Positions 1 through 64,000 of a stretch of DNA of 64,000 nt are shown piece by piece. The translations under genes and the position numbers were made by a program. The DNA is from Pirellulaceae bacterium (lineage in GTDB: Bacteria > Planctomycetota > Planctomycetia > Pirellulales > Pirellulaceae), in contig BPJV01000004.1 of the NCBI GenBank assembly GCA_026004795.1, positions 310,001-374,000 of the forward strand, written 5' to 3'. Positions within the stretch are counted from its first letter, which is position 1, and each line of letters begins with the position of its first letter. The notes below the pieces were generated by a model that did no database searches, was not told the DNA's origin, and saw only the letters and a list, made by a program, of their open reading frames with translations.

Positions 1-212
1 CCGGCGGCCAGTTCCAGGTGCACAATGCCCGGGCACTTATGAGTTTTCACGTGAGGGCGTACCCTAGACGCGCCGCCAGCCAGATCAATCATTGTCGCCA
101 GGTTCTCGCGTACCACATCGGGGGACAGCAAGAGACAAGGCGTCAATAACGAATCGGCGTCAACCACACGATGGGACGCGATCAGCGAGGAGTCCGCGGA
201 GGTTGTGGGCAT
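1..212 (-). CDS. D-threonine aldolase / D-serine dehydratase-like PLP enzyme, N-terminal part (cut by window edge)
   Basis: Reading the complement from an ATG at 212, with AGGA shortly upstream, gives about 70 residues before the window ends, so the rest lies to the left. The peptide has the opening of the alanine racemase-like barrel of the DSD1/D-threonine aldolase family: TPCLLLSPDVVREN at about residues 24-37, then RVRPHVKTHKCP at 50-61, which carries the lysines of the PLP-binding segment. Family members use PLP and a metal to cleave beta-hydroxy-D-amino acids or to dehydrate D-serine. The substrate cannot be told from this part. The gene runs in the same direction as the propeller gene 264 bases upstream. 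Confidence 0.72.
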   Translation of the reverse strand, partial: MPTTSADSSLIASHRVVDADSLLTPCLLLSPDVVRENLATMIDLAGGASRVRPHVKTHKCPGIVHLELAA

Positions 213-476
213 GGTGTGCGCATGTTCCTGTCATGAGAAAAACGGTTGCCATGTATAGCATGTAGATTGCTGGTGTAAGGCTTGAGGATCAGGCAGGTGG
301 CATCGAGGTAATCCGCCAGTGTCCAGACGACAGCCAACCGCGCCAACAACCGCTGCTGACCGTGACGCTGGCCTGGCGGAGAAACCATTGCGAGCAGTCA
401 CGCAGGCCGTCAGCCCAGAGTCTCATGCGGTTGCTGTCCACAGGACAACCAGTGCCGTCCTGGAAGCAAGGGCGGC

Positions 477-1892
477 TCATCGAACCGCCAAACTAACACA
501 TACAATTTCACGGTCGTTGCGGACAAAAACACAACGTTGCGCAAACGCTGGGTGACTCCAGACGACCGACCGGCCGAAGCACTCCGACGTGGGGTCAACG
601 ACGTGCATTCGGCCGCGTATCCGAAAGCCATCACGACTTAGATCGGCCAGCAGCAAATCGCCTGTCTCGGCGAAGATGAAGTAATGCTCGCCGTGGCGGA
701 CGGTAAAGGCGGTGCCATGCGAGGCGCGACGGGAGCCGCCGGTGGTAAGTTCGAAGGTGCTCCACAGCCGGGTGCCGTCGTGAGGATCAATGGCCATGTA
801 CTGCCCCGTCTCACAGTCCGAGCCGAAAATCGCCTCGGCGGTGAACAAGGGAGTGGCGTTGCCGGCGTAGAGTCCCATCTTGGGACGCCCCGTCCACAGC
901 GGTTCGCCTGGTTTGCCATCCGGACCAATGGGTAACATCGCTGCCGTTTGACCGATTCCCGAGGCGAACAATAGGTTGCCTCTGAGCTGAGGAGCAGCGA
1001 TGGCCATTCCATAACGCGGGGCCAAAGGGTAGTGCCAGGAAACCTCCCCGGTCAACGGATCCAGGGCACACAGCTCTTGGGAATGCCACACGATCAGCAG
1101 CGGTTTGCCGCCCAAGGTGTGGATCATCGGAGGGCAATACCCGATGTCGTCGACATCCAAGTTCTGCCACACCACGGCACCGCTGCGCTTGTCCAACGCG
1201 ACGACAGCACTCCCCTGGCCTCCTGCCATGCAGTAGACCAGCTCGCCAGCTACCAGGGGATGGGCGGCGTAGCCCCATAACGGAGCTTGAGTGCCGAACT
1301 GCTGCGGTAGAGACGTTTTCCAGATGAGGTGACCGTCGTCGAGGTGCAAGCAGAGCAGATCCCCCTCGGCTCCCAGGACATACACGTTTTTCCCATCAAC
1401 CGTGGGCGTGGCTCGTGGGCCATTGGGATAGGATATTTGATAAGGGCGCTCGTACTCGACTGTCCACAACACTTCTCCGCTTGCCGCTTCCAAGCACAAG
1501 ACGCGTTCCTTGCCGTGTACGCGGTGTCGATTGGATGGATCATTGCGAATCTCGCCGTGCTCGACGACGTAATCGGTGACCAATACCTTGCCAGCGGCGA
1601 CCGCTGGACCGGAATAGCCATGGGAGACCGGCTGGCGCCACAACACCGGCAACCCTTCCTCCGGAATCTGCTCCACCACTCCCGTCTCGCGATACACTCC
1701 ATCGCGTTGAGGTCCCATCCATTGCGGCCAATCGTCCGCCGCACAAGAATCGACAACGCCGAGCGCCATCACACCGCCGACGGCCATCACCGCCAGGCTC
1801 CACACGGCACGGCGGAGCACTGGGGTAATCGCCGGTTGATCGCATCTGCCAGTGGCAAGTCTTATCGTAAGAAAAGGTATCAGAATGTTCAC
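477..1892 (-). CDS. PQQ-like beta-propeller repeat protein, exported
   Basis: This 471-residue protein has a hydrophobic segment at about residues 28-49 and a likely signal cleavage near SCAAD. The motif DWPQWMGPQRDG (54-65) is the usual start of planctomycete PQQ-like propellers. Blade-like repeats follow (GKVLVTDYV, GEVLWTVEY, GKNVYVLGAEGDLLCL, GHLIWKTSL, GEVSWHYPL), as in BamB-like and quinoprotein dehydrogenase folds. The start is GTG at 1892 with AGGAG eight bases upstream, which decides it against the overlapping ATG in another frame. I see no catalytic residues, so it may be a non-enzymatic periplasmic propeller. It is in the same orientation as its neighbours, but the gaps are large enough for separate transcription. 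Confidence 0.85.
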   Translation of the reverse strand: MNILIPFLTIRLATGRCDQPAITPVLRRAVWSLAVMAVGGVMALGVVDSCAADDWPQWMGPQRDGVYRETGVVEQIPEEGLPVLWRQPVSHGYSGPAVAAGKVLVTDYVVEHGEIRNDPSNRHRVHGKERVLCLEAASGEVLWTVEYERPYQISYPNGPRATPTVDGKNVYVLGAEGDLLCLHLDDGHLIWKTSLPQQFGTQAPLWGYAAHPLVAGELVYCMAGGQGSAVVALDKRSGAVVWQNLDVDDIGYCPPMIHTLGGKPLLIVWHSQELCALDPLTGEVSWHYPLAPRYGMAIAAPQLRGNLLFASGIGQTAAMLPIGPDGKPGEPLWTGRPKMGLYAGNATPLFTAEAIFGSDCETGQYMAIDPHDGTRLWSTFELTTGGSRRASHGTAFTVRHGEHYFIFAETGDLLLADLSRDGFRIRGRMHVVDPTSECFGRSVVWSHPAFAQRCVFVRNDREIVCVSLAVR

Positions 1893-2035
1893 CGGTCATG
1901 CTCCTAAAAGTTAAGACTGGCGACGGCGCCGCGCACGCCACCGGCGGCCTATGGGCGGACGCTGTTCGTTATCGCGAGGATTGTTCCTGAAAACGTAGGT
2001 CGGGTCAGCAGGCGGGTGACTGCTGGCTTGGCATG

Positions 2036-4342
2036 TTAACTTAACCGATTTTCCCCACGATTTTCCGTCTGGTGGATCACCACCGGCCAACCCGGGAACT
2101 GGTTTTCGGGATTGCCATCAGTGGCATCGACCAGAAAGCGGAAGGACTCGATGCGGTAAGTGCGCTGCTGGGGATCGATGGTAACCAATCCAAATCCACT
2201 TCCCTTCTCGTGGGCTCGCTGGTAGCGATTCTTGGCCGTGGGCACCACCGGATTACCGACGGCATAGACGTAGACTTTGTTACCCAGTCCGTCGAGATAC
2301 TCGCCTGTATGCGGTAAGCCGTGGCCAGGACGGTTCTGGTAGGGCATCCCCATTTCATCCGGTCGCCACCAGCGCGGATAGCCCACCGCGATGGCCGGAG
2401 TGCAGAACGACCAATTGCTGTCGCGCTGCTCATCGACACCGTACTGGACCAAGGACGTCAAGTGTTGATCGCCATTGATGTGCAGCGCCATGCTTTCACG
2501 CAGGATGCGAATGGCGTTGTTGCGCGGCGTCTGTGGCCAGCCGCCAGAATCCAAATCCGCCTTGAGGAAACCGTCATACTGTCCATGGTGCGTGGCGACA
2601 CCGGCAAAGACTGTTTGGCTTAACAGCACCTTGATCGTGTGGCCCCGCCAATCGTTGCTCCAGTTCCGCAAAAACTCTTCCTGTCGTTCACCAAGCAACA
2701 CCAGGCCGGGGCGATCCAGCGTGGAGGTGTCGAAATCGGGATCGGGCACATGATCGGCGCGGCCGCCACCGGTGTTCACCCACTCCGGCCCGCTCTTGAA
2801 CTGGCGATCGGCGATAATGGCGAAGCCCACATTTCCATAGACCATGTCGCCGTAATAGACGCTGATCCCCTGCTTTACCGGCCGAGGATCGTAGAAGTCA
2901 GGATGATGGGAGCAATTCGTCTTGTGCACCACATTTACCATCCGCGCCGGTTCTCGGTAGCCTCCTTTGGAAGAAGCTCCTTGATCGAGGTCTTTCATCG
3001 GGGCTCCTCCTTCGCCCCAGATATTCCCTTGGAACACATCGTGATCATCGGGAATGCACAGGGTGGGCGCGTGACGCATCGGTTCACGGAACGCCCATCC
3101 GAACTGGTAAAACTTGCGCAAATAGTTGAGTATGGCCTGTGCCGCCGGTTCGCGAATGATGCCAAAGCCGCCGTGACTTTCGTAGATCTGATCGCCAGAA
3201 AAGTAGATCAGGTCTGGTTCGAGGCGGGCGATGTTGCTGGCCACCGGTTCATACGGGAAAGCATAATCATTCTGGCACGTCAACGCGGCCAAACGGAGCG
3301 GCCTCCCCTGTGGGTTTTCGTGGATGGTCCCGCGATACTCGCTCTCCTCCACGCTGCCATCACGTTTCCGCATCCGATAGACAAAGCGATAAGGGACACG
3401 CTGCGAGGCATCCCAATTGGCGATGCGCAACGTGGCCGTCCAAGCGTCGGGATCCAATTCCGCGAAACCTAAACTTTGCCACTTGCCATTCCTTTCAATT
3501 TGAAGCTCCACACGCCGGTCATCCTGTTGGCCCAATGGCCCCGTCAGGGCCGTGATCTTCAGCACAAAACCTTCCACACTTCGCGAGTCGCTCAACGTGT
3601 ACATCGCCCACAGGATAGGGCCGAATCTACGTTCCAAATCGACGTGGAACGCTTCGCCTTTTACCTGCCAATCGGTGAACCGGTAGCGAGCGCCTTCTTG
3701 TTTACCGAGCCGGGGATCGAAGTTGCTCACCACCGCCACGTTGCCCAGCAAACTATCTGCATCCATGGAGCTGCGGAGCTGGGCGTGCCGATCGCCTTGG
3801 CTGGCGGTCAAGGTCAACGAAACCGGACCATCGCTGGCGGTTGCCTCCGCCTGCACATGCAAACGGTACGGTTGCGCAGGATCAATGGTACAGGGAGTCG
3901 ACTTGCGGGCAATAAACAGCTGACCATCTCGTACCCCGGCTGGCAATCCACCCCCGGCGAATACATTGCTTCGATATTCGTTCAATTCACTGCGAACGCC
4001 GATGCGGAATCCTGCTCCCCCGTCGACGCGCTTCATTCCCATCCGCTGGATGATGACTTCCATCTCGAATCCTGCCCGCGGATCGGTCAACTGATGGGTG
4101 AGCAAGTGGATATTGCGATTACCGCCATGGGTCAAGCATTCCGCCCCGCCGTCACGGATACACCAGTCTTCCATGGGGTTCGCCCAGTAGGACTCGCCCA
4201 GCCACACGCGGTCATGCGTGTTGGACCACGGACAAACGTGTTGATCCTCTCCCTGGTGAGCACCAGTAGGTGAAGCGGCCAACCCACTAGCGGCTACCAA
4301 TCCACCGATTTTCAAAGCATTGCGTCGTGTAGGGTTCGTCAT
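2036..4342 (-). CDS. PhoD-like alkaline phosphatase family protein, Tat-exported
   Basis: This 768-residue protein starts with a twin-arginine signal ([10 protein letters not shown], arginines at 6 and 7) and an AAS...GAHQ cleavage region. The C-terminal half has metallophosphatase signatures: YFSGDQIYE at 380-388 and [10 protein letters not shown] at 431-440, with later HINGDQH supplying metal-binding histidines. PhoD-type enzymes hydrolyse phosphodiesters and phosphomonoesters outside the cytoplasm and need folded, metal-loaded export, which fits the Tat signal. The first 240 residues are an added beta-rich region found in planctomycete members. The start ATG at 4342 has only a weak purine-rich stretch upstream. 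The gene appears monocistronic. Confidence 0.9.
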
Positions 4343-4543
4343 TTCTCTGTCTCTCTATCTACTTGCCAGGTCATCACGCGTTTTCGCGTGTGCCATGCTG
4401 TTTGGCCGCCGGGCCGTGGGACCAGGAGCTGAAACCAATCCACGCGGCGGGGTTCGACAACATGGGAAGTGAGCATTGTCCGGAGGGAGCTAGCCATGGG
4501 TGCCCGGTGAGGTGTGCTATGGGAAGGCACGCCGCAGGAGAGC

Positions 4544-4801
4544 TTAGAATAAAGTATAAATGAAAGGCGCCGCGCCGGAGGCCGCAATCAAACTGAGCAG
4601 GCCGATACACAACAGGGAAACAATCAGCGGGATAAGCCACCATTTCTTGTTTTCACGCAGGAACAGCAACAACTCGGCAACCAGCCCCATGTCCGTTTCC
4701 TCCGCCTGCCGCTGGAACTGCGTTGCATCTTGGCAAGGACGGTGATCGCCTGTTGGCCCCGCGGGCAGTGTTGCCTCGGTTGCTTGATCTTTCGTTGTCA
4801 T
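4544..4801 (-). CDS. DUF5989 small membrane protein
   Basis: This 85-residue protein has a polar N-terminus and a single membrane segment after RENKKWWLIP. It ends in AAPFIYTLF, the signature of DUF5989 peptides. Those proteins usually sit beside carbamoyltransferase (NodU/SxtN) genes, but none is present here. I chose the ATG at 4801 over a GTG at 4825 because family members begin a few residues before the acidic QRQAEET stretch. An internal ATG giving only the last 48 residues cannot be excluded. Function is unknown. Confidence 0.75.
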   Translation of the reverse strand: MTTKDQATEATLPAGPTGDHRPCQDATQFQRQAEETDMGLVAELLLFLRENKKWWLIPLIVSLLCIGLLSLIAASGAAPFIYTLF

Positions 4802-5000
4802 GGCTCGGTTTGCGGTTGGTGTCACGTAACAGGTTGGCCATCAGCACTGAGAGGGCGGCACAGACCGGCCGTAGTGCGGCTGCCACCGATAGGCACAGGG
4901 GCGTCTGTGCTTGCGGACTGGCGGTCTCACGCCGCAATCCTTGCTTTCTATTGTACGAGATGGACCGAATCGATGGGGGGCCCGTGAAGGGACGCCGCCC

Positions 5001-5861
5001 TTATTCTCCGCTACTGGACGGTTGGTGATCGCTGCCGGCAACCTCTGCGAGCACTTTGCGAATATCGGGGCGGTTGAAATATCCAGGATCCCATTTCCAC
5101 ATCAGCACTCCCATCGCCGTCGGCTCACTGATCGCCGCACCGAGCGTACGCTGTAGCATGATGGCGGACATCGGTTGGCGCCGTTGCCGAGGGTCGCCGC
5201 CATCGAGAACATTGAGGCTAATCACCAACTTGAGCTTGATCTGTTGAGTTCCTTCGACTTGCCGCTGCAACCATGTCTGGAATTCGCCTCGCCGTGCCGA
5301 ATACTGCGCCGACACGAAATCGAGATGCTTGAACGGTGCTCCAGCGGCGAGGAAACTGGCATGAGAGCCGACGCCGGTAGGAAGCTCGGGAAACAAACGC
5401 TTGCTCGCCGCCGCAGCGGCATCGATCGTCTGGTAGGGTACTGGGCGGCCGTTCCAATTCGATGGATCGTGCGGCTCGTCGAATAGCAGATGACCGATCA
5501 GCGTTCCGTCCTCGACGAATGGTTGAAAATCAACGTCTTTAAAACGCTGCAGCTGGATGGTAAAACGCTCCAGACTAAAGGATCCATCCGGGTTTCGATG
5601 ACGGTTTCGTCCACCGGACAAATGAATCAGCACCTGGGTGCGGTTCTGCTTCGCCGCCTGAAGAATGCGGATCGCGTCTGCCGGACTGCGAACGGCCGCC
5701 ATCGTCAAGTTGAAAGGCTTGCCGAACATCTCTGGAGGCAGGTGAAAAGGACCGAACGGCACCTTCCGGTTCGCCGGTTCCTCCGCTCGGATAACCCACG
5801 GAGCAGATCCGCCAATCCATGGCATGAGGATGCAGGCGAGCAGGATGAAGTGTTTTCTCAT
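5001..5861 (-). CDS. Secreted hypothetical protein with a barrel-like fold
   Basis: This 286-residue protein has a clear signal peptide (MRKHFILLACILMPWIGG, cleavage near VIRAEE). I do not recognise a named family. Segments such as TQVLIHLSGGRNRH, GHLLFDEPHD, LDFVSAQYSARRGEFQTWLQRQ and MGVLMWKWDPGYF look like strands and loops of a glycoside-hydrolase-like TIM barrel, with possible acidic residues in DEPHD. It lies 48 bases behind the sulfatase gene in the same direction, so the two are probably cotranscribed. A role in breaking down a sulfated glycan is an inference from that neighbour only. Confidence 0.75.
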   Translation of the reverse strand: MRKHFILLACILMPWIGGSAPWVIRAEEPANRKVPFGPFHLPPEMFGKPFNLTMAAVRSPADAIRILQAAKQNRTQVLIHLSGGRNRHRNPDGSFSLERFTIQLQRFKDVDFQPFVEDGTLIGHLLFDEPHDPSNWNGRPVPYQTIDAAAAASKRLFPELPTGVGSHASFLAAGAPFKHLDFVSAQYSARRGEFQTWLQRQVEGTQQIKLKLVISLNVLDGGDPRQRRQPMSAIMLQRTLGAAISEPTAMGVLMWKWDPGYFNRPDIRKVLAEVAGSDHQPSSSGE

Positions 5862-5909
5862 AGGGACATTCTCGAAAAAAGGCCAGTGGGAAGCGTGAGC
5901 GGTGGACGA

Positions 5910-7562
5910 TTACTCTGCAGCGGTTGCTCGCGGGCGGCGCTGTTCGAGCCACGGTTGCTCTGGAATGCTCATGCCCTCTGCCCACGGTGGACGTGGAAAC
6001 CAGCGCAACGGACTGTAACGAGGATAGGTTTCCCAGACGTGAGAAGCCGCAAAATCGGTTTGCCTTAAATCGCCATCGGCGGTCAGGCGTTGAACCAGCA
6101 GCCTGCGATGATGGGCGAGCGCTCGTTGCTGGGCCGGATCGTTCGCCAAGTTTGTCAAACAGTCCGGATCGCTCGAGACATGGTAGAGCTCTTCTGCGGG
6201 GCGATAGGAGACCGCCAACTGCAGTAGTGGTCCGATGGTGAGGTTTTCACGGTGCTCGACCATGTAATCCAAGGTGGGGCAAGCGTCGATGTCATGGTAA
6301 GCACCATGCGGGGGGCCCAATTGGCCCTCAACCACGTTTCCCTCCGCGTCGTAGGATACCTTTTCGTACTTCTGCGGAGCCCCGGCCGGCCAGCGTTCTG
6401 GAGTGAAGTTGCGAATATACAGGTAATCCTCGGTGCGCACGCAGCGGCAAGGGTACCCCAGGGTATTCCACCGCGATGAGGAGTGCCGCTCCCGCCCGCT
6501 GAACACGGCATCGCGCCGAATGCGCGGATGTCCATCCAGGATATCGAACAGAGAGTGGCCACTTAATTTCGGAGGTGTGACTCCAGCGGCTTCATAGATC
6601 GTCGCCGTAACATCGATGAGATTGACCAGTTCGTAACTCTCTCTACCACCGGTAAATCGTGCAGGCCAGGCGATGGCCAGCGGCATATGAATGCCATATT
6701 CATAGAGATTGGCCTTGGCGCGAGGAAACGACATCCCGTTATCGCTGGTGACGATCACCAGCGTGTTATCCAAAAGCCCACGCTGCTCGAGCGTCCGCAA
6801 CATGCGCTGCAGATGGTGGTCAAACCACTGGATTTCAAAAAAGTAGTCGAGCAGATCATGGCGTACCTGGGGAACATCAGGCAGGAAGCCAGGAACCTCG
6901 ACCTCGTCGACATTCATACCCGAATTGGCCCCCAATCCTTTTCCGAAGGCACGATGCGGCTCATGTCCACCGAACCAAAAACAGAATGGCTGGTCCTCTG
7001 CCTTCGTATTCAAGAATGCTTCGAAGTTCGCGGCGTAGTCGGTGGAAGAGATTCCTGTCGGCGAGGAGGTTTTACGTTCGTTGAAGGCAGGACCTGCCGG
7101 ATTGCGATCCCATCCACTGACACGATAATTGCCCGGCCCCCATGGCTTGCCGGTATAGCCGATGGCGTAACCGGCCTCTTCCAGACGATCAGGAAAGACG
7201 GGTAGGTCCCGAGGAAATGAGCTGGCATGGGTGCCGGCTTCACGGATCTCCCAGATGTAACGACCAGTAAGAAAGGCCGCCCGCATCGGACTGCATCCCG
7301 GTGCGGGGGTGAAGGCACGATGAAAAAGGATGCCGCGGCGAGCCACTTCGTCAAACGCCGGCGTCTGGATTACCGGATGACCGTATGCGGACGCATGAGG
7401 ATACGATTGGTCATCGGAGATGGCAATCAAGATGTTGGGCCGCTCCGCCGCCAAGGCATTGCGACTGGTTGCCGTTGACCAATTGGTCAGCAGCGTGCCA
7501 ATCGCCGCTACCAGCAAGATTGTCTGGCTTGCGGCCCGACGATCGGATTCGTAATCTTTCAT
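5910..7562 (-). CDS. Sulfatase (arylsulfatase / N-sulfoglucosamine sulfohydrolase type), exported
   Basis: This 550-residue protein has a signal segment (ILLVAAIGTLL). The catalytic signature is CSPMRAAFLTGR, with Cys90 in the C-x-P-x-R context that is oxidised to formylglycine. IAISDDQSYPHAS supplies the first metal-binding aspartates, and VTSDNGMSF supplies a further Asp/Asn pair. It should hydrolyse sulfate esters or sulfamates, probably on polysaccharide, in the periplasm. The start is ATG at 7562, with AAGGTGG just upstream. An ATG-like extension further upstream has no ribosome site. The gene probably forms an operon with the secreted protein behind it. Confidence 0.92.
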   Translation of the reverse strand: MKDYESDRRAASQTILLVAAIGTLLTNWSTATSRNALAAERPNILIAISDDQSYPHASAYGHPVIQTPAFDEVARRGILFHRAFTPAPGCSPMRAAFLTGRYIWEIREAGTHASSFPRDLPVFPDRLEEAGYAIGYTGKPWGPGNYRVSGWDRNPAGPAFNERKTSSPTGISSTDYAANFEAFLNTKAEDQPFCFWFGGHEPHRAFGKGLGANSGMNVDEVEVPGFLPDVPQVRHDLLDYFFEIQWFDHHLQRMLRTLEQRGLLDNTLVIVTSDNGMSFPRAKANLYEYGIHMPLAIAWPARFTGGRESYELVNLIDVTATIYEAAGVTPPKLSGHSLFDILDGHPRIRRDAVFSGRERHSSSRWNTLGYPCRCVRTEDYLYIRNFTPERWPAGAPQKYEKVSYDAEGNVVEGQLGPPHGAYHDIDACPTLDYMVEHRENLTIGPLLQLAVSYRPAEELYHVSSDPDCLTNLANDPAQQRALAHHRRLLVQRLTADGDLRQTDFAASHVWETYPRYSPLRWFPRPPWAEGMSIPEQPWLEQRRPRATAAE

Positions 7563-7713
7563 CGATCCACCTTTTCCGTTCGAAGGATACAGTGCGTTTC
7601 CTAGTTCTGGGGCCTGCTGAGGCAATCCACCTACCTGGTCGCATGGTTGGAGATCGCGGCCAATGGCGCGTCGCTAGATGCGACACGTTGTGTGCCCTCC
7701 TGCTGTCGGCTGC

Positions 7714-10053
7714 TCATGGCACTGGCAACCACTGGACCGCGTCCACAATGACGTAGCCCTCGGTGCCATCATTGGCGATAGTAACCTGGCCCTGTTCTCC
7801 AAAATCATAAGTCCCGATGGTGTACCAAGGTGATTCCTGTTCAGGTAGTGGGCGCCGTTGATCGACCTGCACCTGAGCCATGCCATCGGCATGGTAGATA
7901 GTAACCGGAACCTGGGTGGCCCGATTTGCATGGGGAGTGAAGGCAATACGCACCTGGTACTTCCCAGGTTTCAGTCGTGCTACGAACCGTGCTTCTTTTT
8001 CCCCTTTGCCTTCATTACCATCGTGGCGGTACGCCAGTCCGATATACGGCGCGGCAGAGGTCGATGAGGGCCAGTTCCCGGAAAACTCTGCTTGCAGGTC
8101 ATCGACGACAATTCCTGGAAGTCCCTGAATGTACCGACGCGTCACGTCGATCAAATCGAGAATTTGCCCTTCTTTGCGCAAGAGATCGCTAAGCCGGTCG
8201 TAGGAGACGTCTTGGACGGCTACCTGATCGTCGATGGCCAGACTGGCTGCAGCGGCCGCCGAATGGCCCAAGATCATGAATACTGGTTCCATGCGAATAG
8301 AGCCATAAGCGATGTGGCTGCTGGAGACACATACGGGCACCAACAGATTGGTGACCTCTTCTCGCTGCGGCGTCAGGCTGCCATAGGCGATGCCGTAGGG
8401 ACGGGGCACTCCCACGCCGATGTCTCCTTCGTTTTGAACATAGCCTTCCTCGGTAATGTAGCGCTGAACATTATGCGAGTCCAAGGCATAAGAGCCCATG
8501 CCGACCGGGTGAGGTACCGGGCGGCGGGACAGCACTTCGTGTTCGGTCATGACGAAATCGCCGACCATCCGGCGGGCTTCGCGAACATAGATTTGATGTG
8601 GCCAGCCGCCATTGTCGACAAACTCATCCTTGGCCAATCCCCAGCGACGAATCTCTTGTTGCACGTCTGGAGGGACGCGCGGGTCGTTGGCCAAGAAATA
8701 CATCAGCCCCTTCTGATAGGTTTCGTGCTCCGCCAGAATCTCTCGCCGCCGCTCGTAGCTGGCTTCGGGGTAGTCATAGTTCATCCCAATGTTGTCCGTA
8801 CTGAACGGGCCGTGATTGTTCGTGTCCGTCTTGCGGTTCGGAATCGGGTCGAATTTGTGGAATACCTCCCGCCATTCGTTGTGCAAGACGCGCAGCAACA
8901 ATTCGTATTGGCGAGGATCGTATCCCTCGGGTTGAGGAAAGGGGAGGCGATTCTCGGGGTGGTCGGTGAGGCACATCCGATAGCAGTATGCTTGCACCCG
9001 GTGATCTCCCATGCCGTTTTCACCGGGCGGATCCGTGCTGATGCGCGGTAGCACGCCACTGGATGGATCTCCCGGAACCCAATAGGCCGAAATCTCGGTG
9101 CGGAAATAATGGCTATGGTGAAACACCCCCTTCTGCACGCCGTTCCAAGTTTCACCATACACGTCATTACCCTCACGTCCCACGTGGTAGGAGCAACCTG
9201 CAGCGGCCATCAAGTCGCCTTCGTAGGTGGCATCGATGAATATCTTTCCGCGATAGATGCTGCCGTCGAGCGTGCGCATGGCCACGATCCGGCCCTCATG
9301 CATGTCCACGCCGTGTTCTCGGTCGAGCCAGCGGTCACGGTGCACTTCGATGTTATGCGCGGCGATGAAATCCTCGAAAACCTGCTCCGCAACGTGGGGT
9401 TCGAAGATCCACATGGTGCGGTTTTCCCCATCGATGGCGGGAGTGCCTTGGCCGCGATTTCCGTACTGCTCACGGGACTGCCAGACCCATGCCGCATCGT
9501 CCTGGTAGTGGAGGTAGATGCGATGGTAGAACTCACGGGCCAAGCCGCCGATCACCGCTTTGTTACCCGTGTCGGTCCAGCCCAATCCTCCCGAGGACAT
9601 GCCTCCCAAGTGCTGATCCGGTCCAACGAGAATCACCGACTTTCCCAACCGTGCGGCCTCCACCGCAGCGATCACGCCGGCACTGGTTCCACCGTAGATC
9701 ACCACGTCGCGGGACACCTCCGCGGCATGAATGGAACGCCACATGACAACTGCCCATAGTACGCAACTCCATCCAAGCAACTTGCCATGCCGGCCAACGA
9801 CGCGCCAATTTACTAAGGTGGCAAAGGCTGACCAATCGTGGCGTTGGACCGCCAATGCCACGCGTAGGGCCGACCAGGAAAACGATACCAGGGCAACGAG
9901 CAGGGCGCTGACCGAGACAGGAGGATCTCCAGCGGACGCACCGTGTTCGAGGTGGCGTGACGACCGTTGACGCCGTGATAATCTTGGTGATCCCTCCCTC
10001 ACGAACTGCCTATCCTTGTGCCCGAATGCCCGAACCACGACTCGACTAAGCAT
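7714..10053 (-). CDS. FAD-dependent oxidoreductase with C-terminal golvesin/xanthan-lyase-type domain, exported
   Basis: The dinucleotide-binding motif VVIYGGTSAGVIAAVEAA is followed by GGMSSGGLGWTD, typical of the FAD_oxidored family common in planctomycetes. The last 140 residues, ending in VIVDAVQWLP, match the beta-sandwich found on golvesin and xanthan lyase proteins, which probably binds carbohydrate. The real start is uncertain. ATG at 10053 leaves about 110 unusual residues before the conserved part. A TTG just before LGWSCVLWAVVMWRSIHAAE would give a short, ordinary signal peptide. The substrate is unknown. It lies upstream of the sulfatase on the same strand. Confidence 0.88.
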   Translation of the reverse strand: MLSRVVVRAFGHKDRQFVREGSPRLSRRQRSSRHLEHGASAGDPPVSVSALLVALVSFSWSALRVALAVQRHDWSAFATLVNWRVVGRHGKLLGWSCVLWAVVMWRSIHAAEVSRDVVIYGGTSAGVIAAVEAARLGKSVILVGPDQHLGGMSSGGLGWTDTGNKAVIGGLAREFYHRIYLHYQDDAAWVWQSREQYGNRGQGTPAIDGENRTMWIFEPHVAEQVFEDFIAAHNIEVHRDRWLDREHGVDMHEGRIVAMRTLDGSIYRGKIFIDATYEGDLMAAAGCSYHVGREGNDVYGETWNGVQKGVFHHSHYFRTEISAYWVPGDPSSGVLPRISTDPPGENGMGDHRVQAYCYRMCLTDHPENRLPFPQPEGYDPRQYELLLRVLHNEWREVFHKFDPIPNRKTDTNNHGPFSTDNIGMNYDYPEASYERRREILAEHETYQKGLMYFLANDPRVPPDVQQEIRRWGLAKDEFVDNGGWPHQIYVREARRMVGDFVMTEHEVLSRRPVPHPVGMGSYALDSHNVQRYITEEGYVQNEGDIGVGVPRPYGIAYGSLTPQREEVTNLLVPVCVSSSHIAYGSIRMEPVFMILGHSAAAAASLAIDDQVAVQDVSYDRLSDLLRKEGQILDLIDVTRRYIQGLPGIVVDDLQAEFSGNWPSSTSAAPYIGLAYRHDGNEGKGEKEARFVARLKPGKYQVRIAFTPHANRATQVPVTIYHADGMAQVQVDQRRPLPEQESPWYTIGTYDFGEQGQVTIANDGTEGYVIVDAVQWLPVP

Positions 10054-10285
10054 CTTCAACGGTTCCCTTTCTAGCGCTCAACGTGCTGTCGAATGAACAG
10101 CAACCTCCTTTCCCATGGCGATGGACAGCGAACGGGGGTGCAGTATATTTCACCGCAAGGCCCAGTGGCTTTTCTCAGCCGGGATCGCCTGGACCGACCG
10201 CAAAGCGATCGCCCTCCCACCTCGGATCGCGAGGGAGCCTTAAGCGTGATCGGATTCGTCACCCAGCCATGCAAGGCATTCTGTA

Positions 10286-11392
10286 ATGCAACCGCCGCCA
10301 TCCAATCAACGCCTGCCATTTTACTTACTTCTCGCTGCGGCGTTGATGGTCGGCGTGCTTTTGGTGCACATTGTCCGCCCCTTTCTCTTTTCGATTCTCT
10401 CTGCCACGGTGTTGGCCGTCTTGTTTCAACCAGTTTACGATCGGTTGGTGCGCACGCTGGGCGGCCGTCGCCGATTGTCCGCAGGCCTCTTGGTCGTCGC
10501 TGTGGTGCTCGTATTGTTGGTTCCTATCGGTTGCGGGCTGGTGTTGGCAGGTAACCAGGTGTTGGAGCTTGGAGAAGAGTTCATCCGCTGGGCGAAATCG
10601 CCCGCAGATTCGTGGATCGGTGATCAACTGGCCAAGCTGCGACAACTGCAGGGCGTCGGCCCGCTGTTGCAGAAGTTCGACGCCATGCTGCCAGAAGATC
10701 GGCAGAGGTTGACCGAGCTGATCACGAACTCCACGCGGGGCCTGACCGGTGCGCTGTATGAAAAGACGCAGGGCTTGGTGGCCAATCTGATCGCCTTTTT
10801 CGTCGGCTTGGTCATCATGGCCATGTCGTTGTATTATTTTCTCGCTGATGGTCCGGCGATACTGAACGAGATCAAGGCGCTATCGCCATTGGACGACGAA
10901 GATGAAGAGCTTCTGATTCAACAGTTCGGCAGGGTCTGTCGCGGTGTGGTGTTGGGAACCGTGGTTTCGGGCCTGGCGCAAGGAATCCTCGCCGGGATCG
11001 GCTTTGCCATGGTCGGCATTGCCTGGTTTTGGCTGGCCGCCGTCATCACGGTGATCTTCGCCTTCATTCCGTTTCTGGGGGCTGCCGCCGTGTGGTTGTT
11101 CGTGGTCGCAGTGCTGCTGTTGGATCAACGGTATGGCGCTGCGCTTTTCATCGCCATCTACGGAACCACCATTGTTTCCGCCTCCGATAACTTGATCAAA
11201 GCCTATGTGATTGGCGGTGAATCGCGCTTGCATCCGCTCATCGTGCTGGTGACCGTACTCGGAGCCCTGCAGTACGTCGGTTTATGGGGGATTTTCGTGG
11301 GGCCAATGATCGCCGCCTTGTTTTACTCGCTGCTGGTCTTGGTGCGTAAGCGTATGAATGCTTCGTACCGGGACGGAGAACTTGCCACGTAG
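10286..11392 (+). CDS. AI-2E family transporter (PerM/YdiK type)
   Basis: This 368-residue integral membrane protein has the family layout: two N-terminal helices, a soluble segment with GDQLAKLRQLQG and LLQKFDAMLPEDRQRL, then a cluster of helices. The conserved loop VVSGLAQGILAGIGF and the last helix pair LGALQYVGLWGIFVGPMIAAL are both present. Family members export small molecules or sodium; the name comes from one autoinducer-2 exporter and does not prove that substrate. The ATG at 10286 has AAGG upstream. It is divergent from the oxidoreductase and has no operon partner. Confidence 0.9.
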   Translation: MQPPPSNQRLPFYLLLAAALMVGVLLVHIVRPFLFSILSATVLAVLFQPVYDRLVRTLGGRRRLSAGLLVVAVVLVLLVPIGCGLVLAGNQVLELGEEFIRWAKSPADSWIGDQLAKLRQLQGVGPLLQKFDAMLPEDRQRLTELITNSTRGLTGALYEKTQGLVANLIAFFVGLVIMAMSLYYFLADGPAILNEIKALSPLDDEDEELLIQQFGRVCRGVVLGTVVSGLAQGILAGIGFAMVGIAWFWLAAVITVIFAFIPFLGAAAVWLFVVAVLLLDQRYGAALFIAIYGTTIVSASDNLIKAYVIGGESRLHPLIVLVTVLGALQYVGLWGIFVGPMIAALFYSLLVLVRKRMNASYRDGELAT

Positions 11393-11662
11393 GCCCGGCG
11401 GATTGCATGACAATCGCGCCTGCGCATCAATTACTTCCACGAGACGATCGTCCGATGCAGGAAGGAGGCAGTTTGAAATGCCAGATGGGGCAGTAAGAAG
11501 CCGGGGGCGAAGAGATTATCGGAGCTCGCCGAGCCGTTACTCTGCTGATCCCCAGCGGCAAGGCGGCCAAGCCCTCGAGGCTTCGTGCCAAATGACCACG
11601 TCGGACATGGACCGGCCCCAGATTGTTTGCTGCAGATCAAATGCCGCAGGCGGGCTGAGGGT

Positions 11663-12262
11663 TCATTCGACGAGGATCGCTCCCGCCGCCTCCATCGCTT
11701 CGATGGCTCGGGTCGTGTCGCCGCATTTCAGCTCCACACCACGACATCCTGCCAACACCACCCGCGTCCGATAACCTAGTTCGCAGGCGTCCAGAACAGT
11801 GAATTGCACGCAGTAGTCAGTAGCCAGACCCATGATGTCGATCTCCACCACACCGGCGCTACGCAAGTAGTCGTGCAATCCGGTTGCCCGGCGTCGAGCA
11901 TTGTCGAAAAAGCCACTATAACTATCGACGCGCGGGTCAGTCCCCTTGGAAACGATGTGGTCGATGCGTTGCGTGTTCAACTCCGGAGCGAAGGCGGCAC
12001 CCCAAGTGTGCTGGATGCAGTGATCGGGCCACAGGACTTGCGAAATGCCGTCGACCTCAACCACCTCCCCTATTCGATGGCCTGGGTGTTGGCTGACAAA
12101 AGACACGTGGTTTGGGGGATGCCAATCACGAGTCGCTACGATCAACGGGTAGTCCCCAAGCAAGCGATTGGCTACTCCGATGACCTCGTCTCCGCGCGGA
12201 ACAGGCAGAGCCCCACCGGGAAGAAAGTCATTCTGGATGTCGATCAGCAGCAAGGCTCGCAT
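11663..12262 (-). CDS. pncA: Nicotinamidase / pyrazinamidase
   Basis: This 199-residue protein belongs to the isochorismatase-like fold. The catalytic triad is visible: Asp8 (LLIDIQNDF), Lys106 (VSKGTD) and Cys151 (LATDYCVQFT). The metal site residues are Asp47 and His49 (TRDWHPP) and His81 (PDHCIQHT). It converts nicotinamide to nicotinate for NAD salvage in the cytoplasm. Length and motif spacing match Escherichia coli PncA closely. Its start overlaps the end of the epimerase gene by about 35 bases in another frame, so the two are translationally coupled. Confidence 0.93.
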   Translation of the reverse strand: MRALLLIDIQNDFLPGGALPVPRGDEVIGVANRLLGDYPLIVATRDWHPPNHVSFVSQHPGHRIGEVVEVDGISQVLWPDHCIQHTWGAAFAPELNTQRIDHIVSKGTDPRVDSYSGFFDNARRRATGLHDYLRSAGVVEIDIMGLATDYCVQFTVLDACELGYRTRVVLAGCRGVELKCGDTTRAIEAMEAAGAILVE

Positions 12263-13298
12263 CGATGGTCTCCATTGCAGTACGGCCAGGATACACGCCC
12301 AGACCGGGACGATCGGTCAGCGTACCTACTCCTCGCTCCCAAGTAAGACCTTCGGCCAGATCTTCGGCCAACAACAGGGCGCCGTCCAGATCGGCGTAAT
12401 CGAGCAGCGGCAGCAGGTGCACCGCCGCCCCGATACCAATGCTCGACTCGGTCATGCAGCCGACCATGACCCGCAGGCCATGCTGTCGCGCGCGGGTGAT
12501 CATGCGACGCGCCGGTGTCAGTCCGCCACATTTTACCAGCTTGATATTCACCGCATCGAAATACTCGATGCAAGGATCGATGTCGCTTTCCGTCTGACAA
12601 CTCTCATCGGCCATCAGGGGCAACGGACTGCGGCTTTTCAACTTGCGCATCTGCATGTCATCCGTGGGCGGCAGCGGCTGTTCAATCAATTCCACATCCA
12701 GCACGGCTAGCTGTTCAGCCAAGGGAACCACTCGGTCCCTCTCCCAACTACAGTTGGCATCCACACGAAAACGGCTGGAGGTGACGGTTCTCAGCGTTTC
12801 CACCAGCTTCAACCCGCCATCGGCACCGACCTTGATTTTATAGATCGGCCACTCCGGCATGGCACGCAGTTTTTCCACCATCCGCTGCGGCGTGTCGATG
12901 CCAATCGTGTAGCTAGTCGGGGGACGGGAATCCTCGGGGGCGAATCCCCACAGTTGCCACAGCGGCAGGTGATGCATCTGAGCATAGATATCCCACAGGG
13001 CACAATCCAAGGCGCACTGAGCGAAACGGCAGGTACGCAACAAGGGGTCCAAATCGGCCCATATCTCCGCCGGATTCTCCAACGTTGCACCACGGAGTTT
13101 CCGGGCCGCTTGTCGAAGAAGCTGCTGCATCCCCTCGATGGTCACCCCATAAAAGTTGTTCGCCGTGGCTTCTCCCCAACCGACCAGTCCGTCATATTCC
13201 ACACGAACGATCAGCGTAGGTTGGACAGAAGTCGTTTCCCGCGCGATGGTAAAAGGATCGCGCAGCCGCAATTGAAAAGGATGAAGCGAGATGTTCAT
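12228..13298 (-). CDS. Dipeptide epimerase (L-Ala-D/L-Glu epimerase type, enolase superfamily)
   Basis: This 356-residue protein has all the key residues of the muconate-lactonizing subgroup. The KxK pair is at 154/156 (YKIKVGAD), the metal ligands are Asp180 (RVDANCSW), Glu206 (LIEQPLPP) and Asp231 (MADESC), and the second catalytic lysine is at 253 (NIKLVK). The late SYTIG and DES motifs favour dipeptide epimerases, which recycle peptidoglycan dipeptides. The exact dipeptide cannot be read from sequence. It lies upstream of and overlaps pncA, so both probably share one transcript. Confidence 0.88.
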   Translation of the reverse strand: MNISLHPFQLRLRDPFTIARETTSVQPTLIVRVEYDGLVGWGEATANNFYGVTIEGMQQLLRQAARKLRGATLENPAEIWADLDPLLRTCRFAQCALDCALWDIYAQMHHLPLWQLWGFAPEDSRPPTSYTIGIDTPQRMVEKLRAMPEWPIYKIKVGADGGLKLVETLRTVTSSRFRVDANCSWERDRVVPLAEQLAVLDVELIEQPLPPTDDMQMRKLKSRSPLPLMADESCQTESDIDPCIEYFDAVNIKLVKCGGLTPARRMITRARQHGLRVMVGCMTESSIGIGAAVHLLPLLDYADLDGALLLAEDLAEGLTWERGVGTLTDRPGLGVYPGRTAMETIDASLAADRHPE

Positions 13299-13869
13299 GG
13301 CGGCACTTTTTTATTAGCAGCCTCCCAGGGACATAGCCGTCCGACGATGCTGCTCGGGAATCGATGCGAGTTGAGAGCCGTCATCCACGGCCGACCAGTG
13401 ATCGGAAGCTGACGTCGCTCCTTACGGGCGGCTTCCCCGCATTGGTCCGCACAGGGAAAGCCTCAGCAAGCCGATGATTAAGTCCAGCTTGTCGACGACT
13501 CAACGATCAATGAACGTACCGAGTTTCCGGATCACTGGGAAGATGTCCGCAGGCGTCGCCCGCGCGATGTCGCGTCGTCGGCAGCTTGACCATCACCCAG
13601 ATAGCGCCCGGTTTTACAATGGAATGATCCGACGTGCCGTCCAGTACGAGAGTGGAAACTGAAAATCTTGTGGGGTCTGCAGCGATCCGAAAAGCGGTAG
13701 AATTGACCTCGGCCAGTGATGTCGTGGCGATGGACCGCAGGCAGTCAGGTCGTGGCGACAAGGATGGCTGGAAGGAGCTTATTTGGGCCAGGAGCAGCGG
13801 GTGGTCCAGGGAGTGATCTCACGCAACGGCTGATTGTTCTTCAAGGTTTGTGTCTAGGAGAAAGCATCG
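13299..13869. other. Intergenic region between divergent genes, no gene seen
   Basis: About 570 bases separate the epimerase start from the sugar phosphate isomerase start. The short open frames here have no recognisable product or ribosome site. It must hold the promoters of both divergent genes, but I could not assign -35/-10 boxes with confidence. Confidence 0.5.
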
Positions 13870-14859
13870 ATGAGTTCCACACAGCTTGGTTCCTATTCCC
13901 TGACCTCGCGGCGGGGGTTTCTGTCCGCGGTTGCCTCGGCAGGATTGGTTCCCCTGACGGTGGCAGTGGGAGCCGAACAGGCATCGGATGCCATGCCCGC
14001 TGCCGGTGCGCGACCTAGTTATCCGATCGTCCTCTCGTCATATTCCTTATGGCGTTTTTATAACGATGCGTTGCGTGATTTTCACAAATGCTTGGACATT
14101 GCCGACGAATTAGGATTCGACGGCGTGGAGTTGCTGTTGGTGCAATTGGAGCAACAGGAGCTGCTTAGCAATGCGGCGCTGATGGGATTCAAACGCCACG
14201 CCCTCCGCTTGGGATTGCCCTTGGTGGGCCTTTCTACGCACCAAGGTTTTGTCACTCCTGATCGCGAAAAGCGACGCCGGAATATCGATCTCACGATCGG
14301 CCAAATCGAGGTGGCCTACAAGCTGGGCATTCCAGTCATGCGCGTGAACACGGGGCGATGGGGGACGTCGAAGGATTTCGACGCGCTGATGGCCAATCGT
14401 GGAATCGAACCGCCCTTACCAGGCTATACCGACGAAGACGCTTTTCCCTGGGTGATCGAGGCGCTAGAGGCTTGCCTGCCCACGGCCGAGAAGTGCGGAG
14501 TGGTGCTGGCGTTGGAAAATCATTGGGGGCTGGGATTAACGCCCGAGGGAATCTTGCGGATCGTCAACGCCGTCGATTCACCCTGGTTGCAAATCACCGC
14601 CGACACCGGCAACTTCCTCGAAGATCCCTACGACCGGCTGGCCAAGATCGCCCCGCAGACGATCTTTGTCCAAGCGAAGACGTACTACGGAGGTGGTCAA
14701 TGGTACACGCTGGATCTCGACTACCCGCGCATCGCCCAGATTCTGCGCGATGCCGGATATCGCGGCTACGTCTCCTTGGAATTCGAAGGTATGGAAGATT
14801 ATCGCACCGCCCTACCCAAGAGCCTCGCCCTGCTGCGCTCCGCCTTCCGACGCGTGTGA
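13870..14859 (+). CDS. Sugar phosphate isomerase/epimerase family TIM-barrel protein, Tat-exported
   Basis: This 329-residue protein begins with a twin-arginine signal (LTSRRGFLSAVAS) ending near VGAEQA. The body is an AP-endonuclease-2-like (xylose isomerase-like) barrel: LGFDGVELLLVQLE, GLPLVGLSTHQGF, CGVVLALENHWG, LQITADTGNF and GYRGYVSLEFEGMED carry the expected Glu, His and Asp metal ligands. Substrate is unknown. The start ATG at 13870 is preceded by AGGAGA, which fixes it. Export of this fold by Tat is common in planctomycetes, where many copies act on secreted sugar derivatives. Confidence 0.88.
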   Translation: MSSTQLGSYSLTSRRGFLSAVASAGLVPLTVAVGAEQASDAMPAAGARPSYPIVLSSYSLWRFYNDALRDFHKCLDIADELGFDGVELLLVQLEQQELLSNAALMGFKRHALRLGLPLVGLSTHQGFVTPDREKRRRNIDLTIGQIEVAYKLGIPVMRVNTGRWGTSKDFDALMANRGIEPPLPGYTDEDAFPWVIEALEACLPTAEKCGVVLALENHWGLGLTPEGILRIVNAVDSPWLQITADTGNFLEDPYDRLAKIAPQTIFVQAKTYYGGGQWYTLDLDYPRIAQILRDAGYRGYVSLEFEGMEDYRTALPKSLALLRSAFRRV

Positions 14860-15418
14860 GGCTTCACCAAGGATAGGCATTTATTCGTTGGAGGCCGATG
14901 ACCTCGCTGCCATTCAGTCCGCAGGCTTGGGGGAAGGTCGATGGTTGTGCGGCGATTCCAGCTCGGTACTCCCAAGGGGAACACCATGATGCTGCTGGCC
15001 GACTTCGTGGGAGATTTCTGCTACCTGCCGTGGCGTCGAGAGCCAGGGAGGCGTGTCCGTCGCTCGCTGGGAACTGGTTGGCGTGTTGCCCAAGTGCAAA
15101 CTGCTTCACCAACCTCGCCTCCATCTCTGCCGTCAGTCCTGCCTTCCGGCAACCGTCGGCCGCTAGATTGCGGTTGGGGCCAGGAAATGGGGGCGAACTG
15201 CAGCCGGGCACTATCCCTTCCGTCGGATCGTGTGGGAACGGTCCTGCCGATCGTGCCAGAACGCCCCGTCGGTTCCGTGGGGGATGGATTGAGCGGCTCG
15301 CGAAATACCCTAGGGGCGCGACTCGTTTGGGGCAGGAAAAAAAGTTTCTTGGGGCACAGCTTAGGGTTTGACTGCGCCTATCGAACCTGCCCCAAGTTCT
15401 CTGCCACGGCACGTAAGC
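14860..15418. other. Intergenic region, no gene seen
   Basis: Roughly 560 bases between two convergent genes. Several short frames are open on both strands, but none has family resemblance or a credible start. A terminator for both genes is expected here. I could not pick out a convincing hairpin with a T-tract. Confidence 0.5.
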
Positions 15419-17202
15419 TTACTCGGCGTCATGCGACAGGTGTCGATGCTGAACGGATGCTTCACGATGCTTGCCATATCGCTGAAACCAATCCAGCAAT
15501 TCCCGCTCGGTCAATCGGTACACGTGAACGGTGTACCCCACGATTCGTATCGGTTGCAGCTTCTCGAACAAGCCATACCGCCCCTCGGGATCAATCAGCG
15601 ATGTAGCAGAGATCACATAGTCTCCGGGAGGAAACGCTTCCAACAAGTCCGACAGCTTCTGGGCTCGCATCTGCTCAGGCGTCATCGGCACAAAGCTTTG
15701 CACCTCGATTCCTTCCTCTTCGAGCAGCTTTACCAAATACTGATTGCTGACGTATCCGGGCGACACGCGAATCTCAGGATCGTCTCGTAACAGATCGGCC
15801 ACCAGCAAGCCGTCCTGCCCCCAACAGAAATTGCTGCCGATCAAATGCCGATACCCGTTCTCCGGCCCACCGGCCAGCCAATTGAAATAGGCGTAGGAAT
15901 AGGGGTAAACGATGGCGCTGGATACCATGCCCATCACCAGCAGCGCCCAGGCCAGCCACCGCACCGGCGGTCGCCGCATTTCCGGTGACACTAGTTGGCC
16001 GCTCCACAAGAACAGGAAAGGCAGGGCCGGCAAAATGTACCGCAAGTGATGGTTCAAATTGGTTTGCAACGAAACGCACAGCATCACCAGCACGGGAAAA
16101 CCGATCACCAGGCAACAAAACTCCGGTGGCATTCGTCGCCAGCTCCCGAACACCAGCGCCCACAGGATCAGGCCCAGAAAAGCCAACGGCTCCTTCACCA
16201 CCAAGCCGTACAAGTAGTAGTGATACCAGCCCCCCTCCTTCTCCTCGCCACGCAAATAACCGTGCCACGGATGTCCCAAGTCGTAGGCCTGCCGATCGAT
16301 CCCTTGCACATAGTCCGCCGGAAACGGCATCGGTACCGCGCCCAACAGTGTGCCGCGAAACCGATTGTCCTCCTGAACCGTGCCCGGCTCGCCGCGTAAC
16401 TTGTCGCTGTAGAATCTGTAGTCGCCGAGCGGACGGAACATGCCCTGAAAGTTGTACCCGATTCCCAACACCACTAGCGCGATCAGGCCCAAGGCGGTGA
16501 ACTGCGCCGCTTCACTCAGCAGTCTTTTCCCTCCGCGTCCTCGCCGACACCACGCAATCAACCACACGCCAACGTACACCGGGACCAACAGGATGAGCGT
16601 GAACTTGGACAGCTCCGCGAGTCCCAGAGCCAGGCCGGCCAATATGGCGGATTCCCATTGCGGCTCGACCACCCACCGGTAAAACCCCCAGGCCGATAGC
16701 AGGCCCAGCGCCGCGGCGGGAACGTCCGGCAGGATCTCCTGGCTGGTTCCAATCACCAACGGCGACGCGGCCCACATGCAGGCTGCGAACACTCCGGCCG
16801 GGCGGCCGAACACCTGGTTGCCCCACCGGCATACAGCACCACGCTGCCGATGGCCAGCCACAACCAGGTCGTCAAGCGGCAGATCGCCAACAACCGCAAT
16901 CGCTCCCTCGGCCGCTCGGCCAGATACGTGAATCCATAGTGGATTTCCGGGCGGTCCAGCGCGGGGGTGAGCGCCGGTCGGTAGTCGATCCGGGCTCCCA
17001 TCAAGAATGCCGGCAACGTCATCACCATCCGCGGCAGGGGCGGATTGACTTTGTACAGCACCATCGTCCCGTACTGCCAGTGGCTCAAACCAGCCACCAA
17101 ATGCCCCGGTTCGTCGTACACCGGTCCCAATCGGAATGCGGTGTAGGCGTTGGCCGCGAATTGCACGACCAGCAGGATCAGGATGGCCGCGTGTCGACGC
17201 AT
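15419..17202 (-). pseudogene. GT39-like membrane glycosyltransferase, frame broken once
   Basis: Two overlapping frames together make one protein. The first part runs from ATG 17202 (MRRHAAILILLVVQFAANAY) through YDEPGHLVAG to SVVLY at about 16830. The second resumes as RWGNQVFGRPAGVF and continues to the stop at 15419. A single missing base near 16825-16835 explains the break. The layout is that of ArnT/PMT-type (GT39) lipid-linked sugar transferases: an acidic DEPGH loop after the first helix, about ten further membrane helices and a soluble C-terminus of about 130 residues. It is the last gene of the minus-strand glycosylation cluster, 40 bases behind another membrane protein. It is either truly inactivated or marked by a sequencing error. 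Confidence 0.75.
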
Positions 17203-17242
17203 GGAACCTGTCACCCGCCTCCCCCCGTACTCGCGTGCCGCC

Positions 17243-18568
17243 TCACTCGCGTGCCGCCTGCCGCTTCCGACGATCGACCAGCCACTGCAGTGCCAACCCA
17301 ATGAAGAACGCGCGCACCGGAAACAACGGAACCGCATACCGATGATAGAAACTGACCAACACGTACATCAGCAAGACCACCAGAAAGAAAATCTGGATCG
17401 CCGCCAATCCGCGATCATCCACATCAACGCGGACGAAGATCGTCAACAACATCGCCAGGAATCCCAACGGATACAATAGAGCTTGCAGACCGAAAAACCA
17501 CCCATACCGGTAGATGGGCCAGGCTTCGTAATAGGCGAACGTCGCGGCGTTCAACCGGTTGGCCATTCGTTCCAAATACGCTTTCATTCCGGCACTGCTA
17601 CCGAAAACCGCAGCGAAAAACTCGGCCTGCTTTCTCCGCACGAACTCACGTTCACCCAACTTCCGATACTGGTCACCCAACTCAGTTCCCCGCCGGCTGG
17701 GATGCGCCATTTCGGAACTCAACGATACCAGTCCGCGCTCAGTGCCCAATTGCGCCTGCCAGGCTTCGAATCCTCCGTTGCTCTTGATCGGAACGAATTT
17801 CTCGAACACCACGTAATTTCGCACCGTCCAGGGAAAGACAACCACGATCGACACCAGCGCTGCGGTGGCCCAGCCGCGCCAGCTCCGCCCGAAATAAACC
17901 AACGTGGCAACTGCCCATGCCAGCCCATAAGTCGGGTTACCCAGCGCCATCACGCCACCCAACAGGCCCCAACCGATCCTCCGGCTCACGGCCGCTGGAC
18001 GCAGCCAGCCGCTGGCCAGGCCACTGACCAGCAACGCTGGCCCCAGGCTCAACACGGCCGCATCGTGCGTCATCTGAAACAGCCACTTGAAATCCGGAAT
18101 AAAGACGCATGCAAAAGCCGTGATCGCGATCGCCGTCGACACATTTTTCAGAGCAAAACGATGCACGACCTGGCAGGCTACACCAATCACCACCGCTTGG
18201 ACCAACAGAAACGCAACGGCCAGCCACTCGGGGCGCTCACCGACCAACAGCATCAGCACCGCCAGCACGCACGGCACCAACGGCGCTACCCACGCGGTCG
18301 GACCGGTCGCATCACCGAACGGATCGGCGAACTGACCACGCTGGACCAGGCTTGCCGCCACGTTCACATGCTCGACACCCAGGTGGGTCGGCATCGCCGG
18401 ATTCAAATCGGCCCGGAACGGAGGCACCCAGCCGTTCCACTCGTCGCCCAAGAACCAAGGCAGATTCGCGTATCCGGTCAGCAGAATGCTGGCGGCCACC
18501 CAAGCAGCGAAGCCGGGAGAAATGAACGCCATGATGCCCCATCGCTCACGGCGCTGAACGTCGGCCAT
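17243..18568 (-). CDS. Multi-pass membrane protein, probable GT39-like glycosyltransferase
   Basis: From the ATG at 18568 this gives about 441 residues with roughly ten hydrophobic helices and a short basic tail (LVDRRKRQAARE). Features include LPWFLGDEWNGW near the start, an aspartate/glutamate loop after the first helix as in ArnT-like enzymes, and TVRNYVVFEKFVPIKSN between helices, which is frequent in such proteins. No catalytic assignment beyond this is possible. The frame is open 81 codons further upstream, but that extension overlaps the DUF1559 gene and reads as low-complexity arginine-rich sequence. It sits 13 bases behind the DUF1559 stop, so cotranscription is likely. Confidence 0.75.
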   Translation of the reverse strand: MADVQRRERWGIMAFISPGFAAWVAASILLTGYANLPWFLGDEWNGWVPPFRADLNPAMPTHLGVEHVNVAASLVQRGQFADPFGDATGPTAWVAPLVPCVLAVLMLLVGERPEWLAVAFLLVQAVVIGVACQVVHRFALKNVSTAIAITAFACVFIPDFKWLFQMTHDAAVLSLGPALLVSGLASGWLRPAAVSRRIGWGLLGGVMALGNPTYGLAWAVATLVYFGRSWRGWATAALVSIVVVFPWTVRNYVVFEKFVPIKSNGGFEAWQAQLGTERGLVSLSSEMAHPSRRGTELGDQYRKLGEREFVRRKQAEFFAAVFGSSAGMKAYLERMANRLNAATFAYYEAWPIYRYGWFFGLQALLYPLGFLAMLLTIFVRVDVDDRGLAAIQIFFLVVLLMYVLVSFYHRYAVPLFPVRAFFIGLALQWLVDRRKRQAARE

Positions 18569-18581
18569 GGAACGATTCGGA

Positions 18582-19493
18582 TCAGGGCAACTCAAACACG
18601 CCTCCATCGCGCGGCAGCGTGAAATAACGCAAGACCTGGGAATCGATCGTCGTCGGAATCGAACGCTGGCTACCATCGCACAACGTGTAATTGACGATGC
18701 CCGTATGCCCCGAGCCCCACGTGTTCCGCACGTCCGTCTTGTACCCGTCGTTGACCAATCGCGAACCGCTACGCGCCGTCCCCGCGGAACCGCCCACCCA
18801 AATCGGTTCATCCCAGTACCATGAGGATGGCGTTTGGATACCCGGATTGTATGATTTCTCGCCCACCAGCATCGTGTTGCTCAACCCGTCAGTGATGTCA
18901 CGAAATCGCACCACGGGCCGATCGAGTTTCGTGCAGACGTGTTCGTTGGCCGCATAGTCCGTCTTCGACATGGCCCAACCGCCCCCTTCATACCTGCCCC
19001 ATCGGTCCTCGGCCGGTGGTTCGGGATCGTATCGCGCTCGCGACGGGCACAAAAACACCGGAATGATCGTCTCAAAAGCCAGCGATCGATAAGCATTGTC
19101 CTGTTCGAGTTGCGGCAGGATCGAATACGCCCACGATCCTGTCTGCTTGGCTCCCGCGCGTGCCGGATCGGCGACTCCCCACTCGAACTTCATCTGCAAC
19201 AACTTGTCGAACGTAAACGGAACGACTTGCGATCCGTCCTTGGCGGTCAGCAGCGAGTCCGGTTGGCGCCCGCCGTTTCGCGGCACGATCCGGTACGCGC
19301 TCTCGAAATTCTGGACGGCCAACCCCATCTGTTTGAGATTGTTCAGGCACTGCGCCCGCCGAGCCGACTCGCGCACCATCTGCACGGCCGGAAGCAGCAG
19401 CCCCATCAAGATGCTGATGATGGCGATGACCACCAGCAATTCGACCAGCGTGAACGCCGACCGCTCGGCCGACTCGCGCGTCGACTCCGACAA
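18582..19493 (-). CDS. DUF1559 prepilin-like protein (H-x9-DG)
   Basis: The protein carries a type IV prepilin-like N-terminus ([14 protein letters not shown]), then [16 protein letters not shown], and ends with the DUF1559 tail [14 protein letters not shown], the H-x9-DG motif. These proteins are strongly expanded in planctomycetes and are thought to be assembled on the cell surface through pseudopilin export. No ATG precedes the leader. A TTG at 19493 gives a normal short prepilin leader (about 14 residues before the hydrophobic stretch, 303 residues in all). The same frame stays open upstream into the glycosyltransferase C-terminus, so a fused product is formally possible. Confidence 0.82.
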
Positions 19494-20319
19494 CCTGAAA
19501 TGCGGCGGACCCGCCGCTTGCCCCGGCTCGATCGACCGCTCTGCGTGCTTCGCCTCGCCATCGCGACTCGCTACCTGCGAAGGCCGCCACGACCGCAGTT
19601 TCCAGGCGAACCGGGCAATTCCGATCCCATCGCTCCATCGCAGCTTTTTACCCGCCGCTACCGTCCGCGGGGCGTAGTGGATTGGCACCTGCATGATTGT
19701 TCTCCCCATGCGATGAAGCTTTCCCGTAATCTCGACGCAACCTTCGAAGCGATCGGCGCGCAAGTCCATGTTAAGCAGATCTGCTCGCCGACACAGCTTG
19801 TAGCAACATGCGTGGTCGCGCACCCAGCGGCGGAACAACAACCACAACAGCACATCGATCGCCAGGACTCCGCTGACCAGCAACCACCGATCGCGACGAT
19901 GCCACATCGACGGCCGCCGCCCGTACACCGCCACCGGCTCGTCATCCGACTGCACTGGCCACGTCCAACAACCGGCCGATGTCTCGCGGGTCGTACTCCA
20001 GATCGGCATCGTGCACCACCACCCACTCGCCGCGGGCGGCTGCCAACCCCGTGCGGAGGGCCGCGGTCTTGCCTCGGTTCTTCCGGTGCTCGAGCAACGT
20101 CACCTGGGCCGCTCGGCGTGCCGAATCTGCACGGCCGCTGGCGGACATCCATCGCCGGACGATGTCTCGCGTTCCATCGGTCGAACCATCATCCACGACG
20201 ATGACCTCGGCCTCGGCGGGCAGCGCGGCGACCAACCGGTCGAGCGACACGGCGATCGTTGGCGCTTCGTTGAACACGGGCACGATCACTGACAGCAGCA
20301 CCCCTTTCGCACGGTTCAT
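19494..20319 (-). pseudogene. GT2 family (dolichol-phosphate mannosyltransferase-like) glycosyltransferase, frame broken once
   Basis: From ATG 20319 the N-terminal half is a clear GT-A domain: [41 protein letters not shown] and [11 protein letters not shown] (the metal-binding D-x-D region). That frame stops just after GRLLDVA. The remainder continues in another frame as [35 protein letters not shown] and [18 protein letters not shown], the usual C-terminus of the family. One extra base near 19945-19955 accounts for it. No stop separates this C-terminus from the DUF1559 gene. The enzyme should transfer a sugar from a nucleotide donor to a polyprenyl phosphate, feeding the membrane glycosyltransferases next to it. 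Confidence 0.75.
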
Positions 20320-20323
20320 GGCC

Positions 20324-21310
20324 TTAATCCCGCCTCCGACGCATCACGATGTAACCGGAAAGGCAAACTGCGGCTACCACGCCGCACAGGGCGTACAACC
20401 ACCAGTAGGACGGCTCGGACGCGAACTCCACATCCTCGATCCCGTAATACGACAACTCGAACACTTCCGGATCCGGCGGATCGTTGGTGTAGGAAAGTTC
20501 GTTCCCACGCCGTGACTCGTTCCTCTTCTTTGCCCGGTACGACGAGCGTATAAATCTCTCGCTTGGGGAATAACAGCTGTCGCCGCATCACCACTATACT
20601 CCACCAGACCGCCTGAGTCTTTATTCCACGCTCAAACGTGTACAGCCATTCCAATAGCCGGTAGCGATTGTGCGGATCCACGGTGATCTCGTACTTCCCT
20701 TTTGCGATCGCGGCCACCGCACCTGTGGGAACCGCAATTTTGAACTGGGCCACAGTACTGCCGTCCCGCTTGATGACTTCTCCCAGTCGTGAAAATTCGC
20801 TTCTGGTCGACTTCCACATCCGGTACAATGTCGTACCGTAGCATCCGGATAGCGTTGAGCAAGTAGAACCGTGTCACCACCGTCAGGAAGCAAGCGACGC
20901 GGCAGCATCGGAACCTTTGTCTTTCAGCGAACACAAGCTTCCACGCCGCGTTGGCACTAGAGCGTTCTACGTCCAAATACCCCTTCGTCGTTTTGGAGTA
21001 CGATGGAATCGGCGCGAGCGGGAATGGACACCAGCAACGTCATTCGTCCATCTGAACCACGGTGCCATCGCCGTTACGGAGAATTGCAATTGTTACCGTG
21101 GGACGAAGCCTGACTGAACGGGACTGCACCCCTGAGCGTCTTAAGCTTCAGCTCTGGCCGACAATCCTTGCCTCTTCGATTTCTTCCCACGCCGCGACGG
21201 CTTCATCAGGGATTTCTTCTGCGACACATTGCGTCACACGCACTGACGAGACCAATGAAAAGCGCTAAAAATCGCCAAAATGGCGCTGGCATGAACGCCT
21301 TCATCAGCAT
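20324..21310 (-). pseudogene. Exported single-pass membrane protein, several frame changes
   Basis: No single frame covers this stretch, but protein-like pieces follow each other on the complement. First is a signal-like start (ATG 21310 or 21304; FWRFLALFIGLVSA). Acidic EEIPDEAVAAWEEIEEA and TVTIAILRNGDGTVVQMDE come next, then SSANAAWKLVFAERQRFR and EVIKRDGSTVAQFKIAVP with EITVDPHNRYRLLEWLY. The last piece, in a third frame, is NELSYTNDPPDPEVFEL followed by a membrane helix (YWWLYALCGVVAAVCL) and MRRRRD with stop at 20326-20324. I do not recognise the family. The stop lies four bases before the GT2 ATG. At least four indels are needed, so this is either a decayed gene or poorly determined sequence. 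Confidence 0.45.
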
Positions 21311-21650
21311 TACACTTTCAGACCGAGACAATAAGATAGCGACCACGGTTTATACGATGACCGTCGCACGAAGGAGCCAAGCAGAGCTCAGCCCCCTCAT
21401 CGAAATTACCATCTCAGCCCTTCCTACGCACAATAACAGGCCGTTTGCCCATTGTTCGGAACCACAACTGCAGCCTTCGCAACCGTATGACCCATCGTCC
21501 CACAAACGGCCATTATTGCAACCGTGCTGTGGCAGAGATCGATTGCAACTCCGGGCCGTTACAGTACCAAACAACAGTACGTCGCATGCACCGCCGGCGA
21601 CAAGGCTGCCACCAACGCACCGGCCAACAAGGCCTGCCTCAAACATCGCA
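21311..21650 (-). other. Possible Cys-rich secreted peptide remnant, unassigned
   Basis: Directly after the DUF1573-like stop, an ATG pair starts a signal-like peptide (MRCLRQALLAGALVAALSP, then AVHATYCC) that ends after about 30 residues. A neighbouring frame then reads a Cys/Gly-rich stretch (GCNNGRLWDDGSYGCEGC). Nothing is recognised. The pattern again suggests a gene split by small indels. Confidence 0.3.
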
Positions 21651-22200
21651 TCATCTCATTTCTCCTTCCGGATCTTCAAAAGCTGCCGTGCAATTCACGT
21701 GCAACAGCCGGGGAGGGTACTGCGTGTCTTCGTGCACAGGATTGCCGTCATCGCTACCGGTTGAAGGCAACGATGAGGATTCCGGGACGTACTCGATCCA
21801 CATCGCCGGGGATTGGGCGCCCGACAAGTCGATGTAACGGACAACCCTCGGCACAATGCACTCGCAGGTCGATTCGATCGAGACGACCGAGACACGCGGG
21901 TCGATCCCCAACTGCGCGAACGGCACGCAGCGATAACTGCCACGCGTGGCGTCGATCACCCCCAAGTCGATGCGCGGCGGGTCGACCGACGTGCTGCGGC
22001 CCAGCCGACTCGCGCCGCTCTCCGCAACGCCGCCAAACTCGCTCTGGTCCGCATCCAACCCCGGCGACTCGCAACCCAGCCCCCACAGCAATAAGCAAAC
22101 GATGAGGCAGCCGACTAGACTGGCGACTGGCGACTGGAGACTGGAGACTGGAGACTGGAGACTGGAGACTGGAGACTGCGCGATTCATAATCTTATTCAT
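21651..22200 (-). CDS. DUF1573-like lipoprotein, currently out of frame with its leader
   Basis: The body reads to a stop at 21651 and contains PPRIDLGVIDATRGSYRC and SVVSIESTCECIVPRVVRY, which resembles DUF1573 Ig-like domains where a Cys-x-Cys follows the central strand. It is preceded by a hydrophobic stretch ending in LLLWGLGCESPG, a lipobox-like site. The natural start is ATG 22200, which has GGGAG seven to eight bases upstream. Between that ATG and the lipobox lies a 56-base array of 7-bp units. With eight units the ATG is one base out of frame; with seven units the reading joins perfectly into ASLVGCLIVCLLLWGLGC. No other start exists in the lipoprotein frame except an internal TTG at 22091. 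Confidence 0.6.
22118..22177. repeat. Heptanucleotide tandem repeat in the leader of the DUF1573-like lipoprotein
   Basis: On the plus strand the unit is GACTGGC twice, then GACTGGA six times, then a partial GACT. Seven is not a multiple of three, so slippage by one unit shifts the downstream frame. The repeat lies between the likely start codon and the lipobox of the gene on the complement. Confidence 0.95.
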
Positions 22201-23028
22201 AATCTCGCTCCCAAGTGGCGGCGCCTGGTGAAAAGCCTTGCTGGCGACGCGCCATCGGTTATAGCAAATCCAATCGGCGATGCAAGAAAAATCGATTTTC
22301 CGCAAGGATTTTCGTCGGGATGCCGGTGACGGATTTCCGCCACCGCGACGCTGGGCTTTCATTTGCCGCCTCCTCCGCTCGGTCAAGCCACCACGAGCGA
22401 TGCCATGGTGATTTCACTGTCGCCTACTTCCCGGATGGCACCGTTGGCTTGGCACTTTCTGCGGAGCGAAAAGCATGTTGCTCATCGACTAGCGGTGCCG
22501 TTTGACCATGGTAGAGACCGTGAAGCTGACGCGTCGGTCGAGTTCCGCACCGCCCGGTGGTACCTCTCAGGAGATAAGAAAGCGCAGTATGTTGTAAACA
22601 TGGCCGGGCGGTTGAGGTCGGACAAGTAGCTGCGCAGTGACCAAGACGGCGGTGGTCGAGTCGCAGGCGATGGGGGCAGCGGTCGTTGAACAAGTGGTCG
22701 CAGTCAGCATGGAAAACCCGTTGTCCGGCGCATCCCAGGCGATGCCATACCATATGGTATTAATGTCGCCGTGCGTTAGCACGGAATCGCCGCGCCTTGG
22801 CTGCCCGCGCGGCCTAACCCGTCAGCCACGCGGTGGTCAACTGGTCTGACTTGTTGGCACCGGGCCTAGGTGTAGGCCAACCGCGCTGGTCTGCCCACTT
22901 CCATGGTGGTGGCAGATGAGGCACGGACCGCGAAACGATGCGTTGCCCCTGGGACCAACTTGGTCGCCGTTCCCGACTGCCGACATTGGCAGTTGCGCGC
23001 CCAGATTTCGTTCTCGGCTCGTTCCTCG
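22201..23028. other. Intergenic region, no gene seen
   Basis: About 830 bases between the DUF1573-like gene and the DsbD-like gene. Short frames are open on both strands, including one about 100 codons long, but none shows family motifs or a ribosome site. I see no recognisable RNA gene. Confidence 0.45.
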
Positions 23029-23631
23029 TTACTGAGGAGCAACGATCGTCAACTCTGCGGAAAGTGGGGTTGTCTTGGGAGGCAAACACTGGGACTGATT
23101 GCAGGCTTGGTATTTTACCTTGACGTTCACGGAATACCGGCCGGGAGGGGTGGATGGATCTAGGTGCAAACGGCAAACGAACCGAGGCGATCCTTCGTAC
23201 AGCGCCATGGGGCCGAGTGGTGACTGTTCCACGTGGGAGTCGGGCAACGACCATGCCGTGGCCGTGATACCTTGGGGTAGCTCCAGTTCCAATTGGGTGG
23301 GGATGCCGACACCGGTTGGTCCCTCGCTGGCGTAGATATGCCAAGGGGGCAAAATGCGAGCGTCGACCACCAAGGTCGCTTCTCCACCCACCGGAACCGA
23401 GGCAGGAGCCACCGCGATACCGAAAGCCACTGGCTCGTCCTGCGTTGGTTGGGGCACCTCGACGGAGATACCGCTGGTATCGATCGACGGTGGAGCCGTT
23501 TCCGCGCCGGGGCCTCCCGAGTGACTGGAACCGTCCACGGTTGCGTCTGGCTGGGGACCGCGCAGCGATTCGCATCCAGTGCTGATGAATAGCAGTAGAG
23601 GCAGGAGCAACATAGACTTCAGAGATGGCAT
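23029..23631 (-). CDS. Lipoprotein with DsbD N-terminal (alpha) domain
   Basis: This 200-residue protein has a lipoprotein signal (MLLLPLLLFISTGCES, Cys about 20). After a Pro/Ser-rich linker, the rest matches the immunoglobulin-like alpha domain of thiol:disulfide interchange protein DsbD: ILPPWHIYA, GIPTQLELELPQG and VKVKYQACNQSQCLPP, the last carrying the C-x4-C pair that shuttles electrons in DsbD. The membrane and thioredoxin domains of DsbD are absent, so it is a stand-alone domain anchored to a membrane. Whether it is redox-active or a sensor is unknown. It is divergent from polA with a 183-base shared upstream region. Confidence 0.82.
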   Translation of the reverse strand: MPSLKSMLLLPLLLFISTGCESLRGPQPDATVDGSSHSGGPGAETAPPSIDTSGISVEVPQPTQDEPVAFGIAVAPASVPVGGEATLVVDARILPPWHIYASEGPTGVGIPTQLELELPQGITATAWSLPDSHVEQSPLGPMALYEGSPRFVCRLHLDPSTPPGRYSVNVKVKYQACNQSQCLPPKTTPLSAELTIVAPQ

Positions 23632-23814
23632 GTGTTAAACCCTTCTCGGTCGGATGGTCGGTGAAGCGATGGAGTTCGTTTTGCCCTGCGTTGCGGAATC
23701 GAGAAATTCGGCAATCTAGCTCTGAGAGAGAGACCCAATGTAGCCCATTGCGAAAGGTTAGAACAACAGCATACCATGGCTCACCGACCGATGGTACCTT
23801 GTTAGGAGCAACAA

Positions 23815-26604
23815 ATGACGGACTCGACGCCACGCCCCAAGCTTGTTCTGCTCGATGGCATGGCTTTGGTTTACCGCGCGCACTTCGCGATGATCCGCAG
23901 CCCACGGATTACGAGCTACGGGCTGTGTACGTCAGCCATTTTCGGCGTGTTGAATACGCTGTTGGATGTACTGCGTCGCGAGAATCCGACGCACATTGCC
24001 GTGGCGTTCGATACTGCGGAACCGACGGCCCGGCACGAGGAATACGCGGAATACAAAGCGCAGCGAGAAGAGATGCCCGAGGACATCGCCGCGCAGCTCC
24101 CCTACCTCGATCGCCTGTTCGAGGCATTTCGCATCCCGGTTCTGCGCGCTCCTGGCTACGAAGCCGACGACATCATCGGCACGCTAGCCCGTCGGGCGGC
24201 CGCGGAGGGATTCGACGTGGTGATGGTCACCCCGGACAAGGATTACGAACAATTGGTCGGTGACCATATCAAGATCTTTCGTCCGGGACGTCAAGGCGGA
24301 GAGCCTGAGATACTGGGGGTCAAGGAGGTGTTGGAGAAGTGGGGGATTGAACGGGTCGACCAGGTTATCGACATTCTCGGGCTGATGGGCGATAGTAGCG
24401 ACAACATACCGGGGATTCCTGGCATCGGCCCGAAGACGGCACAGAAGCTGATCGCCCAATACGGCTCGGTGGAAAGCCTTCTCGAGCATGCCGATGAATT
24501 GAAAGGAAAGCAAAAAGAACGCGTCCAGGAACATGCCGAACAAGCGCTCCTTTCCAAACGGCTGGTCACCATTCAAACCGATGTGCCCTTGGAAATTGAT
24601 TGGGAAACGCTGCACTGGCGGGGATACGACGAAGAGAAGCTTAAGCAATTGCTCGTCGAACTGGAGTTTGAAACGGTTGGTAAACGCTTGTTTGGTGACT
24701 CTTTTGCAGTACGTCCGCGTCCCAAAAGGCACGCTGCCCAAGGAGAGCTGGGGCTGGAGCCAACACTGTTCGACGACGATCCAGCCCCTCGAACCTTGAA
24801 GGAGACGGCGCACGACTATCGGTTGATCGCGTCGATGGACGAAGAAAAAGAGTTGTGGGCACGCATCGGCGGGGCGAGAGCGGTGGCATTTGACAGCGAA
24901 ACCACGGGGCTGGATGCCCGCCATGCCGAGCCGGTGGGGTTTTCATTCAGTTTCGAGCCTGGTGAAGCGTACTATTTGCCGTGTCCTGCCGACCCTGAAG
25001 GTCGCACCGCTTTGTTAGAGCGACTGGCCAAGGCACTCAATTCGACGTCCGCCGAGAAGATCGGACACAATTTAAAGTACGATTTTACCGTACTCAAATG
25101 GCATGGGTTGGAAATTAGTGGACCTTACTTTGATACCATGTTGGCCCATTCGGTTATCGATCCGGATACGAAACATGGTTTAGATTTTCTAGCGTCGATC
25201 TATCTTCACTACGAACCGATCTCTATCAAAAGTCTTATCGGCAAGCGTGGAGAAGAACAGAAGTCGATGCGGGACGTGCCCATCGACGAGGTGGTGGAGT
25301 ACGCCTGCGAGGACGCGGACATCACGCTGCAACTTGCGGAGCGGTTCAAGCAGGAGATCAGTCAGCTACAGATGGATTCGGTGTGCTACCAGGTCGAGTT
25401 TCCGCTCATCCCCGTCTTGGTTGACATGGAGTACCAAGGCATACGCCTCGACGTTGAAGCGTTGCGCGCTTATTCAAAGAAGCTGGAAGAGGAAATCCAC
25501 GCATTGCGCAATCGTATCTTTGCCACGGTCGGCCATGAATTCAACATCGACTCTCCCAAGCAGCTTGGCGTGGTGTTGTTCGAGGAACTGAAGATTGATG
25601 ATAACCCCAAGAGGACGGCCACGGGCCAATACTCGACACGGGAATCGGAACTGCAACGGCTTCTGCATCGCCATCCCATCATTGCCGACATCTTGGACTA
25701 CCGAAATGCGGTCAAGTTGAAAAGCGTGTATGTCGATCAGTTGCCCAATTATGTCGATCCTCGCACCGGACGAGTCCACACGCACTATAGCCAGACGTGG
25801 ACGGCGACAGGCCGGATGCAATCCAACGACCCCAACTTGCAGACCATTCCTATCCGCAAGGAACGCGGTCGGGAAATACGAGCGGCGTTCGTTCCGCGCG
25901 ACGACGACTACTTGATTCTCTCCGCCGACTATTCGCAGATCGAATTGCGCGTGGTGGCCGACATGAGTGGCGACGAGGCGATGATCGAAGCTTTTCGGCA
26001 AGGAGTGGACATCCATGCTGCCACGGCGGCCAAGGTCTATGGCGTACCGCTGGATCAGGTAACGCGGCAGATGCGTGACCAGGCGAAAATGGTCAACTTT
26101 GGCATCATCTACGGCATCTCGGCCTACGGACTGCAACAGCGTCTGGGGATTGCTCGCGACGAAGCTCAAACGCTGATTTCGCAATATTTCCAGACCTACC
26201 CGGGGGTGAAACAGTTTATCGAGGAGACGATTCAGTTCGCCCGCCAGCACGGTTTTGTGTGCACGAAGACAGGGCGTCGGCGGTACCTGCGCGACATCAA
26301 CTCGCGAAATCGGACGGTTGCTGCTGCCGCCGAGCGTTTGGCCGTCAATTCCCCGCTGCAGGGGACGGCAGCCGATATCTTGAAGCTAGCCATGATTCGT
26401 GTGCATCGGGCATTGCGAGAACAGGGGCTGCACACCAAGATGTTGTTGACCGTCCACGACGAAATCGTCTTCGATCTCCACCGGGAGGAAATCGACCACG
26501 CCACCGCCCTGATCCGCCAGGAGATGGAGGGAGCGATGGAGTTGAAAGTGCCGTTGCACGTCGACATGGGATGGGGGAAGAACTGGTTGGAAGCCCACGG
26601 TTAG
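23815..26604 (+). CDS. polA: DNA polymerase I
   Basis: At 929 residues it has the length of Escherichia coli Pol I. The 5'-3' exonuclease domain is intact (LVLLDGMALVYRAHFA, FDTAEPTARHEEYAEYKAQR, GYEADDIIGTLA, GDSSDNIPGIPGIGPKTA). The 3'-5' proofreading site keeps its acidic residues (AFDSETTGLD, about 357-366; HNLKYDFTVL). The polymerase motifs are present: A (SADYSQIELR, about 702-711), B (RDQAKMVNFGIIYG) and C (VHDEIVFD, about 880-887). It performs repair synthesis and primer removal. The ATG at 23815 has AGGAG upstream. It is transcribed away from the DsbD-like lipoprotein. Confidence 0.97.
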   Translation: MTDSTPRPKLVLLDGMALVYRAHFAMIRSPRITSYGLCTSAIFGVLNTLLDVLRRENPTHIAVAFDTAEPTARHEEYAEYKAQREEMPEDIAAQLPYLDRLFEAFRIPVLRAPGYEADDIIGTLARRAAAEGFDVVMVTPDKDYEQLVGDHIKIFRPGRQGGEPEILGVKEVLEKWGIERVDQVIDILGLMGDSSDNIPGIPGIGPKTAQKLIAQYGSVESLLEHADELKGKQKERVQEHAEQALLSKRLVTIQTDVPLEIDWETLHWRGYDEEKLKQLLVELEFETVGKRLFGDSFAVRPRPKRHAAQGELGLEPTLFDDDPAPRTLKETAHDYRLIASMDEEKELWARIGGARAVAFDSETTGLDARHAEPVGFSFSFEPGEAYYLPCPADPEGRTALLERLAKALNSTSAEKIGHNLKYDFTVLKWHGLEISGPYFDTMLAHSVIDPDTKHGLDFLASIYLHYEPISIKSLIGKRGEEQKSMRDVPIDEVVEYACEDADITLQLAERFKQEISQLQMDSVCYQVEFPLIPVLVDMEYQGIRLDVEALRAYSKKLEEEIHALRNRIFATVGHEFNIDSPKQLGVVLFEELKIDDNPKRTATGQYSTRESELQRLLHRHPIIADILDYRNAVKLKSVYVDQLPNYVDPRTGRVHTHYSQTWTATGRMQSNDPNLQTIPIRKERGREIRAAFVPRDDDYLILSADYSQIELRVVADMSGDEAMIEAFRQGVDIHAATAAKVYGVPLDQVTRQMRDQAKMVNFGIIYGISAYGLQQRLGIARDEAQTLISQYFQTYPGVKQFIEETIQFARQHGFVCTKTGRRRYLRDINSRNRTVAAAAERLAVNSPLQGTAADILKLAMIRVHRALREQGLHTKMLLTVHDEIVFDLHREEIDHATALIRQEMEGAMELKVPLHVDMGWGKNWLEAHG

Positions 26605-26731
26605 AAATCGACGCTCTGGGGGAGATGGTCGGTGCGCGGCGGCCGACGCGTGGCGGTTGTCCGCTACCTCTATTGCCCAGTGTCCGGTGGGGATGGACCC
26701 GGGCGGGAAAGCGCGATGAGGGAAACGACGG

Positions 26732-27046
26732 ATGCGATTGCCCAGAGTAGAAATCACGTATTGCACGCAATGTCGTTGGATGTTGCGGTCGGTTTGGTAT
26801 CTCCAAGAATTGCTGGTCACCTTCGGAGACATCCTGGGTGAAGCGACGTTGATCCCGTCAACTGGTGGCGTTTTTGAGATCCGCGTCCAAACGGCCCATG
26901 ATCGATCCGAGCTGATTTGGGATCGGCGGCGTGATGGCGGGTTCCCGGATGTGAAATGGTTGAAACAACAGGTGCGAGATCGCATTGCCCCCGACATGTC
27001 TTTGGGGCATAGCGATCAACCGCAGAGGGAAGGAGAGGCGAATTGA
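26732..27046 (+). CDS. SelT/SelW/SelH family (Rdx) protein, Cys form
   Basis: This 104-residue protein starts MRLPRVEITYCTQCRW, with the C-x2-C redox pair at residues 11 and 14 in the position where selenoproteins carry Cys-x2-Sec. The rest of the thioredoxin-like family pattern follows: LLVTFGDILGEATLIPSTGGVFEI, then IWDRRRDGGFPDVKWLKQQVRD. There is no in-frame TGA, so no selenocysteine is needed. Family members are small thiol-redox proteins of uncertain function. Its stop overlaps the TTG start of the next gene by four bases (TTGA), so the two are coupled. Confidence 0.85.
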   Translation: MRLPRVEITYCTQCRWMLRSVWYLQELLVTFGDILGEATLIPSTGGVFEIRVQTAHDRSELIWDRRRDGGFPDVKWLKQQVRDRIAPDMSLGHSDQPQREGEAN

Positions 27047-27816
27047 CGCCACATAGTTACGCATTTACTCGCAAAACGATCGGACGCCTATCTTGTGGAG
27101 TGGTGCATCCGACCGACGAGCAGCTCCCCATTGGCTCGGTAGCCGTGTTTTGCCACGGATTTGGCGCTAGCGGCGACGACCTGGTGGGTTTGGCCGAAGA
27201 GATCCTGCACCTGGCCACGTTACAGATGGGGACGGTGATGGTCTTTCCCGAGGCGCCGTTGGATTTAGATGAGCAGGGAATCCCTGGCGGGCGCGCGTGG
27301 TGGATGCTGAGCATCCAGCGGTTGATCGATGCCATGGAGCAGGGGCACTATGAATTGATCAAGGATTCGGTCCCCGACGGGATTGACATGGCCAGAGATC
27401 ACTTGGTCGAGACGGTTCAGCTAGTCCTGGAATCGGTGGGGTTGGGGCCGGACCGCTTGCTACTGGGCGGGTTCAGCCAAGGGGCCATGCTGGTTGTTGA
27501 CACCTCCTTGCGCGGACTGCCCGCACCACCGGCAGCACTCAGCATCTACTCGGGGTGTTTGATTTGTCAACGAATCTGGCAACCGCTGGCCGCGAAGCTT
27601 CGGGACACGGCCATCGTGCAAAGTCACGGCACTCAAGACCCGATCTTGCCTTTCCAGACGGCCAGATGGTTGTACGACCTGCTGGTCGAAGCTGGTTGCA
27701 CGGTGAACTTTATTCAGTTTTCTGGGGGACATACGATTCCGTGGGAAGCGGTCGAGAGCACCGCTAAAAACTTGACGGATCTGACCAATGCACCAAGATC
27801 GCATGCCGCCAACTGA
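27043..27816 (+). CDS. Phospholipase/carboxylesterase family alpha/beta hydrolase
   Basis: This 257-residue protein belongs to the acyl-protein thioesterase/carboxylesterase group (Abhydrolase_2). The oxyanion region is AVFCHGFGASGDDL. The nucleophile is Ser145 in LLLGGFSQGAML, the acid Asp199 in SHGTQDPILPF and the base His230 in SGGHTIPWE. It should hydrolyse short acyl esters in the cytoplasm. The start is TTG at 27043, which overlaps the stop of the SelT-like gene as TTGA. No better start lies nearby. The overlap suggests one transcript. Confidence 0.88.
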   Translation: MTPHSYAFTRKTIGRLSCGVVHPTDEQLPIGSVAVFCHGFGASGDDLVGLAEEILHLATLQMGTVMVFPEAPLDLDEQGIPGGRAWWMLSIQRLIDAMEQGHYELIKDSVPDGIDMARDHLVETVQLVLESVGLGPDRLLLGGFSQGAMLVVDTSLRGLPAPPAALSIYSGCLICQRIWQPLAAKLRDTAIVQSHGTQDPILPFQTARWLYDLLVEAGCTVNFIQFSGGHTIPWEAVESTAKNLTDLTNAPRSHAAN

Positions 27817-27926
27817 GTACAAGGCACGAAGTTCAACTGGAGGGGCGGGAAGACGTGCGCGATCCCGCCGCACTGGACAGCAGGTGGTTACCACGATGGT
27901 TAAGTGAGGGAGGTCGCACAGGCGAG

Positions 27927-28703
27927 ATGAAACTGGCGCGGCGAGGTATCCGTAAACTGTTGAAACGATTCGGCTACGAGGTCATTCCCTATGATCCGAA
28001 CCTCGATTACGACGACTTTGACCTGCGACGAGAGGATGAAGAGCTGGGGATTCTTTCGCGGGTAGGTCCTTATACGATGACCTCCCGTTCTCGAGTGTCC
28101 GCGCTTTGTCGTGCGGTTGAGTATGTTGTTGTAAATGATATCCCCGGTGACATCGTTGAATGTGGGGTATGGCGCGGGGGGAGCATGATGGCCGCGGCAC
28201 TGCGACTGCTACAGCTGGGAGACCAGAAACGCCACCTTTATCTCTGCGACACCTTTGAAGGAATGACCGATCCTCAAGAAGTCGATCGTGATCCCCGCCA
28301 CCGCTCGGCTTGGGAGTGGATGAGATCGGTGGCGACCGATGGAAAGCGAGCGCTGGCGCAGTCCCTCGAGGAAGTGCAGCGAAACATGGCGTCCACAGGT
28401 TTTCCCGACGCACGTATCCATTACGTCAAGGGGCCTGTCGAGGAGACGTTGCCGAACGCGGCGCCAGACCAGATATCGATCCTGCGTCTGGATACCGACT
28501 GGTACGAATCGACACGCCACGAGCTCATCCATTTGTATCCACGGCTCGCAGTAGGTGGGATCCTGATTCTCGATGACTATGGATATTGGCGCGGAGCGAG
28601 AAAGGCCGTGGACGAGTATATCGCAGAGCATCGCCTGCGCCTGTATCTCCACCGCATCGACCATTCAGGCCGCCTGGCGGTGAAAATTGACGCTGGTCCC
28701 TGA
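27927..28703 (+). CDS. TylF/MycF family O-methyltransferase
   Basis: This protein of about 258 residues has the pattern of macrocin-type O-methyltransferases: TSRSRVSALCRAVEYV, then GDIVECGVWRGGSMMAAA (SAM-binding), LYLCDTFEGMTDP, YVKGPVEETLP, ILRLDTDWYEST (metal-binding aspartates) and GGILILDDYGYWRGARKAVD. Such enzymes methylate sugar hydroxyls in antibiotics or surface glycans. The ATG at 27927 gives a natural basic start (MKLARRGIRKLLKRFGYEV). A GTG 72 bases earlier is possible but its extra residues look non-native. It lies just downstream of the esterase. Confidence 0.85.
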   Translation: MKLARRGIRKLLKRFGYEVIPYDPNLDYDDFDLRREDEELGILSRVGPYTMTSRSRVSALCRAVEYVVVNDIPGDIVECGVWRGGSMMAAALRLLQLGDQKRHLYLCDTFEGMTDPQEVDRDPRHRSAWEWMRSVATDGKRALAQSLEEVQRNMASTGFPDARIHYVKGPVEETLPNAAPDQISILRLDTDWYESTRHELIHLYPRLAVGGILILDDYGYWRGARKAVDEYIAEHRLRLYLHRIDHSGRLAVKIDAGP

Positions 28704-28721
28704 CAGTGCGGTGGGGGCGTC

Positions 28722-29660
28722 TCAAGGGGAGTCCGATGCGCGGTCGAGCGAACAGTGGGGTTGCTGCGGGGGAGTGTGCAGCAGCTCGACGGTGGCATGG
28801 CGAATTCCGAATTGGGCTTCCAGCGCTTCGTGAATCCGCTGCAGGAACGCATCTTGTTGTTTCTGGTCCAGGGACGGGCACACAAGTCGCGCCGACAGCA
28901 AGAGGTCGGTCGTGCTCACGTTCCACACATGCAGGTCGACGACGTCGTGGACTTCGGGGAGAGAAGCCAAGAACTGGGCAATCTGCGCCACGTTCTCTGC
29001 ACTGGGAGCGGCATGGAGCATCATGGTGGTTGCCTTCCATAGAAGACGCACCGTGCTGATGCTCAGCACGATACAGATGCCAATCCCCAGTGCCGGATCG
29101 ATCCACCTCCAACCCGTCCACATCACCAGGGCGGTTCCTGCTACCACCGCCAGGGAGACCCCAGCGTCGGCAACCATATGCAGGTAGGCGGCATGGATGT
29201 TCAAGTCGTCCTGATGCCCCAGGAGCAACCAGGCAGTGAGCAGGTTGAGCAATACCGCTACAGCGGCCACGATGAGCACCGGGCCCTCGAGGACCTCGGT
29301 GGGCATCCAAAGTCGCCGCAAGGATTCGCTGAGGATGCCGACGATGGCGGCAACGAGGAGGACGCCGTTCATCTGCGCCGCGAGGATGGTGAACGAGCGT
29401 TTTCCATAGGTCCAGCGGCCCGCCGCTTGTCCCTTGCGCAGCCATTCCGCCAGGCCTGCCAGCACGAGTCCCAAGACGTCGCTGAGGTTGTGCCCGGCAT
29501 CGGCAATCAGGGCCATCGAACCGGCGATCAGTCCGGCGATCGCTTCGCCCAGCACCAGCAGGACATTCAGGGCAATGGCCAGGAGGAACACGCGGCCCAT
29601 GGTGAGTGAGTGCGATGCGGACGAGCCGCAAGAATGGCTGGGGTCGAGTGGCGAGTGCAT
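28722..29660 (-). CDS. Cation diffusion facilitator family transporter (CzcD/ZitB type)
   Basis: About 312 residues with six membrane helices. The zinc-site segment GLIAGSMALIADAGHNLSDV in helix 2 is diagnostic, and the paired acidic/His residues of helix 5 are in HMVADAGVSLAVV. The cytoplasmic C-terminal domain contains VHDVVDLHVWNV, the CDF ferredoxin-like fold. It exports Zn(II) or similar metals in exchange for protons. I chose ATG 29660 because GAGGT lies ten bases upstream; ATG 29708 is an alternative. The MFS gene ends 10-60 bases upstream, so this looks like the last gene of a three-gene operon. Confidence 0.88.
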   Translation of the reverse strand: MHSPLDPSHSCGSSASHSLTMGRVFLLAIALNVLLVLGEAIAGLIAGSMALIADAGHNLSDVLGLVLAGLAEWLRKGQAAGRWTYGKRSFTILAAQMNGVLLVAAIVGILSESLRRLWMPTEVLEGPVLIVAAVAVLLNLLTAWLLLGHQDDLNIHAAYLHMVADAGVSLAVVAGTALVMWTGWRWIDPALGIGICIVLSISTVRLLWKATTMMLHAAPSAENVAQIAQFLASLPEVHDVVDLHVWNVSTTDLLLSARLVCPSLDQKQQDAFLQRIHEALEAQFGIRHATVELLHTPPQQPHCSLDRASDSP

Positions 29661-29718
29661 GATGGAATCTACCTCAAGCGGCGGAGCAAGCGTCACGAGA
29701 TGGGTCATGATAGCGGAA

Positions 29719-31017
29719 CTATTGTTCACGTGGCCGACGTAGGTCGCCAAGCGGCAGTTGCCGCGACAGGGCAGCGACCAGCAGCATGCTGAATCCCGCC
29801 AACAGGTAGGCGCCGTCGAGGCTGGTCCAGCGGGCAACCCATCCCCATACCACCGAACCGACTGCCGTCCCCAACGCAAACGCCATCAGGTAGGCAGCCA
29901 TCCCTCGCGCACGGATATGTCGGGGGAGAAAAACTTGAGCCGTAGCATTCAAGGTTGTCATCACGGACATCCAGCAGCAGCCGATCAAGATAAGCACTGG
30001 AAGCAATAGGAAACGAGAATCGCTGACGCCCACCATCACGCACAGCGTGCCGTAGACGCACTGAACGGTCAATAAGATTTGTTCACTGGAGAATCGAGCG
30101 CGAAGATAGGTGATCACCCAGGCACCGGCGACTGCTCCGCTGCCGACCAGTGCCAGGCTGAGACCAAACCCTCGTTCGGCGAACTCCAGTTTTTCTGTCG
30201 CCACCAAGGCTAGCAGACTCCACAGAACGCTCGCCGGAAGCGAAAAACAGAAAAGGCGAATCAAGGTATGCCGCACCTCGACGACCGCCATGGCTGTGGC
30301 TAGCCCTTGCTGCAACTCACTAGCGAACGAAGTGCCCGGGACTGACGCGCGATGAGGGGACGGCTGCCAGCGATAGAGGACGGCAATAACTGCCAGAAAC
30401 GAACAAGCATTCAGGGCGAATGCCACCCAAACATCGAACTGCGCAATGAGAAAGCCGGCTAGGGCGGGCCCTACCGTCCGCGCCAAATTGAAAGAAAAAC
30501 TGCCGATCGAAACGGCCGCAGGAATCAGTGCTGGCGGAACCAATTCGGGGGTCATCGATTGCCATGCCGGTTGATTGAGCACCATACCGATTCCCATGGC
30601 GGCCGTGAGCAGCAATAGTACAGTTGGCGTCATCAACTCGGTAGCGGCTAAGACCGTCATGCCCACAGCGGTGATGGTCAATATCGTCTGGGTCCCAAGC
30701 AACCATCGGCGGCGATCGATTCGATCGGCCCAGACGCCCGCTGGTAAGGCCAGCACGAAGACCGGTATCGTCATCACCGTCCGTACGGCCGCCACCATCT
30801 GCGGACTCCCGTCCAAGGAAGTCATCAACCATTGAGCCCCTGTCTCGTGCATCCAGGTTCCCAGGTTGGAAACCAATCCGGCAATCCAAAAGGAGCGGTA
30901 GGTCGCAAACTGCAACGGGGCCCACGGCGTAGCCAACGATTCCCGCATCGTCGTCGACTGCGGAGGGCTGGGCACAGGGGCAGTGGGCTGTTGGTCACTT
31001 ACAGGTATTCGGTCCAA
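29719..31017 (-). CDS. MFS transporter (MFS_3, EntS-like exporter)
   Basis: This 432-residue protein has twelve predicted helices. The opening FATYRSFWIAGLVSNLGTWM and GVWADRIDRRRWLLGT (the A-like loop between helices 2 and 3) are typical of the MFS_3 'transmembrane secretion effector' group. NQPAWQSMTPELV and AVSIGSFSFNLARTVGPALAG are also characteristic. It probably exports a small organic compound; the substrate cannot be inferred. Its start at 31017 overlaps the end of the guanylyltransferase gene by 19 bases, with a second possible ATG at 30948. Confidence 0.88.
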   Translation of the reverse strand: MDRIPVSDQQPTAPVPSPPQSTTMRESLATPWAPLQFATYRSFWIAGLVSNLGTWMHETGAQWLMTSLDGSPQMVAAVRTVMTIPVFVLALPAGVWADRIDRRRWLLGTQTILTITAVGMTVLAATELMTPTVLLLLTAAMGIGMVLNQPAWQSMTPELVPPALIPAAVSIGSFSFNLARTVGPALAGFLIAQFDVWVAFALNACSFLAVIAVLYRWQPSPHRASVPGTSFASELQQGLATAMAVVEVRHTLIRLFCFSLPASVLWSLLALVATEKLEFAERGFGLSLALVGSGAVAGAWVITYLRARFSSEQILLTVQCVYGTLCVMVGVSDSRFLLLPVLILIGCCWMSVMTTLNATAQVFLPRHIRARGMAAYLMAFALGTAVGSVVWGWVARWTSLDGAYLLAGFSMLLVAALSRQLPLGDLRRPREQ

Positions 31018-32078
31018 CCTCGTGCCTCGAGCTGTTTGACGACTTCGCGCACTCGCTCCTCCTCCGACTTCGGGGCCACCAGCGTTGCGGTATCCGTGTG
31101 CACGACGATCATGTCTTGCAGGCCGATGGTGGCCACCAAGTGCTTGTCATCGGTATAGATGATCATGCGCTGGCTTTGGATCGGCAGGTACTTTCCGCGC
31201 ACGCTATTACCTTGCTCGTCGGGTGTGGAAAGCCGCCCGATGGCTTGCCAACTGCCCACATCGTCCCAGTCGAAGGTAGCTTCGATCACGGCCACCTCGG
31301 GATAGCGTTCCATCACTGCATAGTCGATGGATCGGCCATTGATCTTGGCAAATTCCTTCTCGAGCGTGACATCGAAGGAAGGGGTGCCCATGGCGGCAGC
31401 GATCGCGTCGATGTGCCGCATCATGACCGGTTCGAACTGCCGCAGGGCGTCGAGGATTGTCTTCACACGCCACATGAAAATCCCGGAGTTCCAGTCGTAT
31501 TGGCCCGACTGCAAGTATTGCTCCGCCGTCTGTCGGTTGGGCTTCTCGCGAAACGAGGCGACGCGGTAGGCCCCCGGAACGCCGGTCTCCAACAGCGGTT
31601 GCCCGCGTTGGATATATCCAAAACTTTCCGCCGCATAGGTGGGGCGTACGCCGAAGGTGACGAGCATTTCCGGATGCTTGTCCAACAGGCTCAGCCCACT
31701 GCGCATGCACTGTTGAAACTGCTCCCGGGGCCGGATGACGTGATCGGCCGGCAGCACTAGCATCGACGCGTCGGGATCGACGGCCGCGATCAAGGAGGCT
31801 GCCAGTGCGATACAGGCCGCCGTATCGCGCTTCGTCGGCTCTCCCAAAATCTGTTCGGGAGGCACCTCAGGAAGTTGTTCACGTACATGACGGACCAAGT
31901 GCTGATTGGTCATCACCAACGTCTGCTCTGGCGACACCAATCCCTCGAGGCGTTTATACGTAGCCTGCAGCATGGTCTCGTCACCAAGCAGTCGCAACAG
32001 TTGCTTCGGATACCCCTTTCGACTTGCCGGCCAAAATCGCGTTCCCGATCCTCCGGCCATGATCACTGCATGCAACAA
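30999..32078 (-). CDS. manC: Mannose-1-phosphate guanylyltransferase
   Basis: Read from TTG 32078 the protein has 359 residues. It starts MLHAVIMAGGSGTRFWPASR, the nucleotidyltransferase signature, followed by YPKQLLRL. Later FGYIQRGQPL, FREKPNRQTAEQYL, WNSGIFMW and EATFDWDDVGSWQAI are the conserved sugar-phosphate and metal motifs. It makes GDP-mannose from mannose-1-phosphate and GTP for surface glycans. GGAGG lies seven bases before the TTG, which decides the start over an ATG 26 codons upstream. The phosphomannose isomerase domain of bifunctional enzymes is absent. It leads the transporter operon. Confidence 0.92.
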   Translation of the reverse strand: MLHAVIMAGGSGTRFWPASRKGYPKQLLRLLGDETMLQATYKRLEGLVSPEQTLVMTNQHLVRHVREQLPEVPPEQILGEPTKRDTAACIALAASLIAAVDPDASMLVLPADHVIRPREQFQQCMRSGLSLLDKHPEMLVTFGVRPTYAAESFGYIQRGQPLLETGVPGAYRVASFREKPNRQTAEQYLQSGQYDWNSGIFMWRVKTILDALRQFEPVMMRHIDAIAAAMGTPSFDVTLEKEFAKINGRSIDYAVMERYPEVAVIEATFDWDDVGSWQAIGRLSTPDEQGNSVRGKYLPIQSQRMIIYTDDKHLVATIGLQDMIVVHTDTATLVAPKSEEERVREVVKQLEARGWTEYL

Positions 32079-32525
32079 GGCTGCGCCTCCTCTAATGTTG
32101 ATTTGTTCTGCGTCGTATTCGCTCTGCAAACCGAGCTGCCCAGGCGCGCTCGTCACCCTTCAACTATGGCACCGCAGGCTGTTGCTGCCAGCCGTAGGGT
32201 GCCTCGGCCCGCGGCATCCGTCTCCCAGAGAAAGGGTGTTGGCGTGCAATCAGCGTACCACGCATCGCAGTAAGGGCAAGCGCTGCCCGATGTTCCGTTG
32301 CGCCCGCCGCGCCGGACCGCTGGGCGCTTGCCTGGTGTCCGTGCGTGCCAAGGACGGAATGCTTGCCCCAGTGGTCGTTTTATGTCAAACTGAACAGCGA
32401 ATTGGCTAGCGCAGTAGGCCACTTGCCGCGCCTCGGTCGGCAGTGGTCGGCGAGATTCTCTCCGTACCCGCGAATAATTCCTCTGCCAGTTTTTCCCTCC
32501 CCCGACACCGACGGAGTATTGGACC
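32079..32525. other. Divergent intergenic region, no gene seen
   Basis: About 450 bases separate the guanylyltransferase start from the DUF1549/DUF1553 gene. Open frames here are short and unconvincing. The region must carry two divergent promoters, which I could not place exactly. Confidence 0.5.
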
Positions 32526-35500
32526 ATGCGTTGCCGACCGATCTGGCGGGCTGTGGTACTTGAGACGAGTTGCATGCTGTTGGCCGCTCTTGTGGATCCC
32601 ACCGCCTACGCCTTGGCGGCGAATGGCCCCGCGGACGCGGCAGCCGGCGAAAGTGCCGTTCTTCGGTGGGACTTCGAACAGGAACTCGGTAGTGGGGAAT
32701 TGGTAGGAGCCGCCAGTATGGAGCCGGTGGGGCCTACGGCGGCGATGGGGTTTCAAGGGATGCCGGAGCGCAATTCCGCACTCGTACTCCCTGGGCCGGC
32801 GGGCTACGTCCGTCTGGTGGACAACGAAGAGCAGGGCCCTTTGGATTTCGGGCCGGGGGACTGCATCACGCTCGAAGCTTGGGTGCGATTGGATAACGCG
32901 CGGTCGGGCAGTTATCTCTACGTAATTGGCAAGGGGCGTACCTACGAGAATGGTCCGCTGGAGAACCACAACTATGCGTTGCGCGTGTTTATCAAGGGGG
33001 GAATGGCTTATCCCAGTTTCTTGTTTTCCACGCGGGAACCGCAGGGCACGTATACCTACCACCGGTGGACCGCGAATGAGGGAGTGCCAGTCGATCCCTA
33101 TTGGCATCATATCGCCGTAAGCTACCAGTTTGGCTTTCCTAGCAGCATTCGTGGTTACGTGGACGGTGTGGCCTCTACCGGTCGGTGGGACATGGGTGGG
33201 GCGACTGACCGACCACCGGTGAACAACAATGAGTCGCTGTGGATCGGTTCCTCCCGCGGAGGGGCTCCCACAAGTAGTTTCATCGGAGCGATCGACGGTG
33301 TGGCCATCCATCGCCGGCTGGTGAAACCGGCCGAGCTGGCCTCCCGCCGCATCGTTCACCTGCAGCCGCCACGTTGGCCCGCCGGGGCAACGCAGGACCG
33401 AGTTTTCATTCGACTTGCCGAAGGACTATCCAGTCACACTGGTTTTCCTGATCTGCCACCGTCGATCTCTAGGCAATTCGAAACCACGCGCATGGTCCTG
33501 CACCGTTTGCCCGCCAAATTCCTTCCCGGAGGGATTCGCGACGAGTGGCGTGGCCCGGTGATGGCACAAATGTTTGTTCTGTGCGAGTTTCCTGCCGGTC
33601 CCGTGGAATTGCTGCTGCGGAGCCCAGGGAAATCGCGGCTGTGGATCGACGGGGAGATCATCGTGGAGACTCCGCCGCGACGTTTGTTCCCCGATGCTCA
33701 TCAGCCGTTCATCACTTACCAGCCGGCTGATCCGTTGATCCGCACACCGCATGTCGGAGACCACGAACGCCTCGTGAAGTGGGAAAGCGATGGCAAGCCG
33801 CATCAGGTGGTGCTAGAGACCTTAGTCGGCTCGGCGAGCAGTCGCTGCGAGCCGGGGGAAACGCTGGTGGCGTGGCGAACGGGGACCGAGATGTTTCGTA
33901 TCCTCGGCCCCGCCACGGCGGCGTTCGAAGACGGGCTGCCCACGCAACTGCCATTGGTGGACGAACCGTTTGAGCGTTACTTGGCCTGGAGCCATGGTGC
34001 GTTGGACCGATTGGACCGCGTCACTTTGCAACAGACGAGCGCGGTGGAGGACGCCTTCTGGGAACGCCGCCATGAGCTTGCTCGCCGCGCTGCCGCTCGG
34101 TGGCCTTCGGTATTGCCCGCCATCTCCCCTCTCCCATCACTTGATGACACGCTACGTGAGCAACTGGAATCCCACGGCGTGTCCGTCGAGGAGATCGACC
34201 GACGGTGGCAACCGGTCGAGGACCTGGCATTCCTGCGGCGACTCAGTTTCGACACGGTCGGCGTGCCGCCAACGCTGGACGAAATCAACACATACTTGCG
34301 CAAAGGGGTTGCCGAGCGCAGGCAGTGGGCCATCGAGTATTACTTGCAAGACGATCGGTGGGCCGATCATTGGACGAGCTTGTGGCAAGACTTGCTGGCC
34401 GAGAATCCCAATATTCTTAAACCAAGCTTGAACAATACCGGGCCATTTCGGTTCTGGATTCATGACAGCTTGGTGCTCAACAAACCGATGGATCGATTCG
34501 TCACCGAGCTGATTCGCATGGAGGGAAGCCCCCTGGCTGGCGGTCCCGCTGGCTTCGCCGAGGCTTCCCAGAACGATTTACCGATGGCGGAAAAGGCGCA
34601 CGTCGTCGTGGCAGCATTTCTTGGTGAGGATTTGAAATGTGCCAGATGCCACGACGCTCCCTACCATTCGTGGCAGCAGCGCGATCTTTTTCAAGTGGCC
34701 GCCATGCTGGCTAAGAAACCGATCCAGGTGCCCACTACCAGCAGTGTTCCTCGTGCCTTTTTTCAGCGGCGGGCTGACGATGCTCCCATTCGAAGTACGC
34801 TGCAGCCAGGCGACATCGTCGCGCCGCTGTGGCCGGAGCGATTGGTGGGAGGTGTAGGCGATCCGGCCTCGTTGGACCCGGGCCTGCTCGGTCGCCCCGA
34901 TTCCACCCGCGAGCGATTGGCGGCCTTGATGACGCGCGGCGAGAACCGACGATTTCCCCAGGTGCTGGCTGTCCGCGTATGGCAACGGCTGATCGGTTGG
35001 TCGTTGGTGGATGAGCCCCATGACTGGGAGAGTAGTGAAGTGCGATTCGAGCCGGTCGTCGAATTGCTGGCTCGGCACCTGGTGGAAAGTGGTTACGACA
35101 TGAAAGCTCTGGTGGAAATTGTGGTATCCAGCCAGTTTTACGCACTGCAGCCGATCGACCCGGCCTCTGTTCGCGGCACGCGGCGATTCCTCGCCCCCTG
35201 GCGGCGGCGACTGACGGCTGAGCAAGTCGTCGATGCCATGCACTCGGTGGCCGGAGTTCCCATGTCGACCGAGCCGATCACCTTCGATCCCGAGGCATCG
35301 CAGAAGAAACAGAATTTCTTGAATCTTGGACGGGCGCGACGGGCCTGGCAACTCACCTCGTTGTCCAATGAGCGGGATCGGCCCAGCCTGTCGCTGCCCC
35401 GGGCTGCAGCAGTCGTCGAGTGCCTGGAGGCGTTCGGTTGGCAGGCAGCACGACCAGCACCGGTTGAGCATCGGCAAGACGAAGTGAATGTCGTTCCCCC

Positions 35501-35924
35501 CGCCGTGCTCGCCAACGGAAATTTGATGACCTACGTCAGCCGGATGACCGACGATGCGTTGATGACACGCGTGGCCTGCGAGGCGCAACGGCCCGACGAG
35601 TTCGTCGATCGAATCTTCCTGGCCGTGTTGACTCGCCATCCCGACGAAGTGGAACGCCAGCGGTTTATCGAACTGCTGGCGCCGGGATGGTCGCGGCGTG
35701 TCATCCAACCGCCACCGACGCCAGTAACGCCAGCACCGCAACGTGGATTCGTCACTTGGAGCAATCATTTCGACGTCCGCGCCAATCAACTGATGCAAGA
35801 GATGGAACGCCGCGTAGCGTACGGGCCACCCCCCACACCACGGCTGGATCCCCAGTGGCGTGAACGCGCCGAGGATGCGCTGTGGGCGTTGATGAATTCT
35901 CCAGAGTTTACGTTGCTGCCCTGA
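32526..35924 (+). CDS. LamG + DUF1549/DUF1553 (planctomycete cytochrome-type) secreted protein
   Basis: This 1132-residue protein starts with a signal peptide (VVLETSCMLLAALVDPTAYALA). A concanavalin-like LamG domain occupies about residues 85-290 (ITLEAWVRLDNARSG, WHHIAVSYQFG, SLWIGSSRGG, GAIDGVAIHRRLV). DUF1549 begins near 555 (DLAFLRRLSFDTVGVPPT, then DDRWADHWTSLWQDLL) and carries CARCHD, a C-x2-C-H site, near 705. DUF1553 starts near 800 (RFPQVLAVRVWQRLIG, SGYDMKALVEIVVSSQFY). Function is unknown; pairs with DUF1501 genes are widespread in planctomycetes and are linked to polysaccharide use. The DUF1501 gene follows 62 bases later. Confidence 0.93.
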   Translation: MRCRPIWRAVVLETSCMLLAALVDPTAYALAANGPADAAAGESAVLRWDFEQELGSGELVGAASMEPVGPTAAMGFQGMPERNSALVLPGPAGYVRLVDNEEQGPLDFGPGDCITLEAWVRLDNARSGSYLYVIGKGRTYENGPLENHNYALRVFIKGGMAYPSFLFSTREPQGTYTYHRWTANEGVPVDPYWHHIAVSYQFGFPSSIRGYVDGVASTGRWDMGGATDRPPVNNNESLWIGSSRGGAPTSSFIGAIDGVAIHRRLVKPAELASRRIVHLQPPRWPAGATQDRVFIRLAEGLSSHTGFPDLPPSISRQFETTRMVLHRLPAKFLPGGIRDEWRGPVMAQMFVLCEFPAGPVELLLRSPGKSRLWIDGEIIVETPPRRLFPDAHQPFITYQPADPLIRTPHVGDHERLVKWESDGKPHQVVLETLVGSASSRCEPGETLVAWRTGTEMFRILGPATAAFEDGLPTQLPLVDEPFERYLAWSHGALDRLDRVTLQQTSAVEDAFWERRHELARRAAARWPSVLPAISPLPSLDDTLREQLESHGVSVEEIDRRWQPVEDLAFLRRLSFDTVGVPPTLDEINTYLRKGVAERRQWAIEYYLQDDRWADHWTSLWQDLLAENPNILKPSLNNTGPFRFWIHDSLVLNKPMDRFVTELIRMEGSPLAGGPAGFAEASQNDLPMAEKAHVVVAAFLGEDLKCARCHDAPYHSWQQRDLFQVAAMLAKKPIQVPTTSSVPRAFFQRRADDAPIRSTLQPGDIVAPLWPERLVGGVGDPASLDPGLLGRPDSTRERLAALMTRGENRRFPQVLAVRVWQRLIGWSLVDEPHDWESSEVRFEPVVELLARHLVESGYDMKALVEIVVSSQFYALQPIDPASVRGTRRFLAPWRRRLTAEQVVDAMHSVAGVPMSTEPITFDPEASQKKQNFLNLGRARRAWQLTSLSNERDRPSLSLPRAAAVVECLEAFGWQAARPAPVEHRQDEVNVVPPAVLANGNLMTYVSRMTDDALMTRVACEAQRPDEFVDRIFLAVLTRHPDEVERQRFIELLAPGWSRRVIQPPPTPVTPAPQRGFVTWSNHFDVRANQLMQEMERRVAYGPPPTPRLDPQWRERAEDALWALMNSPEFTLLP

Positions 35925-35986
35925 TCGCTGGAGGCTTCGCCCCCCAATCGATTTGTTATCCAACACCAGAGAACGAGGAGCCTGCC

Positions 35987-37339
35987 ATGAGCCGAGCCGA
36001 TGCGGAGACTAGCCGTACCCCGCTCGACATGCAAACAACACGTCGTCGGTTTATCGCATCCACCGCCGCTGCCGCTGCGGCCTCGTCGCTGCCGGGAATG
36101 CCTGGAGTACAAGCCAACCCGACCGACGAGCTCGGCGACCCGCCTCTGCCTCCCATGGGGCGTGCCGAGTCGGTGATTTTTTTGTGGTTGGGCGGAGGGA
36201 TGGCTCAGATCGATACGTTCGATCCCAAGCAGCGTGGCGATTCGAAGCAACGGCGGCCGGGAACCGATTATGACGTCATCGACACGGTGGTGCCGGGCGT
36301 TCAGGTGACCGAGCATTTGCCCGAGGTAGCCCGCCGCATGGATCGGATCACTGCCATCCGCACCGTGCACCATGAGATGATTGATGAACATGCCGCAGCC
36401 GTCTATTGGGTTCATGTCGGGCGACCGGTTAGCGGTACGATCCAGTATCCGTCGCTTGGCGCTGCCGTCGCGCATCAACGTGGAGCGCGTGACGGTGAAA
36501 GTCCAGCTTATGTGTTGATCGGCTATCCCAACGTCGCCCGCAGCCCCGGTTTCTTGGGCCCCAGGTATGGATATCTCTACTTGACGGATCTCCAATCTGG
36601 ACCGCGTGGGTTCTCCCTGCCGCCGTATCTCAGCGAGGAGAGGTTCCGGCGACGCAACGATTTGTTAGCGATGATGCAGGACCGGGCGCGCCAGCGGCTT
36701 GCCGATCCGGTGCTCGATGAGTATATCGAAGCGCAAGCTGCGGCGCAAAAGCTCTCGACTCCCCAATTCATGTCGGTGTTCGATCTGGAGCGCGAGCCCG
36801 ATGCGGTGCGCGCGGCCTACGGAGGGCAGTTCGGTCAACGGTGCCTCCTGGCTCGCCGGCTGACTGAACGTGGCGTGCGATTTGTGGAAGTGGCGCATAA
36901 TTTGAACTTCGTCAACGGGACCGGATGGGATACGCACAAGGAAGGACAACAGCAACAATGGGTACTCATTCGGGAGTTGGATCAAGCCTTGGCTGCACTG
37001 ATCGACGATCTGGAGGCGAAGAACCGACTGGACGAAACGTTGATCGTGGTAGCTACCGAGTTTGGTAGGCCGGCAGAATTCGACGGCGCTGGTGGACGTG
37101 GCCACCAATCGTCCACCTTTACCATGGTTCTCGCCGGTGGCGGTCTGCAACACCACGGGGCGATCGGGCACACCGACGAACTGTCGAAACAGATCGTGGA
37201 TCGGCCCGTGTCGATTCCCGATTTTCATGCGACCATCCATCATGCCTTGGGGATCGATTGCCGAACGGAGTTGTACGATGGCGATCGCCCAGTTCCGATT
37301 ACCGACAATGGACGCCCTATCGCGGAGCTCTTCGGCTAG
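35987..37339 (+). CDS. DUF1501 protein, Tat-exported
   Basis: About 450 residues starting at ATG 35987 (GAGGAG lies nine to ten bases upstream), with a twin-arginine signal (TTRRRFIASTAAAAA). The body has the alkaline-phosphatase/sulfatase-like DUF1501 pattern: VIFLWLGGGMAQIDTFDPK, VARRMDRITAIRTVHH, GVRFVEVAHN and TLIVVATEFGRPAEFDGAGG. The enzyme-like core suggests a hydrolase but no substrate is known. It follows the DUF1549/DUF1553 gene directly, the standard planctomycete pair, and is probably cotranscribed with it. A longer reading from 35882 overlaps the upstream gene and is not needed. Confidence 0.93.
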   Translation: MSRADAETSRTPLDMQTTRRRFIASTAAAAAASSLPGMPGVQANPTDELGDPPLPPMGRAESVIFLWLGGGMAQIDTFDPKQRGDSKQRRPGTDYDVIDTVVPGVQVTEHLPEVARRMDRITAIRTVHHEMIDEHAAAVYWVHVGRPVSGTIQYPSLGAAVAHQRGARDGESPAYVLIGYPNVARSPGFLGPRYGYLYLTDLQSGPRGFSLPPYLSEERFRRRNDLLAMMQDRARQRLADPVLDEYIEAQAAAQKLSTPQFMSVFDLEREPDAVRAAYGGQFGQRCLLARRLTERGVRFVEVAHNLNFVNGTGWDTHKEGQQQQWVLIRELDQALAALIDDLEAKNRLDETLIVVATEFGRPAEFDGAGGRGHQSSTFTMVLAGGGLQHHGAIGHTDELSKQIVDRPVSIPDFHATIHHALGIDCRTELYDGDRPVPITDNGRPIAELFG

Positions 37340-37859
37340 GTCGTCGCCTCGGTTCATCCGGTGCTGCCAGCGCCTCCCGGTCGCTCCTCACCCACCGCGC
37401 CCAGGCCCTCCATCTCCGCCACGCCGCCCACCTGCTTGCCAACATCAGGTCCGTGGCGGCCATCCGCCGCGACACCTGGCCCTCTGCGCTTAACAATTGC
37501 TTGCCACCATCCCGCATCAGTCGCCGTTTGCCCGCCAGCATCTCCCGCATGGTGCCCGCCAGGATCCACGCTTTTTTCTGCCAGGATCACACGCCTTATT
37601 TGCCAATACCATGCGCCATTTTTTTTTCTGCCGGGGTCACACGCTTGTTGGCTGCCGGGAGGGAGCGATGAATGCCTACCCGCAGCATCCGGTGCGTGAG
37701 GCGCGCACGCCTAACCCCGAGGGCGCCTTACCTGCACCGGTTGCTCGCCGGCGGTCACCGAACCGAGAAGTTTTTCCAGTCGTTTGACCGTTGCCGCCTG
37801 CCTGCACCAGTTGCTCGTTGGACGGCAGTAGCCATTGCTGGATGCCTACCGATATCCCA

Positions 37860-38190
37860 TGCATGACCTCCCCCGGTGTCCCCTGCTGTTGCCTGGTGCC
37901 CCCCATTGTCTGTTGCCTATCGGTTCCCAGTGCCTATTGCCTCTTGGTACTCAGTGCCTGTTGCTTATTGGTACCCCGTACCTATCGCCTGTTCGAACCC
38001 TGTGTCTGTTGCCGGTTGGCACGAGGTGCGTGTTGATCGGCGGGATCCAGTGTATGTTGTCTGTTGTACCCAGGCCCGGTTGCCTTTCGGACTCCAAGGC
38101 CCGGTTGTCTTTCGGACTCCAAGGCCTGTTGCCTGTGGGGATTCAAGGGATGTTGACTGTTGTTACCCTGTGCCTGTTGGGTGCCGAGTT
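37860..38190. repeat. Degenerate tandem repeats (about 20-30 bp units rich in CCTGTTGCC)
   Basis: Variants of TGCCTGTTGCCTATTGGTAC recur about every 20-30 bases, with two nearly identical neighbours around 38070-38125 (CGGACTCCAAGGCC). On the complement the repeats spell runs such as NRQQALG and GTNRQQ. Spacing is irregular and there are no unique spacers of constant length. Confidence 0.7.
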
Positions 38191-38407
38191 TTCGCCGCCA
38201 GCAGTCGAGCGAGTATGCGGCAAAGTTCTTCGTACGACAGAACGCTGGAACTGAAAGCCCACTTGCCTCCAGTTCGCCGAGCATCCGCTGCCCGTGCGCA
38301 GCCCGATCTTGATCATTCGTTCGCCCCGTCAGCCTCCCCGAGTCCTCTCCCGAAAGCCGACCATCTACGCCCCCACCCCCTCCCTCAACCAGACGCCCAA
38401 CTGGCAA
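37982..38407 (-). pseudogene. IS66-type TnpA-like remnant
   Basis: A 141-codon frame on the complement contains MLGELEASGLSVPAFCRTKN followed by YSLDCWRRKL, which is the helix-turn-helix opening of IS66 accessory proteins (usually EASGLSxxxFCR...FYxWRRKL). Immediately after WRRKLG the sequence degenerates into the Gln/Asn-rich repeat region, so the C-terminal half is lost. No tnpB or tnpC follows. It is a fossil end of an older insertion. Confidence 0.55.
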
Positions 38408-38600
38408 CGTTCATCCAAGAACGACGTCTAAGACCGCTTTCCCCACCCACCGCAGTGAATCGTCAACTGTTACATGTCATTAAGCGAGTGGCATGCGAAT
38501 GTGAGGCTATTCATCACATGCTCCCATCGGTCGCAACGTGCTGACATCGTGGCTCGTACAGAGTAAACTAGCTAGACATTCATTTCTTACCAACATCGAG

Positions 38601-39838
38601 CTGAGCCATCCCCAGTTTTCCGGGCGAGGTGTGCGTGGGCGCATAAAAATTGGCGGTGTCACGCAGCGCGTTATTGGGTATGAAGTTGGGTATCAACAGT
38701 CCTGATTCCAACCCAAGAACACGGAGGGAACCGCCATGGATCGTATGGAAGCCTTTAGCTGGGTCCTTACTGTATGTGCCGGTTTGCGTCTGAGTCAAGC
38801 GAAAACGCTCGGCGATTTGGTGGCCGGTGCTCTGGACGTCGGCAGGGTCAGCCTTGCCGAACTGGGCCGCCGCTTGACAGGGACTACCGCCAAGCATGGG
38901 ATCAAGCGTGCGTGGCGGTTTACCAATAACCATCGTGTGCAGGTAAGTTCGGCCATGCAAGGAGTGATTCGGCAGTTGGTCCGCCCCAAGCGAAAGAAGC
39001 CATTGGTGGTAAGCATCGACTGGGTCCAGGTGCGACAGTTTCGCACGATCGCTCTGTGCGCGGCCATCGATGGGCGAGCCATTCCGCTGCTGTGGGCCAG
39101 TTATCCGGAGGAGGAATTTCACCAGCGTCAACACCAACTGGAGGAAGCCATCTTGCGGCAATTCCGGACCATGCTTCCTGATGGAGTGCGAGTAATCTTG
39201 CTGGCCGATCGAGGCTTCGGACGCACCGAGATGGCCCGTCTGTGCCAACAACTTCGGTTTCAGTACGTCATCCGTATCGTGCCCGATGTGTGGGTGCAAG
39301 CGACTGATTACGAAGGCAATCTCCGGGACTTCCCAGTGAAAAAAGGGATCTGTCGATGCCTACGGAATGTGGCCTACCGCAAGCGAAATCCGGTTGATCA
39401 CCACATTGTCATCCGCTGGAAAAAGGGACTGGCCAAGAAGCGTGACGAATGCTGGTTCTTGATGACCAATCTCCAAGGAAATGCCGTACGGATCTCAGAG
39501 TTGTTTGCCAAGCGGATGACGATCGAAGAGATGTTTCGTGACTACAAGAGCCGTCGGAATGGATTCGCTCTGCGAAACACCCAGATTCGCCGCGCCGATC
39601 GTTTTGATCGTTTGTTGCTGATTCTGGTATTGGCCTACATTCTCCTGTTGGGAATTGGCCTGCGTGCACGGCAGTTGTACTGTCCGCAAAACTGGTGCTC
39701 GAACACGCGTCAGTCTGAATGCAGTGTGTTTACGATCGGAAAGCGGATGCGCCACCATGTCGACCTGACCATCCAACAGATTATCAACGCCCTCATCCGC
39801 GCCACTCAAAACGCCGCGCCAAACTGGGGATGATTCAG
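38601..39838 (+). mobile_element. IS4-family insertion sequence, copy 1
   Basis: 1238 bp, bounded by imperfect inverted ends CTGAGCCATCCCCAGTTTT (left) and CTGAATCATCCCCAGTTTG (right, complement). One transposase gene. Unlike the other two copies it lacks a target duplication (left flank AACATCGAG, right flank TGGTTGACC), and it differs from them at scattered bases, so it is the older copy and its left flank has been rearranged. Confidence 0.93.
38736..39833 (+). CDS. IS4-family DDE transposase, copy 1
   Basis: This 365-residue transposase has first Asp in VVSIDWVQVRQF, second Asp in VILLADRGFGR, and catalytic Glu in the YREK-like block TIEEMFRDYKSRRNGFAL. The ATG at 38736 is preceded by GGAGGGAA. 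It differs from copies 2 and 3 at Gly55 (Arg in the others) and in LCQQLRF (LCQELRF in the others). The frame is intact and fills the element, so it is probably active or recently active. Confidence 0.93.
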   Translation: MDRMEAFSWVLTVCAGLRLSQAKTLGDLVAGALDVGRVSLAELGRRLTGTTAKHGIKRAWRFTNNHRVQVSSAMQGVIRQLVRPKRKKPLVVSIDWVQVRQFRTIALCAAIDGRAIPLLWASYPEEEFHQRQHQLEEAILRQFRTMLPDGVRVILLADRGFGRTEMARLCQQLRFQYVIRIVPDVWVQATDYEGNLRDFPVKKGICRCLRNVAYRKRNPVDHHIVIRWKKGLAKKRDECWFLMTNLQGNAVRISELFAKRMTIEEMFRDYKSRRNGFALRNTQIRRADRFDRLLLILVLAYILLLGIGLRARQLYCPQNWCSNTRQSECSVFTIGKRMRHHVDLTIQQIINALIRATQNAAPNWG

Positions 39839-39840
39839 TG

Positions 39841-39978
39841 GTTGACCTTGTAGAAAATTACCTTTTTGAGCCGTTTATAGAAAACACGGGAAGTTTTTTT
39901 AGCTGGTTCTTTTCCTGGGGTAATGGAGCTCGTCGGCGCACCCGACTGATCGAAAGATTAGCGGACCCACGTGATTAA
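39841..39978 (+). pseudogene. C-terminal fragment of a probable toxin, cut by IS copy 1
   Basis: Directly at the right end of IS copy 1 a frame reads VDLVENYLFEPFIENTG, SFFSWFFSWGNGARRR, TRLIERLADPRD and stops at 39978. It has no start of its own. Its position (before a small gene, then a cassette leader and RHS core) matches the toxin-tail / immunity order of cassettes A and B, so it is probably the tail of another RHS tip whose core was lost on the other side of the IS. That identity is inferred from position only. Confidence 0.4.
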
Positions 39979-40083
39979 AGTGAACTCAATGGTCGCAATA
40001 AATACAATCGCAATCTACACGCAATAGAATTAAATCCTTGGTTTTTTAAAAAAATGCTCGATTGACCGAAGATGGAGATTCGA

Positions 40084-40884
40084 ATGTCCGATGAATTCGA
40101 TCCGAAAGTGGACCTACCCGGTTTAGATGCATGGGTGAAGAGGGATCCAGATGGAACGGTTTGGAGTTTGGGCGTTTCCGGACCGGAAGGTGCCACATTT
40201 GAGACAAGACTGCTTGGCAAGCTCCCCAACCTTCGCAGCATACGCCTATGGGACGTACAAATCGAACCATCCATCTGGGATGGTTTGACGCAATTGCCGG
40301 ACCTGCGCACCGTCGAAATGTTGGGGGTCCGCAACAACTGCCGCGGTGTGCGCAAGCTGAAAGCATGCCCGAAGTTATTCAAGCTCGACCTCCGCGATCG
40401 TGCAGTCGATGATGCGACACTACGTGAAATTGTGGAGATCACTCAGCTCGAAGAATTAGTATTGATCGATACAAGCGTCTTCGATATTCGCCCTATTGAG
40501 CCATTGGCAAATCAATTGAGGTATCTTGACCTATCCGGAACTCAAGTCGGTGATGCGCAGATGGGGACAGTTGCGCGCTGTTGGAAGTTGCGCCAGCTTG
40601 GTTTGGAAGGCACTCGTGTTTCTGACGAAGGACTGCGATGCTTGACAAGCCTCAAGTACCTTAAATACCTAACGATTCAAGAGAGTTATATCACGACTAA
40701 GGCTTTCAGCATATTGCCGTGGTTTCATGACTTAGAGATTCTCTACATTGGTCTTCCCGTAACAGAAGACGCACTACAGCATCTGAGGCAACTGATGAGA
40801 TTGCGGGAGCTTTATGTTGGAGACGCAGTTTCTGAAGAGGAGAAAGAGAAGATCGAACAGTATTTAGGTGCGGTAGTGGAATAG
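40084..40884 (+). CDS. Leucine-rich-repeat protein, possible immunity protein
   Basis: About 266 residues with repeated LRR units of the xxLxxLxLxxT type: LPNLRSIRLWDV, LPDLRTVEML, TQLEELVLIDTSV, NQLRYLDLSGTQV, WKLRQLGLEGTRVSDEGL, LKYLKYLTIQES and HDLEILYIGLPV. There is no signal or membrane segment, so it is cytoplasmic. ATG 40084 has GGAG seven bases upstream; ATG 40072 is an alternative. Base use is more AT-rich than the backbone genes, as in the other cassette tails. It sits between a toxin-like tail and the next RHS cassette leader, the place of an immunity gene. Function otherwise unknown. Confidence 0.75.
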   Translation: MSDEFDPKVDLPGLDAWVKRDPDGTVWSLGVSGPEGATFETRLLGKLPNLRSIRLWDVQIEPSIWDGLTQLPDLRTVEMLGVRNNCRGVRKLKACPKLFKLDLRDRAVDDATLREIVEITQLEELVLIDTSVFDIRPIEPLANQLRYLDLSGTQVGDAQMGTVARCWKLRQLGLEGTRVSDEGLRCLTSLKYLKYLTIQESYITTKAFSILPWFHDLEILYIGLPVTEDALQHLRQLMRLRELYVGDAVSEEEKEKIEQYLGAVVE

Positions 40885-40906
40885 ATTAAGTGTTCGGAAG
40901 GATCTT

Positions 40907-40979
40907 GGTGCCACCGACGGCATGGGTTTACGTAACCTTTTCTCCAACACTAGGTTATGAGATGGCACGTGCGGCCGCG
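40907..40979 (+). repeat. RHS cassette leader, copy D
   Basis: A block of about 72 bp that recurs before each RHS core in this window. It begins GGTGCCACC, has an inverted repeat with arms (T)AACCT...AGGTTA, then TATGAGATG, and ends in CGCGAAGAG of the core. Confidence 0.75.
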
Positions 40980-41346
40980 AAGAGATTTTCGTGTGGACCG
41001 ATGGCCAGGAAGTGCTGCGGATTGTCGATTTCGACGCCGAAGGGGTCGACGCGGCGCGGTTGATGAACCGGTACCTGTGGGGGCCAGTGGTGGACCAGTT
41101 GTTGGCCGACGAACAGTATTTATCGTGGTGGTCGCCGGACGCGTTCCACGGCAGCGCGTTTCTGGGGGCTGGGCCCGTCTACTGGCCGCTGACCGATCAC
41201 CTGGGCACAGTCCGCGACCTGGTGGATAGCAACTCGGGCGTCCGCGAACATCAGGTGTTCGACAGTTTCGGCAATCTGGTGCACGAAGCCGACTTTGACG
41301 CGGCGGGCAACCCGATTGCGTCCAGCCATCAAGATGCCGTCGATGC
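40980..41346 (+). pseudogene. RHS-associated core fragment, cassette D, cut by IS66
   Basis: The frame reads EEIFVWTDGQEVLRIVDFDA, LMNRYLWGPVVDQLLADEQ, YWPLTDHLGTVRDLVDSN and ends at SHQDAVDA, exactly where IS66 begins. The other cassettes continue from this point with VFGYTGRSW. These are RHS repeat-associated core motifs. A TGA lies just upstream in this frame, and the ATG after the leader hairpin is out of frame, so it is not expressed as such. The toxin tail is missing; the far side of IS66 carries unrelated sequence. Confidence 0.8.
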
Positions 41347-41487
41347 GTAAGCGCCCAGCAGGGCCATTGGCCGATGGGGGCGTTGGTGGGGGCGTCTGAC
41401 TTGCTCGGTTCGATAGAAGAAGGTGAGAGGGACGATTCCGCAGGCAGGGCGGCGGACGCGAGTTAACGCGCAGCAATTAGCACAGGC

Positions 41488-41650
41488 TGACACATCAGGC
41501 CGACACATCAGGCCGACACATCAGACCGACACATCAGACCGACACATCAGGCCGGCACATCAGGCCGGCACATCAGACCGGCACATCAGACCGGCACATC
41601 AGACCGGCACATCAGACCGGCACATCGGATCGGCACATCGGATCGGCACA
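41488..41650. repeat. 13-bp minisatellite inside the IS66 element
   Basis: About 12 direct copies of ACATCAGRCCGRC with small variations, between the left IS66 end and the tnpC stop. There is no spacer between units, so it is not CRISPR. It may be expanded non-coding filler of the element. Confidence 0.95.
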
Positions 41651-41739
41651 AAGACCGGCACATCGCGCATCGGCACGAAGATCGGCACCAAGGAGAATCA
41701 GTAACGTGGCTGACTTAAACAGTCCCGCTGAGCCGCCGA

Positions 41740-43527
41740 TCATGTGGAGCCCGATCGGGCGCGTTGCTTCCATGCTCGACGCCGGACACGACGCTCTCGT
41801 TTGCGATCCGTCCGCTCCTTGCGCTCCTGAATGCGATGCTCGCGAACAGCTTCCGGATGCTCGTGACGCCAGTGCCATGGCAAGAGCGACTCGTAGTTCG
41901 TATTGCCGGCAAGCAGTTGGTCGAGCACATCCTTGATGTAAGACCACACGTCCAGATCGTTCCGCAGGGCACTGCTAACCAGAGTCAGTAAGCCGGCCGT
42001 TCGTTCACCCCCCTTCACGCTACCAGCAAACAGCCAGTTCTTCCTGCCGATCGCAACCTGTTTCATCAGTTGCTCGGTATCGTTATTGTCGATCGGCACG
42101 TGAGGATCATCCAAATACCGTCGCAACGGACCCCAGTGGTTCTTAATGTATTGGATCGCTTTGCCAAAGTCGGACTTCGGAAGAATCACGTGGCCAGTTC
42201 GCTCGTCCGCGTCCTTCAACCACTGCTCCATCGCCTTCCAGATTTCGACCGCCTCGGTCTGACGCAGTTGCAGACGTTCTTCGGGCGACATATCCTTGCC
42301 ACGGTCCTCGATGTCCCACAACTGTTGATACCACTGCAGCCACTGCCGTCGATCAGACGGATAGGCGTTCGACTCGAATATCTTGCGGCGGGCATGGGCA
42401 TTGCATGCAGCGCGGACAATGGCCCCTTCCGATGCCACCACAATCGACTCGAATCCAGACCAGCAATCTCCTATTAACGTCCCCTGGTAGTCGCGAAACA
42501 TCAACTCGGGGCCGTCCCGGTGGCGACTTACCGTAAAGTCGAACAGATTCAGTTTGATCGTCGAGCCGCGGTAGGCCCACATCCGGCCATTGATGCTGCG
42601 TTTCCCTTCCCGAATTGCCTCGCTGAACACTTCGTGCATACGACGTTGCTTGGGATCCTCCAAGTCGAAGTCGGGCAGCGCACGAGGCAGCAGGAGCGCC
42701 GTTCGCGTTTCATCGGTTCCGATGACCGAGTCTTGCATTAACTGCTGCTTGAAGTACGCGAGTAGAGGCTCGATCACGAAATGGGCTTGGGCGTAGATGT
42801 TGCACAGCGTGCTGCGTTGCGGAGTCCAGCCAATACTGCGAAACAGGTCCTGCTGCCGATAGAATGGCAGGTGATAGCCGAGTCTCGCTGTGATGATCTC
42901 CGCTGCCACCGAAGTATCGTACTTATTGCCTTCCACCAGGCTGCTCGGCCGCTCGGGGGAAGCGATGCCACAATCAGGCGAGGCGGCACAGGCGTACTTG
43001 GGATAGAGTGTCACGAGCACTTTGGCTTTTGGCGGCTGATACACCAGCGTTTCGGTGCGGTCCCACATGGCCTCGGGCAGCAGTTCGCGATCACCGTGAG
43101 TCGGGCAGGTTTTCAAATCGTCAGAAACCTCGGCCATCACCTCTTCACGCGGCAGATGCGGCGGGAGACGCTCGTCTCGCCTCTTGCGCGGACGCCGCCG
43201 CTTATGTTCGGGAATCGTCTGCTCGAGTTCTTCCACGGCATCGGCCAGGCCTTCGGCCGCATCGGCTGCTTCGTCCGAATCGCCGAAATCGAGCTTCAAC
43301 TGATTCGGATCGGCGAGATAGCGTTCGCTGCGTTTGCGAAATGTCTGCAGCAAGAGCTCATCGTAGGCCTTCTTCCAACCGGCAACTTCTTCCTGCAGCG
43401 ACTTGATCTTCAGGTCCTTCTCCTGAAGCTCAACGTCAAGCCTGCGGAGTTGCTCGCGGAAAAGTGCGTTTGCCTGCTCAAGCTGAGCTAGCCGATCGCC
43501 GTCGTCAGGATGCGTTGTTGTGTTCAT
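41740..43527 (-). CDS. tnpC: IS66 transposase TnpC
   Basis: About 595 residues from ATG 43527. The N-terminal coiled coil (LAQLEQANALFREQLRRLDV, then QEKDLKIKSLQEEVAGWKK) precedes FRKRSERY, a zinc-finger-like region (CPTHGD), and the DDE domain: VIGTDETRTALL, TLIGDCWSGFES and the final IDNNDTEQLMKQVAIGRKNW with the catalytic Glu. NAHARRKIFE is also typical. The C-terminus has a long Arg/Lys-rich tail (KERTDRKRERRVRRRAWKQR). Intact reading suggests a functional element. Confidence 0.93.
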   Translation of the reverse strand: MNTTTHPDDGDRLAQLEQANALFREQLRRLDVELQEKDLKIKSLQEEVAGWKKAYDELLLQTFRKRSERYLADPNQLKLDFGDSDEAADAAEGLADAVEELEQTIPEHKRRRPRKRRDERLPPHLPREEVMAEVSDDLKTCPTHGDRELLPEAMWDRTETLVYQPPKAKVLVTLYPKYACAASPDCGIASPERPSSLVEGNKYDTSVAAEIITARLGYHLPFYRQQDLFRSIGWTPQRSTLCNIYAQAHFVIEPLLAYFKQQLMQDSVIGTDETRTALLLPRALPDFDLEDPKQRRMHEVFSEAIREGKRSINGRMWAYRGSTIKLNLFDFTVSRHRDGPELMFRDYQGTLIGDCWSGFESIVVASEGAIVRAACNAHARRKIFESNAYPSDRRQWLQWYQQLWDIEDRGKDMSPEERLQLRQTEAVEIWKAMEQWLKDADERTGHVILPKSDFGKAIQYIKNHWGPLRRYLDDPHVPIDNNDTEQLMKQVAIGRKNWLFAGSVKGGERTAGLLTLVSSALRNDLDVWSYIKDVLDQLLAGNTNYESLLPWHWRHEHPEAVREHRIQERKERTDRKRERRVRRRAWKQRARSGST

Positions 43528-43668
43528 GACGACGAATGTAGCCAGGTGCGCCGATGGCGCAAGACCCTTTTCGAGGTTCTTGCAAGTTTTTTTCAAAACG
43601 TTTTCACGCATCCATTACTCGACGCAGGACGTGTTCGATCCGACCAGCATCACCGGTGCACTCGGTGC

Positions 43669-44037
43669 CTATGCTGCTTGCGTTCTGGATAGAGCAAACC
43701 GTTTGCGACGGCGATCGGAGCCAACCAACGACACGCCGGCAAGCAACATCGCAAGCTGTGTCGTGTCCAATTCGATCGCCTCAGCACCGTCGTTGGGCCG
43801 TAGCGATTCGAACGTCCCCGCTTCGAGCACGCGGTAGTAAAGCCAAAACCCGCCGCGTTCATAATGAAGAACCTTCATGCGATCTTGCCGGCGGTTGATG
43901 AAGACATACAGGCTGCCGTCGAGCGGGTCTGCGTTGAGTTGCTCCCGTACCAGACCGCTAAGTCCGCTAATGCCTCTGCGGAGATCTGCGGGGCGGGTGT
44001 AGACGTAGATTCTGACGCCAGCGGCGATCGATAGCAT
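43669..44037 (-). CDS. tnpB: IS66 accessory protein TnpB
   Basis: About 122 residues starting MLSIAAGVRIYVYTRPADLR, then GISGLSGLVREQL and SLYVFINRRQDRMKVLHYERGG, WLYYRVLEAGTF and LDTTQLAMLLAG. This is the standard TnpB sequence required for IS66 transposition; its biochemical role is unknown. ATG 44037 is chosen because family members start near MLSI; it lies four bases beyond the tnpA stop. Confidence 0.92.
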   Translation of the reverse strand: MLSIAAGVRIYVYTRPADLRRGISGLSGLVREQLNADPLDGSLYVFINRRQDRMKVLHYERGGFWLYYRVLEAGTFESLRPNDGAEAIELDTTQLAMLLAGVSLVGSDRRRKRFALSRTQAA

Positions 44038-44041
44038 GCGG

Positions 44042-44383
44042 TCAGCCTCCCAAGCCCGTTTCATACGTCGCCACCATTTTGTCCAGCGCCAGTTCCACTA
44101 GCCGAAGATCGGGACCGACGACGATCTCCACGTTGTTAGGGAGGCGAATGGATAGGCCCATCGGGGAAACTTGACCTTCGACCACCCGCACTTTTTGAAA
44201 TGCCGGCTGGCCAGTGCGCTGGGACGTGCCGCGGTCGCCGAGCTTCTTTTTCCAGTGGTAGAATGACGGTTGCGAAACCTGCTCGGCTTTGCAGAACTCC
44301 GTGACGGTTTGACCAGATGCAGCATAGCGAGCCATTCGCTGCGACCACTCTCGAATTTTCGCCGGACGCGGTCCTTGTGCCAT
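44042..44383 (-). CDS. tnpA: IS66 accessory protein TnpA
   Basis: About 113 residues: a helix-turn-helix start (WSQRMARYAASGQTVTEFCK, then SQPSFYHWKKKLG) and a C-terminal part with IRLPNNVEIVVGPDLRLVE. This matches the IS66 TnpA family, which probably binds the element ends. It is the first gene of the tnpABC operon and begins about 96 bases inside the right IS end. Confidence 0.92.
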   Translation of the reverse strand: MAQGPRPAKIREWSQRMARYAASGQTVTEFCKAEQVSQPSFYHWKKKLGDRGTSQRTGQPAFQKVRVVEGQVSPMGLSIRLPNNVEIVVGPDLRLVELALDKMVATYETGLGG

Positions 44384-44479
44384 GGGAGTCACTCCTCAGG
44401 TTGACGTAGCAGCTGGAAACTAATCGCCTACGTCACCAACATACCCCCTTCGTCAACAACCGTTCTGATGGGCGCTTAC

Positions 44480-45953
44480 TTTGAATCGCCAGTTAGTTGC
44501 ATCCGAACTAGCGGAACGAACGCCGCCAGAGGGCAATGCAAAGGGCCGTGTCGCTGAATATACGGAGATGGGCCTGATCCGAAACGAGGTCAAGAAACAG
44601 CGGCGTCACTGCCGCATCAGAGACTTGTTCATCCGAGCTGGCCGCGCGGTGCAGGTTCTTAAGCCTTGCTTCCTCATGAGCCCCTTGTCAGTGTCGCAGT
44701 ACATCGTACCTGATGCCGTGGAGTTCGATCTTGTGTTGATCGATGAAGCGTCGCAAGTCAAGCCAGAGGACGCACTGGGTACTATTTTGCGAGCACGCCA
44801 ATTAGTGGTGGTTGGCGATGCTAACCAATTGCCGCCTACATCGTTCTTCGATCGAGTGACCGATGAAGTTGACGATGAGGAGGAAACTCAATTTGATAAT
44901 GCCGAGTCGATTTTGGAGGTGGCGACAAAGGCGTTCCAGCCAGTCCGACGCTTGCGGTGGCATTACCGCAGTCAACACGAGAGCCTCATTCAGTTTTCGA
45001 ACCATCACTTTTACGACAACGACCTGATCGTGTTTCCGTCCCCTTCACGCGATTCGGGCAGACTCGGTGTGGTCTACCACCAGATTGAAGGAGGCTGGTT
45101 CAAGAAAGGTGAGAATCCCGAAGAAGCGAAGCGCGTCGTCGAAGCCGTCATCACGCACCTCAGACGGTATCCTAACGAAAGCCTGGGCGTGGGTGCTCTC
45201 AATCTGAAGCAAAGTCGCTTGATCGAAGAGATTCTCGATGCCGAATGTCAAAAGCATCCTGATGTGATGGAGGCGATAAGCAGGCGGCAGCATTTACAAG
45301 AGCCAATATTCATTAAGAATCTGGAAAATCTGCAAGGCGATGAGCGCGATGTTATTTGCATTTCATGTACATACGGGCCGGATCCAACTACGGGTCGGCT
45401 GATGAACCGTTTTGGGCCCATTAACGGGCCAGCGGGCTGGCGACGATTAAATGTATTGGTGACGCGAGCCCGTCAAAGGTTGGAGTTGTTCTCGTCAATG
45501 CAACCACACGAAATCAATGCCGGACCAGAAAAACCACGTGGAGTGATTGCGCTGCGCAACTACCTGGAGTATGCGTTGACGGGGGGCTCTACCGGGCATC
45601 AATTTGTGAACGAATACGAACTGCGGACCGCGTTCGAACACACTGTTTCCCGAATTGTTGAAAAGGCTGGTCTAGTTCCCGTGCCTCGCATAGGTGTCGC
45701 CGGCTTCTTTCTCGATATGGGTGTGCGCAACCCGAACGGTAATCCTGATTTCCTTCTGGGGATTCAGTACGATGGTCCGTGCTATCGCAGCTCGAAGTCC
45801 ACGAGAGACCGGGATCGATTACAAGACGAGGTGGTGCTTTCGCGAGGTTGGCAGTTGCATCGGTTGTGGTCATTGGACTGGTTCATGAACCAAGCTTATG
45901 AAGAAGAACGCCTCCTGTCGGTTCTCGCGAGTCTACCAAAAGGAGACCACTAA
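44480..45953 (+). pseudogene. N-terminally deleted SF1 helicase with C-terminal restriction-endonuclease-like domain (DUF4011-helicase defence type)
   Basis: The frame opens exactly at the IS66 end and runs 490 codons. Helicase motifs II-VI are present: VLIDEASQVKPEDAL, QLVVVGDANQLPPTSF, RLRWHYRSQHESLIQFSN, NLENLQGDERDVICIS and RLNVLVTRARQRLELFSS. The C-terminus is a PD-(D/E)xK-like domain (GNPDFLLGIQYDGPCYRSS, QDEVVLSRGWQLHRLWSLDWF), as in the MTES_1575/Vsr-like tails of DUF4011 helicases. The ATP-binding motif I and all upstream domains are missing. Proteins of this architecture are known anti-phage factors (Hhe-type). IS66-linked deletion inactivated it. Confidence 0.82.
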
Positions 45954-46342
45954 CTCGGAGACCCGGACTACTGGGCGTCGAAATCGTCTGCTCACGGAAT
46001 CGGGCTGCAGGATGATGAAATCGCAGCCAGGTGGGAACCGTTTTCGATATACTTTTGCCGGTGACCCTCGGCTGTCAGCTTGTCGTCTGACGCCCCTACG
46101 CATTGCCAAACGCGTGTCAAATCAAACCAATTGGTTGAATCGAATCGAGTCAATCAAGCGGTCCAATTGAATGTGAGTTTGCGGTAAGCGTGCGGGCTGG
46201 AAAAATCTTGGATGGAATTGGGCGGGTGGCGGGTTGGCCTGAGCGGGCTGGATGGTGGTGGTGGTGCTTGTGGTGGTGGGAGGGGGTGATAGCCCGGAAC
46301 TAGCGGGCTGCCGGGGCTGGCGGTTGGCTGGGTTCCGATGCT
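45954..46342. other. Remnant DNA with an IS66-like terminus, no gene
   Basis: No coding frame is credible here. Around 46171-46260 the sequence (GGTAAGCGTGCGGGCTGG onward, AAAATCTTGGATGGAAT, GGCGGGTGGC) is closely matched near 56530-56615, and GTAAGCG recalls the IS66 end. It is the outer end of the truncated IS66 copy that follows. Confidence 0.5.
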
Positions 46343-46910
46343 TCAGGGGGACACTCCCGCCTGGGAAAGCTCGGCCTGGCGCTGAGCGTAGTTCCAAGGG
46401 AGCCAGGCATGGGGCTGGGAGGCCACGTCGTCGGCGTGGCGAAGAAGCGCTACCAGATACTGATAAGGATTGATGCGATTCAATTCGCACGTATGGATCA
46501 GCGTCATGTAGACGTCGCCCGCCTCTGCTCCGGTGGGTGAGCGATAGTAGAGCGAGTTCTTGCGGTGCAAAATCGATTTCTTCAGCGCACGCTCGGCCAC
46601 GTTGTTATCCAGAGGAGCGCCGGGAACTCGCAAGAACTGGGTCAGCCGCTCCCAGTGCTTGAGCATGTAGTTGATCGCTTGCCCCAGCGCTGAATTCGGC
46701 TCCACAAGCCGGTCGTCCAATTGCCGGGTCAGCCATTTGTGCAAGCCGTCCATCACCCGCTGGCTCTTGGCCCGGTGCAACGCCAGCCGCTTCTGGGGAG
46801 ACAATCCCTTACGCCGCGCCTCGGCATCCACGCGGTAGACGTGACTGAGCTGCCGGATCACATACTCCGTCTCTTCGGGGAACACGTCGACCAGGTCCAC
46901 TATCAGTAGT
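46343..46910 (-). pseudogene. IS66 transposase (TnpC) C-terminal fragment, second IS66 type
   Basis: About 190 residues on the complement read VFPEETEYVIRQLSHVYRVD, RLALHRAKSQRVMDGLHKWL, NSALGQAINYMLKHWERLTQ and PLDNNVAERALKKSILHRKN, with the DDE glutamate in NVAERALK, then LIHTCELNRINPYQYL. This is the end of an IS66 transposase that differs from the intact one. Upstream (46911 and above) the frame runs into palindromic repeats, so the first two thirds are lost. It marks the left edge of the minus-strand RHS cassettes. Confidence 0.82.
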
Positions 46911-47330
46911 GGAATTCGCCAGAGTTCCCAAATGCCGCAATTCGCCCCGAAGGGGCAGCGCCATGAAAGCCCAGGGCAGAGCGCCAGCGGCGAAGCCGCT
47001 GGAAGCGCCGCCCTGGGAACACGAATGCCCAACCATCCAAGCCCTGAAAGGGCGACCCAATTCTCATGCTGCCTTGTGTCCGTGACGTATATAGTATCCG
47101 CAGCCGCCAGAGGACGATCGGGCCGCCGCCACCGCGCCGGCCCTGGTTGTCGTCGCATAGCGATGCCCTGATAGTAGCCCGGTCATTCATGACCGGGGCG
47201 TCGAGTCCCCAATCCCTCCCTACGCGTCGCGTAGCGATGCGGTGAGGCGCTGTCTGGCGATGTGCAGGCAGAGCCTGCAAGGCATTGAATTCCCAGGCGG
47301 AGCCTGGGAACCAGAAAACCAGAAAAAAAT
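46911..47330. repeat. Cluster of REP-like palindromes
   Basis: Dense short hairpins: GCCCCGAAGGGGC, CCAGCGGCGAAGCCGCTGG, GCCCTGAAAGGGC, CCCGGTCATTCATGACCGGG and TCCCAGGCGGAGCCTGGGA. They fill the space between the IS66 fragment and the end of cassette C and intrude into the cassette C tail. Confidence 0.85.
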
Positions 47331-48338
47331 ATCTTCAATTTCATTTAACGCCTCCTGACATCGCTGCTTTTCTGATTTTGAGGCCTCCAAAGCCGCCTTC
47401 TTTTTTGCTCGCTCAGCTTCAGCTTTCAACTCTCTGTCGATCTTTCTTCGTCCGTCGCTTGCCTTCCTCGATTGCCCCTTTTGGTGGCGTTCTCGATTAG
47501 AAGGACTCGCATTAGCGGTATGCTTTTGTTGTCGTAGTTTCTTAAGAAGTGCTTCTAGTCGCGCACGCAGGTCTTCGTTCTCTTCCAATCCACTCGGATC
47601 GGTTGCGTCGACGGGGGCATTGCCCACATACCGATACAAATTCGCATCGCCAGCGGCGAAGGAGATGGGGTCTTGGCTGAGCCAGCGGCCGAGGGTGGGG
47701 GAGTACCAGCGGGCGCGATTGTATTGCAACTCGACGTCAGTGTCCCACGACCGGCCAGTATAACCGAATACCGTGTCCACCGCATCTTGATGGCTGGACA
47801 AGAGCGGATTGCCCGCCGCGTCATAGTCGGCTTCGTGGAGCAGGTTCTTCTGATTTTCAGCTGGCGACCGGGAACCTCTGGCCGTCGGCCTCCGCGTATC
47901 AGACTGGCTAACCAATCCTCGGCCACTTCGGAGGAAAGAGGCGGAGCCTCAACTGGCAGTGCGTTCCCAGGCGGAGCCTGGGAACGAGGGAAAAGAAATC
48001 TCCGCGAAGTCGGAGCACTCCAAAGATCGGCCAGAATTGTCAAGCGCTGCAAATCAGCGATCCGGGACTCCATGGCTGTCGCATCCCAGCCGCGAAGCGG
48101 CGAGATAATCTAGCTCCGGGCGGGAGCCCGGAGTTCGTGTCGCAGTATCCCGGGAGTCCCGAAGGGACGACATCTGGAACTGTTCGTCGGCCAACAACTG
48201 ATCGACCGCCGCGCCCCACAGGTAGCGATTCATCAACCGTGCCGCGTCCGCCCCCTCCGCATCGAAATCAACAATCCGCAGCACTTCCTGGCCGTCGGCC
48301 CAGACAAAAATCTCTTCGCGATCCCACGTGCATCTCAT
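47220..48338 (-). pseudogene. RHS cassette C: core interrupted by palindromic repeats, Lys-rich tail
   Basis: Starts in frame right after its leader (ATG 48338, MRCTWDREEIFVWADGQE) and reads the RHS core to LLADEQF. There about 300-400 bases of palindromic DNA replace the middle (stop at 48054). The core resumes as LLHEADYDAAGNPLLSSHQD, VFGYTGRSWDTDVELQYNRA and DATDPSGLEENE. The tail after DPSGL is a charged coiled coil (LRARLEALLKKLRQQKH; KAEAERAKKKAALEASKSEK) ending in repeat-derived sequence (IARQRLTASLRDA), so its true C-terminus is gone. No immunity gene remains. It is a dead cassette. Confidence 0.78.
47930..48175. repeat. Palindromic element inserted in cassette C core
   Basis: Contains GAGGCGGAGCCTC, GTTCCCAGGCGGAGCCTGGG, GCCGCGAAGCGGC, CTCCGGGCGGGAGCCCGGAG and GTCCCGAAGGGAC. 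The first two, with their spacer and flanks, recur almost unchanged at 55110-55180 in truncated cassette E. Confidence 0.88.
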
Positions 48339-48388
48339 AACCTGTTGCTGCAGAGCAGGTTATGCTAGTCCGTACGGTGGGTGGCACC
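48317..48388 (-). repeat. RHS cassette leader, copy C
   Basis: Same 72-bp block as the others: GGTGCCACCCAC, hairpin arms AACCTG...CAGGTT around TGCAG, then TATGAGATG. A TAA in the core frame lies in the left arm, so the core cannot be a continuation of an upstream gene. Confidence 0.85.
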
Positions 48389-48688
48389 AAGTATCGCGGA
48401 CCACTCCAGCGAAAATGGCATCCAGCCACCGCGGCCATCAACTCGGCGATCATCCGTGCTCGCCGTCTCGCTTCGCGTTCCTTCTTCTCCTGTTCCGATT
48501 CCAACACAACCAGGCACCCGCAATTCTTCTCCGCTGCATCGCACTGGACAATCTTACGGCGTTGCGTCGGGCTGGTTACTCAACTCCTTCGTCACTATCA
48601 CCAGCCCGCCGCTGCTACCAACTGGTCGAAGTGAAGTGTTACGCACTGTCACAGTGCGACTACAATTCGGCCGGTAACATCTTGCATG
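48389..48688. other. Spacer between immunity gene B and cassette C
   Basis: No gene. The first 80 bases (CCAGCGAAAATGGCATCCAG onward, CACCGCGGCCATCAAC) are shared with the spacer at 51830-51900. A small palindrome GCACTGTCACAGTGC sits near 48645 and could act as a terminator stem, without a clear T-run. Confidence 0.5.
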
Positions 48689-49060
48689 TTAATCCACAAT
48701 CACGAACTGCACATATTCGTATCTCAGTTCCAATTCGCGAAGCACTTGTGGCGTGAGTTGGTCACTTCGAACAACAATCCTTCCTGCGTTGTTGTATTCT
48801 GGATATTCAAGTTTTTCTCGTATCCAACGCTCGTCGACCTCCGCATTACGAAGATCTATTTCTTGTGGCCATACCGAAAACGTTCCCTCTGAAGGAACAA
48901 CTTTGCCGTGGACCTCATTTAGTTCTTTCTCTTGTCGCAGCAACAGCGCCTGGATATTGGCTCGCTTCGTAGCCTCAATAAGAACGAGAGCACTCGCCGA
49001 AAAGAGAAACGCAACGAATAGAATCGTGGCAAGCGAATAAGCCACAAGTTTCTTCTTCAT
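48689..49060 (-). CDS. Membrane-anchored candidate immunity protein for cassette B
   Basis: 123 residues starting MKKKLVAYSLATILFVAFLF, one N-terminal membrane helix followed by a soluble part: LLRQEKELNEVHGKVVPSEG, TFSVWPQEIDLRNAEVDERW and VRSDQLTPQVLRELELRYEY. I do not recognise the family. In the uninterrupted arrangement it begins seven bases after the stop of toxin B, the usual tight toxin-immunity spacing. A membrane-anchored immunity protein would suggest that toxin B acts at the membrane or periplasm. The sequence is AT-rich compared with the backbone. Confidence 0.7.
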   Translation of the reverse strand: MKKKLVAYSLATILFVAFLFSASALVLIEATKRANIQALLLRQEKELNEVHGKVVPSEGTFSVWPQEIDLRNAEVDERWIREKLEYPEYNNAGRIVVRSDQLTPQVLRELELRYEYVQFVIVD

Positions 49061-49111
49061 GAGTTCATTAATCCAAGATGTCCAGCGGCGGATCAACCGG
49101 CCACGGATCCC

Positions 49112-50349
49112 CTGAATCATCCCCAGTTTGGCGCGGCGTTTTGAGTGGCGCGGATGAGGGCGTTGATAATCTGTTGGATGGTCAGGTCGACATGGTGGCG
49201 CATCCGCTTTCCGATCGTAAACACACTGCATTCAGACTGACGCGTGTTCGAGCACCAGTTTTGCGGACAGTACAACTGCCGTGCACGCAGGCCAATTCCC
49301 AACAGGAGAATGTAGGCCAATACCAGAATCAGCAACAAACGATCAAAACGATCGGCGCGGCGAATCTGGGTGTTTCGCAGAGCGAATCCATTCCGACGGC
49401 TCTTGTAGTCACGAAACATCTCTTCGATCGTCATCCGCTTGGCAAACAACTCTGAGATCCGTACCGCATTTCCTTGGAGATTGGTCATCAAGAACCAGCA
49501 TTCGTCACGCTTCTTGGCCAGTCCCTTTTTCCAGCGGATGACAATGTGGTGATCAACCGGATTTCGCTTGCGGTAGGCCACATTCCGTAGGCATCGACAG
49601 ATCCCTTTTTTCACTGGGAAGTCCCGGAGATTGCCTTCGTAATCAGTCGCTTGCACCCACACATCGGGCACGATACGGATGACGTACTGAAACCGAAGTT
49701 CTTGGCACAGACGGGCCATCTCGGTGCGTCCGAAGCCTCGATCGGCCAGCAAGATTACCCGCACTCCATCAGGAAGCATGGTCCGGAATTGCCGCAAGAT
49801 GGCTTCCTCCAGTTGGTGTTGACGCTGGTGAAATTCCTCCTCCGGATAACTGGCCCACAGCAGCGGAATGGCTCGCCCATCGATGGCCGCGCACAGAGCG
49901 ATCGTACGAAACTGTCGCACCTGGACCCAGTCGATGCTTACCACCAATGGCTTCTTTCGCTTGGGGCGGACCAACTGCCGAATCACTCCCTGCATGGCCG
50001 AACTTACCTGCACACGATGGTTATTGGTAAACCGCCACGCACGCTTGATCCTATGCTTGGCGGTAGTCCCTGTCAAGCGGCGGCCCAGTTCGGCAAGGCT
50101 GACCCTGCCGACGTCCAGAGCACCGGCCACCAAATCGCCGAGCGTTTTCGCTTGACTCAGACGCAAACCGGCACATACAGTAAGGACCCAGCTAAAGGCT
50201 TCCATACGATCCATGGCGGTTCCCTCCGTGTTCTTGGGTTGGAATCAGGACTGTTGATACCCAACTTCATACCCAATAACGCGCTGCGTGACACCGCCAA
50301 TTTTTATGCGCCCACGCACACCTCGCCCGGAAAACTGGGGATGGCTCAG
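49112..50349 (-). mobile_element. IS4-family insertion sequence, copy 2
   Basis: 1238 bp in minus orientation, same ends as copy 1. Flanked on both sides by ACGGATCCC (49103-49111 and 50350-50358), a perfect 9-bp target duplication. Apparently identical to copy 3 at the positions where copy 1 differs, so the two inserted recently. Confidence 0.97.
49117..50214 (-). CDS. IS4-family DDE transposase, copy 2
   Basis: 365 residues, intact, with the same catalytic blocks as copy 1 (VVSIDWVQVRQF, VILLADRGFGR, TIEEMFRDYKSRRNGFAL). Protein sequence is identical to copy 3. It lies in the last codons of the cassette B toxin. Confidence 0.95.
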   Translation of the reverse strand: MDRMEAFSWVLTVCAGLRLSQAKTLGDLVAGALDVGRVSLAELGRRLTGTTAKHRIKRAWRFTNNHRVQVSSAMQGVIRQLVRPKRKKPLVVSIDWVQVRQFRTIALCAAIDGRAIPLLWASYPEEEFHQRQHQLEEAILRQFRTMLPDGVRVILLADRGFGRTEMARLCQELRFQYVIRIVPDVWVQATDYEGNLRDFPVKKGICRCLRNVAYRKRNPVDHHIVIRWKKGLAKKRDECWFLMTNLQGNAVRISELFAKRMTIEEMFRDYKSRRNGFALRNTQIRRADRFDRLLLILVLAYILLLGIGLRARQLYCPQNWCSNTRQSECSVFTIGKRMRHHVDLTIQQIINALIRATQNAAPNWG

Positions 50350-51531
50350 ACGGATCCCCCAAAATCACCTTCTCTGTCCGTGTCTCCTCGCCTGGTTTAA
50401 TGCGACTTGCTTTCAACGCTTGCTCAAGCCCCGCCGAAGTCCACCAGAAACAGTCGTATACGCCAACCACATAAGTTTTAGAACCTGATGCCGCTATCTC
50501 AGCTTGAATGTACGCCTCGATTGCAGCTCTGAATTTGTCAACGTCGTGTTCCGTCGGATCAACGACAATTTCGCCAAGAACCGAATAGAACGGCGGTACA
50601 ACTTTGCTTGGCGATGGAGGTAAGGTCGGATACGTTTCAAGGTCGTCAGATCGGATCCTCATTTCGCCAATCGAGTTCAAATCCTTTTCAAACGCACCAT
50701 AACCTTTGTCGTCAATTACCAAGAACCCATGGATGGAACGAACCCACGGATTAAACAGCACCGATCCCTTCTGATATCCCAAGCCAGTGCAAACACCGGT
50801 TCCTGATACTTGCCCAACTGGTCCAATAACGGTTGACGGAACATTTATCGATAATTCGAAACCAAGTGAATTGAGATAGTCTCCCAACTTCTCGCCTGGA
50901 AGCTTTGGCAAGATATTCATCAATTCCCGGAGATCAGTCGGACTAATAGGTCGCTTCTGAGCGGGAAATTCTTCGACTAAGCCACTGGGATCAATTGCAT
51001 TGGTTGGTCGGTTAGCAACATACCGATACAGGTTCGCGTCACCCGCATTGAAGCCGATGGGGTCTTGGCTGAGCCAGCGGCCGAGGGTGGGGGAGTACCA
51101 GCGGGCGCGGTTGTATTGCAAGTCCGCGTCACTGTCCCAGGACCTGCCAGTATAACCGAAGACCGCATCGACGGCATCTTGATGGCTGGACGCAATCGGA
51201 TTGCCCGCCTCGTCGAAGTCGGCTTCGTGGACCAGGTTGCCGAAACTGTCGAACACCTGATGCTCGCGCAGTGTCGAGTTGCTATCCACCAGGTCGCGGA
51301 CCGTCCCCAGATGATCGGTCAGCGGCCAGTAAACGGGCCCGGCCCCCAAAAACGCGCTGCCGTGGAACGCGTCCGGCGACCAGGTCGGCAGGTATTGTTC
51401 GTCGGCCAGCAACTGGTCCACCGCCGCGCTCCACAGGTACCGGTTCATCAACCGCGCCGCATCCGCCCCTTCGGCGTCGAAATCAACAATCCGCAGCACC
51501 TCCTGACCGTCGGCCCACACGAAGATCTCTT

Positions 51532-51601
51532 CACGGTCCCGTGCGTCTCGTAAGCTCGTGCTGCAGAGCACGTTACGCAATCGCATGCGGTGGGTGGTAC
51601 C
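51532..51601 (-). repeat. RHS cassette leader, copy B
   Basis: About 70 bp homologous to the other leaders; hairpin arms CGTGCTC...GAGCACG here, with the central TGCAG kept although the arm bases changed. Compensating changes in the two arms point to selection on the hairpin. In this copy the core frame stays open through the leader. Confidence 0.8.
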
Positions 51602-52085
51602 GATTTTTTCGTGGGTGGCACAGATTTTTCTGTGTTCACTGGCTCGCCCCGCAAGACCGCTACGGCTACGCAGGCTGGAATCAATCGAGTTGGATCATCG
51701 TTTGGTATTCTGACTTCTCTTCCTCAAGCCTACAGTCTCAAGCCTCACGCCTGCTTCCTGCCTGCGCGGGTGCGGGGCTCCCTGGCCGCTTGCCGCTACG
51801 CGGTTTTCGCTTCCGGGCTTCCTGCCCTCCAGCGAAAATGCCATCCAGGCACCGCGGCCATCAACCCTCGCGGCATCCATGACCGCTCGTGCCCAGCACG
51901 TCTTCCAGAACACTGACTAACAGCATGATTGCGTCTCGGTCGTCAACACTCGCGGAACGGCCTCACCTCTCGCCGCTCTTGAACCCAAACCGTCAAAAAG
52001 TTGCGACCGCGAACAGCATCAGCGACGAGCAAGCATCAACGCGCGGTCGTTGCCATGTTTTAAGGCCTGCCCCATTTGACTTCTT
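51602..52085. other. Spacer between immunity gene A and cassette B
   Basis: No gene. It contains GTGGGTGGCAC motifs at 51590-51625 and, at 51830-51900, a segment shared with the spacer before cassette C (CAGCGAAAATGCCATCCAGG onward). The remainder is unassigned. Confidence 0.5.
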
Positions 52086-52415
52086 CTAATCTAACAACGA
52101 GACAGTACCATCTGGCCAATCTTTGAGCATCGTTAAAACATGAACTGACAAGTCTAGCTCAACCGCATCGCCTAATTTGCGAGTGCTGTGAAATTCCAGA
52201 ATCATCTCTTCTAACTGTTCTACCAGAATAAACCGTACTCCAAATGTCTCCGCATAAATCGCATCCAACTCGTCGCGAATTCGCCTTTCTCTCCCGCCGA
52301 AAGAGATCCCACCCAACATATGTTGAGAAATGCTTCTTGCTACATCATCAAGTCCGAGATCACTCTGGATTGCAACGTAGCCACGGAAAAAATAAGTTTG
52401 ATCAGAAGATGACAT
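52086..52415 (-). CDS. Candidate immunity protein for cassette A
   Basis: 109 residues from ATG 52415, with AAGGA five bases upstream; an ATG at 52430 is less likely. The start overlaps the end of the toxin A frame by 14 bases. The protein is small, acidic and soluble (FFRGYVAIQSDLGLDDVARS, MLGGISFGGRERRIRDELDA, VRFILVEQLEEMILEFHSTR), ending MLKDWPDGTVSLLD. I do not recognise the family. Small acidic proteins overlapping a polymorphic-toxin C-terminus are typically the cognate immunity proteins. The gene is AT-rich compared with the backbone. Confidence 0.72.
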   Translation of the reverse strand: MSSSDQTYFFRGYVAIQSDLGLDDVARSISQHMLGGISFGGRERRIRDELDAIYAETFGVRFILVEQLEEMILEFHSTRKLGDAVELDLSVHVLTMLKDWPDGTVSLLD

Positions 52416-52904
52416 GTGCGTCCTTCGCAATTTTCTTTAAGTACTCTGCCTCTGTGTAAATTCTAAATGCGAATTCATTCCGCATTCCAGGTAGCAGTTC
52501 TTTCAGCCTCTTAAGCAATCGAGACTGGACTTCGGATAGCCCAGAAATGTTGCTGCCTGCGCGGAACCAAACGCGTTTGGGAAATTGTTTCGCGAGCTTG
52601 TCACTCACGATAAACGCATCAACGTCAAAATTGCATGAGTCTAACGGCATACCGCCTTTATGCGGTCCCTTTGCCAAGCGTGCGACAGAGCCGCGGAAAC
52701 CGATTCTCGCAGCATCGTCCAGCTCTCGAATTGCTGCTGCCTCTGCACGCATTACGGTTTTAACACCGTGCCGAATTCCAGCACGTGCCCCTCCGGCCCC
52801 TATTTCGCTCAACAAGCCTTCAGCCCAACCAGAATTGAAACCGGCCATACCAGCGTTGAATAGCGACTTCCAATAGGCCTGAGTCCCCTCATACTCGTCA
52901 AATG

Positions 52905-54142
52905 CTGAGCCATCCCCAGTTTTCCGGGCGAGGTGTGCGTGGGCGCATAAAAATTGGCGGTGTCACGCAGCGCGTTATTGGGTATGAAGTTGGGTATCAA
53001 CAGTCCTGATTCCAACCCAAGAACACGGAGGGAACCGCCATGGATCGTATGGAAGCCTTTAGCTGGGTCCTTACTGTATGTGCCGGTTTGCGTCTGAGTC
53101 AAGCGAAAACGCTCGGCGATTTGGTGGCCGGTGCTCTGGACGTCGGCAGGGTCAGCCTTGCCGAACTGGGCCGCCGCTTGACAGGGACTACCGCCAAGCA
53201 TAGGATCAAGCGTGCGTGGCGGTTTACCAATAACCATCGTGTGCAGGTAAGTTCGGCCATGCAGGGAGTGATTCGGCAGTTGGTCCGCCCCAAGCGAAAG
53301 AAGCCATTGGTGGTAAGCATCGACTGGGTCCAGGTGCGACAGTTTCGTACGATCGCTCTGTGCGCGGCCATCGATGGGCGAGCCATTCCGCTGCTGTGGG
53401 CCAGTTATCCGGAGGAGGAATTTCACCAGCGTCAACACCAACTGGAGGAAGCCATCTTGCGGCAATTCCGGACCATGCTTCCTGATGGAGTGCGGGTAAT
53501 CTTGCTGGCCGATCGAGGCTTCGGACGCACCGAGATGGCCCGTCTGTGCCAAGAACTTCGGTTTCAGTACGTCATCCGTATCGTGCCCGATGTGTGGGTG
53601 CAAGCGACTGATTACGAAGGCAATCTCCGGGACTTCCCAGTGAAAAAAGGGATCTGTCGATGCCTACGGAATGTGGCCTACCGCAAGCGAAATCCGGTTG
53701 ATCACCACATTGTCATCCGCTGGAAAAAGGGACTGGCCAAGAAGCGTGACGAATGCTGGTTCTTGATGACCAATCTCCAAGGAAATGCGGTACGGATCTC
53801 AGAGTTGTTTGCCAAGCGGATGACGATCGAAGAGATGTTTCGTGACTACAAGAGCCGTCGGAATGGATTCGCTCTGCGAAACACCCAGATTCGCCGCGCC
53901 GATCGTTTTGATCGTTTGTTGCTGATTCTGGTATTGGCCTACATTCTCCTGTTGGGAATTGGCCTGCGTGCACGGCAGTTGTACTGTCCGCAAAACTGGT
54001 GCTCGAACACGCGTCAGTCTGAATGCAGTGTGTTTACGATCGGAAAGCGGATGCGCCACCATGTCGACCTGACCATCCAACAGATTATCAACGCCCTCAT
54101 CCGCGCCACTCAAAACGCCGCGCCAAACTGGGGATGATTCAG
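52905..54142 (+). mobile_element. IS4-family insertion sequence, copy 3
   Basis: 1238 bp, plus orientation, ends CTGAGCCATCCCC and CTGAATCATCCCC as in the other copies. Flanked by CGTCAAATG on both sides (52896-52904 and 54143-54151), a perfect 9-bp duplication inside the toxin A tail. Confidence 0.97.
53040..54137 (+). CDS. IS4-family DDE transposase, copy 3
   Basis: 365 residues, intact, protein identical to copy 2 (Arg55 and LCQELRF, where copy 1 has Gly55 and LCQQLRF). Start ATG 53040 with GGAGGGAA upstream. Confidence 0.95.
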   Translation: MDRMEAFSWVLTVCAGLRLSQAKTLGDLVAGALDVGRVSLAELGRRLTGTTAKHRIKRAWRFTNNHRVQVSSAMQGVIRQLVRPKRKKPLVVSIDWVQVRQFRTIALCAAIDGRAIPLLWASYPEEEFHQRQHQLEEAILRQFRTMLPDGVRVILLADRGFGRTEMARLCQELRFQYVIRIVPDVWVQATDYEGNLRDFPVKKGICRCLRNVAYRKRNPVDHHIVIRWKKGLAKKRDECWFLMTNLQGNAVRISELFAKRMTIEEMFRDYKSRRNGFALRNTQIRRADRFDRLLLILVLAYILLLGIGLRARQLYCPQNWCSNTRQSECSVFTIGKRMRHHVDLTIQQIINALIRATQNAAPNWG

Positions 54143-55015
54143 CGTCAAATGGAAAAGAAATTACTGAACCCGTTGCTGCAAATCCAACATTGGGCTCCCA
54201 ACTTTCAATTGCCGAGATGTACTCGCGAGAATACTGGGCAAGTAGCTCAAGCTCTGCTATCGACTCGGTCAAGTCACCGCAGCCTTCTGCCTCAAGACCA
54301 CTGGCGTTCTCCCTCAAAGCGGTTGCAAGGGCTGACGCAAAGTTTGCTACGGCGGTCAATTCCGCAATCTTCTGAATCTCCGCATCGTCCAAGACCCAAC
54401 TGAACTTGTTGTTGAAGAATGGAACGTACTTCCAACCCCCTTCGTATGGCTCACGAACTGCCTTCTTCAGTCCACTGGGATCAGTGAAGTTAGTCGGTCC
54501 ATTTCCCACATAACGATAAAGGTTCGCATCGCCTCCAGCGAATCCGATTGGGTCTTGGCTGAGCCAGCGGCCGAGGGTGGGGGAGTACCAGCGGGCGCGG
54601 TTGTATTGCAACTCGACGTCACTGTCCCACGACCGTCCAGTATAACCGAAGACCGCATCGACGGCATCTTGATGGCTGGACGCAATCGGATTGCCCGCCG
54701 CGTCGAAGTCGGCTTCGTGGATCAGGTTGCCAAAGCTGTCGAACACCTGATGCTCGCGGACCGTCGAGTTGCTATCGACCAGGTCGCGGACCGTCCCCAG
54801 GTGATCGGTCAGCGGCCAGTAGACGGGCCCAGCCCCCAGAAACGCGCTGCCGTGGAACGCGTCCGGCGACCACCAAGACAAATACTGTTCGTCGGCCAGC
54901 AACTGGTCCACCGCCGCGCCCCACAGGTACCGGTTCATCAACCGCGCCGCCCCTTCGGCGTCGAAATTAACAATCCGCAGCACCTCCTGGCCGTCGGCCC
55001 GCACAAAAATCTCTT

Positions 55016-55087
55016 CGCGATACTGAACACACCTCATAACCTGCTGCTGCAGAGCAGGTTACGTAATCCCATGCAGTGAGTGGCACC
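55016..55087 (-). repeat. RHS cassette leader, copy A
   Basis: 72 bp: GGTGCCACTCAC, then an inverted repeat with arms AACCTGCT and AGCAGGTT around TGCAGC, then ATGAGGTG. The cassette A frame begins at this ATG, and TAA in the left arm closes the frame upstream. Confidence 0.88.
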
Positions 55088-55109
55088 GAATTTGGCACCC
55101 ACTAGTCGG

Positions 55110-55180
55110 CCACTTCGCGGGAGAGAGGCGGAGCCTCAACTAGCAGCGCGTGCCCAGGCGGAGCCTGGGCACGAGGAAAT
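55110..55180. repeat. Palindromic element, copy in cassette E
   Basis: GAGGCGGAGCCTC, spacer CAACTAGCAGCGCGT, then CCCAGGCGGAGCCTGGG. Nearly the same 60 bases occur at 47922-47993 inside cassette C, so it is a dispersed element that has landed twice in RHS cores. Confidence 0.88.
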
Positions 55181-55229
55181 CAACAATCCGCAGCACTTCC
55201 TGCCCATCAGCCCACACGAAGAATCTCTT
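55181..55229 (-). pseudogene. RHS cassette E: first codons of a core, cut by the palindromic element
   Basis: The complement carries the start of the RHS core (bases for GQEVLRIVD are recognisable, with one extra T that shifts the frame) and then ends at the palindromic element at 55180. Only about 50 bases of the core remain after its leader. Confidence 0.65.
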
Positions 55230-55301
55230 CGCGATCCGATTTTTATCTCATAAGCCTCTGCTACAAAGAAGGTTACGCAAATCCAACCGGTGGGTGGCAC
55301 C
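55230..55301 (-). repeat. RHS cassette leader, copy E
   Basis: Same block as the other four, GGTGCCACCCACC to CGCGAAGAG; the hairpin is decayed (AACCTTCTTTG...CAGAGGCTT). Oldest-looking copy. Confidence 0.7.
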
Positions 55302-55371
55302 AAAGTCCGATTTAAAGTCCGTTTGTGGGTGGCACTAAAGTCCTGTTTGTGGGTGGCACTAAAGTCCTTTT
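55290..55371. repeat. 24-bp direct repeats
   Basis: Three copies of GTGGGTGGCACYAAAGTCC with T-rich ends, starting in leader E. The first 12 bases are the outer end of every cassette leader, so the repeat seems to have expanded from that boundary. Confidence 0.88.
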
Positions 55372-55718
55372 TGCAATGCGGTTGGGCGCACGATGGTCCT
55401 TCCGTGGATTTGTGTCGAGCCGATTGAAGCGCCGGTGAGTTTGGCCTTCGGCCAAAAACGAACTTGGTGCGATTCCGATTCCTGGGGCGTTGCCGCCAGG
55501 CTGCGGTGTCGACAGGGCTTCGCCCAACCTTCCCACTCTCCTGGATTTGTGGGGCGGGCGATTCCAATTGCGACAGCTGGTCGCACTACTCGGCCAACCG
55601 CCGAACAGTCTCCCAGGGATGGTCTGCCGATGCCATAGGAAGCTCACCCTGGGGGCATAACTTTCTATCGCAAAGCCACTTGGGTCAACAGAATTGCTGG
55701 GTTGCACGAAATTGCCTG
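55372..55718. other. Unassigned sequence outside the last cassette
   Basis: About 350 bases with no credible gene. Frames are open on both strands but give low-similarity, proline- and serine-rich products. Confidence 0.45.
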
Positions 55719-56033
55719 ATGGGGGAAGATCTAGAAACGGCGTGGGACCGACCAAGGTTACTCATCGTCGATCGGGACGAAGAGCACATCATCAACTCGT
55801 TGGCCAAACGCGGATGGGGCTGGCCGTTGGACACGTGTACGACGGTCATTCGGCAGATGTTGATCGGTCGCGAGGAGTTCCTCCGCTCGACCCGGTGTTC
55901 CTTCCTGCGCGTCGAGTTCGATCGGTTGCGAAGGGAGCCACGCCAGGTACTGGCGGAGATCACTGGCTTCCTCGACTTCGTCCCCACGCCAGAGCGTTTT
56001 GCTCGCGCTGTGCAGTTTATTCGGTCGGGTTGA
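55719..56033 (+). pseudogene. Sulfotransferase C-terminal fragment
   Basis: About 104 residues starting MGEDLETAWDRPRLLIVDRD read like the end of a sulfotransferase-family protein: VDRDEEHIINSLAKRGWG (3'-phosphate-binding strand and helix), FLRVEFDRLRREPRQVLAEI and TGFLDFVPTPERFARAVQF. The PAPS-binding P-loop that should lie about 100 residues earlier is absent upstream, so this is a remnant of a chromosomal gene cut at the island edge. Confidence 0.5.
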
Positions 56034-56372
56034 TCCGGGGGCAGTGGCAGGCACGCGATTGGCAATAGTGGATCCGCAATGCCCCTTCTGACCGTTGGTC
56101 TGACCGTTGATTGTATTTTCTGTCCGTTCGGCGCCGGCGAGCGATGGTTGTAAGTAGGATTGCGCGGCCATTTGACGACTGTCAGCTCTGCGTATTCGCC
56201 GGCATGCGGGCAGCCGGACCACTGGTCGGGGGCCGGAGGCAGTCGGGGCTGGGGTACGTCGGGACCGGGAGCAGTCGGGGCTGGAGGCTGTCGGGGGCGG
56301 CGTGCCGGAGCGAGGCGGCTGCCCGACGTAGGGCGCCACTTCCTCTTCGCAGACGCAATTCGGGAGCAGCGT

Positions 56373-56491
56373 GACCTGCACACGAAGCTGATCAGCACAC
56401 GAAGCTGACCTGCACACGAAGCTGACCTGCACACGAAGCTGACCTGCACACGAAGCTGATCAGCACGCGGAGCTAACCGGCGCGAGGAGCT
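56373..56491. repeat. 17-bp tandem repeat
   Basis: Seven direct units of the form GACCTGCACACGAAGCT or GATCAGCACACGAAGCT; the last two are degenerate. No spacers. Confidence 0.93.
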
Positions 56492-56639
56492 TCAGCCGCT
56501 CGAACACCAGGGGCTCGCTGCGGTCTTAGCCGATCAGCTTCGGTGAGTGTGCGGCAAGCGTGCAGGCGGGAAGAATCTTGGACGGAATCAGGCGGGTGGC
56601 TGGTGTGGCTGAGCCTTCTGCATAGTGGTCCCCGGGCTC

Positions 56640-56810
56640 CACCACGACCGTCCATCCGTCGTTGCAGGGGATAGTAATCGAGCTTCAGCGACTCGGCGAT
56701 CTTCCCGACGCCGTGCCTGCGAGCGACCTGACATGCCAAAGGCCACAGTTCATCTGGAATCCGGCCGCGTCCCGACTTCGCCCCCCTTACACTGCCCGAA
56801 CGCCTCCGCG
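56640..56810 (-). pseudogene. Helix-turn-helix (IS66 accessory-like) fragment
   Basis: Within a longer frame on the complement, GRGRIPDELWPLACQVARRH followed by GVGKIAESLKLDYYPLQRRM forms two helices typical of small HTH proteins that accompany IS66-type elements. The flanks are unrelated low-complexity sequence. The nearby 56530-56615 segment is shared with the end of the truncated IS66 copy at 46.2 kb, which supports an IS66 origin. Confidence 0.45.
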
Positions 56811-57236
56811 GCCTACTCGAACGGACTATCGTTAGTTGCAGTGAATCGTTCCATGGAACGGAGTTCCTCTCGAATAGAGGATCAAACCCATTTCTAATCC
56901 TACCCGGTCCCAATCAAATCCTCACCAACGCTTGCCGCAAACTCACAGAGCACCTGCATTTCATTTGTGCAACCGTGAATCGAGCCACGCGCTGATGGAA
57001 CGAGTCGTTCACCGACTGGCTACTGAAGAAGAGGTCGCGGGGGGATTCGCGAAAATGGTTGACGGAGGAAGCTTGGACGTGGCGCGGTGATGGCGGAGGA
57101 GGTGATCGAGCCGTCGCTCGACAGTCCGGTCCATGCACAAGATAGGTGTAGGCAATTGTGGGTTAATGGGTGGGGTAAAGTGTGCCGTGGGGCAGACGGG
57201 GGCGGGGAAGGGACTGTTTGATGCCTGGTGGGAGAA

Positions 57237-57968
57237 CTATGGCGACGCAGGCCGCCCAAGAGGCGGGTGATAGAAGAATTCCGCGTCCGTCCGTCGGTCC
57301 AATGGAGGAGCTGCGGGGTAGGTGCCGTCGAACCAAGGTTGGCCTCGATAGTGTGGCTGCAAGGGAAAGCCCGGATAGTAGGGTGGATATCCGTACCCAG
57401 TGCCGTAGGGCCAGGTATACGGACTACCGGCAGGGCCAGCGCTACCGCCGGAGGTACCCCCGGCGGCAGCACTCCCTGTTGCGGAGGCTCCGGCATTGGA
57501 TTCTGCGGGCCGGTTATGAGGATGGTGATAGGGAACGGGGTAAGGAAAGCCGCCCCAAAACATTCCGTACGGTGTGGGTGGTCCCCAAGCTGGATACGGA
57601 GCGCCATAGGGTCGGAAGGGGAAACGCCAATGTTCGTAGGGGATCACCTCTTCACCCCATTTCTCCACCACGTGGTAGTTGTCGGTTGATAAACCCGCTT
57701 GCAGCGTACTCCGATAATGGCGATAACCGCTACGACGAGCCGCAAATTCATCGGGACCCAACGGCTGCTGCGGTTCAGCGAACTGATCGATCCGTTGCCC
57801 GGTTTCGAGATCATGGGTGTAGGTCGAGGTCCAGGTCATCCATTCTTGGCCATGGACCGGCGGAGAAACTGCAGCTAGGGCGATCACCGCCAGGACAAGT
57901 GAGATGACGTGGCGAATCCGACGCGTTGGAGGGCAGCTAGACTGGTTGTTGTTGGCTACTGGATTCAT
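57237..57968 (-). CDS. Secreted Pro/Tyr/Gly-rich hypothetical protein
   Basis: About 243 residues from ATG 57968 (another ATG at 57977 is equally possible). The signal segment HVISLVLAVIALAAVSPPVH ends near VHGQEW. A conserved-looking part follows (WMTWTSTYTHDLETGQRIDQ, DNYHVVEKWGEEVIPYEHWR). The rest is rich in Pro, Tyr and Gly (YGAPYPAWGPPTPYGMFWGG, GYPPYYPGFPLQPHYRG) with an Ala/Gly/Ser linker. The family is not recognised. Such composition is common in planctomycete envelope proteins. Confidence 0.72.
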   Translation of the reverse strand: MNPVANNNQSSCPPTRRIRHVISLVLAVIALAAVSPPVHGQEWMTWTSTYTHDLETGQRIDQFAEPQQPLGPDEFAARRSGYRHYRSTLQAGLSTDNYHVVEKWGEEVIPYEHWRFPFRPYGAPYPAWGPPTPYGMFWGGFPYPVPYHHPHNRPAESNAGASATGSAAAGGTSGGSAGPAGSPYTWPYGTGYGYPPYYPGFPLQPHYRGQPWFDGTYPAAPPLDRRTDAEFFYHPPLGRPASP

Positions 57969-58352
57969 AACTTCCATACTAATTGCCATGACACGCATTC
58001 CAATCATCCGGCCCATGCCACGGTCGGTGGCGCCTGCCAAGAGTATTGAAGATGCGGATTAATCGGCTTTTGATAGGCAAGGTAGGGAAAACACGGAGGT
58101 GGGACCTCTGCCGGCGGATGGGCCGAGTTGTTCTTTTCTCCGGGAAAGGGCGACGAGAAAGTGAAGAAGAAACGAGCCTCGTCAGGTTGTCGCCAACGTG
58201 TAGAATGAAGTGGCGTCGCGTACCGAGTGCGTCCCCAAAGGACGCCGCACGCATTGGGTGACGCCTGCAGGCAGCGTGGGGGCATCCTCCGTAGGCTTGT
58301 TTGATGGTTGGGAATCCATTCCGCGAGCGTATGGCTCGTTTCGGGGAATTCG
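57969..58352. other. Divergent promoter region
   Basis: About 380 bases between the secreted protein and panD, transcribed away from each other. No gene or RNA is recognised. Confidence 0.5.
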
Positions 58353-58781
58353 ATGCTGCGTAAATTTCTGAAATCAAAGATTCATCGAGCGACGGTGACG
58401 CAGGCCGACCTGGAATACGAAGGCTCATTGACCTTGCCGCCAGAGTTAATGAAGGCGGCGGATATTCATCCCTATGAGGCGATTCAGGTGTGGAATGTCA
58501 CTCGCGGCAGTCGCATCGAAACGTATGCTATCGAGGGTCAGGCCGGTAGTAGCGCCGTCTGTGCGAATGGAGCGGCAGCCCATTTGATTCATCCGGGGGA
58601 CATCGTGATCATTGCCAGTTTCGGGTTCCTCGCCGACGGGCCAGCATGCGAGAGCCATCAGCCGAAAGTAGTATTCGTCGATGCAGAGAATCGCATTACA
58701 GCCACTGGGGCTGAGGTGCCGGGGCCTGAGCGACGGGAGCCGCTGTCTGCTGCTATCCGTGGCCATACGGGATCACCGTGA
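58353..58781 (+). CDS. panD: Aspartate 1-decarboxylase
   Basis: About 142 residues starting MLRKFLKSKIHRATVTQADL. The self-cleavage site is YEGSLT: the Gly-Ser bond is cut to form the pyruvoyl cofactor from Ser. VWNVTRGSRIETYAI, GSSAVCANGAAAHLIHPGD and DIVIIASFGF complete the double-psi barrel. It makes beta-alanine for pantothenate and CoA. ATG 58353 has GGGG upstream and matches family starts. The C-terminus is about 15 residues longer than in Escherichia coli. Confidence 0.95.
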   Translation: MLRKFLKSKIHRATVTQADLEYEGSLTLPPELMKAADIHPYEAIQVWNVTRGSRIETYAIEGQAGSSAVCANGAAAHLIHPGDIVIIASFGFLADGPACESHQPKVVFVDAENRITATGAEVPGPERREPLSAAIRGHTGSP

Positions 58782-58928
58782 GCCGTTGTTGGCAACGGGT
58801 AGAGATGCGGTGGCCAGAGTCGAAGTGGCGGTCGGTGGTCCACGCGGCGAGCGATTTTTGCGCCGCTGCCCGTCGGTCCCGAGTGCGTCTTGCCGGGGCA
58901 CTTCGTGTCGCTCCGTAGGGAGATTGTG

Positions 58929-60008
58929 ATGGCGCCGAAATACCGAGTCGTCGGCATCTGTTTCGACCACATGCACATGGGGGACAATTTGCGGATGGCC
59001 GCCGAGCATCCTGACTGCACCGTGGTCGGCATTTGCGATTTTGATAGTCAAAGGATGCGTGGCGCGCAGCGTGAATTGGGGCTCGACAACAGCCAGCTCT
59101 TCAATGATTGGCAGCATTGCATCGAAGCATGCCGTCCCGATCTGCTGATCACTTGTCCGGCGACGGCCGATCATGCGGTATGGATCGAGCGGCTAGCGCC
59201 ATTCGGATTACCCATCTTGATCGAGAAACCGATGGCTCGATCGCTCAGCGATGCCGATCGAATGATCGCTGCCTGTGCTTCCCACGAGACATTGTGGGCC
59301 ATCAACTGGCCCTTGGCATGGGTTCCTGCTCACCGAACGGCCAAACGGTTGATCGACGAAGGTCGCATCGGTAGGCCGTTGGAAATCCATTATTATGACG
59401 GCAATCGAGGTCCGCTGTGGCATACCGCGGGCAAACGTGAAGTCGATGCGCATGAGGTCGCGCGGCAAAAGCCTCATAGTTGGTGGTACCGACGCGCGTC
59501 GGGAGGTGGATCTCTGCTGGACTACCTGGGTTACGGCACCACCCTGGGAACTTGGTTTCTCGATGGCGCAATTCCCTTGGAAGTCACGGCGGTGGTCGAC
59601 GAACCTCCGGGATTGGAGGTCGATGAACATGCGGTGGTCGTCGCCCGGTATGCGCAGGGCCTGAGCAAGTTCGAAACGCGTTGGGGAACGTTTACCGATC
59701 CGTGGGTTCATCAACCGCAGCCGAAGTGCGGTTTTGTCATCGTCGGATCGGCGGGAACGATCAGCTCGTATGACTACGAGCCCACCGTCCGTGTGCAAGA
59801 CCATGATCGTCCGGGTGGCTACGAAGTGCCGGTTGATCCGCTCGCACCACCATACCAGAATCCCATCCAGTACTTGATATCGTGTCTCGAAGAGGGGCGA
59901 CCGGTCGAAGGGCCCTTATCGCCGACTCTCAGCCGCATTGGTCAGCAGATCGTGGACACTGCGTTGGCCTCTGCCGAACAGAAACGCACGCTACCACTGC
60001 TCGGCTAA
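58929..60008 (+). CDS. Gfo/Idh/MocA family oxidoreductase
   Basis: About 359 residues. The N-terminal nucleotide-binding part is KYRVVGICFDHMHMGDNLRM with TVVGICDFDSQRM and LLITCPATADHAVWIERLA; LPILIEKPMARSLSDADRMI carries the EKP motif whose Lys is catalytic. The C-terminal alpha/beta domain follows (GGSLLDYLGYGTTLGTWFLD). It should oxidise or reduce a sugar derivative with NAD(P). The usual GxGxxG is altered (GICFDHMHMGDN), so cofactor binding could be atypical. The start ATG 58929 has AGGGAGA upstream. Confidence 0.88.
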   Translation: MAPKYRVVGICFDHMHMGDNLRMAAEHPDCTVVGICDFDSQRMRGAQRELGLDNSQLFNDWQHCIEACRPDLLITCPATADHAVWIERLAPFGLPILIEKPMARSLSDADRMIAACASHETLWAINWPLAWVPAHRTAKRLIDEGRIGRPLEIHYYDGNRGPLWHTAGKREVDAHEVARQKPHSWWYRRASGGGSLLDYLGYGTTLGTWFLDGAIPLEVTAVVDEPPGLEVDEHAVVVARYAQGLSKFETRWGTFTDPWVHQPQPKCGFVIVGSAGTISSYDYEPTVRVQDHDRPGGYEVPVDPLAPPYQNPIQYLISCLEEGRPVEGPLSPTLSRIGQQIVDTALASAEQKRTLPLLG

Positions 60009-60575
60009 TGAGAAAAACGATGAGGCGGTCGATGTCAGCCGGTCCCGATCTGGAGCACGGAGAACGTACCCCTACGGGCCTGCCCGTGATCGACCGCGAT
60101 GGCGAGGAAGGGGCCATTGGGAGGAGGTGACGCTTTGCGCATCGCCCCAGAAGGCCCCCCTCGAGACGCTGTGTCGGAGTCTTTCTCATCGATCATCGAC
60201 ATGGGCAAATCAGCAATCGACCAAACCGCGAACCATCGGCGGCCGAAAAAGCACCGTGGTTATCCCTGGCCACATGATTGCTGATTGCTCGACCATCTAG
60301 TTGTTCTACTGGCTGCGACAACTGTCGAGCATCCCGGAGAACGTCGCTTGGTGGTGGTTCACTGCGGCCGCTGTTCCTGCTTTCTCTGCGGTGTCGATTC
60401 GCTCGCGTGGGGAACCTCTCCATGGACGTGGCGCCAAACTGGGATCCGAACAGGACCGGGGCGAACTTGCCTGCACGTCACGGCCACCATGGACGCGAGA
60501 ATCGAATCTGGCACAATAGGACGCATTGCGTCAGGAAGTGCTGTCAACTATCGCATCGAAGAATACTGTCGTTCC
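60009..60575. other. Intergenic region, no gene seen
   Basis: About 570 bases before the rhomboid gene. The rhomboid frame is open through the last 290 of these, but the residues look non-coding (Cys/Trp-rich, no domain). Confidence 0.5.
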
Positions 60576-61520
60576 ATGAGATCACTGGGTAATGTCGATA
60601 ACCAAGACGCCGCGGAGAAGCTGGTGGCCTACCTGCTGACCGAAGGCATCAGCACACAGGTCGAAACGACGGAAGAAAGCGAACAGATAGAGATCTGGGT
60701 TCGCGACGAAGACCAATTGCCGACGGCGCGGCAGATTTACGACGAGTTTCGGCATCATCCAAGCGACCCCAAATACGCCGCAGCGGTAAGCCGGGCGCGA
60801 CGGCTACTGAAGGAGCAGCAAAAGCAACGGGAGAAAGCGGCAAGTAACGTGCGGCGCATGCAGCACAGGAGCGCGCCGGGACCTGTCCTGGGGAGGCAGC
60901 AGACGACACCGGTAACGATCCTGCTGCTGGTGGTCAGCTTAGCGGTATTCGTGCTCACCAATTTCGGTGAGGGAGGACCGCCCGATTCCCTGGCGGCGAA
61001 GTTGATCGACGGCTTACGTTTCGTATCGCTTTCCGATTACGAAGCCGCGCAGGGGAACCCGGCGGCGAGTCTCTTGCGGGGAGAGGTGTGGCGTGCCGTC
61101 ACACCCATCTTCTTGCACTGGAGCCTGTTTCACTTGGCCATGAACATGTTCATGCTCTGGTCCTTCGGCCGCTTGATGGAACGCATGCTGGGCACTCCTA
61201 CGTTTGCGGGGATGGTATTGCTGATGGCGGTATTTCCCAATCTTCTCCAGGGGCTTGCGCCGTCATGGCTCCACGGCTCTCCCATGTTCGGTGGCATGTC
61301 CGGCGTGCTGTTCGGACTGTTCGGGTACGTCTGGATCCGCTCCAAGCTTGACCCATGGTTTGGGGTCCGCATTCCGTTCCCATTCGTCGTATTGTTGGTG
61401 GGGATGCTGGTGGGCGGATTACTCGGCATGTTTCCCGGGTTGCAGTTGGCACATCTGTGTCACTTAGGAGGGTTGATCATCGGCATGGCCTGGGCCGTGC
61501 TGTCGGTACGTAGCTCGTGA
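60576..61520 (+). CDS. Rhomboid family intramembrane serine protease
   Basis: 314 residues from ATG 60576 (MRSLGNVDNQDAAEKLVAYL). The first 80 residues form a cytoplasmic domain like that of GlpG (TTEESEQIEIWVRDEDQLPT, ARQIYDEFRHHPSDPKY). Six membrane helices follow. The catalytic dyad is visible as GGMSGVLFGLFGY (Ser in GxSG) and LAHLCHLGGLIIG (His). LRGEVWRAVTPIFLH and HLAMNMFMLWSFG are typical of the family. It cleaves transmembrane segments of other proteins; its substrates are unknown. Confidence 0.93.
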   Translation: MRSLGNVDNQDAAEKLVAYLLTEGISTQVETTEESEQIEIWVRDEDQLPTARQIYDEFRHHPSDPKYAAAVSRARRLLKEQQKQREKAASNVRRMQHRSAPGPVLGRQQTTPVTILLLVVSLAVFVLTNFGEGGPPDSLAAKLIDGLRFVSLSDYEAAQGNPAASLLRGEVWRAVTPIFLHWSLFHLAMNMFMLWSFGRLMERMLGTPTFAGMVLLMAVFPNLLQGLAPSWLHGSPMFGGMSGVLFGLFGYVWIRSKLDPWFGVRIPFPFVVLLVGMLVGGLLGMFPGLQLAHLCHLGGLIIGMAWAVLSVRSS

Positions 61521-61670
61521 CGCGTCGGGGCGTGCGATGGAAGTACTCCCCATCGTCGATGCTCTCCAAGAGTGGCAGTCCCATGGCCATCACACCTCCG
61601 CGGCTTCGGCGAATCACCGCGTTTTCCACTGACCTTTGGCCTATTCATTTATCGACCCGATGGGAAATCG

Positions 61671-62384
61671 ATGAACACACTGGTAATTACCATTGATGGA
61701 CCGGCCGGTGCTGGGAAGAGCACGATCGCTCGGGAACTGGCCAAGCGGCTCGGTTTCGACTTTCTTGATACCGGCGCCATGTATCGTTGTGTCACTCTGG
61801 CCGTGCTTCGACAAGGTGTAGCCTTCGAAGACACCGAACGGATTGCGCGCATTGCGGAGTCTCTGCAACTGGAGATGCAACATGGTCGTGTTACCATGAA
61901 TGGCGAGGATGTTTCACAGGCCATTCGTCAACCGGAAGTCACCCAGCACGTGACCAGAGTTGCCGACAACATGGCGGTGCGCAGTGTCCTGTCATCGCTG
62001 CAACGGCGATATGCGCGTGGCCGACGCATTGTTACCGAGGGGCGCGATCAGGGGACCGAAGTTTTTGTCGATTCCCCCTGCAAGTTTTTCTTGACGGCCA
62101 GCCGCGAGGAGCGAGCTCGGCGGAGGTGGCGAGAATTGCAACAGCGTGGCGTCGCCACCACCTACGAGGAAGTGTTGCAACAACAAGATGCACGTGATGC
62201 GCGAGATGCGTCCAGGGCGGTGGGAGGGTTGCGTATTGCCGCCGACGCCATGGTCGTGGACACCGATGGACTGACCACCGACGAGGTCATCGACCAGATG
62301 GTGCAGCGGGTCCGTCTCGAGTTCCCTCAGTTGGTATCCGCTGCTGATCCACGCCACGCCGTAGACGAGGGGCAAGAAGTGTGA
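61671..62384 (+). CDS. cmk: Cytidylate kinase
   Basis: About 237 residues. The P-loop is TIDGPAGAGKSTIAREL, followed by LDTGAMYRCVTLAVL and later VTEGRDQGTEVFVDSPCKFF, LTASREERARRRW and TDGLTTDEVIDQM. It phosphorylates CMP and dCMP. The start ATG 61671 follows TGGGAAATCG. Its TGA overlaps the GTG of the acyltransferase gene (GTGA), so the two are coupled, as is common for cmk with plsC in these bacteria. Confidence 0.95.
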   Translation: MNTLVITIDGPAGAGKSTIARELAKRLGFDFLDTGAMYRCVTLAVLRQGVAFEDTERIARIAESLQLEMQHGRVTMNGEDVSQAIRQPEVTQHVTRVADNMAVRSVLSSLQRRYARGRRIVTEGRDQGTEVFVDSPCKFFLTASREERARRRWRELQQRGVATTYEEVLQQQDARDARDASRAVGGLRIAADAMVVDTDGLTTDEVIDQMVQRVRLEFPQLVSAADPRHAVDEGQEV

Positions 62385-63094
62385 ACCAACCGGACGAGGA
62401 ATCGCGGCAGGCGGGGCGGAGGCAGGCAGGGCGGCGAGAATCCGTGCTGCTTGTCTGGTGGAAGTGGCTGTTCTATAGCGGCCTGCAAATCGTATGTCGC
62501 CTGGCCGCCGTCGTGCTTTTCGAATTTCGCAGCGTGGGCCGCGAACACACCTGCGTGGAAGGACCAGCATTGGTGCTGAGCACGCACCAGAGTCACCTCG
62601 ACCCCCTGTTGGTCGGCATCGTCTTCGATCGGCATTTGCAATCGGTTGCCAGGAAAAGTCTGTTCGGCAATCGCCTGCTGGCGACGATCATGCGGTGGTT
62701 GAATGCCATCGAGCTGGATCGCGAACGAGGGGGATTGAGTGGGATGAAGGAGACGATGGCTCGTCTTGCGGCCGGTCACCTGGTGTTGATCTTTCCCGAA
62801 GGGACACGCACGCCGCATGGACGCATGCTGCCGTTGAAGGCGGGGTTCTTGATTCTCGTGCGCCGCCATCGTGTGCCGTTGATTCCCATGGCGATCTGCG
62901 GCGCCTATGAGGCCATGCCGCGGGGGACGTCTGTGGTGCGTCGCAGGCCGATCCGCGTGGAAGTGGGCAAGCCGATTACCGCTGAGGAATTGTCGACGTT
63001 TGGACAACGTCGCCGCCCTAGCCCTTGTCGAACAACGGTTGGCCGCCTGCGACCAAGCGGCGCGGAACCGCCTGCGGCGGCGCTGAACCGGTAG
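62381..63094 (+). CDS. 1-acyl-glycerol-3-phosphate acyltransferase (PlsC family)
   Basis: 237 residues from GTG 62381. The acyltransferase motifs are STHQSHLDPLLVG (H-x4-D) and LIFPEGTRTPHGRMLPLKAG (block III), with LIPMAICGAYEAMPRG after them. It acylates lysophosphatidate in membrane lipid synthesis. The last 30 residues read RRRPSPCRTTVGRLRPSGAE, unlike the family. In the next frame the same bases give NVAALALVEQRLAACDQAAR and a stop at 63086, the kind of amphipathic end expected, so a one-base indel near 63003 is likely. Confidence 0.88.
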   Translation: MNQPDEESRQAGRRQAGRRESVLLVWWKWLFYSGLQIVCRLAAVVLFEFRSVGREHTCVEGPALVLSTHQSHLDPLLVGIVFDRHLQSVARKSLFGNRLLATIMRWLNAIELDRERGGLSGMKETMARLAAGHLVLIFPEGTRTPHGRMLPLKAGFLILVRRHRVPLIPMAICGAYEAMPRGTSVVRRRPIRVEVGKPITAEELSTFGQRRRPSPCRTTVGRLRPSGAEPPAAALNR

Positions 63095-63104
63095 CAGGCC
63101 GGTT

Positions 63105-64000
63105 TTACATTTGCAACAATCCGGTCCCCCAAGCCAGGCCGGATCCGAAACCGCACAACAGGGCCAGGCTCCCGGGAGCCAGCGTTCCGCCGGCGATCGC
63201 TTCGTCCAAGGCAATGGGAATGCTTGCTGCCGACGTATTCCCGTAACGATCCAGGTTGACTAATACTTTGTCGCGATCGATGCCCAAATCGGCGACGGCC
63301 GAGTCGATGATCCGAATGTTCGCTTGATGGAGGATAAGTGCATCGACCTCGGCGATGTCCTTGCCACTGTAAATCAGGCAGTCACGGCAGCTATCGGCCA
63401 CGATCCGCACGGCCCATTTGAATACCTGTCTTCCCTCCATTCTCATGTAATGTTCTCCCGCAGCGATCGATTCGCTCGAGAGAGGATGGCGGCTGCCACC
63501 ACTGGGCACGCACAGCAGTTGGCCGCCACAGCCTTCAGCTCCCAGGGTAAAGCTGAGCCAACCTTGGAGATCCCCGTCGGCAGGTCCTAGCAGCGCCGCT
63601 CCGGCGCCATCACCGAACAGGGGAAAGGTCTTCACGTCGCGTGGATTCACCGTACGGCTCATCACCTCCGCGCCGATGACCAGGGCCCGTTTGGCCATGC
63701 CATTGGCGATAAACTGGCTGGCCGTCAGCGCAGCGTACATGAACCCCGCGCAGGCCGCGTTGACATCCATCGCTGGACAGATGCAGCCGAGACGACGCTG
63801 CACATGGCACGCCGTGGACGGGGTGGCATGATCGGGAGTGATGGTGGCCACGATCAGCAAATCGACATCACGAGGCGCTACTCCCGCCTTGCGCAAGCAA
63901 TCGATGGCTGCTTCATAGGCCAAGTCGCTGGTGGCCTGATCCTCAGCGGCACGACGCCGTTCCAAGATTCCGGTCCGCTGCACAATCCATTGACTATCAC
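63105..64000 (-). CDS. fabH: 3-oxoacyl-ACP synthase III, N-terminus beyond the window
   Basis: The complement reads from the window edge (SQWIVQRTGILERR) to a stop at 63105, about 298 residues; the family start lies some 30 codons further right. The catalytic Cys is in VNAACAGFMYAAL, the His in LILHQANIRI and the Asn in DRYGNTSAASIPIA. FPLFGDGAGAALL and GFGSGLAWGTGLL are conserved. It starts fatty acid chains by condensing acetyl-CoA with malonyl-ACP. It is convergent with the acyltransferase, ten bases apart. Confidence 0.93.
   Translation of the reverse strand, partial: DSQWIVQRTGILERRRAAEDQATSDLAYEAAIDCLRKAGVAPRDVDLLIVATITPDHATPSTACHVQRRLGCICPAMDVNAACAGFMYAALTASQFIANGMAKRALVIGAEVMSRTVNPRDVKTFPLFGDGAGAALLGPADGDLQGWLSFTLGAEGCGGQLLCVPSGGSRHPLSSESIAAGEHYMRMEGRQVFKWAVRIVADSCRDCLIYSGKDIAEVDALILHQANIRIIDSAVADLGIDRDKVLVNLDRYGNTSAASIPIALDEAIAGGTLAPGSLALLCGFGSGLAWGTGLLQM

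What the first reader, a model, noticed from the sequence alone, without database searches (positions are those of the whole stretch)
40907..55301. Array of five orphan RHS-tip toxin cassettes with immunity-gene slots
Seen: five copies of the same block (72-bp leader, then RHS-associated core) in 14 kb, three with the DPSGL junction followed by completely different tails. Two tails (A, B) are followed within ten bases, or overlapping, by small unrelated genes. None is attached to a full-length RHS protein; A and C have an in-frame TAA in the leader and a fresh ATG after it. Established: RHS polymorphic toxins vary after the DPxG junction, and orphan tips can recombine onto a main gene. Inference: this is a storage array of toxin-immunity cassettes whose shared core serves as homology for swapping tips.
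Basis: partly seen in the sequence, partly recalled or inferred. Interest (0 to 1): 0.85.

Follow-up and report, generated by a model that had tools for sequence, protein, structure and literature searches.

The report
Swappable RHS toxin tips, scattered arrays
This stretch is a damaged store of spare toxin tips for a large bacterial surface protein, one of six such stores in the genome, and the DNA carries traces of tips having been moved between stores by recombination in a shared segment, a known strategy seen here in an unusual layout.

Summary
The block is real. Five copies of a shared leader (66 nt in my alignment) lie at 40902-55306; each is followed by RHS core sequence (one a stub); three cores reach DPSGL and carry unrelated tails. 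It is one of six islands in this 5.59-Mb genome, with 15 strong leaders and 9 distinct tails. A full-length RHS gene with the same core lies on another contig, frame-interrupted in this assembly. Tip movement shows as a footprint: a tail shared by the window and contig C1 differs at 3 of 776 sites from inside one core onward, and its immunity gene, leader and the next core's start at 4 of 1186, while flanking core differs at 11-13%. Orphan cores are under purifying selection (median dN/dS 0.13). The window array is mostly broken: IS4 copies with 9-10 bp target duplications interrupt two tails; the third looks degenerate. Orphan RHS tips are known from enterobacteria. What differs is one fixed leader-core junction, scattering over six islands, and a second, unrelated toxin carrier with a related element nearby. 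Verdict: new variant of a known kind.

The parts
38601..39841 (+). IS4-type insertion sequence (365-aa transposase 38736-39833), 99% complementary to the copy at 49109-50349
   Evidence: the near-identical transposase 49117-50214 passes NCBIfam NF033591
40902..40967 (+). leader A
   Evidence: R1 72.7 bits; alignment
40968..41347 (+). RHS core A, 5' part only, no DPSGL, out of frame with the leader ATG; abuts a tandem-repeat/IS66-type block
41740..44392 (-). IS66-type element (ORFs 41740-43611, 43669-44064, 44042-44392); same block 98-99% identical in L040 and L105. The name IS66 is recalled from the ORF set, not from a family search
47223..47585 (-). tail T3 (after DPSGL), 121 aa; also in L037, L038 and L039; no clear immunity gene seen
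47586..48331 (-). RHS core B in two pieces (47586-47858 and 48179-48331) around an insert holding an Acido-Lenti-1 match at 48088-48133
48328..48393 (-). leader B, ATG in frame with the core start
   Evidence: R1 78.1 bits
48689..49096 (-). probable immunity gene of tail T1 (membrane helix by eye); 99-100% identical to L037 10356-10763, which follows the uninterrupted T1 gene there
49109..50349 (-). IS4 element inserted near the 3' end of the T1 gene; 10-bp direct repeat on both sides
50351..50977 (-). toxin tail T1 (209 aa before the IS), 99.5% identical in protein to the L037 tail; one outside relative found, the tail of an orphan RHS tip in G052
50978..51535 (-). RHS core C, open frame, ends in DPSGL
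51541..51606 (-). leader C (ACG at the place of the leader ATG; an ATG at 51586 is in frame)
   Evidence: R1 70.1 bits
52086..52430 (-). candidate immunity gene of T4 (114 aa), overlaps 52402-52848 by 29 nt; no Pfam hit at E<=1
52402..52848 (-). probable distal part of toxin T4, on the far side of the IS4 (inferred from the 9-bp target duplication); no Pfam hit at E<=1
52905..54142 (+). IS4 element splitting toxin T4; 9-bp direct repeat on both sides
54144..54467 (-). proximal part of toxin tail T4 (108 aa)
54468..55019 (-). RHS core D, ends in DPSGL
55027..55092 (-). leader D, ATG in frame
   Evidence: R1 76.9 bits
55176..55240 (-). core stub E (about 65 nt)
55241..55306 (-). leader E (TAA in frame after the leader ATG); within 55176-56609, shared at 95% with L037, and 55176-56052 at 93% with L039
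   Evidence: R1 85.5 bits

Best explanation
The window holds one of six islands of orphan RHS tip cassettes. A cassette is leader + about 190 codons of RHS core + DPSGL + variable toxin tail + immunity gene. Tips reach new positions by homologous recombination inside the conserved core, so a tail travels with its immunity gene up to the next core. A tip becomes deliverable when it recombines onto a full-length RHS gene such as the one on C1. Shown: repeated units, unrelated tails, a full-length gene with the same core, identity change points in or next to cores, purifying selection on the core, IS4 damage in the window. Inferred: that the tails are toxins and the small genes immunity proteins, that transfer onto the full-length gene happens in living cells, and that most window units are silent.
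For: Six islands: 13 of the genome's 15 TIGR03696 hits over cut-off and its 15 strong leaders. Nine mutually unrelated tails. Exchange tract, window vs L037: 44 of 415 core sites differ before window 51126 and 3 of 776 after it (0 of 2000 shuffles as strong). Beyond the IS4, 4 of 1186 aligned sites differ down to 47927 and 51 of 337 after it; with the ragged alignment end trimmed 40 of 312 (0 of 2000). The start of core B differs at 0 of 153 sites, its insert at 14 of 320, its end at 29 of 244. Full-length gene vs its tandem duplicate: 68 differences in 1892 aligned sites through repeats and core, then 217 in 379 from L038 7904, just before DPSGL ends at 7931. Core dN/dS 0.06-0.22, median 0.128, over 55 pairs of 11 copies. 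Of nine small genes scanned, two pass a Pfam cut-off, SUKH-1 (L040 10279) and WG repeats (L041 12818); SUKH is an immunity family in PMC3482391 (passages). Relatives of the order (G052, G041, G054) have a 2365-3540-aa RHS frame with 2 to 6 further cores on the same strand.
Against: Only 5 of 15 units read by eye have an ATG/GTG at the leader end in frame with the core, plus one with an upstream ATG; that fits silence but leaves the purifying selection to be explained by passage through a full-length gene. The full-length gene has frame breaks. The right-hand change point (47927) lies in the insert that interrupts core B, 69 nt before the core resumes, not in core sequence, and a length difference of about 38 nt near 48183 was set aside. 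The shuffles treat sites as independent. No case of one tail on an orphan here and on a full-length gene elsewhere was found for the two tails searched (T1, T5; 346 genomes of the order). None of the nine tails passes a Pfam or NCBIfam cut-off; the best is DUF4258 in T6 (E 9e-4, 19.9 bits against 25). Seven of the nine small genes pass none.
Confidence: 0.8

Rival explanations
1. The islands are plain segmental duplications spread by IS66/IS4 elements; the repeated cores are debris with no role in swapping.
For: Flanks of islands are shared (window 55176-56609 vs L037 95%; 55176-56052 vs L039 93%), the T3 end cassette plus IS66-type remnant recurs in four islands, and IS elements pervade them.
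Against: The two mapped change points lie in a core and in the insert of a core, not at IS ends. Core dN/dS of about 0.13 with dS 0.16-0.53 is not debris. In the duplicated full-length gene identity holds to just before DPSGL and then stops.
Confidence: 0.12
2. Orphan units are small independent genes (leader = promoter and start) that make short RHS-tip toxins or act inside the cell as toxin-antitoxin pairs.
For: A shared 5' leader with ATG/GTG in frame in some units (for example L037 11962, L041 15189, window 55027), purifying selection on the core. A Salmonella paper proposes RHS elements as toxin-antitoxin modules (PMC7043789, search listing with the start of its abstract only).
Against: In 9 of 15 units read by eye neither the leader ATG/GTG nor an upstream ATG reads into the core: stop, frame shift, missing start or missing leader. 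No conserved RNA structure in the leader. No promoter test was made.
Confidence: 0.15
3. The leader is a site for a dedicated recombinase (integron-like), and cassettes move as leader-to-leader units.
For: One leader-core junction in the leader-bearing units; 27 of 37 weaker R1 hits lie within 5.5 kb of a second, unrelated toxin-cassette family.
Against: The one cassette exchange that could be mapped begins in a core and runs past the next leader into the next unit. No conserved hairpin. 10 of 37 weaker hits are far from any such block. No recombinase was searched for.
Confidence: 0.08

Closest known systems
Enterobacterial rhs loci with dissociated C-terminal tips (C-terminal displacement; Jackson et al. 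2009, PMC2935791, passages seen)
   Same: Core plus non-homologous tips after an intact rhs gene, tips exchangeable, fragments mostly without a start site in the example given, recombination in the core proposed.
   Different: [quoted passage not shown] coli locus are identical, and fragments lie downstream of intact genes. Here the leader-bearing units start at one junction, cores differ (dS 0.16-0.53), and units are scattered over six islands, with a full-length gene seen in one of them.
Salmonella Typhimurium LT2 rhs main/orphan pair (Koskiniemi et al. 2014, PMC3967940, abstract and passages seen)
   Same: An orphan tip with immunity gene that is deployed after recombining onto the main gene through a shared core stretch (522 bp, 95% identity in their text).
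   Different: One orphan next to the main gene and experimental proof; here many, dispersed, and no experiment.
CDI and Rhs orphan toxin/immunity modules (Poole et al. 2011, PMC3150448, passages seen); polymorphic toxin cassettes (Zhang et al. 2012, PMC3482391, abstract and passages seen)
   Same: Toxin plus immunity gene as the unit exchanged in one recombination event; arrays of cassettes.
   Different: No shared leader and no carrier like the second one noted below in the passages I saw; the full texts were not read.

Membership tests
RHS polymorphic-toxin orphan module | RHS-associated core ending in DPxG | tested here: met
   TIGR03696 E 3e-22 to 3e-21 in three window ORFs; DPSGL in three; phmmer of core C to solved RHS-type chains, best E 3.5e-13
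RHS polymorphic-toxin orphan module | C-terminal tail unrelated between units, break at DPxG | tested here: met
   nine tails, no match better than E 0.22 between different ones; the L038 pair breaks at 7904 against DPSGL end 7931
RHS polymorphic-toxin orphan module | adjacent immunity gene | tested here: inconclusive
   a small gene follows the tail in T1 and T2 (L037), T5 and T6 (L038), T7 (L040), T8 and T9 (L041); of nine small genes scanned two pass a Pfam cut-off; in the window IS4 lies between tail and candidate
RHS polymorphic-toxin orphan module | full-length gene with matching core in the genome | tested here: met
   L038 1611-7931, YD repeats in 1611-5858 running into the same core; frame-interrupted in this assembly
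RHS polymorphic-toxin orphan module | recombination through the core moves tips | tested here: met
   change points at 51126 (in core C) and 47927 (in the insert of core B), 0 of 2000 shuffles as strong for each; one exchange mapped, movement onto a full-length gene not shown
RHS polymorphic-toxin orphan module | tail is toxic and neighbour protects | not testable with these tools
   needs expression tests
Integron-type cassette array | structured attC-like site and integrase | tested here: inconclusive
   RNAalifold on 13 leaders gives 3 weak pairs and -0.03 kcal/mol; an integrase was not searched for

The most novel reading that the evidence does not exclude
Two unrelated polymorphic-toxin carriers in one genome, the RHS gene and a so far unnamed surface protein with Ntox28, Colicin E5, AHH and EndoU-like tails, are both dispersed as cassettes that lie beside one family of 50-66 nt elements. 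That element may be a dedicated junction (recombination hot spot or transposition target) that scatters toxin-immunity cassettes around the chromosome.
Probability: 0.13. Interest if true: 0.8.

Novelty: new variant of a known kind. Interest (0 to 1): 0.52.

Why it matters
It gives a sequence-level record of tip swapping: a toxin-immunity cassette whose two exchange boundaries can be placed, one in a core and one in the interrupted next core, within one genome. It also shows a layout in which spare tips are scattered rather than queued behind the main gene, and selection that preserves cores of which most have no evident start where they lie. The second carrier, if confirmed, would add a delivery scaffold to the list of polymorphic toxins.

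Tried and rejected
Leader as a conserved hairpin (AACCT...AGGTT looked promising by eye): rejected, RNAalifold finds no such helix. Integron attC: the arms do not fit the attC core consensus (recalled), and the mapped exchange runs past a leader; no integrase search was made. Tails as one diverged family: not supported by BLASTP (no profile comparison). Structure of tail T1: AlphaFold without an alignment gave mean pLDDT 37, not used. T1 in solved structures: no match up to E 1; T4 distal piece: nothing better than E 0.034. Organism name: the genome-contig scan returned no confirmed relative; the host is probably a planctomycete, by inference only (PF07595, E 0.014, below cut-off; protein types in the window by eye). 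Papers on Acido-Lenti-1: none in the library. Papers holding planctomycetes, polymorphic toxin and rhs: 2. The other RHS-like frame at C3:357585 was fetched (L151) and not examined.
Full report
Observation. The window is C4:310001-374000 of a 5.59-Mb genome in 17 contigs. Aligning unit starts gives a shared 66-nt leader with consensus TTGGTGCCACCCACCGnnTGGATTTGCGTAACCTnCTTTGCAGCAnnAGGTTATGAGATG (13 leaders, mean column identity 72%), followed by a core start such as GGGATCGCGAAGAGAT. A profile of the leader (R1) scores the five window leaders at 70-86 bits; they or an identical copy were in its training set. Three window units reach DPSGL and carry tails that do not resemble each other.

Genome context. 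The core protein hits 26 pieces in the genome. All but the one on C11 fall in six islands: the window, C1:154-161 kb (L037), C1:619-633 kb (L038), C2:397 kb (L039), C3:207-211 kb (L040) and C4:716-721 kb (L041, which ends at a contig end). TIGR03696 gives 15 hits over cut-off, 13 in the islands, one on C11 and one in a 1717-aa frame at C3:357585 that I did not examine. R1 finds 52 matches at E<=1 with 150 of 1795 first-look candidates scored. The best 15 (48-87 bits) are all in the islands; 14 precede core sequence and one (C1:631801) does not. Two further cores (L040 10074, L041 17845) lack the leader.

The full-length gene. L038 holds a long RHS frame (1611-5858, 1415 aa, YD repeats in NCBIfam), continuing with frame breaks into the same core at 7371, tail T5 and a 160-aa gene. 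A tandem duplicate of its 3' half (about 9374-11417) has the same core and another tail, T6, with a DUF4258 match below cut-off (E 9e-4) and a 92-aa gene behind it. Orphans and full-length gene part at the leader-core junction: upstream of it the gene carries RHS repeat sequence, the orphans the leader. I saw no full-length gene of this core in the stretches read of the other five islands.

Footprints of swapping. First, the two copies in L038 differ at 68 of 1892 aligned sites through repeats and core, then at 217 of 379 from 7904 on; DPSGL ends at 7931. Second, tail T1 is present in the window and in L037. The copies differ at 44 of 415 sites in the 5' part of the core but at 3 of 776 from window 51126 to the IS4. 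On the far side of the IS4 they differ at 4 of 1186 aligned sites through immunity gene, leader B, the start of core B (0 of 153) and most of the insert that interrupts core B, then at 51 of 337 from 47927 on, or 40 of 312 with a ragged run at the alignment end trimmed off; 0 of 2000 shuffles were as strong for each change point, with sites shuffled as if independent. A length difference of about 38 nt near 48183 was set aside. The near-identical tract thus runs from inside one core, through tail, immunity gene and leader, into the interrupted next core, and ends 69 nt before that core resumes. Two crossovers or a gene conversion using the flanking units is the simplest reading; that the right-hand end lies in the insert and not in core sequence is a blemish on it.

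Selection. Pairwise dN/dS of the core is 0.06-0.22 (median 0.128, 55 pairs of 11 copies; columns inserted relative to window copy C were left out), with dS 0.16-0.53; in the 21 pairs of seven copies without insertions it is 0.07-0.22. The cores are not decaying freely. Yet of 15 units read by eye five have an ATG or GTG at the leader end reading into the core and one more has an upstream ATG; nine do not. Constraint through passage via a full-length gene would explain both; it is inference.

Damage in the window. Three near-identical IS4-type elements lie at 38601-39841, 49109-50349 and 52905-54142. The second sits near the 3' end of the T1 gene with a 10-bp repeat, the third splits T4 with a 9-bp repeat. 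T3 recurs in four islands with IS66-type remnants behind it. Of five window units, none is a plain intact toxin-immunity cassette.

Tails and small genes. None of the nine tails passes a Pfam or NCBIfam cut-off, and the seven scanned with PADLOC had no match at E<=0.01. Of nine small genes scanned with Pfam, SUKH-1 (L040 10279, E 1e-15) and WG repeats (L041 12818, E 5e-28) pass; three have only sub-threshold matches and four none at E<=1. Toxin and immunity are therefore read mainly from layout.

Relatives. The core has matches in 46 of 60 genomes, own included. In G052 and G041 a 2365- and a 3540-aa RHS frame is followed on the same strand by six and two further cores, with different tails by eye; G054 has a 2378-aa frame with two further cores in line; G057 and G035 have rows of three or four. 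There the frame before the core motif in the shorter copies varies from 35 to 476 aa (stop to stop), unlike the single junction here. At E 0.01 R1 has no match in the 39 other genomes searched (130 candidates scored per genome). T1 has one relative in 346 genomes of the order, the tail of an orphan tip in G052 (32% over 154 aa); T5 has none. The other seven tails were not searched in relatives.

Second carrier. Weaker R1 hits led to another cassette family: a block of about 96 aa (92-99% identical in its best ten copies), 25 pieces in this genome, with weak matches in two of the 39 other genomes searched. Of ten frames scanned, three pass Pfam cut-offs in their tails, Ntox28 (E 6e-14), AHH (6e-12) and Colicin E5 (3e-7); EndoU_bacteria (3e-5) is just below, and five had no match at E<=0.05. 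At least five cassettes in L103-L105 have a small gene directly behind. A 1123-aa frame on C3 (L145 3706-7074) may be the full-length gene. In G010 a carrier relative ends in an HNH-like tail followed by an SMI1-like gene, by eye. 27 of 37 weaker R1 hits lie within 5.5 kb of one of 20 block positions, which cover at most 4% of the genome at that distance; the hits are clustered, and 10 of 37 are far from any block. The motif TTKGTGCCACCCACC alone occurs 26 times, 5 of them at RHS leaders. So the element is not confined to toxin cassettes, and whether it takes part in dispersal is open.

Known or new. Dissociated tips, silent cassettes and recombination through the core are described for enterobacterial rhs (PMC2935791, PMC3150448, PMC3967940; passages seen) and cassettes for polymorphic toxins at large (PMC3482391; abstract and passages seen). 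The mechanism is therefore known; the fixed junction, the scattering and the second carrier are what is added. The paper searches behind this were made; they cover an open-licence library only, and the second carrier was not searched for by name.

Noticed in passing
L103, L104, L105, L107, L108, L145-L150 (C1, C2, C3, C5, C7, C10): A second, non-RHS polymorphic-toxin carrier: conserved block SSVDYQQHYDSVDQAIMLLGEMGWDYQSLRDASFQ... in 25 pieces with different tails (Ntox28, AHH, Colicin E5, EndoU-like) and, in at least five cassettes, a small gene behind; weak relatives in two same-genus genomes.
   Followed up: partly
L145 3706-7074 (C3:229706-233074): 1123-aa frame with a planctomycete-type N-terminal signal match (PF07595, E 0.014, below cut-off) and the second carrier's block near its end: candidate full-length gene of that system.
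   Followed up: partly
genome-wide, e.g. L104 7353-7418, L103 5949-6014: Element TTTGGTGCCACCCACC...GCAAGTGCTTCTGC...AAGTTAGG related to the RHS leader, often near cassettes of the second system; TTKGTGCCACCCACC occurs 26 times against 0 for the reversed control.
   Followed up: partly
window 48088-48133: Acido-Lenti-1 RNA match (42.9 bits, cut-off 37) in the insert of RHS core B; that part of the insert is 99-100% identical in window, L037 and L039.
   Followed up: no
window 44481-45953: Frame like the C-terminal third of an Hhe/ProA-type anti-phage protein (NCBIfam 692 bits to Hhe positions 1202-1683 of 1797, under its full-length cut-off; PADLOC PDC-S37), inside the RHS island.
   Followed up: no
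L041 1886-5233: HmaC-type defence ATPase (PADLOC 1183 bits) in the same 18-kb stretch as the C4:716-721 kb island.
   Followed up: no
window 56355-56490: 17-bp tandem repeat (TGACCTGCACACGAAGC) in a flank shared with L037.
   Followed up: no
L151 (C3:352001-361000): Another RHS core (TIGR03696 57 bits at C3:357585) in a 1717-aa frame, not hit by this family's core query.
   Followed up: no
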